From assembly GCA_029964075.1 (NCBI GenBank), contig CM057146.1, positions 12,233,501-12,297,500 of the forward strand: a stretch of 64,000 bases of DNA, read 5' to 3'. Source of the DNA: Patiria pectinifera (taxonomy: Eukaryota; Echinodermata; Asteroidea; Valvatida; Asterinidae). Position 1 is the first letter of the stretch. Every line of letters begins with the position of its first letter. The notes below the pieces were generated by a model. That model had not been told where the DNA came from. It searched no databases and saw only the letters and a program-made list of their open reading frames with translations. The translations under genes and the position numbers were made by a program. Positions 1-64,000 of this stretch are shown here, in pieces.

Positions 1-104
1 AAGAAATCATGCTGTCTATAAAGACGGCAACTTGTCCTTTGTAGATCACCAGCCGGTCTCACCGGTCTCACCAATATGGCGTCAAATTCATTCATTGTGC
101 GGCT

Positions 105-380
105 CTTTATCCGCTATCCAGTCTTTATATAGAGATCAGTGATCCCCACCCAGGAGTAAATGGGTACCTGTGAGGGCAGAGATAGTTATTGTGATTGATT
201 TTAGCTGTGTGCCAAAATGGCAACATTGAGCTGTATACTATTCAGGGAGCTCAGATTGTATTTGGAATGTTTCATTGGCCAATGATCAGGTGTAATAATA
301 TTGTAAATAGCAGGATCTTATTTAAAAGCGCTATATAAGAACCCATTATTATTATTATTATTATTATTATTGTTATTATT
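105..380 (+). repeat. 3' part of a SINE-like repeat with (ATT)n tail
   Basis: The stretch ends in AAGCGCTATATAAGAACCC followed by about 34 bp of ATT repeats (about 346-379). An AAGCGCTATATAAGAA motif before an ATT tail is typical of the 3' end of tRNA-related SINEs in marine animals. No A or B box is visible upstream, so it looks 5'-truncated. It lies in the intron before the first visible exon of the left-end gene. Confidence 0.5.
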
Positions 381-627
381 GTCACTCGATTTGAGCCAAG
401 ACACCACACACCCCATCTGGGATCCCACTTATTGTTTTTCACAAACATGAGAGTGGAAAAAAAAATTATTTTTGAAACCTTGAAAACGCAGTTTTAATCC
501 TGAATGTATGTGTGAGGTTTTCTATAATGTGAATTTCAACAAATCTCCCACCGATACATCTGAAGTGTTATTTAGTATTTTAAGTCTCAAGTGAGTGAAT
601 GTTCTATAATCTGTCATTTAATTTCAG

Positions 628-3417
628 AGAGGCAAGTTCCGGCCCAGACTCTATGACATGGTGCAGGGCAACAAGCCTGAGCTGGTTGAGTCGGCGAGTA
701 AGAAGGCCTTCAAGAGCCTGCCAAACCTGGCTAAAGCCATCAAGGAATTGACTGTCCTGAGCGCTGTGGGGCCAGCCACTGCTTCTGGTTGGTGAAAATT
801 ACTGTTGTAGTTGTACTTGCAAGGGCGGATGCAGAACCAAATTTTTCGGGGGGGGGGGGGGGGGGGGGGGTAGAAGCAAGAAGGCTTGAGTGTTTTTTTT
901 GTTTTTTTTAAAGGGAAGGGAATTATTAAAGTATAAAGTATCGTGTGCTATTTCCACATTGTAATATTAAAAGTAAAAGATATAAGTAGCTGATGGCTTG
1001 CAAGGGAGATACGCAACTTGTCCTTATAAAGCTACGACTTAAGTGTCTTTACTCATCTCAGTTTCATGACAAGTCAATCACAAGTCATCCAGACCCAAGT
1101 CAACTCACCAGCTATTCAAATTAACTGTGACAAACTGGGGCAATCTTTTGTCGTCCGGTCCCTGCTGTCCTCGGGGTGTTTCTGGTCACCGCCTGGAGGG
1201 CATCCAGATCGTGGTTGCTAGGAGCAAAGTTTACTACCCTGACACCATCTCCAATGACATTGGTCTTGAGATGACTGAAATCCAGCAGCTCATGAAGGAT
1301 AAGGCGTTACTGGAGTGTCATGGCCTAGCGGTTAAGAGCACCGGACTCATGTTCTGGTGTTTCAGAGGCAACAGTGACGTGGGTTCGAGCCCGCCGGCGT
1401 ACACTTGTGCTCTTAAGCAAGGCACTTGACCATTATTGCTTCGTCCTTCGGATGGGACGTTAAGCCGTAGGTCCCGTTTGTTGCATAAATGCACGTAAAA
1501 GAACCCAGTAAACACTTATCGCTAAAGAGAAGGGGTTTGCCCCGGTGTTTCTGGCCGCCTGTGTAAACCCCCACGTGGAGTATTTAGAAGAAGAGCCAAC
1601 CAAGAACCAACCAAGAATAAGGCGACCTGGCACATCTTTGTCAATGCTGCTTTTGCCATTCTAACGACAGATGATGATGATGATGTGCAGTTACTTGTAA
1701 ATTGACTTGTGAATCGACTTGTAAATTTACTTGTGACCAGTCTTGTAATGTACACGTACTTAAATGATCCACAAAAGTCCCTCGACTACAACACTGGTAG
1801 GGATATTTGTGTCTTCCTAGGATTCTTTCTCTTTCACAAGACTTTTACGCTAATGAAAAAGAGGTCCTGGGTTCGAGTCCCAGCTGAGCAAGCTTATCAA
1901 TTATTTACTCCCAAGCTCTTGGACAGCACCAAGCATACATTGCATCAGTAACGGAAAAAGCCCATCATTTACAATATTATATCCCTCCAGTTTAAAGTTT
2001 CATCAGTCTTTTTTCTGCCTTCTACTCTGACTTCCATTCAGTGCAATTCTCAAAGATGTTGCTGTGGCCGTCTCCCCCCCCCCCCTCCCCTTAACAATTT
2101 TGAGTCCCCTTAAATCATCCTCTCATCAAATCAGCCTCTCCCCTGAATCAAAAATAATAAGGGCTTCATGTGATAATAAGGACAGTTTTTTTTAAAAATT
2201 AGAAACATTTATCGACTTTGACTACTACTCCAACTTCTTTGCAGCTGTCTTGGCAGCAGGGGCTCCCCAGCATGCACCCTTCATGGCTGATGAGAGCATG
2301 CTGCCCATACCAGGCCTGGCTCCACTCAAGTACACACCCCAGCAGTATTCTCAATACTCGGCTGAGGTCAGCGCATGCGTCAAGAGGCTCAACAAGGAGG
2401 GTGAGTAACAAATAAACACTAGGGTCTACTCAACCGCCATTGTGAAAGATTTTAGGAGTACAATATGCCGTGTTTTCCACATGTATTTTTCTGTGAACTG
2501 TGCAGAATTTGTACTTCGGCCTTCTATATACTAACGTATCAGTTGATAGTCGTTCAACAGTCAACATCATAACAATCAACATCCGCCGCGTTGTGTTTGC
2601 TGCGTTGTATCACAGCTGTGATAGCGCAACCAAAAAGCTGATGATGCTCCCCACATGCAGGCACTTGCATATGACATGTGCAGTTGGAGAATGCAGTTTG
2701 ACGCTGGAGAGGTTCTTCTGCCCATGTGGGCAGTTGGCAGAGTGTAATGGATCGGTCTTTTGAGGGCTTCCAATCTGAAGTAAAATGGTACATGTATTTC
2801 CAGTCAGCTGTGTAAATGCAAGTAGCTTGTTATGTAGTCGCCAATCCTGCTTTAACCCTAACAATCCCCATTGAGTCGAACTCCAACGCCAGGATTTGTT
2901 GGAATCTGTTGAGTACTGCACTAGTAAACTGATTACGCTTTGCAAGGAGTTATGCATACCACCAATTATAAGAGTCCAACAGTTTTTGTGTACAGTTTAC
3001 CATATGGTGTTGGAATTTGCAGGAGTGAGGAAGGTTCCTAGTAAATCAATCTGGGGGTTAGGAATAAACCAATACAGCATGCTGTACTCTTAAATTGTTT
3101 CCAATTCTTCAAACACAAATTTAAACTTGGGTTTCGGATCACAGCTTCATCTGTTTTGTCTCCGTACGTTAGACAAAGATCCTGCATTAAACTTTAACTG
3201 CCAACATCAATTACTTTCCCGTTTTCCTTTTCCGTTGCCAGATGCAACCAAACAGTGGACACCGCACAAAGTGGAGCTGGCTCTATGGACCCACTACATG
3301 GCCAACAAACTCCAGCCTAGTCTCCTAGAACAGCTAGAAGCCGGCGAGAAAAGAAAGTCGTCTGAAAATGGCGGCAAAGATGACACAAAGCGGGCCAGGA
3401 AAGGCGATGCCAAGTGA
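628..3417 (+). CDS. Conserved protein with helix-hairpin-helix-like motif, 3' exons only
   Basis: Three coding exons are visible: 628-787, 2245-2400 and 3242-3417 (TGA stop at 3415-3417), giving 163 residues. The start lies outside the window. Frames join cleanly: TCT G/CT GTC restores GPATASAVLAAGAP, and GAG G/AT GCA restores KEDATKQW. The sequence runs GKFRPRLYDM, then AVGPATASAVLA, which resembles a helix-hairpin-helix DNA-binding hairpin, then APFMADESM, then a helical KVELALWTHYMANKL segment. A lysine/arginine-rich tail (residues about 140-163, with KRARK) could be a nuclear signal. I recognise this as a widespread eukaryotic family but cannot attach a reliable name or function. DNA or nucleic-acid binding is an inference from the hairpin motif. 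Introns hold SINEs and other repeats. Confidence 0.8.
848..870. repeat. Poly(G) run
   Basis: A run of 23 G residues lies in the intron after the first visible exon. Comparable G or C runs recur near 7493, 9352, 15959, 43468, 44667, 51671 and 55685, usually at the edge of a repeat copy. Exact length is prone to assembly error. Confidence 0.9.
890..1015. repeat. Dispersed repeat, copy 1 (partner at 49735-49870)
   Basis: The segment matches 49735-49870 in the same orientation. Both contain AAAGGGA.GGGATTATTA, a GTATCGT.CGCTATTTCCAC-like stretch, TTGTAATAT, and GTAGCTGATG followed by a GATACGCAA motif. No coding potential or target duplication was found. Confidence 0.55.
1316..1570 (+). mobile_element. 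tRNA-derived SINE
   Basis: A tRNA-like head has an A-box-like TGGCCTAGCGGTTAAGAGC near 1320 and a B-box GTGGGTTCGAGCCC near 1379. It is followed by the body motif CTTCGGATGGGACGTTAAG, GTAGGTCCCG and AAAGAACCCAGTA seen in SINEs of marine invertebrates. The insertion lies in the intron between the first two visible exons of the left-end gene. Confidence 0.75.
1671..1686. repeat. Short (GAT)n microsatellite
   Basis: Five GAT/ATG trinucleotide units follow the SINE. They create accidental TGATGA strings that could be mistaken for a C box. Confidence 0.8.
1855..1895 (+). repeat. tRNA-like 3' fragment with B box
   Basis: CTGGGTTCGAGTCCCAG forms a T-arm-like hairpin with a perfect B box. No matching A box or acceptor stem is visible within tRNA spacing, so it is read as a SINE or tRNA-pseudogene remnant. 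Confidence 0.45.
2850..3065 (+). repeat. Dispersed repeat family R1, copy 1
   Basis: This copy contains TTTAACCCTAACA, CAGGATTTGTTGGAATCTGT, ACCATATGGTGTTGGAATTT and GAAGGTTCCTAGTAAA. Reverse-complement copies occur at 13925-14155 and 18415-18680. The element is about 220-260 bp, non-coding, and lies in the last intron of the left-end gene. Confidence 0.65.
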
Positions 3418-4245
3418 CACCTTGTTACAGTTTTAACACGTCTTGAACTTTAGCTTTTTCTTTTTATAAAAAAGCCACGTTATCCTCGGCTCGTTTGGAA
3501 CATGTCTTTTGATTGGCTAGCTTTTGAAAGTTGCTACCGCTTCAAGGTTTATATACATTGTATACATAATTTATAATTTCGTTAATCTCTGTGTACTTTT
3601 ATAATCTACCTAGATCAAGAAGAGATATATTTTTGTAATTATAAGGGCATGTGAATTACAATACAAGTTTTTTACATTTGTTAGCAAAAACTGTTGCACA
3701 TTTTGCTATTCTCAATTTTTGGTTAGGCAAAAATTCAGAAACAAATTTGTAGGCCGAGGGTCTAATTTCTAGGCAGAGAAGACCCTCCTGAAATAATGCA
3801 AGTAAAAAGTTGTTTTTTTCCTTTCGCTGGAAAAACTGTCAAAGTAAAGCTATGCAAATTTTGTTCCTTGCATTCATATTTGTTTTAGTGACGGTTGATA
3901 AGACTGGATCAATGCGTTTTTATAGTTGCCTCTTTAACAAAGTTTATCAGTAAATTTTTATTCATCTGTGTGACCAACGCAGGATTAATGTTCCAAAACA
4001 TGCTTTGATGAGAAAAATGACTTTTTTTTATGAAAAGTACCAATTTGTACAAGATGGCAGATCATGTTGAAAAATTAAGTTGTGCACAAGTTTCATTTTT
4101 AAAGTTGATGACCGCTGAACACAATTGTATTTATGTAAAATACATGTATGCTGTTAAAAATGTTGTATTCAGATATTTAAGTTGTTGAAAAGTAATTTTT
4201 AAAAAATTCAAAAAAGAGAAATAAAAACAAGACATTGGCATTCAA
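3418..4245 (+). other. 3' untranslated region of the left-end gene
   Basis: After the TGA at 3417 the sequence becomes AT-rich and non-coding, up to an AATAAA at 4220-4225, the best poly(A) signal. The 3' end near 4245 is inferred. Confidence 0.5.
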
Positions 4246-4270
4246 TTGACCAGTCATACACGTATTTATT
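4220..4270. promoter_or_regulatory. Opposed poly(A) signals of two convergent genes
   Basis: AATAAA on the plus strand (4220-4225) would serve the left-end gene. TTTATT at 4265-4270 is AATAAA on the minus strand and is the first such hexamer downstream of the EIF3D stop. If both are used, the two transcripts end within about 40 bp or overlap slightly. The plus-strand assignment is firmer than the minus-strand one. Confidence 0.45.
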
Positions 4271-4291
4271 GATGTCATTAACCAGGCCTGG

Positions 4292-4914
4292 AATTGACCT
4301 ATCGCGGTAGAATCGCGTTAGAATTGCGTCAACGCAGCTCGTGAAACATTGTCCAATTACATGATATACAAATGGACGCAGAACGCGTAACATCTGAGAC
4401 TACAAAACTAAGGCCGTGTCCGAAACGGGCTTCCAGCCAGTGCTACAACCATGTCTATTGTCAGTGCGTCCTCACGTATTTTCAATTGGCGCAGACCTGG
4501 ACCTAGCTCTAGACAGCTGAGGCCAAGTTCGGGCAAGGACCATTAGTCGACTAGTGGTTGATTTGTGACGTACCTTACGCCTGCGCACTGATAGCAACGT
4601 GCGAACCTCTCTAGTCAAACGCTGGTCAAAATGTCATCGTAAAACTTCTGGATCCTGGCTCTCTGCTAGCGTTATGAATGCGCGCGGCTATTGGTTACCA
4701 GCGAAGCAACCAACCCCAGTAGGCTGGTTCCAAATAGTCGACTAGCGTAGTCAACCACCGTTGACTAGACAGAGTTCGGGCAAACGTTAGTTAACCATTG
4801 GTCAACTATAGTCCTTGCGCGAACTTGGCCTGATTCGGATGCAGTCTTAGCATACAAAATTCCACATTGTTGTCTAAGGGGCGTGGCTAACTCGCAAACG
4901 GTGATAGGTCAATT
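4292..4914. mobile_element. Nested inverted-repeat (MITE-like) elements
   Basis: The outer ends are AATTGACCTATC (4292-4303) and GATAGGTCAATT (4903-4914). Inside lies a second element, 4520-4831, with ends AGGCCAAGTTCGGGCAAGGA and a near-complement ending GAACTTGGCCT. Palindromic TAGTCGACTAG and GGTTGACT-type motifs fill the inner arms. No transposase or clear target duplication is seen. It may lie within the EIF3D 3' UTR. Confidence 0.6.
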
Positions 4915-5464
4915 GCATTAAATCATTAACCTTTAGTTTGGGCTATTTCCCACCACGAAAAATAAAGTACAGACTTATTGGAGAAGGTTGAGGAACTATG
5001 GCAAGCCCTTTCTGTCTTGAATGGTGTCTTAAATAGAGTTCTAATGTGTGCTTGGTAAGGTGAGGTAAGGGGAAATTAGAATTAAAACTTAAATACATAT
5101 AATCAGAATGCTATCCACTAGTGACCGAGTCTCTCAAACTGAACTTGGCATTGACACAACATTGTGTGATTTCTGAAAAGATTTGCACAAAGGTAACTGC
5201 ACTACACAAATACAATTTTTGTTTTTTCACTTGATTACAATTAAAGTGTCCCCATCACATAATTATTTGGATTTTTTGGAATTTCATTTGGCGTTTGGCG
5301 TAGAGCAGCAATGACTGTTTCTTGTGTAAAGAAAAATATGTTCTGAGCCTTCGGTGAGAGTCAAATAACAAAAATACGGGCAGTGAGTGCCGAGCTCCTT
5401 TTTGTGATGATCGGTGATGACTTGCAGATCTTTGACAAAGAAATCCTTGGAGTTTCTTGAGGGT

Positions 5465-8400
5465 TTATGCATCTTCATCTAAGATTGAAAGAAACGACAA
5501 AACGGCATTAAAAGTAATAATTCATGTGACAGTGAAATCTTTTTAAATGACCATAGCATAATGGTCAGGAACATACATATTAACAACTGAAAGTGCACAA
5601 TACACTCTGGCCGTCTGGCATGAAAGTCTTGCATGAAATCTATCCTGCCTGACGCGGTCTGCGTTAACGTAGCTGCTACTACATGTAATATGTACATGTG
5701 CATGTGAATGTAGTGTGAATGTCGAATAAGTAATTGGCTACTATTCAAAGTTGAACATCAAACGGGGCACCGGTCTCCTTTTCCACACCAGTGAATGACC
5801 AAAATGAGCCCCCTATTAAAAATTTCCCCAAAAATATAGCACGCTATATACCAAGTCACATACCACGCGACTACAACTTTACGGCACATCTTGCCTCCAT
5901 TGACAAAATTTTCATTAACAACTTCACAAATTGTTGCAAACAATGTTTGTAAAGTATGTCATTTATTTTGTTTCCTTTTTTTTTAATTAAAATTTGGTAT
6001 TTCATGGGAACTTGGGGGTTCGTTTTTGGTCAATTTTTCGAGGCCCGACCGACACCAAAGTGACTTGTAGAAGCTCCTGCCAGAGCTTAAAAACAGCTGG
6101 CAGACAAAACGGGAAATTGAAATACTTTTCAGCTGCAACTAAATGTTACTACAGTGGCACGTTTTACCAATACTTCTCATGCATTTGCTTTAAGATTCAC
6201 TGATGACAATTATCAAATCACAGCAAAAAGCTACAGGCCCATCTTGTAATGATAACATTGCAAAGCTTGCATCAGTGCCAATCTCAGGAGTTTAATATCC
6301 TCAGGATCACATAGGACAGGGATAACTTTTGCTCATCATTGGAAGGCACTCAAGCTTTGTGAAGAAACAGAGCTACGCTTTGTCAAATGTCCTCTGGTGC
6401 TTACCATTGTCATCATCTTCATCTGATGAGGAGGACGTCTCTTCCGCTTCGTCGTCAGAGCTGAAGGTGTTATCGGGGATGTCGTAGATGCGAATTACAG
6501 GCTGGGTAGAGACAAAATAAAAAAACAAAAGTGAAGTTGAATTTGAAATCAAGTTTTCTGGAGAAATAGAATGTTTGGTTATAAGATGGAATTTTTACGC
6601 CGGGGTGATATTATTCAAATTAGGTTTTGCCCTTCACTGACGTTTTTAAACACTGTATACTCAGTGTGTTACCTCCCAAGTGAAAGTTGGAAAAAATCAC
6701 TCGGGTGGGCTCGAACCCACGACCTCCTGCTTTCTAGTGCAGATGTCTTACCACTCGACCATTGAGGTAACGGGATCGGTTGGCCGGTTCGAATCTGATG
6801 TACATAGCAGTGGGTACCGCATAAACTATTATAAGATGGTCGTGGGTTCGAGTCCCACCCGAGTGATTTTTTCCAACTTTCACTCGGGAGGTAACACACT
6901 GAGTATACAGTGTTTAAAAACGTCGGTGAAGGGCAAAACCTAATTTGAAGAATGTTTGGTTGTTATTAGCATTGTGCAATGAACCAGCTCTTTGCTTCAC
7001 ACACCTATATGGATTGATCTCGGAAAGTCCCTCATTAACATTCAAAAATTTCTTTAAAGTTGAAAATTCTGATAAACCAATATTAAACACATGTATCTAC
7101 ATACATATCCAACCACAAGTTTGTCAGAAATGGTTTTTCTTATTTTTGGGCGCATTTTAATAGGGTTCACGCTGCACTTCAAAAAAATCTGAAAAAAAAA
7201 CGCCAACATGAAAGTTCTCTGGAACTTTGTAGCGGGTACGTAGACTCAAGATTTATAAACGGGCACGTTTAAGAGCTTGATGAAATTTCAGTAACTGTGA
7301 AATTTGGGGTAAATTGTTTTGCTCTAGCAAGGCACTAATGGTGAAAAATCAAAGTGCGCAACATTAAGGGGCCGCACCACATTAGGGTACATTAACAATA
7401 CATTATCCCAAATTTTAAACCAGCCTGAAATCATTGGTTGCACAATGGAATTAATCCCTAATAGACAAAACCGAAATTGCAATTCTGCAGAACCCCCCCC
7501 CCCCCACCCCCCACAAATACTGCACATAAAACTTTCGCGATCCCCCTGGCAACCTGGCAGTGTATGTACATGAACAGGCAGTTAGTAAGGACAATTTTCA
7601 GTGACGGCCTTGATTGTCCACCCGGCAGGTACCAGTTCTTAGTTGAATGGGGAGTTTGGGTTGAATGGAGAGTTCAGGTGAGACACCGGACTAACGTATG
7701 TTAGAGTCATTAGTATCTCTCCAGAGACCTCGTAAATATCCATATTGGAAAGGATTTTTTTTTGACATCGGCATTATCTCCACAGACCACCTTTTAAGTT
7801 TGGGTGAGATTGATGACTGAACTTACAGTGAACTGGAACACCCACACACACACACGCACGTTTGTTCCTCTTCCTTTTTCCTTTGTATTCAAACTTTTCG
7901 CAACACCTCTCATTGGTTTTGTACACGTTTTCTAAGTAAGATTTGAGGCTTTGCATGGTGGAGATACTAAATAAAGAAAGGTTTGCGGAAACACCATGTG
8001 CGAATAATTTCTCAACTACGAGAATGGTTCTGAAAAGAACCAGAGGTATAAACTCAACGTTCCAGTCAGTATGCTCTGACTGTCTTCAGGAGAGTGCCTA
8101 AACTCTAAGAAAGTGAATACTTTCTTAGTCGTGAATACTTTCTGGTCGTCCTCGATTTGGTTCCTGTCCTCGATTCACCGATGATGTTGCATATGTGTGT
8201 CCTCGATTTACACCATTAACAAACGCACACGGACACACAGAAGAAATACGCGATCACAATATCCCCATGTATGGCAAGCCAGGGGGATGCAAAATCTAAC
8301 GGGAACAAATCCACAAAGAGGATGAGATGTTCATCTACCTTCATGGGGTCCTTGAGGATGAGGTACTTGCCCTCCTTGAGCTTGAAGCACTTGTCGATGA

Positions 8401-11400
8401 TGCAGCGCAGGATACCCCAGCAGTTCTCCATGTTCAGTGTGATCTGGGAGGCCAACTCCACGGGCTTGAACTGCTGCGAGCCCAGGATGACGTGCTTGGA
8501 GGAGTCTCGCGGGTTCAACCGGGAAACATAACTGTGAAATGAGAAACAGAATACAATTAGTATAAAGTGTCATTCTCTGGATATTCACGTCTTTCATTAA
8601 GTGCAAAGGAACTGTTCATTTACAAAAACTTCATCCCGCTAAAACTACATTCTAAAAGGTTCATACTGCACTTTTGCTTTTTCTTGTACAGTGGAATGCC
8701 GCTATACCGAACACCGCTACACCGAACATTCAGCTATGCCGAACATCGGCCTTGGCTCCCGATTTTTGTGTACAAACGGTACTGAATGTTGTTGTTGGAA
8801 AATGTCAACAAAAGAGCGACAAACGGTAACTATTTCCCCAAGGAATAGAAGGGAAAAGCCACCCGTGTATTAGCTCAAATACTGTTATTACATGATTCGT
8901 TAGTCGCACATGTTCAAAGTTGTCTTTCAGAATCTACCAGGGCATACATGGTGAAGTTCTTCTCACTGAATTGAAAAGATAAATGAACACGTTTGGTGAC
9001 TCCATTGTAAATGCAACTGCACCATAACAATGGTCAAAAGAGGGCACCACGTATGTGTGAAAAACGCTATACCGAACGATCGCCATTACGAACAATTTCT
9101 GTGGATCCTACGATGTTAGTTATGGCGATGTTCCACTGTACAATATTTGTCAATGTCATATCATGTCAAAGTCCACTGCTTTCATATTGCCCTTTTCTAA
9201 ATCCAAATTTGTAAATGTGTATTATCTGTCAAACGTTTGGTGTAGATGCTATAACCCTTAAAGCATTTTAACAAGAACCTTTATGAATCACTGAACCATT
9301 GTGCGGAACTCAATAGTATAATTAAGATTGATTTTGAAGGATTGAGTATGTGGGGGGGGGGGATTAACGAATACATTACATGGCCATGAATCATGCTGAA
9401 GCTTCTGACACCATAAATTTCAGCCACACTGAGGTTTAATTGGGCAACACTGCAGAGCAAGATAATTGTTTTTAGACCTTACCCAAATTTGATCTGATCC
9501 GATCCGCTGAGGAGGGCACACACCGTCCACTTGGACAGCTTGAAGCTGTTGTTCTTGAGCTCGGTGGCCAGCACGGCACCACGCTGAGAGTCCAGCTTCT
9601 GACGCCACTCGGCTATGCCAAGCGACTGGGGGGAAAAAGTCACAGACATTTGCTTAACAACTTCCTACACTGTGGTATTGTTTGACCTGTTTGAAAAGAT
9701 CACGAATGGTGTAACATAAAGACAAGTCTGGAGAAGTTTGTGGAATATGTGATAGTTTTTGCCAAATCTGACTGGATGGGGGTTGAATATGAGATACTGG
9801 TGGTCACAAATGCAGAGAAAATAAAGTAAGGTTACTATGTTCATCAGGGTATGGGTATCTAACCGATTCACAATTGTGATGCGATCAAGCTAAATGAGTC
9901 ATTTGTCGGCAATTTTGATTTTAAGATACAGCCTAAAATAGGTCAGTAGGGCTGGAAATTTCAAAATTGACTATTTTGTAAAATCGGAAGGCTACATATA
10001 TGTCCTCTTTCATGTCAACTTTTTTTTTTCTGAGAAAAACTCACAATAAAATAGTTAAAATGTGACATTTTTGCTGAGGAGTTAATAGTCAATAACCTGA
10101 AATAAAGCATGTTTGTTGTTGCTTCGTAAACACTTCAGTTTTGAATGGTTGATTTCTCTGTTTGGTTTCTCTGTTTTCTTCTTTCTGATCTGCCTGTGTT
10201 CTAAGTCCCATAACTTCTGAACGGAAGGTCGTATTCACACAGGGTTTTCACCAAATATAAACTAAAAGATAGATCTATTCAATAATGAAAAAAAAAAGTG
10301 ATAAGGGCCGACAAACGACTCATTTATATTGATCGCATCACAATAAACAGAGTATAGGGGCCAAAAGCATCAGTTGACTAACTGAAGTTTTACATTACAT
10401 AGAGTAGGCCTCAATCGTTTCTACTGCAATGCCTTTCACTTGATACTTTGTTTTCGCATGGTGTATTTTGCAGCTGACATCTGCAGTGGATTGTTTAATT
10501 TCAAAGACACCTTTCTCAGCCAGTTGATATCCTCATGCTCACAATAGGACAGGGATAACTTTGCTCATCATCGGAAGGTATGTTTCAAACAGATTTAAAA
10601 GACAAGGTTCGTATTTTTATGTGGCCTCAAGAACTGTTTGAAATGATCTAGAATGGTATTACATAAAGAAAATTCAGGGGAAGTGTGTGAAATATGTGAT
10701 AGTTTTTGCCAAATTTGACTGGACAGGGGTTGCATATTATACAAATATTGAATATTGCTCCGAATAATGTAGTAAAACTAGCCTCCCGAGGTGATCCATG
10801 AAGCATTCTATTTTTCCCGAGGCGATGCCGAGGAAAAATAGAATGCTCCATGGATCACCGAGGGAGGATAGTTTTACTTCACCAAGAGATAAGTGGTCAA
10901 TATTTGTTTTATAACACCTCTCCTACAGATTCTGCTTGATTTTAAGCGATAACTGATTTGAATACAATAAAAAATTACTTCTATTTGAATACAAAATTTG
11001 TTGAAATTTAATTTGCACTTTTTCTAACTATCCCTTCACGAAATGTTTGAACCCAGCTCTGTAGCGCTCGCGCTTGGAAACAGTACGCACAACGTACCCC
11101 TATGCATTCTGCACACAGTGCGTATAGTACTTTGGTTGCTACAGGTATAGTACTTTGGTTGCTACAGGTATAGTACTTTGGTTGCTATGGGTATAGTACT
11201 TTTGGCCATGCACTGAAAGATAGCAAAAATAGAAAGTGTCATGTGACTCACTCTCGGCCAATGAAGACACAGAATCTGTGGGTGAGGTGTTATAAGAGAA
11301 ACTGGTGCTCACCAATTGCCTACATCAACTGTGAACAGATGTAAACTACAATTCTGAGCAAAACCTAAGTGTGCTTTGGACGTTCTCGAAAATATACAAA

Positions 11401-14400
11401 TTTTAGGGGTCATGTCCCTGTAAGAACGGAATTGCCCAATTTATATTTTGTGTACGAAACTACTTTTTAGATTTCAACAACATTTCAAAACTCAACTTTT
11501 GTTCTAGATTTCCAAGACGTCTATCTCCTTCGTGACAAATCCATTTTTATGGCAAAGCAAGAATTGTTTATGCCGTACCTTAGAATCCCACTCGTTGAGC
11601 GTCTTGATGCTGACAAACTGCGTCTCCCCGTTAGAGCCCATCATGACACTGTCATGCTCACATCGTACAATAATATCCAGGTCATCGCCCACGTTGTACT
11701 TACGATACCTGGACGTCAGACAGGGAATGCCAATGTCAGTCAAGGAATGAGAAAAACTCACAAATCTTCTAATGGACAAGGAATCCCCTATACAGTATGT
11801 CCCCAAAAAAATGTCGGTCGGACTATTTTTGAAATGACTACAAACCACCGACGTCAATTTATTTTTTGTTTCTTTATTTTGCAGATACTCCTTATTCTTG
11901 GCCTAAACTCCGGAGTTTCATTTGTTTTTTTTTTATCACGCCTCACTACACAATGGTCAATTAATCACAGCAACATTTTTGAGCAACTTTTTGTGACCAA
12001 GTTCCTTGCCTTAACCCCAACTCCCTCGGCTTTTTTGCTAGGATGTGTAGCCTCAATCATGCCAAATCCTCCAATTGCCCTCATTAAAAAAAATAGCATA
12101 TAAATAGCTTCAATCATGCCAATTCCTCCATCACTTCTTGAATGTGGTCCGTGGAGGGGTGACCACTGCCTGAATCCTGCAAAATCCTGCGGCAGTGACT
12201 GTCAGTATGTTCAGGCTTGGCCAGTGACGGAGCAGTACGGAGGATTTCAAGCATAATCCAGGCATATATTAATGCATGGCTGAGCAAAAACAACACAAGG
12301 TCCGGCCCAAGACCTTGACAAAGTGCATCCTACGAAATCAGTAAGGCACTTTTGCCATGTAACCTCAATCCTCCCAATTCCTCCACTTTTGCAAAGAGGA
12401 TTTTGAAAGATTCAGGGCAGTTGTGGTTAATCAATTTCTGTGTACGTGCATGACATATCGTAGGGATACGAAGCGTCACAGCGCTGTGATGCATCGTGAG
12501 TTGATTTTCATTTACAATGCAAAACACAAGACTGCTGAGACCCAGCAGTCGGTATTCGGACAATAAAAGGCAGCGATCGTCCTTACCTGTATCCAACCGA
12601 GGCGACTTCCGAGTCGTCATCTTCTTGGAATGGATTGGACTTGTCAAATTTGTACCTTTCACCATTCTGTTTGAAGAAATGTTCATTTGCATTAACAAGA
12701 TTGGAAAAAAAAATCATTTGCATTAGAAAGATATACTCAACTTCAGAGTACCACCAAGTTCAGTAGCACATCCTTTGTACCAATTTGACATCTAGACCCC
12801 GCATACATTTAGCACACATCCATCTCCACAAAATGCCAGCGTTTGCCAGGGTAGGTGGTTACACCCCTCCCCCATCCCCAAGTGAAAAGAAGGCACCTGC
12901 TGCGGTTACTGTTATAGATTGAGTTTTGTTCCCCAATTCTGGAATCCTACTAGTCTAGGGGCTAGATGTTGTTGCAGTTGGATACGTGATAACCCGCAGC
13001 CCCAATAAGCCCCCGCCGCGAGAGGGCGCTATCACGACCAGCCTATATCACCCACGAACCCGTCGGAATGTCTGGGCCAGTTCCTACTGGTTGTGTAATG
13101 CGCGCATCTGTTTGGCCTAATATATGCAGTGCGCAATTTAAAAGATTTGCAGCACTTCCGAAGCAAACTCTCAAATTTTTTCCAATACTATAAAAAAATG
13201 CAGCACGACTTTTGTACAACTTCACTGGTCAGCTTTTTTGTTGTGTGTAGTATGTGTGGGACTGAAAATGGACCGAACTTGCCTGCAGAAGTCGTGCATG
13301 CCTACTAGTTGCCACTATTTTTCGACGGGGAGATTTTAAGAGTTGGACTAGACGTTGCTACTGACAAGTTCATGGGTGATATTGGTTGGTTGTGATAGCG
13401 CCCTCTTGCGGCGGTGGCGGGTGATCACTCATCGAGTTATCGCGAATCAAACCATAACAACGTCTAGCCCCTAGACTAGAATCCTACAAGCCTGAGCACC
13501 CATCACATGCGCATTCCATTCTGCATAGCTCTGAACATGTCACTGTAGGTGAGTGCATTGTGCAAAATACCACTCTGGTAATCATAAGAAGGCTGGGCAA
13601 CACGGATATAGTCTATACCAACCTTTTTGAGACACTGCTGGGAGAAGTTGTGGTTGATGAAGGTGGCTTCTAGGGCCAGGTTGCGGGGGGAGTTCATATG
13701 GTTACCCTCGTCCTGTGGGGTCTCAATGGCTGTCTCATTCACCGTCAGCAAATCTGGAAATAAAAGATGCGATCAAATCAGTTTTACACATTATTGTATT
13801 TCAAGGTTTATTCACGTAAATGTACCATGGAGAACTGGCTTTGATTAAAAAAAAAAACCCAGAAGTTAATCCTTGGATAACAGCAGTAAATCCAACTCCA
13901 AAAGGTAAAACGTTATTCAAAGTTCAACCCTAGCTCCCTTTAGCATGATTTACTAGGAACCATACCCATCTTCGCAAATTCCAACACCATATGGGAAAAT
14001 GCACACACGTATTTCTGACTTTGATTCTGGCGGCGTGCCAACTCAATGTAAAAGACCGTCAGTTTAGGGGTACTGTACCCATCCCGGCAGATTCCAACAA
14101 AACATGCCGTTGGGTTTTGATGGGTTGAGTTCTGTTAGGGTTAAGGAAGACTTCTTTAGGTTTCATATACACTTACCAAATTCTGGGTCATCTCTCTTGT
14201 CAAAGAAGAGCTTGCCACCAACATGCTGAAAAAAATGCAGAGAAAACAAAAACTCAGCCTGCTATTTTAATCAAGGTATCATTATGGTATCTAACCGATT
14301 CTTAATTGTCCATTACTAACAGAGTGTAAATCATCACTTGATTGAAGTTAAGGGCTGTGCATCGGAGCTAGGTACCCGAGTACCCGACCGCTGATGTCAG

Positions 14401-17400
14401 GAATCGATTCCCGATTATGGAATCGAGTACCCATGATTAACATTACATATTGCTTAGTAACTTCTCAGACAATGAAAATGAAAGGTTTTGAATGACATTT
14501 TTGGAGAATTTTTAAAATGAAAACCAGGCTACATGAAAAAAAAAAAACGATTCACATTAATGACGCCTGCGAAAAAGCAATTTACACCTTAAAGTTACAT
14601 GTATTGAGCTCACTGTACACACTTGTATCTTGTATCGATGCACTAATGTGGTAGTATTACCATGCGGACTTATGAAGAATCTGTACCGCAACTTCCGAGA
14701 TTTAAATTTTGGGGTTGGGTTTCTTTAACAGGTACCCGATTCCTCTACTACCTGTAAATGCTGAAGTTTTACGCCAGATAGAGTAGGCCTCAATTGTTTC
14801 TCCTGCAATGCCTTTTATTTAATACTTTGGTATGGTGCATTTTGCAACTGATGGATTGTTTAACTTTGGAGACACCTTTCTCAGCCAGTTGCTATCCTCA
14901 TGCTCACAATAGGACAGGGATAACTTTGCTCATCATTGGAAGGTATGTTTCAAACAGAGGAAAGAATGTAGAGATCGAGAGCCAGACGCTTTGGTTGTGT
15001 ACAAAGTCTATAGAGAGTTGAGTGCATTTTCTAACAAAGTTGGAAATGTTTCTCAGTTCGACATTCATGTCTTTTTAACATTTTTGCAATGACTGACCTT
15101 CATTGAGGTAATATATGTTGGAAAAAAGTGGCGTCAGCGTGCAACATTTGTTCCCAAAAAGATTTAACAGACAAGGTTTGTAACTTTATGTTGCCTCAAG
15201 ATGTGTTTATAGGCAACGACGAAAGACGGCATAAACTGTGATTCACTGTATTTTGGGAATCTTCTTATATGGGTGCGCTCATTCTAGGAATGTAATGACT
15301 ACAGGTAAGGCAGGAATGCAAGTAAAACTAGATAACATTCATTTAACAAGGGTGACTAAATCTGTAAATCAGTAAGAATTTCTTCAGCTAATGTGGGTCA
15401 CTAAAACTGAGCTCCTCCATTTTCTTACCTGCACGACAATATCCCAAGAGTAGACAGAGCGCGTGCAGCACATCAGAGTGGCCAAAATGATGTCGGTGGC
15501 GAATACCTTGCCTTTTCCTGCCAACTGTATCAGAGGAAAATTGACACAGTGATCAATTAATGAATAGCCCAATTCAGAATAATGTCAAGTTGGAAATAAC
15601 AGCACTTGATGATTTTTTTACTTGAAAATGTATGTAAAAATGTGTATGTAATTTATTTACAGGTATGTGGGTAATTTAACAAATATCTTATCTTATCTTC
15701 CTTCAAACAATCTTGCTTCACACATAGTTCCCGACAATTTATGAACCATACGTCAGTGCAACAGTGAACAGTGCCCATCTCAGTACAGTGTTTATCCTCA
15801 TGATCACATCAGACAGGGATAACTTTAGTTCATCATTGGAGGGCACTGAAGAAATACTTCTTTTTAAACCTTTTTACTTGTGCAGAACCACATTTTCCAA
15901 AGTATGCCCGAAATATGTTCAGTCAGGTGGATTACCCATAACCCAGCCTTTTTGGGTCGGGGGGGGGGGGGGGGTTAATGGATGGGTAGGGGTTTTTTTA
16001 TGGTTACCTATGTAAGCATTTGTATGAACATATGTAGTACAGTTTCGATGAATATTGGTGACCAAAATTTAAAAGAAACCATGTTTTCTTGGAGTTTCCT
16101 TTCATCAAAACACTAGAAAATCTATTCAGAAACAGTTCCAGTTGATATTCATGTGCAGTTTCATTACGACAAATAAATGAAGTCACCAAAAAACTACATC
16201 ATGAACTTGAGTGACTTGTACTTGTAGTGCCTACCTTTCTGATGATTGGGTCGTCCGTGGTGGTGACCTTGTGGAAGATGCGATTGACCCTGGCTAGTCT
16301 CCGTTGAGACTTGGTGGTGATCCGGTCAAAGGTCTTGTCATAGTACTCCATCTCTCCACATGTTACCCTGACAAGCGTAAAAACCAAACCACGATCGGGG
16401 TGCTTGAAAAGAGACTCATGAAAAATGGAGTCAGTTGATTTTGGAGGATGCATTGTGTACGTTGCATTGTTTATGTTTAGTCATGCATAAATGTAGGCTT
16501 TTGATATACTGGATATCATCCCCAATGCTACTGGATAAAATCTGTACAACTCCAAAGTAATTTGGAGGATTTTGAAGGATGGAGGCAGTTGGCTCCCCTC
16601 AACTGAACACATTCAATAATGGACGACTTTGGAGGATTGAGACTGTATGAATTTTTTTACATAGTGGTAGCTGGAGGATTTTGCAGTTTTAAGGTTGCAT
16701 CCTAGCAAAAAAGGCCTGGGGTTAGAGTTCATCTTAATATGATTTTGAAACTACAGTTTCATTACATAATATAGATGTGAATCCTTTTCAAACCTGCATT
16801 CTCTGATCATGACACACATACACACAAAACAACTGTCAAAAAAAGAACCTAAATAAGGGCTGAAGGTACCATCATCAGAACGTCTTAATTATCCACAGGT
16901 TTTATGATTTCTCGGCCAGGGATAACTTCATTCATCATTGGAAGGTACAACCAGATTCAATGAACTATTACTGAAAGATGACGAGGACGAAGAACATGTA
17001 CTGGTTTACAGTTTTCCTTGATAAACAAACAAAAGAAAGAAAGAAAATCAGCGGTGGATCCAGTCAGAAGCCATACACTAAACTCACAGGTCTTCCGACT
17101 CGGAGACGTCCGGGTAGCGGAGCTTGTTGAGCCGAGGAAAGTCCAGCTCTTCTATGACCTCCCACTCGCTGCGGACCTGCACCGAGGCACTCCGGGTCTT
17201 CACCGGGCCCTGGGTTGTGAACAAAAGAGGAAAAAAAAGTTTACCCTTTCGCTCAAAGCAATGTTGCAGTTGAGGTCCTCACCAGTCCTCTGAAGTCTAT
17301 CACAAGTCCTTGAAAGTCTTCCAAAGTTCTCACTTATTTATAACAGGTCCTCAAGTCTCAAATCAAGTCACAACCTTCACACACAGGGTGAATTTAAAAA

Positions 17401-20400
17401 AACGAAACCCAAATGTCGGGCCCATTGTTTTAGTGAAGTTCTGCATGTAGCACTTTCAAAATGTAGGATATGAAAGCCCAATTCGGAAGCTTTCTTTTAG
17501 TACAAGAATCTTTCAAATCACTCGTGTACTTTTCAAGTTACGGAATTTTCAACACAACCACCGTTTTAAAGTTCTGTCCACGGATCACAAAACAGGTGTG
17601 CGCTCTTTCAGCAAAACGAAAACAATTCACACACATCGCTATGTTATTTGCTTTCGTTTTGCTGAAAAAACACTTGCCTTCTTGTGATCCGTGGACAGAA
17701 CTTTAAAACGGTGGTTGTGTTTAAAATTTAAAACTTAGTACACGAGTGATGTGAATGATTCATATACTACAAGAAAGCTTATGAATTGGGCTTTCATGTC
17801 CTAGGTTTTGAAAGTGCGACATGCAGAACTTCACTAAAACAATGGGCCCGACATTCAGGTTTTGCTTTATTTGACTCACACTGTATTCAAATGGACTGTG
17901 AAACAAAGTGTTCCTTTTTTATTGTTCGTCCCCTGTTACTTGTGACTTGCGAGGGGACTTGTGATGTACCTTTGTAGCCATCCGAAAAAGTAACTGGCGT
18001 TTTATTGTTGAAAAACATACTTGGTAAGTAGACTAAACTCCCAGTGAAATTAATCTTTCTTGCAAGCTATCATTTTAGAAAAATTTAAATTAGTAGTTCG
18101 TTTTGTTATTCGGCGCAGCGCGCGCAAGCATTGGCACGATGCACAGGCGTGCGCAGTTGCTATAATTCGTCGGACCAGTGCGCGACATCGCGTATACATG
18201 TAGCTGCAATTCAAAACAATTCAAAACATGATTCAGCAACGTTTGATTTGAAATTGAGATCCTAGAATGCTGTTTTTCTCGGAATATGCAGCTGAAGCTG
18301 AGCTGAAACTTCATCAGGTTAGTTGTTCAGTATCCTTAATTAGATTTTGAACACTTTTGTTGCTTCAAACGAACAAAATGCACAAATTACAAATGATGGA
18401 TTATATCTTTAACCCCAACCCCATAAGTGGTTTACTAGGAACTTTCTTCACTCCTACAATTCCAACACCATATGGTAACTTACTAGGAACCTTCCTCATC
18501 CTTGCAAATCCCAAAACCATATGGTAGACTGTGCACATTAACAGTTGGACTCTGTTTATATGTGGTATGCCTAATGCCACGTAAAGCACAGTAAGTTTAC
18601 TATAATGTAGTACACATCCCAACAGATTCCAACAAACCCTGGTGTTGGAGTTTGGCTGGTTGGAGATCGTTAGGGTTAACGACTGTTGACAGAGAATAAA
18701 ACTACACTCGCGATAATTTTTATGTGCCGTTTTCATCGACTTTTCACCAAATTATCTACGAAATAATGATTTAAATAAAATGACATATTGTGGAAAAATC
18801 GTTAAAAAATCCAATTTTGTGGGACAAATTGTAAGAAACTCAGAAATTTTGTTGGAAAAGTCAAAAAGTCAGATTTCCGATTAAAATTTGAAAAGTCTCA
18901 TCTCTGAATTTAGTTATTTATTATTTATTTGTATTTATTATTTCTTTCTTTCCAGTGATGAAACCAAGGATTCCTCAAAAGTGCCCTAGGCACTGTAGCT
19001 CGAAAGCCTAAAGAAATCTGCAGAGAGAAGACAATAAGAGACTACAGTTTTAGAAGTGGGAGAAAAACCCCAAAATATTCTGGGGAAAACCCACGGTAGC
19101 ACTAGCAGGTAGGGACTGAAAACCCAATCCATATGTGATGGGACAGGAATCAAACCCGGCACAGTGGTGGAAGGCGAGGACAGTAACCTCTGCACCAACC
19201 TGACTCCCCTTAGCAATTTGGATGCCCTATTTTCTCATTTTTGCTGCCCCGAAACAGCCAAAGAAACATCCTGCTTTCCATTGACTGACTGACTGACTGA
19301 CTGACTGACTTGAGGAAAAATAATATCAAATCTTCCATCAAAGAAACTTACTTCACACATAGTTCCCTAAAATGTATGTAAATGTACCATAGGTCAATGC
19401 AACAGTGCCCAGCTCAGTACAGTCTATATCCTCAAGTTCAAATCAGACAGGGATAACTATAGTTCATCATTGGAGGGCACTGAAGAAAATGGTTGAAATA
19501 TTTTTTAAATGGATACCTAAAGCATTTGTATGAACATATGTAGTACAGTTTCAGGAATTTGAGTGACCAAAAAATAAAAGAAACAATATTTTCCTGGAGT
19601 TTGCCTTAACTAAGACTTCAGGGCCAAGCTCGACTGGGCAAACCTTGTCTTGTTAACCCTACATGTAACCCTGCTAAATGCAACAGAAAGCAACAAAGGT
19701 AAAAAGTTGTTGCATATGTTGCATTGAGCAGCCAACTCAAGTCACGGTGCTCTGTTGCATCTTGTTGCATTTAGCAGGGTAACTGCTCATAGGTCCGAGG
19801 CAATACAACGAACTCCACTGTTGCATTTAGCAGGGTCACTGCTTGGTACCACGGCTGGTATGCAATGGGTTCACTAACCATGCTAAATGCAACAGAAAGC
19901 AACAAAGGTAAAAAGTTGTTGCATACTGTTTCATTGAGCAGCCAACTAAAGTCACTGTGCTCCGTTACATCTTTCTTGTTGCATTTTAGCAGGGTAACTG
20001 CTCATAGGTCCGAGGCAATACATCAGAATCCACTGTTGCATTTAGCAGGGTCACTGCTTGGTACCAAGGCTGGTATGCAATGGGTTCACTAACCATGCTA
20101 AATGCAACAGAAAGCAACAAAGGTAAAAAGTGGTTGCATACTGTAGCATTGGGCAGCCAACTCAAGTCACAGTGCTCTGTTGCATCTTGTTGCATTTAGC
20201 AGGGTAACTGCTCATAGGTCCAAGGCAATACAACAGAATCCACTGTTGCATTTAGCAATGTAACTGCTTGCTACCAAGGCTGGTATGCACTGGGTTCACT
20301 AACCATGCTAAATGCAACAGCAAGCAACAAAGGTAAAAAGTTGTTGCATACTGTAGCATTGGGCAGCCAACTCAAGTCACAGTGCTCTGTTGCATCTTGT

Positions 20401-23400
20401 TGCATTTAGCAGGGTAACTGCTCATAGGTCCGAGGCAATACATCAGAATCTGCTGTTGCATTTGGTTGCATTTAAGCAGGGTAAGTGCTTGGTGTCAAGG
20501 CTGGTGCATCCTGGCTTCACTGCACAATGCAACGGAATCCACCGTTGCAGTTGGAGCATTTAGCAGGGTTCTCATTTCAATTGTGTTGGACATTGTTGCA
20601 TTTAGCAGGGTACATCAAGAAAACCCGATGAGGATTAGGATTAATCTGCAAACATGTGTGTCAAACCTTACCTGTTACAGAAAAGACAAGTTGCCCTTTT
20701 CTAAAAGCCAAATCACTGAAATGCATACAAAGAGTGTCCTGAGTCTGCACTCACCGAAGCTTTCCAGAATCGGTTGTTGCCCTTGTCCGACCACTTCTGG
20801 CGTCCTTTACCGTACTGCTTCTGCAGCCGGCGCACCTGTCGTTGTCGCTCCTTCTGGGCCTTGGTCAGCGTCTGCATGTTGACCTGCTGCTGACGCTGCT
20901 CCCGCCGATCACGATCGCGTCGCATAGTGCGTTGCTGCAAGGATGCACAAAACAAAGGATGTCACTTAGTGAGTGCAACAGTAAAGAGAAAGCTTTACTG
21001 TTGAATTAAACGGACATTTCATCCTGGAATGTGTCCCATTGAGCTGCAAAACGCATTTTAAGCCAAATGACGTGAATAGTCTCTGGTCAGTGCGTGCGTC
21101 GATTTTGATCATTGAGCCTCAATCTTTTTTTTCTTTTGTTTTCACATTTTTTTGCGGTAGCTACAACAGCCCCCTCCACGGCCAGACTGCCACAAATGTT
21201 CGTACCCAAGGAGCACCAAGGAATGGGGAAGGGCACCAAGGCAAATGATGGAGGGCACCAAGGCAAATGATGGAGGGCACCAACAAGCAAAATGGTACCC
21301 ATCTTGTTTGTACAATCCAAGCTTGAAAAAGACAAAGGCATCGTCGCATAAATTCCAGCACTTTGGTCTGACCAGGGACCGACTTATATAGTTAGCCCTT
21401 TTTTTTTTGGCCTAACAGCAAAATCAAAATTCCAAATGAAATTATGGTTAAAGGCTACCGGATGCAAAGCCGAGGCAACCTTTTGTATTCATAGAAGTGT
21501 CCATATTTTTTTTTGGGGGGGGGAGAAGGAGGAGGGAGTTACCTTTTCCACGGGAATACATGGAATCCATACCATAATTCACACAGACACATATTCTGTT
21601 TTACCTGAGTAAAGCGCATCCGGTTGCGCAAGTAGATGGGTTTCTGGGTCCGCGCCGTATCTACCAGCTGGAATGAGGATTCATCTTGCTCATGGTAGTA
21701 GGTGTACTGGTTACCAGACCCAAACTGAGATGAGTACTTCCCTGTGATATGGGATTGAAATAATACAAGCCATGCTGCAGTCATCGACGATGGACACCTG
21801 CACCCGATTTCACGAAGCGCTGCGACGCGTCGCAACTCGAGTTACGACGTGTAACACGTCGCAACTCGAGTTACGACGTGTAACACGTCGCAACTCGCGA
21901 CGCGTCGTATCTTCCATTTCACGAAAGTTGCGATGTGTTGAACGCATCGTAAGTTCCTTGACAACGGCTTTAAACAAGTCCCAAGTTAAGACGTGTCTTG
22001 TGGTCGTCGCAAAATAAGAAGAGTAATTTCTAAGCCAGTTTTATGCCATAAACATTACATTAACAAGATTATATTACCGAGGCAATGTGTGAAAAGTTGT
22101 TAATAGAAAATTCATTGAATAATTATGAATTAGACCGGAATATTAGAATTGAAATTTCAAAGTAGCTATACAGTCCAATGAGAGATTTTTTTTTCCTTCA
22201 AAATTGCATTGCATGGCCGCCATTTTGTTTTACGTTTTAACAAATTTCGAGCTGAGATCCGACGACTCTTTGTTGAATATCAGACGACTATTTACTGTAC
22301 GCTGACTAAAGACATAAAACAGTCACCGAGTTGTGCTATAAATACACCTACGACGCGTCGCACGTACGACGTGTTTTGTGAAACGGATCGCAGGACGCAT
22401 CGCAGCTGCGACGCATCGTAGAGATACGACGCGTCGCATCTCTGCGATGCATCGTAAGTTACGAAGGGTTTGATGAAATCGGGTGCTGGTATGAAAGCCA
22501 ACTTGAAACCCTCTCAAATGCTTCTCAATAAGCCTCTGTACTGAAGACGTCACACATTGCTTACGTGTGCGCTTTTCTATGGGGCTTTTCCACAAGGCCT
22601 GACTGAAATGTTGCGCAGCGTTAAATGTTGCGCAATAAATTGTGGCGCAAGTCCAACGCAATTGCTTGAATAGGCTGCTGGTGTTTTAGAAGATTGTGGC
22701 TTCAACAGGACCAAAAATAATCAATAAGGTGTTTCACGGTAATAATGCGCCATCTTGCTCACGGGCCTGACGGGGCACAAAAAACACATTGCAAGACGCG
22801 GGCGCATTTTGGAAAAACCGCATGATGACTTTTGGAAGCGTCGAAGTTTTCCATTGACAACGATGCATGCGTGTACTCCTAGAACTATGAGGCTCCACGT
22901 AGTGGAACCTCATAGATGAAGAACCCCGCAAAATTGTTTTCAGCACAAAACACTAATTAAGTACAAAAACGTCCATCAAAATGCAGACATTTCCCACAGA
23001 ACCGCTGCACAGTTTGCCCCCAAACCCCGTACTACACCTCATGACATACTCACGTAATATTTGCAGAACAAACATCGCTGGATTCTGTTGTTTTTTTTGG
23101 CTAAAATGATGAAAAATATGCCCTTTCCGCACTGAGCCAACCTGACACTTGAAACATGCACGCATATGATCCATCCATCCAGCGATGATTTTTCGATTCG
23201 CTCGGAGCGCGCCACTACGTGGAGCCTCATAGTTCTAGGAGTAGCATGCGTACACAGCAAAGGGTGTAAAATCACTACAAGGGGCCATGGGCAAGACGAC
23301 CATGATGGCACATACCGACGCTGTGATTGTGAAACACCTTGACCTTATTTCATTCATAATCATATCTGAACTTAGCTTGAGTAACTCCAGCTGACATGCT

Positions 23401-24626
23401 CCATATTCATTCACATGTAACGCTGGAGGCAAAACCTGTTCGTTAGAATGTGATAGCAAGAGACCCTAAAAAAATGGCCTCTCAAAAATTGTTCATTTTC
23501 ACCCCTAATATCCCACCCCAGAGTTCATTTACATACCTCATACATTCAGCAGTCATTTACGAAGCCTAATGTCATGATCGACTTGAAACAGACCAAAAAA
23601 AGTGAAAAATGTTGTCGATTTCAATGGCTTGTCCGTAAAAATACGCCAGTTCCAACGGCTGTCTTCCATTTTGTTTTCCTAATTATGTAAATGTATGCAT
23701 CACGTGATGACATCAAAAAAAATTCTGCGCCCGCGATGTATGTCGGTACCAAACCGCTTTCAGGCGCCGCAAGTGAGTTTAATTTTCGTCTGGTGCGTTG
23801 CTGTGGAGAGCATTCTCGTTGTCTTGCTTTCTGCGACAACGCACCAGACGAAAATTGAACTCACTTGCGGCGCCTGAAAGCGGTGTGGTACCCGTATACA
23901 TCGCGCGCGCAGATTTTTTTTGATGTCATCACGTGATGCATACATTTACATAATTAGGAAAACAAAATGGAAGACAGCCGTTGGAACTGGCGTATTTTTA
24001 CGGACAAGCCACCGAAATCGTCAAGATTTTTCACTTTTTTTTGGTCTGTTTCAAGTCGATCATGACATTAGGCTTCGTAAATGACTGCTGAATGTATGAG
24101 TTATGTAAATGAACTCTGGGGTGGGATATTAGAGGTGAAAATGAACAATTTTTGAGAGGCCATTTTTTTAGGGTCTCTTGCTACCACATTCTAATGAACA
24201 GGTTTTGCCTCCAGTGTTACATCATACATACATGACATGTGAATGAATATGAGCATGTCATGCATGTCAGCTGGAGTTACTCGAATTTCGGAGTTACTCA
24301 AGCTAATCTGAACTCATCTTACCTAAGTATCTCTTGTCTTGGTATGTCGCACCAGTCCAGTCAGACACCTTTAAAGAAAAGTGTATTTAGTTTTTTCAAT
24401 GACAGAGCACATTACGTGTAATTCAGCATGGGGCAAAATGGTATTGGGGCGAAGTGACAAAGGCAAAGGCTCGGCGACCAAAGCCGGACGCTTACTGTAC
24501 CTTGCCAAGTCGATCTCCTTTTGAAAACGGCTGATACGGAATATCTTTGAACTTCTCCGGTACCGCACACGGCCCCCAACCAGTAGGATTCTCCTGGATG
24601 ACAGGAGCGACGAAATGTGCCGACAT
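5465..24626 (-). CDS. EIF3D: Eukaryotic translation initiation factor 3 subunit D, complete
   Basis: eIF3d is a cytoplasmic subunit of the eIF3 complex that recruits mRNA to the 40S ribosome and can bind the 5' cap. Fifteen coding exons were read in transcription order: 24626-24501, 24368-24323, 21741-21605, 20934-20755, 17209-17088, 16367-16235, 15524-15429, 14225-14177, 13753-13623, 12666-12587, 11708-11579, 9625-9483, 8531-8339, 6501-6405, 5478-5465. They sum to 1677 nt, 558 residues plus stop (human about 548). All junctions keep frame with GT-AG borders. Family landmarks in order: [158 protein letters not shown], and an acidic [23 protein letters not shown]-like tail. The start is the conserved N-terminus with A at -3. 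Six introns carry snoRNAs. Confidence 0.97.
6274..6350 (-). ncRNA. C/D-box snoRNA copy A, snR38/SNORD1-like (EIF3D intron 14)
   Basis: On the minus strand: terminal stem AGTGCC/GGCACT, C box ATGATGA, guide AGTTATCCCTGT, degenerate D' box CCTA, C'-like TGAGGA, D box CTGA (6284-6287). The guide is complementary to 28S rRNA ACAGGGATAACT near the peptidyl-transferase centre. The D'+5 rule points to the second G of GGG, equivalent to yeast 25S Gm2815, the known target of snR38 (human SNORD1 family). It begins 54 nt downstream of the exon 14 donor. Confidence 0.85.
6568..6961. mobile_element. Palindromic tRNA-related element with 13-bp flanking repeats
   Basis: Inverted arms (about 6614-6715 and 6840-6949, nearly identical) each contain GTGGGTTCGAG(C/T)CCAC, a tRNA B box and T-arm. 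The left arm, read on the minus strand, also shows an A-box-like TGGTCGAGTGGTAAGAC, so there are two head-to-head tRNA-like units. AGAATGTTTGGTT occurs on both sides (6568-6580 and 6949-6961), a likely target duplication of SINE/LINE length. It lies in EIF3D intron 13. Confidence 0.7.
8689..9138. mobile_element. pogo/Tigger-like MITE
   Basis: Ends are CAGTGGAATGCCGCTATACC and a complement ending GGCGATGTTCCACTG, flanked by TA on both sides (8687-8688, 9139-9140). CAGTGGAA...GCTATA.CGAAC termini with TA duplication are typical of pogo/Tigger elements. Internal copies of the TACCGAAC motif occur near both ends. It is 450 bp, has no transposase, and lies in EIF3D intron 12. Confidence 0.75.
9685..9800. 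repeat. Direct repeat within EIF3D intron 11, copy 1
   Basis: The segment from GTTTGAAAAGATCACGAATG to TGATAGTTTTTGCCAAATCT recurs as 10633-10735 in the same orientation at clear but imperfect identity. The copies flank a snoRNA and a TIR element, showing local duplication inside the intron. Confidence 0.65.
9873..10344. mobile_element. TIR element (MITE-like) in EIF3D intron 11
   Basis: Left end ATTGTGATGCGATCAAGC plus AATGAGTC.TTTGTCGGC is mirrored on the right by GCCGACAAACGACTCATTTA plus GATCGCATCACAAT. The inverted repeat is about 38-40 bp and the total about 470 bp. The interior has no coding sequence. A related intron 7 segment (about 14283-14350) appears to lack it. Confidence 0.6.
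10509..10579 (-). ncRNA. C/D-box snoRNA copy B, snR38/SNORD1-like (EIF3D intron 11)
   Basis: Stem ACCTT/AAGGT, C box GATGATGA, guide AGTTATCCCTGT, degenerate D' box CCTA, C'-like TGAGGA, D box CTGA (10516-10519). The 12-nt guide matches 28S ACAGGGATAACT. Flanking DNA (about 10365-10590) resembles 14760-14955 around copy C, so the two arose by duplication. Confidence 0.85.
10633..10735. repeat. Direct repeat within EIF3D intron 11, copy 2
   Basis: Second copy of 9685-9800, containing AATATGTGATAGTTTTTGCC. It is more divergent at its 5' end. Confidence 0.6.
10771..10878. repeat. Hairpin-forming inverted repeat
   Basis: Arms AGTAAAACTAGCCTCCCGAG and GGAGGATAGTTTTACT enclose a GTGATCCATG.AGCATTCTAT stem and a CCCGAGGCGATGCCGAGG centre. 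Arms are about 45 bp with a few mismatches. Confidence 0.7.
11122..11205. repeat. 23-bp tandem repeat, about 3.5 copies
   Basis: GTATAGTACTTTGGTTGCTA begins at 11122, 11145, 11168 and, partially, 11191. The array lies in EIF3D intron 11. Confidence 0.85.
11985..12385 (-). repeat. Dispersed repeat (related to 16555-16745)
   Basis: Contains CCTTAACCCCAACTCC.CGGC, TTTTTTGCTAGGATG and several CAATCCTCCAATT-type motifs. Reverse-complement relatives (GGAGGATTGAG, CATCCTAGCAAAAAAGGC) occur at 16555-16745 in intron 5. It is non-coding, in EIF3D intron 10. Confidence 0.5.
12942..13487. mobile_element. TIR element with 9-bp target duplication GAATCCTAC
   Basis: Element 12951-13478 (528 bp) has termini TAGTCTAGGGGCTAGA and TCTAGCCCCTAGACTA, an exact inverted repeat. 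GAATCCTAC lies on both sides (12942-12950, 13479-13487). Subterminal GATAAC and GCGCTATCAC motifs are mirrored too. A 9-bp duplication fits Mutator-like or related DNA transposons. No transposase; EIF3D intron 9. Confidence 0.85.
13925..14155 (-). repeat. Dispersed repeat family R1, copy 2
   Basis: Reverse orientation relative to 2850-3065, sharing TTTACTAGGAACC, AAATTCCAACACCATATGG, GCAGATTCCAACAAAAC and CTGTTAGGGTTAAGG. In EIF3D intron 8. Confidence 0.6.
14874..14944 (-). ncRNA. C/D-box snoRNA copy C, snR38/SNORD1-like (EIF3D intron 7)
   Basis: Near twin of copy B: stem ACCTT/AAGGT, C box ATGATGA, guide AGTTATCCCTGT, D' box CCTA, C'-like TGAGGA, D box CTGA (14881-14884). Flanks share GAAGTTTTAC, ATAGAGTAGGCCTCAAT and TGCAATGCCTTT with the copy B locus. 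Confidence 0.87.
15769..15848 (-). ncRNA. C/D-box snoRNA copy D, snR38/SNORD1-like (EIF3D intron 6)
   Basis: Canonical copy. An 8-bp terminal stem CAGTGCCC/GGGCACTG encloses C box ATGATGA, guide AGTTATCCCTGT, a perfect D' box CTGA immediately after the guide, C'-like TGAGGA, and D box CTGA (15780-15783). The perfect D' lets the +5 rule be applied exactly: the fifth nucleotide pairs with the second G of 28S ACAGGGATAACT. Confidence 0.92.
16865..16948 (-). ncRNA. C/D-box snoRNA copy E, divergent snR38/SNORD1-like (EIF3D intron 5)
   Basis: Stem GTACC/GGTAC, C box ATGATGA, guide AGTTATCCCTG followed by G instead of T, D'-like CCGA, D box CTGA (16875-16878). Eleven guide nucleotides match 28S. 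The 3' half is unrelated to the other copies. It is the most divergent member and may be a pseudogene. Confidence 0.7.
17383..17884. mobile_element. 502-bp palindromic foldback element in EIF3D intron 4
   Basis: Nearly the whole element is inverted repeat around about 17630. GGGCCCATTGTTTTAGTGAA (left) is mirrored by TTCACTAAAACAATGGGCCC (right), and TTCTGTCCACGGATCACAA by TTGTGATCCGTGGACAGAA. Ends are ACAGGGTGA and a degenerate complement. It has no coding sequence and no clear target duplication. Confidence 0.8.
18415..18680 (-). repeat. Dispersed repeat family R1, copy 3
   Basis: Longest R1 copy, with TTTACTAGGAACTTTC, ACACCATATGGTAACTTACT, CAACAGATTCCAACAAACCC and ATCGTTAGGGTTAACG. Internal direct duplication of the TTACTAGGAAC segment. 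In EIF3D intron 4. Confidence 0.65.
18905..18948. repeat. AT-rich (TTTA/ATTT)n microsatellite
   Basis: Imperfect tetranucleotide repeats (TTATTTATTATTTATTTG) directly abut the minus-strand SINE, as expected of a SINE tail. Confidence 0.75.
18955..19212 (-). mobile_element. tRNA-derived SINE, minus strand
   Basis: Minus-strand head has a B box GGGTTTGATTCC and an A-box-like GGTGCAGAGGTTACTG, followed by a body (TATGGATTGGGTTTTCAGTC, CTTTCGAGCTACAGTGCC) and an AT-rich tail toward 18905. The head-body-tail order supports a near-complete SINE of about 260 bp. Confidence 0.7.
19283..19312. repeat. (GACT)n microsatellite
   Basis: About seven perfect GACT/TGAC units in EIF3D intron 4. Confidence 0.95.
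19403..19482 (-). ncRNA. C/D-box snoRNA copy F, snR38/SNORD1-like (EIF3D intron 4)
   Basis: Twin of copy D: stem CAGTGCCC/GGGCACTG, C box ATGATGA, guide AGTTATCCCTGT, perfect D' box CTGA (19443-19446), C'-like TGAGGA, D box CTGA (19414-19417). Flanks share CTTCACACATAGTTCCC and CATTTGTATGAACATATGTA with the copy D locus. Confidence 0.92.
19655..20612. repeat. Tandem array, about 213-bp unit, 4-5 copies
   Basis: AACCATGCTAAATGCAACAG begins at about 19875, 20091 and 20301, with degenerate units on both sides. Each unit contains GTTGCATTTAGCAGGGT and its complement-like GCTAAATGCAACAG, so it can fold on itself. In EIF3D intron 4, no reading frame. Confidence 0.85.
21062..21412. mobile_element. 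Harbinger-like MITE, copy 1
   Basis: The right end CC(GACTTATATAG)..TTTTTTTTGGCC with flanking TAA and the left end GCCAAA...AGTCTCTGGTCAG mirror each other (right: CTGACCAGGGAC). The interior has tandem GGCACCAAGGCAAATGATGGA-like units, also found in the copy at 57705-58051, confirming family membership. In EIF3D intron 3. Confidence 0.65.
21800..22486. mobile_element. TIR element with CG-rich palindromic subrepeats
   Basis: Termini are GCACCCGATTTCA and TGAAATCGGGTGC, exact inverse complements. Subterminal zones are built of ACGACGTGTAACACGTCGCA and CGCAACTCGAGTTACGAC palindromes at the left and GACGCGTCGCA units at the right. The interior (about 21975-22325) is AT-rich. It is 687 bp in EIF3D intron 2 and has no transposase. 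Confidence 0.75.
22865..23251. mobile_element. TIR element with 8-bp target duplication GCATGCGT
   Basis: Element 22874-23243 (370 bp) has ends TACTCCTAGAACTATGAGGC and its inverse ending GTTCTAGGAGTA. GCATGCGT lies on each side (22865-22872, 23244-23251), with one extra base at the left edge. An 8-bp duplication fits hAT-like elements. In EIF3D intron 2. Confidence 0.75.
23364..24314. mobile_element. 933-bp foldback MITE, TAGCTTGAG family, 9-bp target duplication
   Basis: Element 23373-24305 begins TAGCTTGAGTAACTCCAGCT and ends with the inverse GTTACTCAAGCTA. ATCTGAACT flanks both sides (23364-23372, 24306-24314). The two arms, about 450 bp each, are close inverse copies meeting near 23830. 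A 93-bp relative with the same ends is at 59659-59751. It sits 8 bp from EIF3D exon 2. Confidence 0.9.
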
Positions 24627-25652
24627 TTTGGGGCGAATTCTTTCGCAAAATTTAGTAACACAACTCACAGCTGCTCGAAAACCTTTACACAGCCATGTGA
24701 GGAAATTATATGACCTTGTTCCCGCCCCGCATAATTGGCGCGCTGTTCCTATTCTGGTTAACAGCGAAACCAGACTATTCGTTGCTCATTTTGTGTATGC
24801 GCCCTCTATCTTGCCTGAGCTGTTCGTCATAGGGGGAGGGCCAGGGCGCGCGAGCGAGGCGCGGCATGCCTCCGTCGCCCCTGCGGGTTTTATTAGCTAT
24901 TCCATGGAGGAAGGAATTAATCCATGGCTATTCAGAAAACAACTGCTATCTGCACACCCTGTTTTTAATAAATGAGGATCGATTTCTGAAAGGAATTTTC
25001 TCTTGATTTCTTCGACATCTGTACTTTTTAAAAGAAACCTCAATCCACGGCCACTGTGGTGAAACCGTGCACGTGGGGAGTCCCAGTCCGCAAGCAAGCC
25101 AACCTCGGACCACCGGTGGCTGGGGAGCGGCTTGTCCGCATGGGCCGCACGCCGACCCAAACCATCATCAGCGGTCCGCCACCACCGCTCCAAAACCGCC
25201 GGTGGACCACCGGCGGCAATCAGTGGCATGCCACCGGCGGTCTACCGCTCCAAAATCGTCAGCGGACTGTCAGCGGCAGTCAGCGGTATACCACCGGCGG
25301 TCTGCAGCTCCAAAACCGCCCGCGAACCACCAGCGGCAATCAACGTTGATCGTCGCTGAGAAATTAATGTCATTAGTACGTTCTCATCCTTAATTAAACA
25401 AAAACCATAAAAACGTAGACGAAACCAAAATTAACCAGGACATCCCAATACACTATAGGGGCGCTGTTTATGATACATGCCCATCTTTATTTTATGTATA
25501 GCGCTTCGCCCTCCCCCCACCCCTCCTTGCAAGCAGGCCCAAGGGCGCTGGGCAGGGATGGGCTGATGAGCTTCACGGAATCTTGTGATGGAAGTGGGGA
25601 TGGTATAGTGGGTAACTTATGATGACCTTGTTATAAAGCTGCAGCTGTTTAA
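24627..25652. other. EIF3D upstream region: promoter side, tandem repeat, host repeat
   Basis: Upstream of the EIF3D ATG the DNA is moderately CpG-rich to about 24900 (GCGCGCGAGCGAGGCGCGGC), a plausible TATA-less housekeeping promoter; no defined element can be assigned. About 25150-25350 holds three degenerate units of about 63 bp rich in CCGCCGGTGG/CCACCGGCGG. From about 25470 the left part of a dispersed repeat runs into the large foldback element. Confidence 0.45.
25470..25652. repeat. Left half of the repeat interrupted by the large foldback element
   Basis: CCCATCTTTATTTTATGTAT through GGTAACTTATGATGACCTTG and CTGCAGCTGTTTAA matches 39218-39427. The remaining half resumes at 38753. The junctions define the insertion site of the 13-kb element. 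Confidence 0.85.
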
Positions 25653-25739
25653 TATGGCGTGTCAAACGTTGCAATATTCAATATTTTGCAATATGTTGGA
25701 TGTTCAATATGTGTTTGTTATCTTTTACATTTATTTGCG

Positions 25740-26926
25740 ACAAGCTGATTTACCCGATCATAGATCGGGTAGGGCGTATTGTGTTGGGGATGAAAATGTG
25801 GGGAGTTAAAATGTAAATGGGGGATATAGTTGGGGAGACATGCAGTTGTATAAAAGCAATTTCTGTGGTGTGATCTGAGGCAATTTCTGACCACTAAAAC
25901 CAATTTCAGGAAAAGATCATCTTTAAAAGTTTTGAGTTTGGAGTAATTGAATCAGGTACGTGTATTCTGAGCAATAGAATCATTATAGTAGGCTACAATT
26001 TTTATTCGGGGAAGAAAAAGTGTGGGGGGGACCAAACAATGTCCCCTGCTTTAAAATGGAGGGGGGGGGGTCCCCCTGTCCCCCGTCGACTTACGCACAT
26101 GATAATTGTTCACCATGGCAACTGTCTGTAAATGTTCCCGTTTGTGTGTTAAAATGGCATTTTGTGAGGCAGTTGCATTTGTGGGAAAACGTAATGAAAA
26201 TGTTACCGTAGTACACAGGCGAAGGCTGATTGTACAGTTTTGACAATAAATCATAATGCAATAAAACGTGAGTGTTACCATACAATTACAAACGGTCTGA
26301 ATCATGGAGGAAGGTCATAATTAAGTTTCAGTATTGGACTCTTCAACAAACGTAAACTTGAACTTCTTACAATTTGCTAGACCGTTTGCAAGGAAAAAGT
26401 CGCATTCAACTTTTATTCAAGTTGGTTCAATCATCTATATAACAGCAAAATGTGGTATTAAATGTAAATGAGGGATGTAGTTGAGGAGACATGCAGTTAT
26501 AAAAATCAATTTCTGTGGTGGGATCTGAGGCAATTTCTGACCACTAAAACCAATTTGAGCAAAAGATCATCTTTTAAAGTTTCGAGTTTGGAGTAATTTA
26601 ATCAGCTACATGTATTCTGAGCAATTGAATCATTATTGTAGGCTACAATTTTTATTCGGGGAAGAAAAAGTGGGCCACTTTTTCTTCCCCGAATAATGTA
26701 ATAAAACGTGGTGTCGTTTGAAATGAAAATGTTGAGTGTTACCATAAAATTACAAACAGTCTGAATCATGGAGGAATTATAAGGTCATAATTAAGTTTCA
26801 GTATTGGACTCTTCAACAAACGGAAACTTGAACTTCTTACAATTTGCGAGACTGTCTGCGAGGAAAAAGTCGATACAACTGTTATTGAACTTGGTTCAAC
26901 CATCTATATAACAGCAAGTTTTACTC
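25740..26926. repeat. Extra segment in left arm: tandemly duplicated repeat
   Basis: Absent from the right arm. Two related units (about 25790-26456 and 26457-26916) share CAATTTCTGTGGTG.GATCTGA, TTTTTATTCGGGGAAGAAAA, CTGAATCATGGAGGAA and ACCATCTATATAACAGCAA. CTGAGGCAATTTCTGACCAC also links it to the repeats at 52800-53300 and 55940-56480. No coding sequence. Confidence 0.7.
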
Positions 26927-27882
26927 GGCCTCCGAGAAATGTTTGCTCCTGAAAGGATCCGAGACCGCGGTCTCCCGCGACGCCAAAATGGCTCCAAGTC
27001 CGTGGAAAAATGTGGAGGGTGTCTTCCGCCGGGTTGGACACTTTTTCGTCGATTGTTTTTCGTGACTGCGTTTAAGATCGCGACATTTGAAGCAATGCAT
27101 CGATCCTTCGATGATCCCAAACAGGCCCCCAAAATTATAACGCGACACTGAATATTATACGTGGCGGGCAGCGAACTCACAACGCTCAGCCTTGGTGGTG
27201 GAAGCATGGAGCTGTAAACACATTATGGAAGCAACGGCACTCTATCACGCGACGTCACATGCTTGTGCAATACCGAGAACCGTAGACCCAACCTCGTTTC
27301 CAGGGTGTGGAGCAGGCTGCAGTACGCGTTGCCATCGACGGTTTTACGCATAGCCGGGAAGTACCACGCAGTGTAGACTTTCGATTGGTCAGACCGCGCA
27401 AGGCATACTAATGTGTAGTCCTTCTGAGTATTCGTTGCACTCGGCGCAGGGGCGGCAAGCAAAACACAGGAAAGATTGGAACACTTGGTGGCCACGCACC
27501 ATGGAGAAAAAATATTTTGCCAAGGTCACCCCATACTAACGTTTGGTGAACGCTTTTGCAGTACGGCCGAGTAGAACACGTAAACGAAACCCCTACGTTG
27601 ACCTCGCTGACCTCGCACAGTCTAGACACGCAGAAAAGCCAGCACAGGGGGCGGCCAGGCAGTCAACGTGAAAGCGCACACGACGGCAAATTCCTGCGAA
27701 AAAATTCCTCACGAAAAATCGACGAAACGGATCGCCGGTCCGTACGGGAAAATCAGGACGACCGAAGTGTCCGACCCGGCGGAAGACACCCTCCGCATTT
27801 TTCCACGGACGTGGAGCGATTTTGGCGCCGCGGGAGCCCGCGGTCTCGGATCCTTTCATGAGCAAACATCGTCTCGGAGGCC
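26927..27882. mobile_element. 956-bp TIR element inserted in the foldback left arm
   Basis: Left end GGCCTCCGAG plus GATCCGAGACCGCGG is mirrored at the right by CCGCGGTCTCGGATCC and CTCGGAGGCC. The inverted repeat is about 130 bp and includes TGGAAAAATG.GGAGGGTGTC. Its right edge abuts the foldback subrepeats. The GC-rich interior has no recognisable protein, and no clean target duplication was found. Confidence 0.75.
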
Positions 27883-28290
27883 TTTCATTATTTGCGCGAT
27901 GTTTAATATATTTGTGCGATGTTTTACAATATATGTGCGATGTTCAATATATGTGTGCGATGTTTTACATTTATATGCGATTTTCAATTTATATGTGCGA
28001 TGTTTTTGACGATATATATGTGCGATGTTTTCAATATTATGTTCGATTTTTTGCATTAAATGTGCGATGTTTTTCGATACAATTGTGTGTGTTGTTCTAC
28101 AATATAATATTTGCGATATTCTCAAATTTGTGAGCAATGTTTTACACATAATTATGTTTGACATTTCGAGCTATTTGTATTCGATGTTCCATCGGTATGT
28201 TTAACATACCGATTTTTTTTGCATTCGATCTTTTGCAATATGCATTTGATATTTCCCTTTTCATTCGATGTTTCTTTAAGAGTCAAAGTC
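27883..28290. repeat. Foldback outer domain, left: short GCGATGTTT subrepeats
   Basis: Degenerate units of about 17-22 bp such as GTGCGATGTTTTACAATATA, repeated about 15 times. Mirrored at 38230-38690. Confidence 0.85.
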
Positions 28291-28378
28291 TGGTTACTAG
28301 ACCGCGAAAGTCTGACTATTTTGCCTAAAGTCAGTGTATGAGACGTCAGGGGATCGCGTAAAGTGATTAGAGCCAGAC

Positions 28379-28591
28379 CTAAACGGTAAAAACCGGAATT
28401 GTGGGTAATTCTTTAAGCATACGCAATGCGTTCATCATTGTTTGGGCAGTACCCCCAGCTGTGCCTGTACTACCCATAGTGTTATGTGCATCATCTATGC
28501 ATTGAGGAGTGCATGACACATGGTCTGAGCTCCAAGGCCGATGTGCACCTGTCCCGTTTAATGATCCAGTTACCTGATAATTTGTTAGCAT
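28379..28591. other. Unique foldback segment with 70-codon open frame (left copy)
   Basis: A minus-strand frame starting MLTNYQVTGSLNGTGAHRPW matches exactly, at protein level, a plus-strand frame at 37920-38132. I recognise no family. Identity probably reflects arm homogeneity rather than selection for a protein. Confidence 0.5.
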
Positions 28592-28833
28592 AAGCTGATG
28601 TAAAATTGGGCAAAATTAGATGTTTATGAGAAAAAAATTCAAATTGTAAGGGGTTAACCTTGCATTTTTTTTTTAGCAAAATCGGGGAAAATCAGATGTT
28701 TCTGGAAAATTGCAGATTGTATGGGGTTAGATGTTTATGAAACATTTCAAATTGTAAGGGGTGAACATTGCATATTTTAGCGAAATTGGGCAAAATCAAA
28801 TGTTTCCGAAAAATTTCAGATGTAAGGGATTAA

Positions 28834-29206
28834 GGCCAAAAAAAAAGTCTCCGGTTTCTGGTATGCGCGCGCGTCACCGTAGCCATGCGCGTCGGCAAAA
28901 TGAAAAAGTTTTTATTTTCAATAAACGATGATGTCTCAAAACCGCCAAACTCACTGGTTTGACTGGAATCCTGCTGCTGCAAAATTTTAACGTGTTTTTA
29001 GATGGGGCTATGATCGAGAATAAGCCTTATGTGGCCTCTCTGGTCTCCCATAATATTTGCACTAAGTTTAGTCGGGCACCATTTGCAGTCATCAGCCGAC
29101 ATTTGAAGCCAAAAAAAAACAGGTAAAAAAAAAAAACCAAGCCGCGTCGCCGCACCACCTTTTGGGCAAGCTCCATACCAGAAACCGGAGACTTTTTTTT
29201 TGGGCC
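28834..29206. mobile_element. Harbinger-like MITE, copy 2, in the foldback left arm
   Basis: Ends GGCCAAAAAAAAAGTCTCCG and inverse ending TTTTTTTTTGGGCC, plus GGTTTCTGGTATG/CATACCAGAAACC. Flanked by TAA on both sides (28831-28833, 29207-29209), inside the TTAACC motif of the 68-bp minisatellite. A TWA duplication fits PIF/Harbinger. Confidence 0.8.
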
Positions 29207-29689
29207 TAACCTTGCTGTTTTAGTGAAATTTTGCAAAGTTAGATGTTACTAAAAATTTCAAATTGAAAGGGGTTAACCTCGCATTTTTTTTAAGCGAAAA
29301 TCGAAAAAAAATCAAATGTTTCTGGAAAATTGCGGATTGTAAGGGGTTAACCTTGCTTTTTGAATAAGATTGGGAAAAATTAGATGTTCATGAAAAAAAT
29401 TCAAATTGTAAGGGGTTAACCTTGCATTTTTTTTTGGTAAATAGGACACAATCAGATGATTCTGGAAAATTGCAGATTGTTAGGGCTTAACCTTGTATTT
29501 CTAGCAAAATTGGGCAAAAATAAATGTTTATGAAAAATTTTAAATTGTATACCTTGTATATTTAGTAAAATTTGGCAAAATCAGATTTGTATGAAAAATC
29601 TAAGATGGTAAGGGGTTAACCTTGCTTTTTTAGCAAAATTTGGAGCATATTTTACTAAAATTGGGCAAAATCAGATGCTTCTAAAAAAT

Positions 29690-30570
29690 CCAGATGTAAA
29701 GTTTCCGCAAAAACAGCTGTTGAAAAAGAGCCCAATGTTGAACTTTACTGAGTCTGAGGTCTATCGAGGGGACGATGCTTATATCAACTCCCGGAGATTC
29801 GCTGACAGTCTCTATTTTTCTTTTTAACAAAGTCGAAATAGCTGAAGAGGGAGGTGAGAATCTACATGTGCCCAGATACAAAGAGTAGAAATCTACGCGT
29901 CTGCCTTTTGAAAATACACAATTGCGGTGTTCATTGTTGCGTAATGATCCGCCTAGCACACGACTATTTTGCACATTAGGCTGTGTTATGCAGCTTCCTA
30001 ACAAACCAAACACACTGGGCTCATTATATCGACTTGTTTTACCCATTAAGGTAAAAAAAAATGGACCCAGTAATCTTCCTGGCGCGTTTGATCACCTATA
30101 AAGACAACTTTTCTCAGTTGAAGGAAAATTCTAAGGTAACGAAATGGCCGAGTGGTTACGATTCGTCGTCCACGGTTAGCGGGGTCCCGGGTTCGAATCC
30201 CGCTGGTGTCTTTTTGGTTTTTAACGTATGAGTTCAATTATTCACTATAAGAGATTTAATTTCCCGTCGTAAAGTACCAACAGTACCTTAGCTTAATCGG
30301 TAAGCACTGCTGCTGGTACTGTCCGCGAGTTCCAGGTTGGCGCCTTCGTACAGGTTCAGGGCATGTGGTCCACTCGGAGGATCAGGGCTTAGGGGCCGCC
30401 CTGTTCCTCCCTTAGCTCTTTGCTTTTACATGGTGCCTGGCCCTCCGGGGTTATATGGATGGATAGGGAAGGAAGTGTGTATTGGTCGGGGACGCCGAGA
30501 CCCCGGAAGAGAACTAAGGGATCGGCTGGGGCATTGTTATGGCTCAGACCGATCCCTGAAAGCTTGACTA
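29690..30570. other. Foldback arm core, left: unique and tRNA-like DNA
   Basis: Mirrors 35950-36830 without length change. A tRNA-like stretch (30135-30215) has A box TGGCCGAGTGGTTACGA, B box GGGTTCGAATCCC and an immediate TCTTTTT, but no acceptor-stem pairing. A second tRNA-like A box (TAGCTTAATCGGTAAGC) lies at 30290. Then comes a GC-rich segment with a 76-codon frame conserved in both arms, unlike any protein I know. Confidence 0.6.
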
Positions 30571-30999
30571 GCACATAACTTTTTGATTTTTTTTACCCTC
30601 TATCTTTTATACTTTGGTTTAGTTTGATATCTACAGCTGCTCGGCAGGTCTACGGGTAGTATCAACATTGAAACAAAGGTGTATGTCATAAATCAATGAA
30701 TATTTCATAATTGACTATAATCAAAACGGAGTTTCGTTCGATCAATTTGACTATCATTATATAATGACTCGATTGCCAATTGACGTAAGAAACGCCATAA
30801 ATTATACCGGGGGAAAAAAGAATAAAGATGTACATTGTAATATTAATATTATTTATACATCTTATTTGAAATAACGTGTCTTTAATTGTGAGCATTCCAA
30901 ACAATACAAAAATTCGCAATGGTATTAGAATGATATATGATAACATGATCAATGCGTCTCTATTAAATTTAAAAATATATAATTTAGGCCCCTATGTGT

Positions 31000-32937
31000 G
31001 AAATATTCTGTTTATGAAACATTTCAAATAGTAAGGGGTGAACCTTGCATTTTTTTAGCGAAATTGGGCAAAATCAGATCTTTCTGGAAAATTTCAGATT
31101 GTAAGGGGTTAACCTTGCTTTTGTAGTAAAATTTGGCAAAACAAGATGTGTATGAAAAATTTCAAATTGGAAGGGGTTAACCTTTCTTTTTTAGTAAAAT
31201 TGGGAAAATTTAAATATTTATGAAAAATTTCAAATTGTCAGTGGTTAACCTTGCATTTTTAGCAAAATAGGGCAAAATCAGGTGCTTATGGAAAATTTCA
31301 GATGGTAAGGGGTTAACTTTGCATTTTTAGCAAAATTGGGCAAAATCAGATTGGTATGAAAAATCCAAAATTGTAAGAGGTAAACCTTTGCCCAATTAGA
31401 GCAAATTCAGATGTTTCTGGAAAGTTGCAGATTGAAAGGGGTTAACCTTGCATTTTTAGCAAAACTGGGCAATATCAGATTTTTATGAAAAATCTCAAAT
31501 TGTAAGGGGTGAACCTTGCATTTTTAGCAAAATTGGGCAAAATCAGATGTTTCTGAAAAAAATTCAGATGTAAGGGGGTTAACCTTGCTTTTTTAGTAAA
31601 ATTGGGCAAATTTTAATGTGCATGAAAAATTTGAAATTGTTAGCGGTTAACCTTGCATTTTTTAGCAAAATACGGCAAAACCAGGTGTTCATGAAAAATT
31701 TCAGATTGTAAAGGGTTCACCCTGCATTTTTAGCAAAATCGGGAAAAATCAGATTTGTATGAAAAATCAAAAAATTGTAAGGGGTTTACCTTTGCCAAAT
31801 TAGGACAAAATCAGATGTTTCTGGAAAATTGCAGATTGAAAGGGGTTAACCTTGCATTTTAATCAAAATTGGGCAAAATGAGATTTTTATGAAAAATCTC
31901 AAATTATAAGGGGTGAACCTTGCATTTTAGCAAAATTGGGCAAAATCAGATGTTTCTGGAAAATTTCAGATGTTAGTGATTATACTTGCCTTTTTAGTGA
32001 AATTTGGCAAAGTTAGATGTTTATGAAAAATCTCAAATTATAAAGGGTTAACCTTGCATTTTTTAAGCGAAATTGGGAAAAAAATCTGATGTTTTTGGAA
32101 AATTGCAGATTGTAAGGGGTTAACCTTGCTTTTTGAATAAGATTGGAAAAAATTAGATGTTCATGAAAAAAATTCAAATTGTAAGGGGTCAACCTTGCAT
32201 TTTTTTAGCAAAATAGTACACAATCAGATGATTCTGGAAAATTGCAGATTGTTAGGGCTTAACCTTGTATTTCTAGCAAAATTGGGCAAAAAGAAATGTT
32301 TATGAAACATTTTAAACTGTAAGAGGTGTACCTTGTATATTTAGTAAAATTTGGCAAAATCAGATTTGTATGAACAATCTAAAATGGTAAGGGGTTAACC
32401 TTGCTTTTTTAGCAAAATTTGGGGCATATTTTACTAAAATTGGGCAAATTATAAGGGGTGAACCTTGCATTTTAGCAAAATTGGGCAAAATCAGATGTTT
32501 CTGGAAAATTTCAGATGTTAGTGATTATACTTGCCTTTTTAGTGAAATTTGGCAAAGTGAGATGTTTATGAAAAATCTCAAATTATAAAGGGTTAACCTT
32601 GCATTTTTTAAGCGAAATTGGGAAAAAAATCTGATGTTTTTGGAAAATTGCAGATTGTAAGGGGTTAACCTTGCTTTTTGAATAAGATTGGAAAAAATTA
32701 GATGTTCATGAAAAAAATTCAAATTGTAAGGGGTCAACCTTGCATTTTTTTAACAAAATAGTACACAATCAGATGATTCTGGAAAATTGCAGATTGTTAG
32801 GGCTTAACCTTGTATTTCTAGCAAAATTGGGCAAAAAGAAATGTTTATGAAACATTTTAAACTGTAAGAGGTGTACCTTGTATATTTTACTAAAATTGGG
32901 CAGAATCCGATGCTTCTATAAATCCAGATGTAAAGTT
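31000..32937. repeat. 68-bp minisatellite array, forward orientation
   Basis: The consensus unit contains AGGGGTTAACCTTGCATTTT, AGCAAAATTGGGCAAAATCA and GATGTTTCTGGAAAATTTCA. Unit starts at 31103 and 31171 give a 68-bp period. A higher-order duplication of about 546 bp makes 31905-32340 match 32450-32885. Shorter blocks of the same unit occupy 28590-28833 and 29207-29690. Confidence 0.9.
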
Positions 32938-35355
32938 TCCGCTAAAAATACAAGGTTCACCCCTTACAATTTGAGATTTTTCATATAAATCTGATATTGC
33001 CCAGTTCTGCTAAAAATGCCAAGTTAACCCCTTACAATCTTCAATTTTTAAGAAACATCTGATTTTTCCCAATTTCGCTTAAAAAAGCAAGGTTAACCCC
33101 TTTCAATCTGTAATTTTCCAGAAACATCTGATTTTGCCCTAATTTGGCAAGGTTAACCCCTTACAATTTTTGATTTTTCATACGAATTTATTTTGCCCAA
33201 TTTTTCTAAAACTGCAAAGTTAACCCCTTACAATCTGAAATTTTCCATAAACACCTGATTTTGCCCTATTTTGCTAAAAATGCAAGGTTAACCACTGACA
33301 ATTTGAAATTTTTCATAAACATTTAAATTTTCCCAATTTTATTAAAAATACAAGGTTCACCCCTTACAATTTGAGATTTTTCATATAAATCTGATATTGC
33401 CCAGTTCTGCTAAAAATGCCAAGTTAACCCCTTACAATCTTCAATTTTTAAGAAACATCTGATTTTTCCCAATTTCGCTTAAAAAGCAAGGTTAACCCCT
33501 TTCAATCTGCAATTTTCCAGAAACATCTGTTTTTGCCCTAATTTGGCAAGGTTAATCCCTTACAATATTTGATTTTTCATACAAATCTGATTTTGCCCAG
33601 TTCTGCTAAAAATGCCAAGTTACCCCTTACAATCTTCAATTTTTAAGAAACATCTGATTTTTCCCCATTTCGCTTAAAAAAGCAAGGTTAACCCCTTTCA
33701 ATCTGCGATTTTCCAGAAACATCTGTTTTTGCCCTAATTTTGCAAGGTTAACCCCTTACAATTTTTGATTTTTCATACAAATCTGATTTTGCCCAATTTT
33801 GCTAAAACTGCAAAGTTTACCCCTTACAATCTGAAATTTTCCATAAACACCTGATTTTGCCCTATTTTAATAAAATTGCAAGGTTAACCACTGACAATTT
33901 GAAACATTTTCATAAACATTTAAATTTTCCCAATTTTACTAAAAAAGCAAGGTTAACACCTTACAATTTGAAATTTTCCATAAACATCTGATTTTGCCCT
34001 ATTTTGCTAAAAAAAATGCAATCTGAACCCCTTACAATTTGAAATTTTCCATAAACATCTAATTTTTACCAAATTTCACTTAAAAAAAAGGTAAGGTTAA
34101 TTCCTTACATCGGAATTTTTTTCAGAAACATCTGATTTTGCCCAATTTTGTTTAAAATGCAAGGTTAACCCCTTTCAATCTGCAATTTTCAAGAAACATC
34201 TGATTTTGCCCTAATTTGGCAAAGGTTAAAACCCTACAATTTGAGATTTTTCATACAAATCTGATTTTTCCCAATTTTGCTAAAAATGCAAGGTGAACCC
34301 TTTACAATCTGAAATTTTTCAAAAACACCTGGTTTTGTCGTATATTGCTAAAAAAATGCAAGGTTAACCCCCTTACATCTGAAATTTTTCAGAAACATCT
34401 GATTTTGCCCAATTTTGCTAAAAATGCAAGGTTCACACTTACAATTTGAGATTTTTCATAAAAATCTGATATTGCCCAGTTTTGCTAAAAATGCAAGGTT
34501 AACCCCTTTCAATCTGCAATTTTCCAGAAACATCTGATTTTGCCCTAATTGGGCAAAGGTTAACCTCTTACAATTTTGGATTTTTCATACAAATCTGATT
34601 TTTCCCAATTTTGCTAAAAATGCAAAGTTAACCCCTTACCATCTGAAATATTACAGAAAGATCTGATTTTGCCCAATTTCGCTAAAAATACAAGGTTCAC
34701 CCCTTACAATTTGAGATTTTTCATATAAATCTGATATTGCCCAGTTCTGCTAAAAATGCCAAGTTAACCCCTTACAATCTTCAATTTTTAAGAAACATCT
34801 GATTTTTCCCAATTTCGCTTAAAAAAGCAAGGTTAACCCCTCAATCTGCAATTTTCCAGAAACATCTGTTTTTGCCCTAATTTGGCAAGGTTAACCCCTT
34901 ACAATATTTGATTTTTCATACAAATCTGATTTTGCCCAATTTTTCTAAAAATGCAAAGTAAACCCTGAAATTTTCCATAAACACCTGATTTTGCCCTATT
35001 TTGCTAAAAAATGCAAGGTTTAACCACTGACAATTTGAAATTTTTCGTAAACATTTAAATTTTCCCAATTTTACTAAAAAAGAAAGGTTAACCCCTTACA
35101 CTTTGAAATTTTCCATACACATATTATTTTGCCAAATTTTACTACAAAAGCAAGGTTAACCCCTTACAATCTGAAATTTTCCAGAAAGATCTGATTTTTC
35201 CCAATTTCGCTAAAAAATGCAAGGTTCACCCCTTATAATTTGAAATGTTTCATAAACATCTAAATTTTACTTAAAATGCAAGGTTAGCCCCTTACAAGCT
35301 GCAATTTTCAAGAAACATCTGATTTTTCCCAATTTTGCTAAAATGTAAGGTTAAC
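32938..35355. repeat. 68-bp minisatellite array, reverse orientation
   Basis: Same unit, inverted (AAGGTTAACCCCTTACAATT, CTGATTTTGCCCAATTTTGC). The switch occurs abruptly near 32938. A block of AATACAAGGTTCACCCCTTA recurs at 32946, 33349 and 34687, a further higher-order repeat. Confidence 0.9.
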
Positions 35356-35949
35356 TGCAAACTGTTAAATCAATACATGAAATGTCCCATTTGACTTTTT
35401 TTAAAACAAATTATTTTTCCAGTTTTTAGGGTAATGGAATTTTCTCTTTTTCTTTTCTCTTTTGTTGTTGCTATATTTTGCGAATTAACTCATTCGTATG
35501 GAATGTTCATAGTCAATCAAAGAAGATTTCACACATAGGCGCCTAAATTTTTTTTTTTTAATTTAAAAGAGACGTATTGATCTTGCTATCATATACCATT
35601 CTATTACTATGGCGAATTACTGTATCGTTTGGAATGCTCCAAATTAAAGACACATTATTTGAAAGATGTATAAATATATTCATATTACAATGTACATCTT
35701 TATTCTTTCCCGGTATAATTTATGGCTTTTCTTACGTCAATTGGCAATCGCGTCATTATATAATGATAGTCAAATTGATCAAACGAAACTCCGTTTTGAT
35801 TATAGTCAATTATGAAATATTCATTGATTTATGACATACACCTTTGTTTCAACTTTAATACTACCCGTAGACCTGCTGAGCAGCTGTAGATATCAAACTA
35901 AACCAAAGTATAAAAGATAGAGGATAAAAAATTCAAAAAGTTATGTGCT

Positions 35950-36838
35950 AGTCAAGCTTTCAGGGATCGGTCTGAGCCATAACAATGCCCCAGCCGATCC
36001 CTTAGTTCTCTTCCGGGGTCTCGGCGTCCCCGACCAATACACACTTCCTTCCCTATCCATCCATATAACCCCGGAGGGCCAGGCACCATGTAAAAGCAAA
36101 GAGCTAAGGGAGGAACAGGGCGGCCCCTAAGCCCTGATCCTCCGAGTGGACCACATGCCCTGAACCTGTACGAAGGCGCCAACCTGGAACTCGCGGACAG
36201 TACCAGCAGCAGTGCTTACCGATTAAGCTAAGGTACTGTTGGTACTTTACGACGGGAAATTAAATCTCTTATAGTGAATAATTGAACTCATACGTTAAAA
36301 ACCAAAAAGACACCAGCGGGATTCGAACCCGGGACCCCGCTAACCGTGGACGACGAATCGTAACCACTCGGCCATTTCGTTACCTTAGAATTTTCCTTCA
36401 ATTGAGAAAAGTTGTCTTTATAGGTGAGCAAACGCGCCAGGAAGATTACTGGGTCCATTTGCTGTACCTCAATGGGTAAAAAGAAGTCGATATAATGAGC
36501 CCAGTGTGTTTGGTTTGTTAGGAAGCTGCATAACACAGCCTAATGTGCAAAACAGTCGTGTGCTAGGTGGATCATTACGCAACAATGAACACCGCAATTG
36601 TGTATTTTCAAAAGGCAAACGCGTAGGTTTCTACTCTTTGTATGTGGGCACATATAGATTCTCACCTCCCTCTTCAGCTATTTCGACTTTGTTAAAAAGA
36701 AAAATAGAGACTGTCAGCGAATCTCCGGGAGTTGAAATAAGGATCGTCCCCTCGATAGACCTCAGACTCAGTAAAGTTCAACATTGGGCTCTTTTTCAAC
36801 AGCTGTTTTTGCGGAAACTTTACATCTGGATTTTTTAG
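35950..36838. other. Foldback arm core, right
   Basis: Inverse copy of 29681-30567. The minus-strand tRNA-like sequence is at 36303-36385. The mirrored frames (35952-36182 with 30337-30567; 36506-36838 with 29681-30013) share one axis at 33259.5, so no net indel separates the arms here. Confidence 0.75.
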
Positions 36839-37313
36839 AAGCATCTGATTTTGCCCAATTTTAGTAAAATATGTTCCAAATTTTGCTAAAAAAGCAAAAC
36901 TTAACCCCTTACCATTTTAGATTTTTCATACAAATCTGATTTTGCTAAATTTTACTAAATATACAAGGTATACAATTTAAAAATTTTCATAAACATTTCT
37001 TTTTGCCCAATTTTGCTAGAAATACAAGGTTACGCCCTAACATTCTGCAATTTTCCAGAATCATCTGATTGTGTCCTATTTTGCTTAAAAAAATGCAAGG
37101 TTAACCCCTTACAATTTGATTTTTTTTCATGAACATCTATTTTTCCCCAATCTTATTCAAAAAGCAAGGTTAACCCCTTACAATCTGCAATTTTCCAGAA
37201 ACATTTGATTTTTTTCCGATTTTCGCTTTAAAAAATTGCGAGGTTAACCCCTTTCAATTTGAAATTTTTCGTAACATCTAACTTTGCAAAATTTCACTAA
37301 AAAAGCAAGGTTA

Positions 37314-37680
37314 GGCCAAAAAAAAAAATCTCCGGTTTCTGGTATGGAGCTTGCCCAAAAAGTGGTGCGGCGACGCGGCTTTTTTTTTTACCTGTTTTTT
37401 TTTGCTTCAAATGTCGGCTGATGACTGCAAATGGTGCCCGACTAAACTTAGTGCAAATATTATGGGAGACCAGAGAGGCCACATAAGGCTTATTCTCGAT
37501 CATAACCCCATCTAAAAACACGTTAAAATTTTGCAGCAGCAGGATTCCAGTCAAACCAGTGAGTTTGGCGGTTTTGAGACATCATCGTTTATTGAAAATA
37601 AAAACTTTTTCATTTTGCCGACGCGCATGGCTACGGCGACGCGCGCGCATACCAGAAACCGGAGACTTTTTTTTTTGGCC
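37314..37680. mobile_element. Harbinger-like MITE, copy 3, in the foldback right arm
   Basis: Inverse counterpart of 28834-29206, flanked by TTA on both sides (37311-37313, 37681-37683), the complement of the left-arm TAA. The insertion therefore predates formation or homogenisation of the two arms. Confidence 0.8.
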
Positions 37681-38229
37681 TTAATCCCTTACATCTGAAA
37701 TTTTTCGGAAACATCTGATTTTGCCCAATTTCGCTAAAATATGCAATGTTCACCCCTTACAATTTGAAATGTTTCATAAACATCTAACCCCATACAATCT
37801 GCAATTTTCCAGAAACATCTGATTTTCCCCGATTTTGCTAAAAAAAATGCAAGGTTAACCCCTTACAATTTGATTTTTTTTTCATAAACATCTAATTTTG
37901 CCCAATTTTACATCAGCTTATGCTAACAAATTATCAGGTAACTGGATCATTAAACGGGACAGGTGCACATCGGCCTTGGAGCTCAGACCATGTGTCATGC
38001 ACTCCTCAATGCATAGATGATGCACATAACACTATGGGTAGTACAGGCACAGCTGGGGGTACTGCCCAAACAATGATGAACGCATTGCGTATGCTTAAAG
38101 AATTACCCACAATTCCGGTTTTTACCGTTTAGGTCTGGCTCTAATCACTTTACGCGATCCCCTGACGTCTCATACACTGACTTTAGGCAAAATAGTCAGA
38201 CTTTCGCGGTCTAGTAACCAGACTTTGAC

Positions 38230-38690
38230 TCTTAAAGAAACATCGAATGAAAAGGGAAATATCAAATGCATATTGCAAAAGATCGAATGCAAACATACCG
38301 ATGAAACATCGAATACAAATAGCTCGAAATGTCAAACATATGTGTAAAACATTGCTCACAAATTTGAGAATATCGCAAATATATTGTAGAACAACACACA
38401 CAATTTCATCGAAAAACATCGCACATTTAATGCAAAAAATCAAACATAATATTGCAAACATCGCACATATATATCGCCAAAAACATCGCACATATAAATT
38501 GAAAATCGCATATAAATGTAAAACATCGCACACATATATTGAACATCGCACATATATTGTAAAACATCGCACAAATATATTAAACATCGCGCAAATAATG
38601 AAAAACATCGCGCAAATAATGAAAAACATCGCACACTTATATTGAACATCGCAAATAAATGTAAAAGATAACAAACACATAGGCCTATTG
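38230..38690. repeat. Foldback outer domain, right: short AACATCGCAC subrepeats
   Basis: Inverse of the left outer domain: AAAACATCGCACATATATTG-like units of about 17-22 bp. It includes units (ACATCGCGCAAATAATGAAA, twice) missing from the interrupted left arm. Confidence 0.85.
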
Positions 38691-38752
38691 AACAGCCAAA
38701 ATATATATTGCAAAATATTGAATATTGCAACGTTTGACACGCCATAGTTTAA

Positions 38753-39095
38753 AGGGCGCAGACCAGTAAGGCGGTCCGAAATTGCATACGCCCGCCAAAT
38801 CACGATTTGCATGCCCTCAAATTCCAGTACTTGTAATGAGCATATTGTGGGCCATGCACTTGTGGGTTCGTAAACGATAAGGGTGGAAGCCGTGCACAGG
38901 AACGTGAGCTTGTATTTCTGTGCAATTTGGATTTTTTAATGGAGTGTAGGCACCGTTTTTCAAAATGGCGATGGGCTTCGGGACTATTTTTTAAGGGGTG
39001 ATCATAATTCGGATGGAAATTTCTCCCCAAATCATCTACTTACCCCCAAAAACTGAAAAGAAAAGGAAAGATGATCAAATAAGCTTTAATTTTTT
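38753..39095. repeat. Right half of the interrupted host repeat
   Basis: AAAGGGCGCAGACCAGTAAG, GGTCCGAAATTGCATACGCC and GTTCGTAAACGATAAGGGTG match 39422-39780 in direct orientation. It continues the repeat broken at 25652. Confidence 0.85.
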
Positions 39096-39217
39096 GCATG
39101 TACATCACAATCCTTCTTTTTGCTAAGGCAATTTTTTTTACGGAATTTTTTTTGGGGGGGCTAGACAAAAAATTTGGGGGGCTACAGCCCCCCCCCCTAG
39201 CCCCCCCGTAGAACCGC

Positions 39218-39780
39218 GCCTGATGCCTGCCCATCTTTATTTTATGTATAGCGCTTCGCTCGTACCCGGTACCCCCTCCCCGGCCCCCTACCCCTCCTTG
39301 TAACCAGGCCAAAGGGCGCTGGGCAGGGATGGGCTGATGAGCTTCACGGAATCTTGTAAAGGAAGTGGGGATGGTATAGTGGGTAACTTATGATGACCTT
39401 GTTATAAAGCTGCAGCTGTTTAAAGGGTACAGACCAGTAAAGCGGTCCGAAATTGCATACGCCGGCCAAATCACGATTTGCATGCCCTCAAATTCCTTAG
39501 TACTTGAGCATATTGTGGGCCATGCATTGAGGGTTCGTAAACGATAAGGGTGGAAGCCGTGCACAGGAACGTGAGCTTGTATTTCTGTGCAATTTGGATG
39601 AAATTGGAAACCCGAAGCGCTCTATTTTTTAATGGAGTGTAGGCACCGTTTTTCAAAATGGCGATGGGCTTCAGGACATTTTTTTTTAAGAGGTGATCAT
39701 AATTTGGATGGAAATTTCTCCAAAAATCATTACCCCCCACAACTGAAAAGATAAGGAAAGATGATCAAATTTAGCTTTAA
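39218..39780. repeat. Uninterrupted copy of the host repeat (empty site)
   Basis: Contains both halves in continuity: CCCATCTTTATTTTATGTAT ... GCAGCTGTTTAAAGGGTACA ... GGTCCGAAATTGCATACGCC. At about 39417-39422 the single GTTTAA marks the site occupied by the 13-kb element in the neighbouring copy. Confidence 0.85.
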
Positions 39781-42398
39781 TTTTGACGGTGTCTCGAACA
39801 CCTTGGAGAGTAACTTGTGAATGTTTTTCCTGACTTTCTGAAGTTGGGGCACTCATCATGGGTGAGTTTACTGCACCCATAGGGTCACTTTTAAAAGCGG
39901 ACACTCATGGACACTCTCGGACAGTAGGTGGCGCTCTTCATCCCTGCCGACTGACGTGACACGCTTTTTCCGACAGACCGATGTCGCCGGGCCGATTTGC
40001 TCAGTCACGCGTCCCCGCCTGGCTCGCTCTTAAAATCTCTAGCCGGTTGCAATTTGCCACTCTGCAAGACACCCAACAACCGCACCCTCCCCCAGCAACT
40101 ATTTTGGAGCGATAATCGAAATACTGCATCGTCACGCACACATTTCATAAAGTATGACATTTTTTAAAGTTGGTGTGTAGGGCCTATACCTGCTTTTTCA
40201 AAAATTGAGATTATCTTTTCCGGACAAAATTTAAAGGGAAAATACAACATTGGCACACATCGAAAAATAAAACTACCAAGTTGTTACGAAATACCTTACT
40301 AGGATGTTGGTAACTGGCAGTCTTAAGCATCCTGTAAAATTATGGCACCTGGTGTGAAGTCATTTTCAAGAACAAAATGGTACTTTTGTATACATTTCCA
40401 ACGGTGGGCGGCCGACCACCGTTGGAAAAACCGAACTATTTTTCAACTACTGCTCCAAATTTACCATTTTTTTTCCAGTCCAAAGTTTGTTCGCCTTTGG
40501 TTCCGTGTTCATGAACGGGTGCAGGCCAGCTGGACTGGTTCCCTTACCTTACAATCTTCCGGCATTTTTGATCTATTTCATTTCATCTTTAGTGGAGTCA
40601 AGGAACCAGACTTCTTGAACATTTGTGTTTTTCTTGGTTTTTCCAGCATTTTCGAAACTTCAAACATGTCAGTGTATCAGAATTTGGATTTATCATACTA
40701 ACCCCCCAAAATAGTTCATTTCTTAAAATTACGGCACAAGCCAATGATGTACATGTACATTCCCTTTAAAGGACTATAACATCCTGTAAGGGGCCATTCA
40801 AAATTCTCAATGTTTTTAAATTTGGATTTTTTTTCCCCAAATTGTTTTGACCCACCTACCCACCCCTATGTTCGATTTGAAAAATGTGATTTGTTATGCA
40901 GTACCAAAAATCCAAATACATGCGCTTGCATGCACACACATTCGTAAATACCGGCAGTCGTGGACCCCCTCGGTTTTGTACACAATTTATCGGCAGTCGC
41001 ACGGCGCGGTTTCAAACGTCGTGCTACTGCCGTGTCGAATTTAATGTCAATTCGAAGCTGGCCGGCTAACTTCGAATTGAAATTGTATTCGACACGGCAG
41101 TAGCACGACGTTTCAAACCGTTCGCCGTGCTAATGCCGTGAACATCGTTTATAAATAGAAATGCGCATGCTCGCAACGTGTGTACGAGTAAAGAAATAAT
41201 GAACTAACAAAGGCACCAACAATTATGGCGACTTTATTGAAAATTTTCAAGAGTCATAGGGCTGCACTCCTGTAAATAGGCCTTTAAACCTATCCCCGAG
41301 CTCACGAATAAAAGTTATAACCTCAAAATATTCTATATAAGAAAGATCTGAGAGCCATAACAATTGGGAATTGAAGAGATATGGCAATGAACCTCTGGCC
41401 CAGAATTTGGGCTTCCATTTCTGAGCATTTTTGATGCAATTTTGGACTCGAAACCGGCGCTATTTTGAAATGTTGTGGATGGATCGTTTTTTAAGATTGC
41501 TACTTTTCCGCTTTGGGAACATAGGGGAGGGACGTCTTCATTGGATGAGATTTTCTCGAAAAGAGAAAGATTTTCTAGTATTGTTTTTAAGAAACTGGGC
41601 ATTTAGCATTGGTGCCTTGGACTTTTAATACAGGGGTTCATCCATAGGCAGATGAGGAATTAGCGTAACGTTCTCATCGGGCCACGACAACAAAACGAAT
41701 ACAATAAGGAACACCAGTAAAGCTTTCCTCCGGGACTAAGTACTTGATTAAGGATCTTGTTGAAGCAAAATTTATTTTCATTTTGAAACGCTAATTGATT
41801 AAGAGCAAAAAATCATATTTGTTGTTGAGACTGTTTGTCCGCCATGTTGGATTCATTTAAATTCGACTAGGCGTTTGTAATTAAGTTCGACGTTTGAAAC
41901 CACTGCCGTGCTTACACCGTGCTAACGTCGCGGTAAATTCAATTGTATTCGACACTGCATAAGCACGACGTCTGAAACAGGCTGACGATTTTGAGAAAAA
42001 TGTTACCTTTTTTGGGTCATCTGAAATGCTTTCTCATAAAAAGATTGAAAAAGTAGCAAGAATATATAGCAAGTAATAGTTATTAAGGTTTTCAAGAGAA
42101 ATTCAAAATGCATTAATTTGTATATCCCGTTGGTTAAAGGTTTTTTTCTCGGAACAAATTTTCTATACTTGTTTATTATATTTTATCGAAAACAAAAACA
42201 CTATACTTTATCGTGAGACTTTTTGGGCGTTTGCAACCCTCTGAAAACGGCTTTATTTTGCGCACAAATGAACCTGCCCTGCAGAGTGGAACTATTGTCT
42301 GGCAGCTAATTATTTGAATTATTAAAAGTGAATAATTTTTTTAACTAAGAACATAGCAATTATAAAACAAATCATTTGGGGAACGTGTCTGTAATATA
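39781..42398. other. Intergenic DNA with no recognised gene
   Basis: Mostly AT-rich, without convincing exons. A 148-bp palindrome at 40991-41138 has GTCGTGCTACTGCCGTGTCG mirrored as CGACACGGCAGTAGCACGAC; a degenerate relative lies at 41890-41985. A short hairpin CCAACGGTGG/CCACCGTTGG lies near 40400. The rightmost part is probably the 3' UTR of the JmjC gene, with a minus-strand AATAAA at 42252-42257. Confidence 0.5.
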
Positions 42399-45300
42399 TT
42401 ACAATTCCTGTTTAGACATTGAAGTCTGATCACGGATTCCTCTTAACTTGCTGCTGTGGTCACGTGACAGTGTGTTACCATCTTCTGGAATGTCTTTCTG
42501 AAGCTTTCTCAAAACCTCCTGCAAAATACAATACAGGAGATGTACAAAACCATTCACTTCACGAGATAATATCGATTATTTATAATGTATCATCTCAAAA
42601 TGTATTATTAATTCACTTCCAATGTTTATTCACATTCGAGGATCCAGACGAATGTCATACCTGTCTTTGTTCCGAAATCTGACCGTCAATGATGTCGCCT
42701 AAGATCATCATCTTCTGCCCAAGATTAATGGAAAAGGAGTCGAACTGTGGGATTGAAGAAAAGACGGAGAGTAGTACATTTGGTTGGCAGATTTTCTCAT
42801 CAAAGTTTTGTGTTAAGCAAGAACGATATTCTCTTCCATTTGGGGTACAAATTAAATGTAGACTGAACGAGTGGTTTAAGACTACCCACATCATTCCCAC
42901 AAACACTGCGCCTGGCAGTCAAACGTCAAATCCGAAAATATGACTTAAGAACATTGGCAGACTATAAGTACTAACAAGCTGGAAACTTATCGCAATTAGC
43001 ATAACATTTAGACTGGTGAGCATTTTTTTCGCAACGTAATTTTCTGTTCAAAAGTTCAACAACACCCCGAAATTCTGAACGTCTGTTTCTCGTAGGGAGA
43101 AATGGATTACCTTGTTGATTTCTACAGGAAACGTGTCGGTGTCACGTGACGTTATCTTGCCATCACCATCAACATCAAGTATCTGGAAAATCTGCCACAA
43201 ACAGGGTGAATGTGCAAGAAAATTTACAACAAACCACTGTGTGTATATCCATGGCGTCGCCAGGATTTTTCAAGAGGGGGCAAAACATATTTTTGCCAAA
43301 AAATTCCTGTATTTCTAAACACATTTTCGATTTATTAGTTTTAGAGGGGGGCAGGGACATCCCCCCCCAAACCTATTAAATTTTGCACTACTGTGACTTC
43401 GCGCCTCTTTTTCTTTTCTTTTTTTTTTCTTCTTCCCCCCCCCCTTTTTTTTTTGCTTTTCCGGGGGGGGGGGGCATATGTATATCTGTTCTTGTTTTAT
43501 AGCAACCACTAACAGATGAACTATCGGTATTTGTAGTGATTCTAAAGGGTTCTTGGCACAATCAAATGTCTCGAAAACCGCCAATCACTGGCAATAAACC
43601 TTCCTTATTCTGTCCACAGATGATGGCTTATTTCCAGGAGTTGCCCTTTTTGTACTGAAGAAAATAATTTTGAGATGTTGTCAGCACTGCCTAAAACAAA
43701 GAACCCAAGTTACCTGTTGAGCGGCATCTAAAGCTTCCTCGGTCCAGATGTCGTCTAGGTCCAGTCTTGGAAGTATCTAAAAGTGGGAAAACAAAATATA
43801 AAACTGTCTCAAAGTGCCAAAAGGGTACTTTGACTATTGACTCCACGTGGTGAGAGTCTCAAATTCTTAAATTAATTGTGATTGATTGGATGTAATTTGC
43901 TAAAATATACAGTTTCAAACCATCAGTACATCGATTGAGACCTCTGAAATCACAACAGAAAGTTCATAAATGTTTCCAGTTACCGTTTCCATGACTTCGA
44001 GAAACTGCCCCTCTGTCAAAGAATCTGTCTTCTTTTCATCCATGAATATCGTCAAAGTTGCCCTAAAACATTTATAGAAAAAGGAATCTTGAAATGAGCA
44101 AATCAGCCTTTTTTGGTTGAAACAGTTTGATTTAGTGGTAGTATTCAATACCAATTTGGGGAAATATAAAGCTTTGAAATTCACGACGGGTCTCTGACGA
44201 AATCTAGTTCTGGATGGATATCCGTTTGAATGTCACCGTTCGTCTGGTCGTGGTATGGGAAGCTGACATCGGCCAGCGAGAGTCCCGGGTCCATCATGCC
44301 GCAGGACTCCGGGTAAGGCACGACGTAGGCCTGGTGATTCCACCAGATGTTGACTGCAACGTTGCTACCGAAGGAATTCACCTGATGAATCCTGAATCAG
44401 TGATTGAAGACAATTATGCACATATTCACGATCTCAAATGCCATGGTGACATGTATGTTTCGCCTTATATATAATTTGCAAGTGAATCTTGAGCCATGGA
44501 GGTATGCTTGAGCGAAGGACTTTCTTAAAGGTATGTAGGATCATCGGCTATTTTGCGCATTGTTTTCGTTTGAGGCCCAAAATATATTGCTCAAAATCTT
44601 ACAGGTTGCATAACAACTAACTTGAAGTTTCAACTCAGTGTTTGGGCGTCAATCCTGGGGGACAGGTCCCCCCCCCCCCACACTTTTTGAAGGGTGGGGG
44701 ACACAATGTCAAATGTCTCCACCCCCCCCCCCAAGATTTTTGAACTCGTGCCTCATTTACAGGGCCCTATTATGTACTACAATATATCTTTTGCTAATGT
44801 ACATGTATATTCTACTGCTATATTTTACTCGGGTCTTGGTACCCTAGAGGACTCTTTAGGGTGTACGAACATTTTGTTTATTCAAGACTTATTTGAGACC
44901 TTTACTTGTTTTTTTCTTTTTATCACAATTCATAGGCAAATTGGGGATTAGCTAAAGAACTGCTGCAGTGCTACTGAGCAAGCAGCGGTTTATTGTCCGG
45001 GGCCACGCCGTGCCTACACACAATAAGCATTGGGTGAACCAACTTCATGTCGCAACGTTCGGGAGGGCAAGGGGACTTTCCAAAAATCTTTTCCCACGAT
45101 GGTCCTGAAATCTGAATACAATAACGATTCCGAATTCTTTGAGTATGCAAGCCTCGTTGATGTTTTCATAGTGCTCTTTTGAAACATTCTCCCGCTGGGT
45201 TTTTTTTCCAGGTGCCTTTCATGTTTATTATTTGTAAGAGTCTTTTGTGTTCATAGACTCCGTTGTGTGAACCGAACTTGTGTCGCAATTATTTATTAAT

Positions 45301-48300
45301 TGGTTCATTATTATGTCTTTTTTCGCCGCCAGCAGCGGAATTGTAAAAAACATTTACAATGTTTAATCATTAAAAACAAAACTTTACTTTACAAGAACAG
45401 CGAAAGACTAAAATAGTATACATAAAAAAATATAGATAAAAAAACATGGAAAAAAAAAAAAGGAATACATAACTGTCATAAAACATCAAACTCACAATAG
45501 GACAAAAATTAAGCTATTGGGGAGTTAAGGGAGGAGGGTGTGGGCGGGGAGGGATAACACAAATTCCCAGGATTAAAACGGATAATTATTCCAATAAAAC
45601 CATTAGACATGGATGTCAATAAAAAAAAGTGATTAATTATAAGGAGGCAATAAAAAAACAAAAATAAAAAAATAAGAAAAATAATTGTTCACTTGTTTTT
45701 AGAGTGCCATAGCCTAAGGTATGAGGAAGGTAAGCTGGGAAGGGGAGAGGATGAGAGGGGAGGGGTAAGACAAGGAATATAAACAAACATAGAATTACAT
45801 CATTTCAAGACCAACGACTCGATAAACGTGGAATTAAATATAATCATCACAAGACTACACTGTGAAACGAGGGAATTTCCAACCGTTTTTCACTGGATCT
45901 GGAATATACACTCTATAAAAAAAATACTCTCTTGAAATTTGACTAACAAATCAGTCAAAGTTGCACCCAGCTGAGACCCTTTAATTGCTGTGGTCAGCTG
46001 GGTACAAGTCTGACTGTTTTCTATTGTCAAATCTAACTCTTTTAGGGTCAAAACAGACGCTATCATTAACTAATACCGGTATTACTTTTGAAGTTGTAAA
46101 ACTTGTATCAGTCCTTTTTTGAAATAATAGTTTAATATAAATGCTTTGAATGATCACACAATTAAATCACTTTTGTACAAAAGCAGGCTTGTTACTGCAA
46201 TTGAGCATATCTATATATCAGACGGTTATGTTTGGTGTAAAAAGTAACGCTCGATGATTCACTATTCACAGTAATTACCGTACATTTTCCACATGCCTAT
46301 ACATGTACATTGCTTTTCCTTGATCAGTATCTGTGGTTTCATAATAGGCCAATATATTGGACCACTCTATTGAGCTAATGTGCTGTCTGTGCTAATGTGT
46401 TGTCTTTGTTATAAAAAAAGTAAAAGTGACTTTCCACCAAAATACAATAAAAGGTTGTTATCAAATCTGAATCGATCCTTCATCAAACCCAATCGGAAGT
46501 ATGAATTTGATTTTTTGATGCAATTCATGAAATCAGGAAATCAGTGGTCTTTGGTGTTTTTTTAACTGGCATAGGCCTACTTATAGTAAACAGCATGGAA
46601 TTGAAGATAAACTTTTGTGTTGATTCCATTAACATGAATGTAGGCTTATTCACAACACAATGCAGAAATATCAAGAAAAATATTGACAGTGAACACAAAT
46701 GCGAAATAAGTAACATGCTCATACAAAATGTTTTTGTACTGTATCTTCTGACCATTTGAACGGAAGGTAGATGCAATCGCCAGCTTGCATTTTCGCTTCG
46801 TGGAACTCCAGGTTTCTCATTCCAGGGAACTTGTTCAAGTCGACTCGTTCCACGTCTACACTCGAGTAGAAGCCTTCTGGATGGTCGAACACAATCTTTA
46901 AGATGAAGGGAGACCGTGGAGCTATTAATTAAAATAATCAATTTATAATGCTTTAACTTGTTCCCAAGAGCATAAAGCTTTGTGGTGATCGCCTTCCTTT
47001 CAAAAAACAGTATTGAAAAGTCTAAAAACTAACCAATGTACACCTGACCTATTCAAAATTGATGCATGGAGGGGGGGGGGGTGCGCCAAAGAATACCATT
47101 TATAAGTGTTAACATTTGAAACATTTTGATCGCAGTAACATTGTTTAACGTATTTAAGTGCATATACTCCGGAAAAACCGAGCAAGCCTGAATGTAAAAA
47201 CTCAAAGCAACTGTCAAAACTCAAAATTCGTCCCCGAACAAAACTACACATCAGGAGGCTTTTTTATTCCTAATTATATCCAGGGTAGCACTCCACTCCT
47301 GGTCTGCACCCCTCCCGCGCCAGTTTTCACCTTAAAACCACGTAGACAATCGTCATACAAATCGACGCGATCCGTCTGGGGTTTTGACACTAGACAGCGT
47401 CGATCTTGAATCAACATGCATGACATTAAAAAAAACTGAACCTCGGCAAGCAGCCTTTCATTATGTCATTCACCGGTCAGGTGTGTGTCTGAACTGTTGA
47501 TGTTTACCTGTTGTCTGTAGTGGGTGTAGTTGACGAGAAGGAAGTCTTTCTGGCCCCTGAATAGACAGTTAATAATATCCACGTAGTCGATGTGTACGTG
47601 GGACTTGGTACCTCCGCTACTGAACCAGAGCATCTGTCCACATAGAAAAGAATGTCATTAATGTTGTTCGTGAAAACTGCGAAGGATCCTTTAGTTTTCG
47701 CCGCAGAGACAACAAATTTTCAATAAAAGCATATTATTATGATCATTTGCTTTTCGTGCATTGTTTTCGTACTAATACGATTAAGTTTTTTTTTTTATAA
47801 TGATTGAGTAGGTTACGTTTTGGAAAATTGCCTTGCCCTGTCAGTTGGTTTGTTTATTGGTTGGTGGTTTTGCTTGTTTGTCGGTCGATCGCTTCGTTGG
47901 GCTTGGTCTGTCTGTCCGTCACTTTGCCCATTATTAATCAGTAGGTTAGTTTTGAACATCTGCAATACATCATCTTGTTCTGTCAAGATGAATTTGTTTT
48001 CTCTTACAAAATGATCCTCCAAACTTACTGTTTCCAGCAAATTAGCAGTGACGTTAGTACAATGCAAACATGGCGGGATCAGCACGTCTTTCCTGGAATA
48101 GATCAAACACATCACAATCACAAATGATCGACAAAATTATGCATGGTTATGAAGAATGAGATGAATAAAAATTCAGGAAAATAAAGCGATGGCAATCTTT
48201 ACAATACACAACGATGGCCCTTAAAAATATCGGAAGACTGTGCTGTCGTGCCAACCACACCTTTGTAACGAAAATCATAGCAGTCTGAACTTTACATATA

Positions 48301-48826
48301 TTTTTCTGTACATGTATTAGAAAATGAAGATATTCTAAAGTTATGGAAGAGACTTGTCTTTTTGTGTACATTAAAGTCACAGCACTCACTTTAAGAAATC
48401 TGGGACTCTTGCGACAAGGTACTCATCGGTGGTTTGGTATCTGTCCAGGAATTCAGCGAAGGGCATATCCATCCTCGGTAACTGTCTTTCCTCGACCTTC
48501 CGCATCTCCACTCTGATCAGCTGCTGGGACTCGGGCAAGCTCTTCAGGTACTCGTCGGTCCATTTCTGGAAGGCTGGCGAACGCCTCGCTCCTTGCTTGA
48601 TGATGACGGGGACGGAGGGGTAGACATAGCTGCGGAAGAACTCGTAAGGGGAAGGGAAGTCCTGAATCACTGAGACGGGGAGACGGGTAGCCTCGGAAGC
48701 CAATGGTTTGAGATGACCTGGTGGTAATGAGGTGGGTGGGGAGGAGGATTGAGCATCCTCGGCACCTGACTGATGTAAGGATACCATGAGGCAGATGATG
48801 ACGGAGGGGATCTTAGTAGACTTCAT
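42399..48826 (-). CDS. ER-luminal JmjC/cupin-8 oxygenase with EF-hand, complete
   Basis: Ten coding exons in order: 48826-48390, 48092-48029, 47633-47508, 46895-46753, 44391-44188, 44062-43984, 43776-43714, 43182-43111, 42744-42661, 42518-42399. They sum to 1392 nt, 463 residues. Residues 1-22 form a signal peptide. A cupin-8/JmjC domain spans about 45-300, with VYPSVPVIIKQGA, an iron-binding H181-x-D183, lysine K196 placed like the 2-oxoglutarate lysine of JMJD5, and distal H259 in WIHQVNSFG; all spacings fit JMJD5-type hydroxylases. Residues 375-386 (DVDGDGKITSRD) form an EF-hand loop with a degenerate partner about 330-350. The C-terminus KQEL matches the ER-retention pattern. Inference: a calcium-linked Fe(II)/2-oxoglutarate hydroxylase in the ER lumen; substrate unknown. 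The exon 5 donor (GTCGTG) is weak. No gene symbol is assigned. Confidence 0.92.
43240..43490. repeat. Dispersed repeat family with poly-C edge, copy 1
   Basis: GGCGTCGCCAGGATTTTTCA, GGGGCAAAACATATTTTTGC, CACATTTTCGATTTATTAGT and GTGACTTCGCGCCTCTTTTT match 51430-51680. A pyrimidine-rich, polyC/polyG end follows. Lies in intron 7 of the JmjC gene. Confidence 0.7.
44640..44840. repeat. GGGCGTCAATCCTGGGGGAC repeat family, copy 1
   Basis: Shares GGGTGGGGGACACAATGTCA and ATTTACAGGGCCCTATTATG with 52565-52740 and, less fully, 55790-55945. Non-coding. Confidence 0.75.
45934..46033. repeat. 100-bp inverted repeat
   Basis: Arms GAAATTTGAC...AGTCAAAG.TGCACCCAGCTGA and TCAGCTGGGTACAAGTCTGACT...GTCAAATC pair imperfectly. 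MITE-like, no clear target duplication. Confidence 0.65.
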
Positions 48827-49265
48827 TGTAAAGTCTTTAAGTTAGCCTGAATCGATGTCCCAAAGTTCTTGGGACTTTAAATCTGAGTTTAAACGATTAT
48901 TTACACAGAGCAGATTTATGCGCACACTACCAGGTCGTAAATGGTCGGTAACGGTCAGAGAGTCCCTTGGGTGGAGCTACCCACCGCAAACGGAGCCATT
49001 ATATATACCAGCGCCGTGAGTTACGGCAGGGTTTAGGCCTATGCACGTTGAACCCGTGACAGCCTCCCCACAAAAGGACACTGCCATACCAACTTATTAG
49101 GCGGTGTTAATGTTAGATGGGCTGAGAATTGCAGGTGTAGGTGCAGTTTCTATACTTACTTTTGCAACTGCCAAGTCGAGCATGACTGCGCGTGGCTGAT
49201 TCCGTGGGTGGCATTAAATAAAAGTATAGCGCACAAGTCAAGTCCACATCATACCAGGCTTCAGG
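48827..49265. promoter_or_regulatory. Divergent promoter region between JmjC gene and secreted-protein gene
   Basis: 439 bp separate the two start codons. ATTATATATA at about 48999-49007 reads GGTATATATAATG on the minus strand and could be the TATA box of the JmjC gene, about 175 bp above its ATG. TTAAATAAAAG at about 49214-49224 is a weak TATA-like site about 45 bp above the plus-strand ATG. Transcription starts are not defined. Confidence 0.5.
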
Positions 49266-49335
49266 ATGGAACCGAAGACAAGTCTAGTCGCTGCTTTCGT
49301 TCTGTGTCTGCTGCTTGTTTCTCTTCAATCAACGG
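49266..49335 (+). CDS. Exon 1 of a secreted protein (signal peptide)
   Basis: ATG GAA CCG AAG opens a 23-codon exon ending at a GTAGGT donor (phase 1). MEPKTSLVAAFVLCLLLVSL is a textbook signal peptide with hydrophobic core AAFVLCLLLVSL. The next in-phase exon supplies the DAC that follows the likely cleavage site. Divergent to the JmjC/ER gene. The family cannot be named from this exon. Confidence 0.75.
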
Positions 49336-49734
49336 GTAGGTTAATTAATTTTCTTATTATGAAACTGATGGAGCACCTCATCTTTTTACTAGGTTTTTAT
49401 TTTATTTCTTCGTAAGGGTGCCAGGGTTGTTTATTGGGTTGGTGGTTTGTTTGTTTGTTGTTGGGGTGTTGGGTTGTTTGTTTGTTTATCTATTTATTTT
49501 GGCCATTTGTAAAACAGGACATCGTTTTACACTAATAAGACAGCATCGGCAACCATACATAAATTGCACAAGAATTGCAACAACCAATATATGGTGCTCG
49601 GAGGATATTCCTGCCAATTGCATCACACATTGCCGCAACTTCAAGCAAATGCATAACGGCATTAGGTGTTGCGTGTTAGTACTCGGGTTCAGGGCGGACA
49701 CAGAACTACCAAATTGTAGACAGGGGCGCGGCGA

Positions 49735-49870
49735 TAAGAGGGCTCGAGTATTTTTATGTTGTTCAAAAAGGGGAAAGGGATTATTATTACCGGGCATAGT
49801 ATCGTACGCTATTTCCACATTGTAATATCAAACTTATACTATTTATAGGTATGTGTAGCTGATGATACGC
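49735..49870. repeat. Dispersed repeat, copy 2 (partner at 890-1015)
   Basis: Direct match to 890-1015, including GGGATTATTA, GCTATTTCCACATTGTAATA and TGTAGCTGATG. Lies in the first intron of the secreted-protein gene. Confidence 0.55.
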
Positions 49871-50259
49871 AAAGTTAATATTTATTTCCTAAACATTTCT
49901 GCCAAAAAAGTGTCGTCAGACCTCCGAATAATGAAAAAAAAGGGTTGGTTGGGGGTGGGGAGGGATGATGGCCCCGTTTGCACCCCCCCCCCCCCGATCC
50001 GGCAACGACTCGAGTTGTTTGAACATGGGTATCTATGCGCGATTGGAGTGATTACAAACAATATGATTGCTGATGGGAAATATGGGGCTTCTTAAATACG
50101 ATCAGCGCGGACTCAAATTAAATCTAATAGCTGAAGTTTCACATCAGGAAGTCCTTTGCAGCTGGGAAATTAAAAAGATATTCTGAATTTTTCTTCCGAA
50201 AAGATTTATGAAGAACTGTACTTGAATGTTTACGCCTCCCAATTGTTCAACTCTTTCAG

Positions 50260-50298
50260 ATGCATGCCGTAGAGGTCGAGGTGGCGGAGGAGGACCGC
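50260..50298 (+). CDS. Exon 2 of the secreted protein (short, Gly/Arg-rich)
   Basis: After TTTCAG, the 39-nt exon joins G/AT to give DACRRGRGGGGP and ends at GTGAGT in phase 1. Such a short basic, glycine-rich linker after a signal peptide is plausible but low in information. Acceptor, phase and donor all fit. Confidence 0.6.
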
Positions 50299-51429
50299 GT
50301 GAGTACTTTAAAGACGTTTAGCTAGGGGTTACGAATTTCGGGTGTTATTCAAAGCTATCCAATATGTTTTATTATTTAATTTTAAATGCCTAAAATGCGT
50401 GGCTTTCACAATTATTTATTTAAAAATAGTATGTTTCGTATTCAGTTATCTATAGGGATTCATTGGGAAACTAATATCAATGCTTGGATGCGCTTCAACA
50501 TGACATTTAAAACTGCGCAGTTCAAATATCAGTACCCGGATGTCCTTGTTGAGAATACCAAATAGGCCTACTTACCGAATTAATACATTTTATTTTTAAT
50601 TGGTTCATTCTAGATTTGATTTTCTTTCCTCTTCGGAGTGTGAAACTTAACCACCTGGTTTTGAAACTTAACCACCTGGTTTTCCGTTGTATGATTACGC
50701 CCTTTCCCTATAAACACAATCATGGATCAAGCTAAAGAGGATAAATCTCGAAAGAGAGTCAAGCTACAGTTTTGATGTAATGTTAATGATGTAATTTATC
50801 AACTTTGATGACCCACCCACTGAAACAAGAATACATTTTCAAAAAGTCAGGGGAAAGTAGCCAGGAAATGCCTCAGATGGCACTACAGATCATCTAGATC
50901 ATTTTTTTTTTGAGATGAGCAAATGTCCAAAACTTTTCACTACGATAGGGCCAAATTTTGACGATTTAATTTTGACGATTTATGCAAAGTTCATCAAGTG
51001 GCATATACTGGTTAAACTTGCAGTTGTGCAGTGCTCCAAAATTTGATTTGTACATGTTACGAAGAACGAAATTCCCTATAAACACATGCACATATATTTC
51101 TGTACAAATATTGATAGTGTTGGGGGAATGGCTTTTTGGTTACAATAATTTGGGAGGGATTGGGTTAAATCCTGGATCCACATCTGTAGTTCTGCCGAGT
51201 TGCCAACTCTCACGCATTGGCGTAAGACTCACACATTTCAGGTTGTTCTCATGCTCTAACGCCAACATGGGATTTTTCAGAAAGATAATTGAAACCAAAC
51301 TTGAAAATGATGTTTAAATGATGATAGCTCCGCAAAAAAAAGTTAAAGTGGTCAGAAATTGCCTCAGATCGCACCACAGAGCATCTAGAATCCAAACTTT
51401 TTCGAGGCCCTTAAGCAGGCCTGAACCCC

Positions 51430-51680
51430 ACGCCGCATGGGTGTCGCCACGATTTTTCTAGAGGGGGGCAAAACATATTTTTGCCAAAAACATGCCTCTA
51501 TTTCTCAACACATTCTCGATTTATCAGTTTTAGAGGGGGCAGGGATATTCCACCCCCCCCCCCAACCCATTAAATTTACACCACTATGACTTCGCGCCTC
51601 TTCTTCTTTTCTTTTTTCCTTTCTTTTTCCTTTCTTTTTCTTTTTTTTTCATTTTTTTCATGCTTTCCCGGGGGGGGGGG
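51430..51680. repeat. Dispersed repeat family with poly-C/G edge, copy 2
   Basis: Direct match to 43240-43490, with CTTTTTCCTTTCTTTTTC pyrimidine stretch and a GGGGGGGGGG run. Confidence 0.75.
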
Positions 51681-51687
51681 GGTCCGC

Positions 51688-51927
51688 TCATAAGTCCGAC
51701 GCCTCATAAGTCCGACAAAATCGTATCCCCTAACCAAATAAAGCCCATAAGTCCGACGCCTCATAGGTCCGACGCCTCATAAGTCCAACGCCTCATAGGT
51801 CCGACGTACGCCTCATAGGTACGACGCCTCGTAAGTCCGACAAATTAAACGCCTCGTTTTTCCGTTGTCGGACTAATAAGGCGTCGGACTTATGAGGTGT
51901 CGGACCTATGAGGCGTCGGACTTATGA
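51688..51927. repeat. Inverted tandem array of 16-bp units
   Basis: CATAAGTCCGACGCCT and CATAGGTCCGACGCCT alternate for about eight units to 51845. They are followed after about 10 bp by the inverse units (AGGCGTCGGACTTATG, two to three copies) to 51927. The array can fold back on itself. Confidence 0.9.
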
Positions 51928-52029
51928 TACGCCCCCCCCCCCCCTCGCGACGCCCATGCCTCGCCGTTAGGGCTTCGCGCTACGCATCAACTGAGCTCCC
52001 TACCCTGAGATGTGCCTGACCATTGTTAG

Positions 52030-53455
52030 CTTCCTACGGGCAGTGGCGTAGCCACCGGGGGGCTAGGGGGGCGACCGCCCCACCCCATGAAACCTTGTCA
52101 CCCCCCAGTCGCCCCCCACTGAGATTTTGAGTTTCTAAAAAAATTATCATTGATCTAAATCTAAATAGTCGCGAATGATCCACATGATGACCACTGAGAA
52201 ACGACCCTTCGACCGGCGACCGCGGACCAGTAAGCTGACAACCGGCGTGACATAGCGCATAATGATAATCTAAAATGCGTATTAACAACCACAGCACTGC
52301 TCGCTCACACCACGGAACACGTATTATAGACAGGTGGTCCGTGGGTCACACAGTTTCAGTCAGCGATATCGCGCGAATCGGCCACGCACAAACTTTTTCC
52401 TCCATTCATATAAGCTAAATAATAATAAAAGACCAATTAAAATTCCTTGAAATCAGAGGCGTAGCCACGGGGGGCGGCCCCCCCATGAAACCTTGTCGCC
52501 CCCCCCAGTCGCCCCCACTGAGATTTTGAGTTTCTTAAAAATTATCATTGATCTACATGACGCCATGGGCGTCAATCCTGGGGGGACAGGGGGACTGGTC
52601 CCCCCCCCCTACTTTTTGAAGGGTGGGGGACACAATATCAAATGTCCCCCCCCCCCCAGATTTTTGAACCCGTGTCTCATTTACAGGGCCCTATTATGTA
52701 CTACAATGTATCTTTTGCTAAGAAAATATTAAATATTTTCTTAGCAAAAGATAATTATTTGAACATCGTTTTCGAGGTTGGAGTCATTGAATCAGCTATC
52801 GGTATTCTGAGCTATAGGCGTGGGCTTTGGGGCCCGCTTAAGGGCCCCGAAAAAAATTGGATTCTCGATGCTCTGTGGTGTGATCTAAGGCAATTTCTTA
52901 CCACTTTAACCAATAATTATCGTAGCACAAAAGATAATACTTTAAACATAATTTCCGAGGTTTTTTTCAGCTAAAGGCATAAGAAAATTTTGTGAACATT
53001 GTTTTCGAGGCTGGAGTCATTGAACCAGCTACCAGAATGCTGAGCTATAGGCGTGGGGTTCGGGGCCCGCTTAAGGGCCCCGAAAAATTTTGGATTCTAA
53101 ATGCTCTGTGTTGCTATCTGAGGCAATTTCTGACCACTTTAACCAATATTTTCTAAGCAAAAGATACATACTTTCCTCCATGCTTTAACTAATAGTTAAA
53201 GCATGGAGGAAAGTGGTAAGAAATTGCTTCAGATCACACCACAGAACATCTAGAATCCAATTTTTTTCGGGGCCCTTAAGCGGGCCCCGAACCCCCACGC
53301 CGTAAGGGCTTCGCGCTTCGCGCTTCGCGCTCGCATCAGTTCTGATCAAGGTATGTCCCCCCCCCACTTTTGAGAAGCGATTGACGCCCCTACATGACGC
53401 CCCCATGAAATGCTCAAGCCCCCGCCCCCCGAAAAATTCCTGGCTACGCCACTGC
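52030..53455. repeat. Composite repeat cluster 1
   Basis: Bounded by GGCAGTGGCGTAGCCACC and GGCTACGCCACTGCC, so it has inverted ends. Inside: GGGCGTCAATCCTGGGGGGA family copy 2 (52565-52740) and three or four units with CTCTGTGGTG.GATCT.AGGCA and the palindrome GGGCCCTTAAGCGGGCCC in both orientations (52800-53310). No coding frame. Confidence 0.7.
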
Positions 53456-53461
53456 CTACAA

Positions 53462-53866
53462 GCCTGAACCGCACCCTACTTCGAAGGGCACATAATCAAC
53501 AGTGACGATGAACACCTACAATCCGAACTGAAGCACCTCAATAAAGTGCTTAAAGACAGTGGGTACAGACCTAAAAATCAAAGCCTCGCACCGAATACGA
53601 GCAAGTCTCAGACCCTGAATACACGCGACATGCCGGTTGCCATCCTTCCGTACATTGGCCATGCATAACACAAGATCCAGCGTATCCTCCGTGAAGCCAA
53701 TATTAAGGTCTACTACCGAACTCGCAATAAACTTGAAATGAAATTGTACACCCACAAAGAAAAGCACAACCCGAAAAGTCAAGCAGGAGTTTACCGAATT
53801 CCTTGCACATGTGGCAAAGTGTACATTGGCGAGACCGGTAGAGACCTCACTACATGTACCAGGCTT
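53462..53866 (+). pseudogene. Penelope-like retroelement fragment (RT end plus GIY-YIG)
   Basis: Plus-strand translation reads LNKVLKDSGY ... ARDM-type linker, PYIGHA, a stop, then HKIQRILREANIKVYYR and GVYRIPCTCGKVYIGETGRD. The last is the GIY-YIG endonuclease start with the cysteine pair of Penelope-like elements. At least one in-frame stop and probably a frameshift disrupt it, and it ends abruptly at about 53866. It is a dead 3' fragment without a full RT domain. Confidence 0.75.
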
Positions 53867-55659
53867 GTAGGCACTTTAGATGAAAATTTGTTGTTGCTCT
53901 TTTGTTTTTAAAATGTTTACAGGATGAAAGGGCAGGTCAATTGCATTAAAAACCTTTTTAAATTTTTTAAAATGGCACCTTCCGTTACGGAGATACGGAC
54001 GTTTTTGTTTCACTTTTTGTCAATGGCAAAGGAGTCCAATGTCAAAGTCAATCTTTTTATTTTCTTTGTTTTAAGGGTGGCACCGTTGAATTCACATGAA
54101 AAAGCACTTATTGGCTTATAACTTTAAATATATTTATTGCATGTACATGAAACTTTCAGAATATAATCTTCATATGCCAAGCTGTCTTTTCGGCACATAA
54201 AATCAAAACAATTAATTAGTCCTGCATCTTATTTGCATATTAATTAATCAAAACTAGCAAACCTGTGCGCTGTTAACAAGATATACAAGGTACACATTGT
54301 TAAATATTCCCATAATGTTAAAGAAAAAGTGTCTTACTTGTTCTCATGTTTAAAAAGTCACAACCTTATTAATTAATTGCTTCTAATTAGAAACTGTAAT
54401 CAATCGGATAAGAAAGCACATACGCAGGCCTGCATGAATGTGTACGAACACTTAAAACTTCGAATGGGAGATATACTGCCTTTTTGTTTGTCAAATGTAA
54501 CACAACCGAGCCAGTAATTTGAATATAATTATATCAACGAGTTATTAATTAATGATAATTAACCTTAAGACTTCTGATTACAGTACACATCAGCTGGGAA
54601 TGGAGGAATAGAACTTATGAAAGTTGCAGTTTATATACCAAAAACTAACCCCCCAAAAACACTACCCATATTCAAGTAGGAAGTGTACATGATCATGATG
54701 AATTTGATAGCGGAATATAGCCTTCTGTTTTTATGATTTTCGGATAATAAATACGCGGAGAAATATTTGGGGCGAACTGACATTGGGGCAACATGGCTGT
54801 TACTATAAAGGTAATGAATATGGGGCGAAGTGGTTGATAGTCCATTTTGGGGGCGAAGTAGATGACTGGAATGGTCTCGTCACAAACGGTGAAAAACACA
54901 GTCACTTTACATCTTTGTTTTTCGTTTACACTAAAATATAAGCTAGTGCCCTTTTCACTATCCCCGGTGAACATTTTCACTGAAATAAAGCTCCGCAATT
55001 GGACGCAGACACGGACGAAACGATCCAAGCATTAAAGCAACATTTGTCCCACGGCACGGGGCCACGGCACATTGCATGCCACGAGGCCCAGTGACGGGCC
55101 GACAAATGCAGCGCCTCCAGGCAGGCTTGCAGTGGAAAGCCAAGGTGCGCCGTGTGCACGCACACTGTACACACAAACTACGTGCGTACAGGCAACTCTC
55201 CAAAAGTGCCATCATTTTCGTTTCCCTTTTCGTTTACTTTTTTCAAATCGTAGATCGTTGTCATCTATATCAATATAAAGCTTGAATATCAATGTTTTAC
55301 ACACACCTTGTTCCCTGGTAAATAACATGAATTTTCATCTAGAAAAACGATGTTGAAATTTTCAAAACTTCGTATCTCCACTCTTTGTGAACCGATCGAC
55401 CAAGAACATACACCATGTGAAAGCACGTCTTCGGATCTATTTGGAAAAGCTGACGATGAAGCTCTCCAGCCAATCAGAACGCCCGGTTTCCCTCCGGAAA
55501 CTTTCACCCCGGAACCGAGTGCAGAAGTGCCGCGAAAAGCGGTGCAACGTCATGACCTTCAAGATCGGCACGAGAAGGTGATCGCGAAGTATGGGCACCG
55601 CGTTACTTCTGTCGCCATAAAACAAGATCTACGAAGAATTTGACAATCAATTTCAACAT

Positions 55660-56640
55660 TATTATGCAGTGGCGTAGCCAACGGGGGGGGGGGGGGGCGT
55701 GGGGGGCGACCGCCCCCCCCCCATGAAACCTTGTCGCCCCCCACTGAGATTTTGAGTTTCTAAAAAGATTATCATTGATCTACATGACGCCATGGGCGTC
55801 AATTCGGGGGGGACAGGGGGACTGTTCCCCCCACCCTCCTTTTTGAGGGGTGCATGGGTGACACGATATCAAATGTCCCCCCTTTTTGAACTCGTGTCTC
55901 ATCAACAGGGCCCTACTACAATGTATCTTTTGATTAGAAAATATTGGTTAAAGTGGTCAGAAATTGCCTCAGATAGCACCACAGAGCATTTAGAATCCAA
56001 AATTTTTCGGGGCCCTTAAGCGGGCCCCGAACCCCACGCCTATAGCTCAGAATTCTGGTAGCTGATTCAATGACTCCAACCTCGAAAACAATGTTCACAA
56101 AATTTTCTTATGCCTTTAGCTGAGAAAACCTCGAAAATTATGTTTAAATTATTATCTTTTGTGCTAAGATAATTATTGGTTAAAGTGGTAAGAAACTGCC
56201 TCAGATCACACCCCAGAGCATCGAAAATCTAATTTTTTTCGGGGCCCTTAAGCGGGCCCCGAACCCCACGCCAATAGCTCAGAATACCGATAGCTGATTC
56301 AATGTCTCCAACCTCGAAAACAATGTTCAAATAATTATCTTTTGCCAAGAAAATATTTGTTAAAGCATGGAGGAAAGTCGTAAGAAATTGCTTCAAATCA
56401 CACCACAGAACATCTAGAATCCAATTTTGTTCGGGGCCCTTAAGCGGGGCCCTTAAGCGGGCCCCGAACCCCACGCCGTAAGGGCTTCGCGCTTGCATTA
56501 CTTATGATCAAGGTATGCCCCCCCCCCCCTACTTTTGAGAAGCGATTGACGCCCCTGCTTGACGCCCCCCCCCCATGAAATGTTCCAGCCCCCCAGCGGC
56601 CCCCCGCCCCCCTGAAAAAATTGCTACGCCACTGTTATTA
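55660..56640. repeat. Composite repeat cluster 2
   Basis: Same architecture as 52030-53455: GCAGTGGCGTAGCC at the left, TGCTACGCCACTG at the right, the GGGCGTCAAT element (55790-55945) and several units ending GGGCCCTTAAGCGGGCCC. The middle units run in the opposite orientation to those at 52800-53150. Confidence 0.7.
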
Positions 56641-56753
56641 TGGCATTCAATAACTAGTTGCAAGTTTGCAACACTCTTGGCTCACAGCCAACCGACACAC
56701 CTGCAGCGAACAGGACACTCAGCGGGCATCCAGGCTCAACACAATGCCCAGGG

Positions 56754-57267
56754 CTCACAACCAGGGTGACCGTAAGGTCAGAGCCGAATTCTGCTAAATG
56801 CGCATCAAAATCTGTCAGATTTATCAAAAATCTGCCAAATTTAACTACTCGAAATACACTATAAACACTTAAAATCACATGCAAATTGGTAGTATTGCCT
56901 AATTAAGATTCAAATTACATAATAAACAATCTAGTCGTCACATAAAGATGTTGGTAAATTTTGGGCAAAACACGGAGATCCGGCCACGACGAAGTTCGTT
57001 TCCCAGTAAACCTGAGCACCTAGACCAGCCAACCTGTTCCATTATGCAAGGGTTTGTTTGAAAGGATTGAAGCTTTATTATACAAAATGTACAATTTTTT
57101 GTTCAAATTTGCTGTTTTTCTGTCAAGTAACCATTTTTGCAGAATTCTGCCAGAAATCTGCCCAAAAAAAATCTATTTTGTCAATTTTTCTGTCAAACTC
57201 GTTTTTTTTTACAAAAATTCTGTCAAAGTTAGCCGAAATCGAAGAAAACGGTCACCCTACTCACAGC
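56754..57267. mobile_element. hAT-like non-autonomous element
   Basis: Element 56762-57259 (498 bp) has ends CAGGGTGACCGT and ACGGTCACCCTA. The flanks CTCACAAC (56754-56761) and CTCACAGC (57260-57267) form an 8-bp target duplication with one mismatch. (C/T)AGGGTGACC ends plus 8 bp are typical of hAT. The interior is AT-rich with a repeated TTTTTGTCAAA-like motif and no transposase. Confidence 0.75.
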
Positions 57268-57704
57268 CAACTGACACACTCGAGCGAGCATGGCATCCCA
57301 CTCTAACACGATGCCCAACAGACAACCAATCAGAATCCACCAATACAACCATTCCCAATCCTAACTACTTAGCGAAAGTTGACAATAAGCAGGACAAGTT
57401 CCTTTCAGAACTAAATATCTCTAAGCGGTAGTTACCACATGGTGTTACCATAGAGCAAGGTCCTTGCTCTATGGTGTTACCGCAAACCGAAACGATACTG
57501 ACACAAAGTACACAGTGATGAAAATGTCTTGGAGTTATTTAACTCAAATCACTTGAAGTCTATATATCTTACAGAAATCTTTAAGAATGTTTTTCATTGC
57601 TTGACTGTTGAAACATAACACTTATTAATAAATACTAGTGCCGTACGCGATGTGGGAAAGACGAACTTTATGTCGAGTATTGGCGTCCATTCTTCCATAA
57701 ATAA

Positions 57705-58051
57705 GGCCAAAAAAAAATACTCGTCTCTGGTCAGCGCGCGCATCAATTTTATTCATGCGCGTTAACCTTTTTTTTCTTTCTTCAAATTAACACGGAAGCT
57801 ACAACAGCGCCCTCAATTGCCGCACCTCCTCAAATTTGTGTACCAAGGAGCACCAAGGCAAATGATAAAGGGCACCAAGGCAAATTGTGGAGGATACCAA
57901 TGTATGATGAGGACACACAAAAGCAAAATGTCTGTACAATTCAAGCTTGAAAAAAAAAAGCAACCAAAAAAAAAAAAACACACCAAAAAAAAACGCGTCG
58001 CCGCACCAGTTTCAGAACTTCGGTTTGACCAGAGACCGATTTTTTTTGGCC
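57705..58051. mobile_element. Harbinger-like MITE, copy 4
   Basis: Ends GGCCAAAAAAAAATACTCGT and inverse CCGATTTTTTTTGGCC, with GTCTCTGGTCAG/TTTGACCAGAGAC next inward. Flanks are TAA and TGA. Interior GCACCAAGGCAAAT units match copy 1. Confidence 0.8.
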
Positions 58052-58618
58052 TGAACACGTCTACTTTTTTAAACTGCATCAGTCCTCATCGCGTGGTCCC
58101 CACGGAACTTGTGAAGCCAAGAATGCAAGTCGAAAGGAACACAAAATGAATACCCCCCCCCCCCCCACACACACACAGCCGCTTAGTCTAGGCATAGAAG
58201 TGGGGTACTTCCAGTTTTCGTGTACTACAATTTCAACGTCTGACACTTATGTCAACTAATGCTCTTATTTTAACCATAGTTAATTTCCTGGGCTGAAATT
58301 CGGACTTAATGTAGCGGTACGCCATTAAGGAGGTCCGCTCAAATGATTAGATTTAAGGACGCCAAGAACAACCCAAGACAAACAAAAGACAAAATCAAAA
58401 CACAAGGAGGAGTCAAATTATGTTTGGTCTCATGAACTTGTTACAGATTACTTGTTTACAAATTCAATTACGATAGTTCTGGATCAGAATCTTAATCTAA
58501 CTCACAAAACATGTGTTACGAAAATCATATAACTTAGATTCAACTTCCAGCTCTATAAATTGTAATAACGTTGCCAATGATAAATTATAATCACAAAGTT
58601 TGTATTTCTAAAATTGCC

Positions 58619-58797
58619 CCGGTTCCTAAGATTTCCAGGTTCCTAATATTCTTGGTTCTAATATTTTAATCTGGTTCCCCGAAGTTCCTAATATTTCCAG
58701 GTTCCTAATATTCTTGGTTCTAATATTTTAATCATGTTCCCAGTTTACAGGTTCCTAATATTCGTGGTTCTAACATTTTAATCAGGTTCCCGAAGGC
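58619..58797. repeat. Tandem repeat, about 62-bp unit, three copies
   Basis: AGGTTCCTAATATTCTTGGT recurs at about 58637, 58699 and 58749 (last unit shorter). Each also has TTCTAATATTTTAATC and GGTTCCC. Confidence 0.9.
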
Positions 58798-59050
58798 CTG
58801 GCCAGTGTACGGCTGTGTAGTGAACTAGGCCTCCAAATTGCACACTTTGGTGTGCAGGCAGAAAAAAGGCTGATATTCGCGCGTTCACGGCACTGAGGGC
58901 GCGTTTGTAATTTTTTTTCTGGGCTGTGTGCCGACTGTACGGTGCCTCGTAAAGGACGTGTCACTACATTAATATCCCTTTTCTGAAACTCTCCCATTTG
59001 GAAATTCCTAGTTTTTGAGTAAAATCCATATATCTATTTCGTGAAAAAAA

Positions 59051-59133
59051 CTTGTGGGGTACCAAAACGGTACCCCGCAAGTCGGTAGGCATTCCTTGTG
59101 GGGTACCTCCCATTGTTCCGGTACCCCACAAGG
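59051..59133. repeat. Two adjacent hairpins sharing GGGGTACC
   Basis: CTTGTGGGGTACC...GGTACCCCGCAAG (59051-59081) and CCTTGTGGGGTACC...GGTACCCCACAAGG (59094-59133) each form a stem of 13-14 bp with short loops. Confidence 0.85.
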
Positions 59134-59451
59134 CAGTGGTTGTACACGTATGGCTGTTAACAATGTTTGGGTAAACGAGCTTTTTTGTTATTTCAGCATG
59201 ACAAAACTTGGGGAATAAAGGAACTTTCCATTTTCGTTGTTCATTCAACAGATTTTTTTTTTAATAATTGGTTTCCCATTTATTGAAAAACTGGATTTTC
59301 CAAACATTGCAAATTCGAAAAACTGGAGAGAAAATGTTGGTTTTTTTGTCTAAATTATTATTGTTATTTTAACTAAAATTACAGTGCATTATTTATGTTT
59401 TTAATAACCAACTGTTGTTTGTATTTTCTCCTTTTAAAAAAACCCACGAAG

Positions 59452-59553
59452 CAATCACCACTTTGGTTCCCGGGACCTGCCCCTCTGACAAAATGGTGTA
59501 TGCAGACGCTTTATCATCCGGTAAGGTAGTCAGCTGGACTGAACCAAGGGCTC
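59452..59553 (+). CDS. Candidate HYR-domain exon of the secreted protein
   Basis: A 102-nt stretch between a GAAG acceptor and a GTATTA donor encodes, in phase 1, (P)ITTLVPGTCPSDKMVYADAL then SSGKVVSWTEPRA. Cys-Pro followed about 20 residues later by V-S-W-T-E-P is the signature of the HYR module found in hyalin-like and other secreted or adhesion proteins. Phase matches exon 2 exactly, which is why it is linked. Against it: the splice sites are weak, the distance is 9 kb, and only half a module is present. Confidence 0.45.
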
Positions 59554-59649
59554 GTATTAGAGGCAAAAGCGAGCAAATAAGGCGAGTACATTTATTCAAA
59601 ACAAAATATGATAGCAACTCTTTAACTTCAAACCATGGGAGTAATAACG

Positions 59650-59760
59650 GGTCGAATGTAGCTTGAGTAACTCCAGCTGACATGCTCATATTTATTCACA
59701 TGCTATATATGTGAATGAATATGAGCATGTCAGCTAGAGTTACTCAAGCTAGGTCGAATG
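59650..59760. mobile_element. 93-bp perfect-hairpin MITE, TAGCTTGAG family
   Basis: Element 59659-59751 is almost entirely palindromic, with ends TAGCTTGAGTAACTCCAGCT and inverse. GGTCGAATG flanks both sides (59650-59658, 59752-59760), a 9-bp target duplication. Same termini as the 933-bp element at 23373-24305. Confidence 0.92.
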
Positions 59761-60019
59761 TGGGCGCGTAGTCCTACTTTGCGTAAGTTTAAGTCTTTTT
59801 GCTGTCAGGTGACGTCTTTAAGGGTAAGGAGACTTCTTTCCTTCGTCAGCTAACGGCCTCTGGCCAATCAGATCCCTTCAGTCGGGACAATCCGACCATT
59901 GAATAAACAAACATGGCGGTGCCCATAGGAGCAAATGCAAGCAAGGGCGGACTCCCAGAACACAATTTTTTGGGGGGCCAAAAAAAATTTTGGTGCCCCA
60001 AAAAAGTGGGTCAAAAAAA

Positions 60020-60250
60020 TTACGGCGTGGGGTTCGGGGCCCGCTTAAGGGCCCCGAAAATTTTTGGATTCTAGATGCTCTGTGGTGCGATCTGAGGCAA
60101 TTTCTGACCACTTTAACCAATGTTTTTTTGAGGAAAAGATGGTGGTGCACTCATTGCCTGCCTTTATTGCGATGTCACATAAAAAAAAAAAAATTGGTTT
60201 CGTTTTTCGGGGGCCATGGCCCCCTTTGCCCCCCCCCCCCCTGGATCCGC
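60020..60250. repeat. Fragment of the GGGCCCGCTTAAGGGCCC repeat plus poly-C edge
   Basis: GGGGTTCGGGGCCCGCTTAA and CTCTGTGGTG.GATCTGAGGC match units in the clusters at 52800 and 55940. Another unit lies at 60770-60850. Confidence 0.7.
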
Positions 60251-61353
60251 CCTTGAATGCAAGTGGCCTCCACTTTTTCCACTGGGGGGTTCCCCCACTT
60301 ATCGGGTCCGGCAAAAAACTACAACCATACATAGTAGTCTGGTTGTGTACGCTCGGCCAAACATAAACAACAGAAAATCTTGTCTACTACTCTCACTGCA
60401 TGGAGTTGTCAGTCATCCACTACTTGCAACTGTACGGTACAGGAACCCCGTCCCTAAACGGTACTGCCCAGCCCATTGGGCAGAGGGCTGAGTTAGATTG
60501 GTTAAATTACGCTGACTTCAAACTTGAATTAAATGAATAGTTACAAGTATATGAAATGTTCATGCAATTTGTTCTCGCACTTAATACTAAATCTAAACGT
60601 TTGATAAACTTTTGATTTAGGAACCGTTGAAAATGGTTAAACATCAGAAAACATGTTCTAAATTTGAAAACAGAAGAAACTTTACAAGAGCAGGAATATA
60701 TGTATTTGAAACAAAACAACATTTCTTCCTATAATTCTAAAGACTTATGTTCAAAAAAAATCAGGGGAAAGTGACCAGGCATCCGGCGCCTCAGATTGCA
60801 CCACAGAGCATCTAGAATCCAAAATTTTCCGGGGCCCTTAAGCGGGCCCAAACGTGGTTTGATTTTTTTCGTTCGATGTCCCATTCAAAAGTGATTCATA
60901 AATACCTCAGACAGTTTAGCCATTCCTATTGGTCGAGAGCCCGTCACGTGGCCGGTCTTAAACGGATGATAAAGACATGGCTAGCTGGTCTTAAACACTT
61001 TTCCAGTGTCGCAATAAATGTAGACCCCTAAAAATCCAGTGCCTCTTACCGTTTCATTGGTTGAACGTTCACAATCCTCATGTAGGCATGCGCAACACTA
61101 CCAGCGAGTCAGAATTTTATAGTTCTAAATTCAAAACGCAACGCGCCAGGTGCGTTCTGCGCGACATCGCTCAGAACATGCCACGCGCGCGTCAATCTCC
61201 ATAAAAGGGCTGTTTACATCTTACTCGCCAGCTGAACACTCCATTATTTTGCTAGAGGGATGTTTCAAAAAGCATGAAGTGAACTTGTTGAACAAATCGG
61301 TATTTTTTGAACGAATTATTTGATATTTTTTTACCAAAAAGGTATTTATGAAT

Positions 61354-61520
61354 GGGAATAAATATGTGCTCAGTCGGTATTTATCACTCTGTTTAAGACC
61401 ACTTAGAGTCTGGGTGCTGATAATTACCCTCGCCTCCGGCTCGGGTAATTATCAGCACCCACACTCTAAGTGGTATTAAACAGAGTGATAAAAACCTCCA
61501 GAGCACACATTTATTCCCTT
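61354..61520. repeat. Long hairpin (inverted repeat)
   Basis: ACTCTGTTTAAGACCACTTA and GGGTGCTGATAATTACCC on the left are mirrored by GGGTAATTATCAGCACCC and TAAGTGGTATTAAACAGAGT on the right. Arms are over 60 bp, with loop TCGCCTCCGGCTCG. No target duplication identified. Confidence 0.85.
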
Positions 61521-61559
61521 AATAAAAATAAATTTGTTGGAGAGATCGAAGAGAACACC

Positions 61560-62590
61560 AGACAGTGCATCCTGAAGTTGAAGCGTAAGTATAATGCTCT
61601 GTGAAAGAGTGCAGCTACAACCCCGGAAGTAATTGAAAACCGCGGAGATTTTTCGTAAGGGGACATTTTTTTTTCAACGACAGCAATAAGATTTTGATAT
61701 TATAGATTCAAATCCATTAATTCAAAATAAATTCTTTATTCAATAGCTTTTATTAAAATATTAACAAAGTTTCTGTAAATATGGTAAGTTGTATGGTTGT
61801 CAAAAGGAAAAGAGTAAAAATAAACAAACTAAATAACAATTAATGCAAGCATTCACGATACCTACTTTTTGAATGCTAAATGTAATAATAAATCATGGAA
61901 GAATCATCTGCCCAAGCCCGTTAATCTAACATTGGTCTTTTCAAAAACGAAGGCTCCCAATATCTATTCGTATTATTTTTAAGCGCACGTTGTAATCGAC
62001 TAAAATGCCGACACTGTGTAAAATAGTATCCGCCGAGCACAATCCGTTTTCGTTTTGTACACAGATAATAGGCACGCTAACCTTGACAAATTACAGATCA
62101 ATTAGCCCAAGTACAAGTAATTCTACCTCCGTGGTACAACCGAATGCTATTGTAATTGTTTGCACTAGTTAGTTTGGGATGGGAAGGCTCTGCTCAAAAC
62201 ACAAGTTGCATTCCGAAAGTTGACCGATCATTCGATGCGAAACGTCCCGCTCTCCGGAGCTCCGCCACTGATCGCCAAAAGTCCTGTAACGTGACGTACC
62301 TGACTTGTGGCGACGTAAGCATAAATTATCATAAGTGGTATGTACTGCTGGAGTTGTGTTACTGGCGCTACCGGCAAACACATTGAGCTGTAAGTTTTCA
62401 GACTATTTTGCTGTTTTTTTCCAAAATTTTCGCTGTTTGGGAACAATTTAAGAGGTCTGACGGAATGTCATGAATGTGTAGATCAATCCAGGGTAACTGT
62501 CTCTCTCATTTGATTTGTATTCTCTTTACCGGTTTTGTGGGGATCTTTTTGTCCTCGCGTGGGTATGTACACTATGCTACTTTTAGTACT
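61560..62590. other. AT-rich DNA with no recognised feature
   Basis: Several short open frames (for example 62156-62386) lack homology or splice context that I can support. Nothing else was identified. Confidence 0.5.
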
Positions 62591-63867
62591 TAGTCAGGTG
62601 GCATATGGTCGGAATCGTGACCGACTGGTCCATTTAGCACCAAACTTGGCAGATAGATTCTTATAGCCCTAGAGAAGATATTTAGAAGGGGTGACACCTG
62701 AAATTCTTTTGGGAAGGGTGCCTAATTTGCATAAATCGTTAATCCCTGCCGTGTAATATATTTATTCCCATTTTTGGGTATATTTCTATTTTTTTAACTT
62801 TTTTGAAAAGTGTATTTTGGTGATTCTACTTGCATATTCTTACTTCAATAACATTTTGTAAATAATATAAGTGACCGAATATCTAGGAGGACATAGTAAA
62901 GAACCAAAAGTGCTATTATTTTACCCTAAAGTTGCGCGCATTTACCTTTTCCTCAGATATCATCAACTAGTCTCGCCAAACGTGGGTATTGATGAGCTTC
63001 AAATTCACAAAGTTACTTACTGGCATAGTTACCCTAACAAAAATAAGTGGGAAATCAAGTGCAAATTTATAACATCTTGATGTTTAGACCAAAAGACCAA
63101 AAAAAGGGGAGAAAATGTGGTGTCCGTAAATTGGGCTAGTACGGGAAGGGTAACGTGGGGACTTGAACAAGTTCAACGAAATCCCCCTAAATAAGAGATT
63201 ATTGTTGTTTACAATAATTTTGTCTACGCCAAAACGTTTTCTCAACAATAATTTTGGGAATTTCCTTGAACTTGTTCCAGTGTGCCATGTTAGGCAACGC
63301 TTCACCTAATTGTTAGCCTAATTTATGGACACCTCGTTTTTTCCCAGTTTTTGTTTTTCTGGGCTAAATATCACAATGTTCTCATTGTTCACATGATTTT
63401 GTATAAGGTTTTAATTGGGTAACTGTACCAGTAAGCTACTTGGTGAATTTGAAGTTCATCAATGCTGATGTTTGGCAAGACTAATTGATGATATCTGGAG
63501 ACAAGGTAAATGCGCGCAATTTTAGGGCATAATAGCAACCATTTTGGATCGTTGATATGTCCTCATAATTATTCAGTCACTTATATGCTTTGGAAAATAT
63601 TATTTAAGTAAAGATATGTACGTAGAATCCCCAAAATACACTTTTCAAAAAAATAAAAAAATAGAAATATATCCAAATGTGGGAATAAATATATTACACG
63701 ACAGGGATTAACGATTTATGCAAATTAGGCACCCTTCCCAAAAGAATTTCAGGTGTCACCCCTTCTAAATATCTTCTCTAGGTCTATAAGAATATATCTG
63801 CCAAGTTTGGTGCTTTGGACCAGTCGGTCACGATCTTGACGAAAATTAGATCTAAGCCACCTGACTA
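62591..63867. mobile_element. 1.27-kb foldback element with TA duplication
   Basis: Element 62593-63865 has ends GTCAGGTGGC and CCACCTGAC, flanked by TA on both sides. The arms are mirrored along almost their whole length: TATTTAGAAGGGGTGACACC with GGTGTCACCCCTTCTAAATA, and CCTAATTTGCATAAATCGTT with AACGATTTATGCAAATTAGG. The centre is near 63230. TA flanks suggest mobilisation by a Tc1/mariner-type transposase. No coding sequence. Confidence 0.88.
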
Positions 63868-64000
63868 ACTGTGACGCCGTCACCAAAGTATGACAAATCG
63901 GTGGAGCGTTTGTATGGAGCCTTTGGAGGGGTACCCGTATTTCAACGCTCCACTCAGTAGAGCTAAGTCGCAATACTGGGCACAGACCGCAAAGGAAAAT

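Follow-up and report, generated by a model that had tools for sequence, protein, structure and literature searches.

The EIF3D gene in the window (the whole 64-kb stretch of DNA that was analyzed) very probably carries six paralogous box C/D snoRNA genes of the snoR38/SNORD1/snR38 family, produced by repeated duplication among the introns of a single host. The copies, c1 to c6, are all sense to EIF3D and lie one each in introns 4, 5, 6, 7, 11, and 14:

6270-6353, minus strand: c1 snoRNA, intron 14; C box 6333-6339; D box 6284-6287; guide 6316-6327 (12/12); D' CCTA; RF00213 35.0 bits
10502-10585, minus strand: c2 snoRNA, intron 11; guide 10549-10560 (12/12); D' CCTA; RF00213 26.5 bits
14867-14950, minus strand: c3 snoRNA, intron 7; guide 14914-14925 (12/12); D' CCTA; RF00213 25.9 bits
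15766-15850, minus strand: c4 snoRNA, intron 6; guide 15813-15824 (12/12); D' CTGA; RF00213 45.9 bits
16861-16952, minus strand: c5 snoRNA, intron 5; guide 16916-16927 (11/12); D' CCGA; RF00213 43.5 bits
19400-19484, minus strand: c6 snoRNA, intron 4; guide 19447-19458 (12/12); D' CTGA; RF00213 43.2 bits

The initial annotation had named EIF3D as the host, and homology bears this out. The conceptual protein (554 amino acids before the last exon) matched the entire PF05091 eIF-3_zeta model at 710 bits, and its matches to eIF3d chains in the PDB reached 838 bits. Splice sites were consistent throughout, with AG acceptors at exons 2 to 14, GT donors at exons 1 to 14, and the frame kept. We infer that the last exon begins at 5478, where G|ATGAAGATGCATAA would complete the frame; it was the top of three acid-rich candidates, judged by pyrimidine tract.

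5479-24626, minus strand: EIF3D host gene, from the start codon at 24626 to where intron 14 is predicted to end
24626-24501, 24368-24323, 21741-21605, 20934-20755, 17209-17088, minus strand: coding exons 1 to 5
16367-16235, 15524-15429, 14225-14177, 13753-13623, 12666-12587, minus strand: coding exons 6 to 10
11708-11579, 9625-9483, 8531-8339, 6501-6405, minus strand: coding exons 11 to 14
5465-5478, minus strand: exon 15 (last) with predicted start, coding -DEDA and stop, a tail too short for homology

Six copies, each sense in an EIF3D intron of its own, had been reported at these positions, and a composite pattern (ATGATGA-N2..6-AGTTATCCCTG-N25..50-CTGA) found six loci in the 64 kb and nothing else (seven rows, two of which are one locus), with no matches in 100 dinucleotide shuffles. 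One copy per intron needs no special explanation because 16% of random six-placements hit six introns. Taken alone, the guide AGTTATCCCTGT matches five of the copies exactly and differs by one base in c5. When two mismatches were allowed, two further unrelated matches on the plus strand brought the total to 8, and the loose search alone is no proof because a total this high arose in 11 of 100 shuffles. A first, generic scan covered the whole window and required a stem of at least 4 bp no more than 2 nt from the boxes; it returned c4 and c6 plus three unrelated stretches on the plus strand. A second scan, for a C box, a D box, and a stem of at least 6 bp, recovered exactly five of the six copies on the EIF3D sense strand (mean of 0.38 and maximum of 3 in 100 Markov-1 controls) and nothing on the antisense strand; c5 was missed because its stem is shorter than the cutoff. 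The most divergent copy is c5; parts of it were misplaced in alignments, and it was left out of the stem alignment (A3) and of a model (R1) built from the other five. That model nevertheless recovered c5 at an E value of 9.9e-7 and found no further copies in the window up to an E value of 10. As a separate observation on the window, TACATGTA occurs 12 times in the 64 kb, where about 1 occurrence is expected at a uniform base rate, an excess in keeping with marine invertebrates.

Each copy has the anatomy of a box C/D snoRNA. As first annotated, every one has a C box and a D box joined by a terminal stem; the boxes (ATGATGA and CTGA) are exact in all six, and the stems span 8 bp in c4 and c6, 7 bp in c2 and c3, 6 bp in c1 (14 bp if extended past a 4-nt bulge), and 5 bp in c5. 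In the five-copy alignment, 90.0% of stem cells pair versus 75.1% in shuffles, and 8 cells change on both sides versus 3.6 (0 of 500 shuffles as high in either case). Moreover, no slid stem register in that alignment exceeded 50% pairing. With all six copies, in an alignment fitted to the structure, pairing was 85.4% (1 of 500 shuffles). Two further measures on the five copies were less discriminating: four of eight stem pairs had a double change, a number reached in 162 of 500 shuffles, and further pair types were so few that 488 of 500 shuffles reach their number. We conclude that the terminal stem covaries, with compensatory changes. Single-strand folding energies were unremarkable (z from -0.33 to -1.97). 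The C' box is UGAGGA in five copies and UGUGGA in c5 (the script sought UGNGGA), and the D' box is CUGA in c4 and c6, CCUA in c1 to c3, and CCGA in c5. C' and D' boxes are frequently degenerate (excerpt of PMC10234308).

The element directly 5' of D' is complementary to 28S rRNA at ...ACAGGGAUAACU... Pairing was computed on two eukaryotic 28S loci, L003 and L004, from species other than that of the window, and it upheld the reported lengths: starting at D', five copies form 12 Watson-Crick pairs and c5 forms 11, its mismatch adjoining D'. Twenty shuffled 28S and 18S sequences per copy gave averages of 7.2 to 8.3 pairs and single maxima of up to 12. The target site is in all eight 28S loci fetched, which were chosen for having it, and the 28S pattern was absent from the viral contigs searched. 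In c4 and c6, as had been described, the D' CTGA directly follows the guide, and the +5 rule points to the second, middle G of GGG within ACAGGG, which we take to be the published Gm2815/Gm4362 methylation site. The equivalent yeast (Gm2815) and human (Gm4362) sites are listed together with their guides (excerpt of PMC8817022), and the yeast site is numbered Gm2812 elsewhere (excerpt of PMC3511168). This snoRNA is very probably a guide for methylation within the catalytic region of the ribosome.

The element upstream of the D box was considered as a second guide; it varies between copies and was not accepted as one. Against the rRNA of L003 and L004, its best runs were 7 to 8 Watson-Crick pairs in c1, c3, c4, and c5. 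The c2 element formed 10 pairs on the L004 28S (at most 9 in 20 shuffles), and the c6 element formed 10 pairs, TACAGTCTAT, on the L003 28S (at most 8 in 20 shuffles). TACAGTCTAT was not found in the remaining seven of the eight 28S loci, several of which are partial. The c2 and c6 matches, each in one of two foreign-species 28S sequences only, are unproven as guides. In c4, the same element has an 11-nt perfect complement in the host, at 6657 in intron 13 (at most 9 in 10 shuffles), and intronic snoRNAs that act on host splicing have precedent (excerpt of PMC10324135). Perhaps the array acts mainly in cis, pairing with host introns to regulate EIF3D splicing or level, but we hold this to be the least probable of the alternatives. 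Of eight distinct guide elements, seven show no better pairing with the host than with shuffled sequence, the c4 match lies in or beside an inverted repeat and is not common to the other copies, and the part that is conserved is the D' guide, which fits rRNA.

How the copies came to be is recorded in part by their flanks, which are shared by the pairs c2/c3 and c4/c6 only:

10382-10639, minus strand: duplicated intronic segment around c2; its homologue, 14761-15208, surrounds c3
15681-16101, minus strand: duplicated intronic segment around c4; its homologue, 19316-19607, surrounds c6

The c3 side has about 200 nt extra between two matching blocks compared with the c2 side, and the gap between matching blocks is 138 nt near c4 and 13 nt near c6. 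Identity within the snoRNA exceeds that of the flanks in both pairs (97.4% versus 86.8% for c2/c3; 91.7% versus 81.9% for c4/c6). One-sided P values were 3.4e-5 and 3.1e-4, respectively, with gap columns as differences, and 0.008 and 0.051 (marginal) without gap columns. Only the parts of the flanks that BLAST could align were counted, a restriction that makes the test more conservative. We conclude that the copies are conserved above their duplicated flanks. For c1 and c5, no alignable flanks are held in common with other copies, and homology ends near or inside the snoRNA ends, as retroposition would give. A snoRNA-derived mobile element that landed in EIF3D by chance is nonetheless a most improbable source. 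All six copies are in one gene and sense, with none elsewhere in the window; uniform independent placement would give this at 1.1e-5, though copies made in cis are not independent. Moreover, c2/c3 and c4/c6 share intronic flanks well past the snoRNA, and neither an A-tail nor a target-site duplication was seen by eye. The set is one of sense, cis-duplicated intronic paralogues with flanks duplicated for c2/c3 and c4/c6 but not for c1 and c5.

Family membership is clearest for c4. The Rfam covariance check proposed with the initial annotation was run, and RF00213 (snoR38) matched all six copies (45.9, 43.5, 43.2, 35.0, 26.5, and 25.9 bits), but only c4 exceeded the gathering score of 45, and c2 and c3 were weak (E values of 1.7 and 2.3). 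The other five are placed in the family by homology to c4, without Rfam's own rule. The copies resemble RF00213 (yeast snR38, plant snoR38Y, and human SNORD1A/B/C) in boxes, guide, guide position before D', predicted target G, and short terminal stem, and they are intronic as in vertebrates. They differ in a shorter C-to-guide spacer and in numbering six in EIF3D; the human SNORD1 host is SNHG16, and the chicken counterpart is listed as one copy, in intron 2 of ENSGALG00000001886. RF01647 (ceN61, Caenorhabditis) has a C-to-C' half nearly that of c4 (35.7 bits), but the score is under its gathering score of 60 and the D-proximal half is unlike c4. RF02293 (TtnuCD17, Tetrahymena) has the same guide followed at D' by a consensus CCUA rather than CUGA, as in c1 to c3, but scores 26.3 bits against a gathering score of 75, and the rest of the molecule aligns poorly.

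Perhaps only c4 and c6, and possibly c1, work, and c2, c3, and c5 are decaying or silent, as is common in vertebrate genomes. This we consider unlikely, though it is the strongest of the rivals. The canonical D' is restricted to c4 and c6, the RF00213 scores of c2 and c3 are low, and c5 combines its guide mismatch with a 5-bp stem. Decay fits poorly, however, with C and D boxes that are exact in every copy and a perfect 12-nt guide in five, and the boxes were kept even in c1 and c5, which lack alignable flanks. Moreover, c2 and c3 differ at 2 of 77 positions inside the snoRNA while their flanks diverge, and the TtnuCD17 consensus has the same guide before CCUA.

For six related guide genes, a mechanism can be proposed. 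Each copy would most likely be freed from spliced EIF3D introns, and the usual C/D snoRNP proteins, namely fibrillarin, NOP56, NOP58, and 15.5K, would bind it at its kink-turn. The D'-proximal element would pair with 28S ACAGGGATAACT, fibrillarin would then add a methyl group to the middle G at its 2'-OH (the Gm2815/Gm4362 site), and additional copies would raise or buffer dosage. The basis of this reading is sequence anatomy, stem covariation, complementarity to foreign 28S, intronic sense position, and conservation above flanks; from these, transcription, processing, protein binding, methylation, and a dosage effect of the copies are predicted. The noncanonical D' of c1, c2, c3, and c5 counts against working guides, as does a gathering score passed by one copy in six. 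The distance of the copies to the 3' splice site, 244 to 2193 nt, also counts against them because, among the most abundant human C/D snoRNAs, the majority are less than 100 nt away from it (excerpt of PMC8178906). At the other end of its intron, c1 lies about 50 nt from the 5' splice site. We speculate, at long odds, that the array is a dosage and subfunctionalized system. Under that idea, c4 and c6 would give full methylation of the peptidyl-transferase-region G, and the methylation guided by c1 to c3 (CCUA) and c5 (CCGA) would be weaker or conditional. The share of ribosomes that carry the modification would be tuned jointly with EIF3D expression, and all copies would be processed even though they lie farther than usual from the 3' splice site.

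The array had been called unusual and undescribed, and this may hold for the EIF3D host and the number six but is not supported for the arrangement, as intragenic C/D sets are known. Among the literature matches listed, none had EIF3D as a host for the snoR38 family or six copies, and the excerpt of a Drosophila preprint (PMC13228274) contains no eIF3, G2703, snR38, or SNORD1, and SNORD116 only in its references. Possibly new are the host, the number, the noncanonical D' in four copies, and the splice-site distances. The EIF3D array is a good fresh example of a well-known arrangement rather than something unheard of, and it leaves the understanding of snoRNAs in general unchanged. It adds a host and a rise in copy number to the record of an ancient guide family, which is listed among those dating back to the last eukaryotic common ancestor (excerpt of PMC3511168). 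Moreover, the six paralogues, with guides that are almost identical and D' boxes of three types, form a natural series in which the effects of D' sequence and splice-site distance could be tested. According to surveys, C/D families grow chiefly by spreading to further introns of the same host, and genes for ribosome or translation components make up many of the hosts (excerpts of PMC8178906 and PMC2653536). In chicken, almost all snoRNA paralogues come from intragenic duplication, hosts include EIF4G1 and EIF3S10, and one C/D snoRNA has four copies in introns 1 to 4 of one host (excerpt of PMC2653536). That snoRNA, GGgCD57, and human SNORD12 and SNORD58 in RPL17 likewise place one C/D snoRNA in several introns of one host, and these sets differ from the EIF3D set in family, host, and copy number.

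EIF3D carries six related intronic box C/D snoRNA copies (c1 to c6), one per intron and all sense to the gene, as the initial annotation had proposed. A composite pattern of C box, guide and D box matched these six loci and nothing else in the window, and it gave no match in 100 shuffles.

Box C/D snoRNA copies in EIF3D
6270-6353, minus strand, snoRNA copy c1, intron 14
10502-10585, minus strand, snoRNA copy c2, intron 11
14867-14950, minus strand, snoRNA copy c3, intron 7
15766-15850, minus strand, snoRNA copy c4, intron 6
16861-16952, minus strand, snoRNA copy c5, intron 5
19400-19484, minus strand, snoRNA copy c6, intron 4

All six have the C box ATGATGA and the D box CTGA. Five copies carry the guide, AGTTATCCCTGT, unchanged; in c5 it has one mismatch, adjoining D', the internal box directly after the guide. 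Moreover, a covariance model built from the other five copies found c5 at E 9.9e-7 and no further copy up to E 10 in the 64 kb. The host gene was modeled as a spliced reconstruction from the minus strand. Fourteen exons are in frame, each with a GT donor and, from exon 2 onward, an AG acceptor, and the rebuilt product covers the full PF05091 model (710 bits) and matches PDB eIF3d chains at up to 838 bits. We infer that exon 15, one of three candidates, starts at 5478 and ends the protein with DEDA.

Assignment to the snR38/SNORD1 family (Rfam RF00213) held under Rfam's own rule for one copy. At 45.9 bits, c4 exceeds the gathering score of 45 and is a member; c5 (43.5), c6 (43.2), c1 (35.0), c2 (26.5) and c3 (25.9) fall below it and are predicted members through homology to c4. 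The low scores are due in part to a short spacer before the guide, as 13 or 14 model positions are deleted in the alignments of c1 and c3 to c6.

To examine the target, eight eukaryotic-type 28S stretches were fetched using the target sequence itself. All eight lie in contigs filed under bacterial MAGs, probably as contamination, and the four given to Rfam were all eukaryotic LSU rRNA. The guide was paired with two stretches, L003 and L004; on these, the longest match to the element before D' was ACAGGGATAACT, in 28S that is not from the window species. There, five copies form 12 pairs directly at D' and c5 forms 11, beginning one base further away, which bears out the complementarity first noticed; shuffled-rRNA controls (20 per copy) averaged 7.2 to 8.3 pairs and gave up to 12 in the best individual case. 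Counting five positions from D' leads to the middle G of the target, and thus the +5 rule does select the second G of GGG. An excerpt of PMC8817022 groups Gm2815 (snR38), Gm4362 (snR38A/B/C) and Gm2805 (AtsnoR38Y) as equivalents. D' is CTGA in c4 and c6, CCTA in c1 to c3, and CCGA in c5. Its position after the guide is identical in all copies, so the rule would still point to this G should an altered box be the one in use. The CCTA variant is not obviously dead, as the Rfam consensus of Tetrahymena TtnuCD17 has the same guide followed by CCUA, a likeness that does not imply common descent.

Covariation supports the terminal stem. Across the alignment of five copies, pairing holds in 90.0% of cells versus a shuffled mean of 75.1% (reached in 0 of 500 shuffles), the covariation score of 0.575 was equalled by 1 of 500, and pairing falls to 25 to 50% when the register is slid. 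Both sides changed in four of eight pairs, a count not unusual alone (162 of 500 shuffles), and further pair types were fewer than in most shuffles (488 of 500 reach the count). With c5 included, pairing was 85.4% (1 of 500 shuffles) in an alignment that was fitted to the structure. In c1 the stem can reach 14 bp if a 4-nt bulge is allowed, and whole-molecule folding energies are ordinary (z -0.33 to -1.97).

How the copies arose may be read from their similarities. Identity is 94% for c2/c3 and 91% for c4/c6; c1 is 81% identical to c4, 79% to c6 and 71 to 74% to c2 and c3; and c2 and c3 are 64 to 70% identical to c4 and c6. Alignments extend into intronic flanks for c2/c3 (212 nt, 84.9%) and c4/c6 (180 nt, 80.6%), snoRNA counted in both, and further flanking blocks of 54 and 110 nt match at about 85%. 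Homology of c1 and c5 to other copies is confined to the snoRNA or part of it. The pattern fits repeated duplication of intronic DNA within EIF3D, and c5, at 61 to 65% identity to every other copy, may be either the oldest branch or the fastest-changing one. Within each of the two recent pairs, the snoRNA is conserved above the alignable flanks: in c2/c3 (P 3.4e-5 with gap columns counted, 0.008 without) and in c4/c6 (3.1e-4 and 0.051).

The initial annotation considered the array unusual and undescribed, a claim weakened by precedent. Passages of PMC8178906 state that human C/D family members mostly share one host, by cis recombination, and that many host genes have a ribosome or translation role. 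Parts of PMC2653536 attribute almost all chicken snoRNA paralogues to intragenic duplication; they list a C/D snoRNA with four copies inside a single host, and name EIF4G1 and EIF3S10 (the latter for H/ACA snoRNAs) among hosts. Thus, the EIF3D array is a new example of a known arrangement. Its less common traits are a count of six copies, EIF3D as their host, the variation in D' and the remoteness of the 3' splice site. The distance to that site is 883 nt for c2, 648 for c3, 244 for c4, 497 for c5 and 2193 for c6 (and 795 for c1, provided exon 15 is correct), whereas in human most of the C/D snoRNAs of highest abundance are within 100 nt and a smaller number further upstream, according to the same passages of PMC8178906. 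One literature passage also reports snoRNAs beyond the branchpoint distance assumed optimal.

Other repeats occur in EIF3D introns. Intron 4 holds a 210-bp tandem repeat (19666-20463, 3.8 copies, rich in TTGCATTTAGCAGGG), upstream of c6 in the transcript, and, by eye, a long imperfect palindrome (17420-17860, ACCACCGTTTTAAAGTTCTGTCCACGGATCACAA and, further along, its reverse complement). A near-perfect hairpin of about 80 to 110 nt in intron 11 (10781-10882) matched several unrelated miRNA models on both strands, below gathering scores, and resembles a small inverted-repeat element more closely than it does a miRNA. In intron 13, a 116-nt inverted repeat (6610-6953, 97%, arms 6610-6724 and 6838-6953) is perhaps tRNA derived; one arm overlaps at its inner end with a tRNA-like stretch (6705-6761, RF00005, 29.6 bits, gathering score 29). 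Elsewhere, a very large inverted repeat (27883-38603) has seven nested arm pairs of 180 to 972 nt, 94 to 99% complementary, enclosing arrays of ~68-bp tandem units at 31009-32912 and, inverted, 32941-35355; either a large palindromic mobile element or a fold-back in the assembly could account for it. Finally, a 151-aa minus-strand open frame (48386-48841) may resemble the start of a JmjC/JMJD8-type protein.
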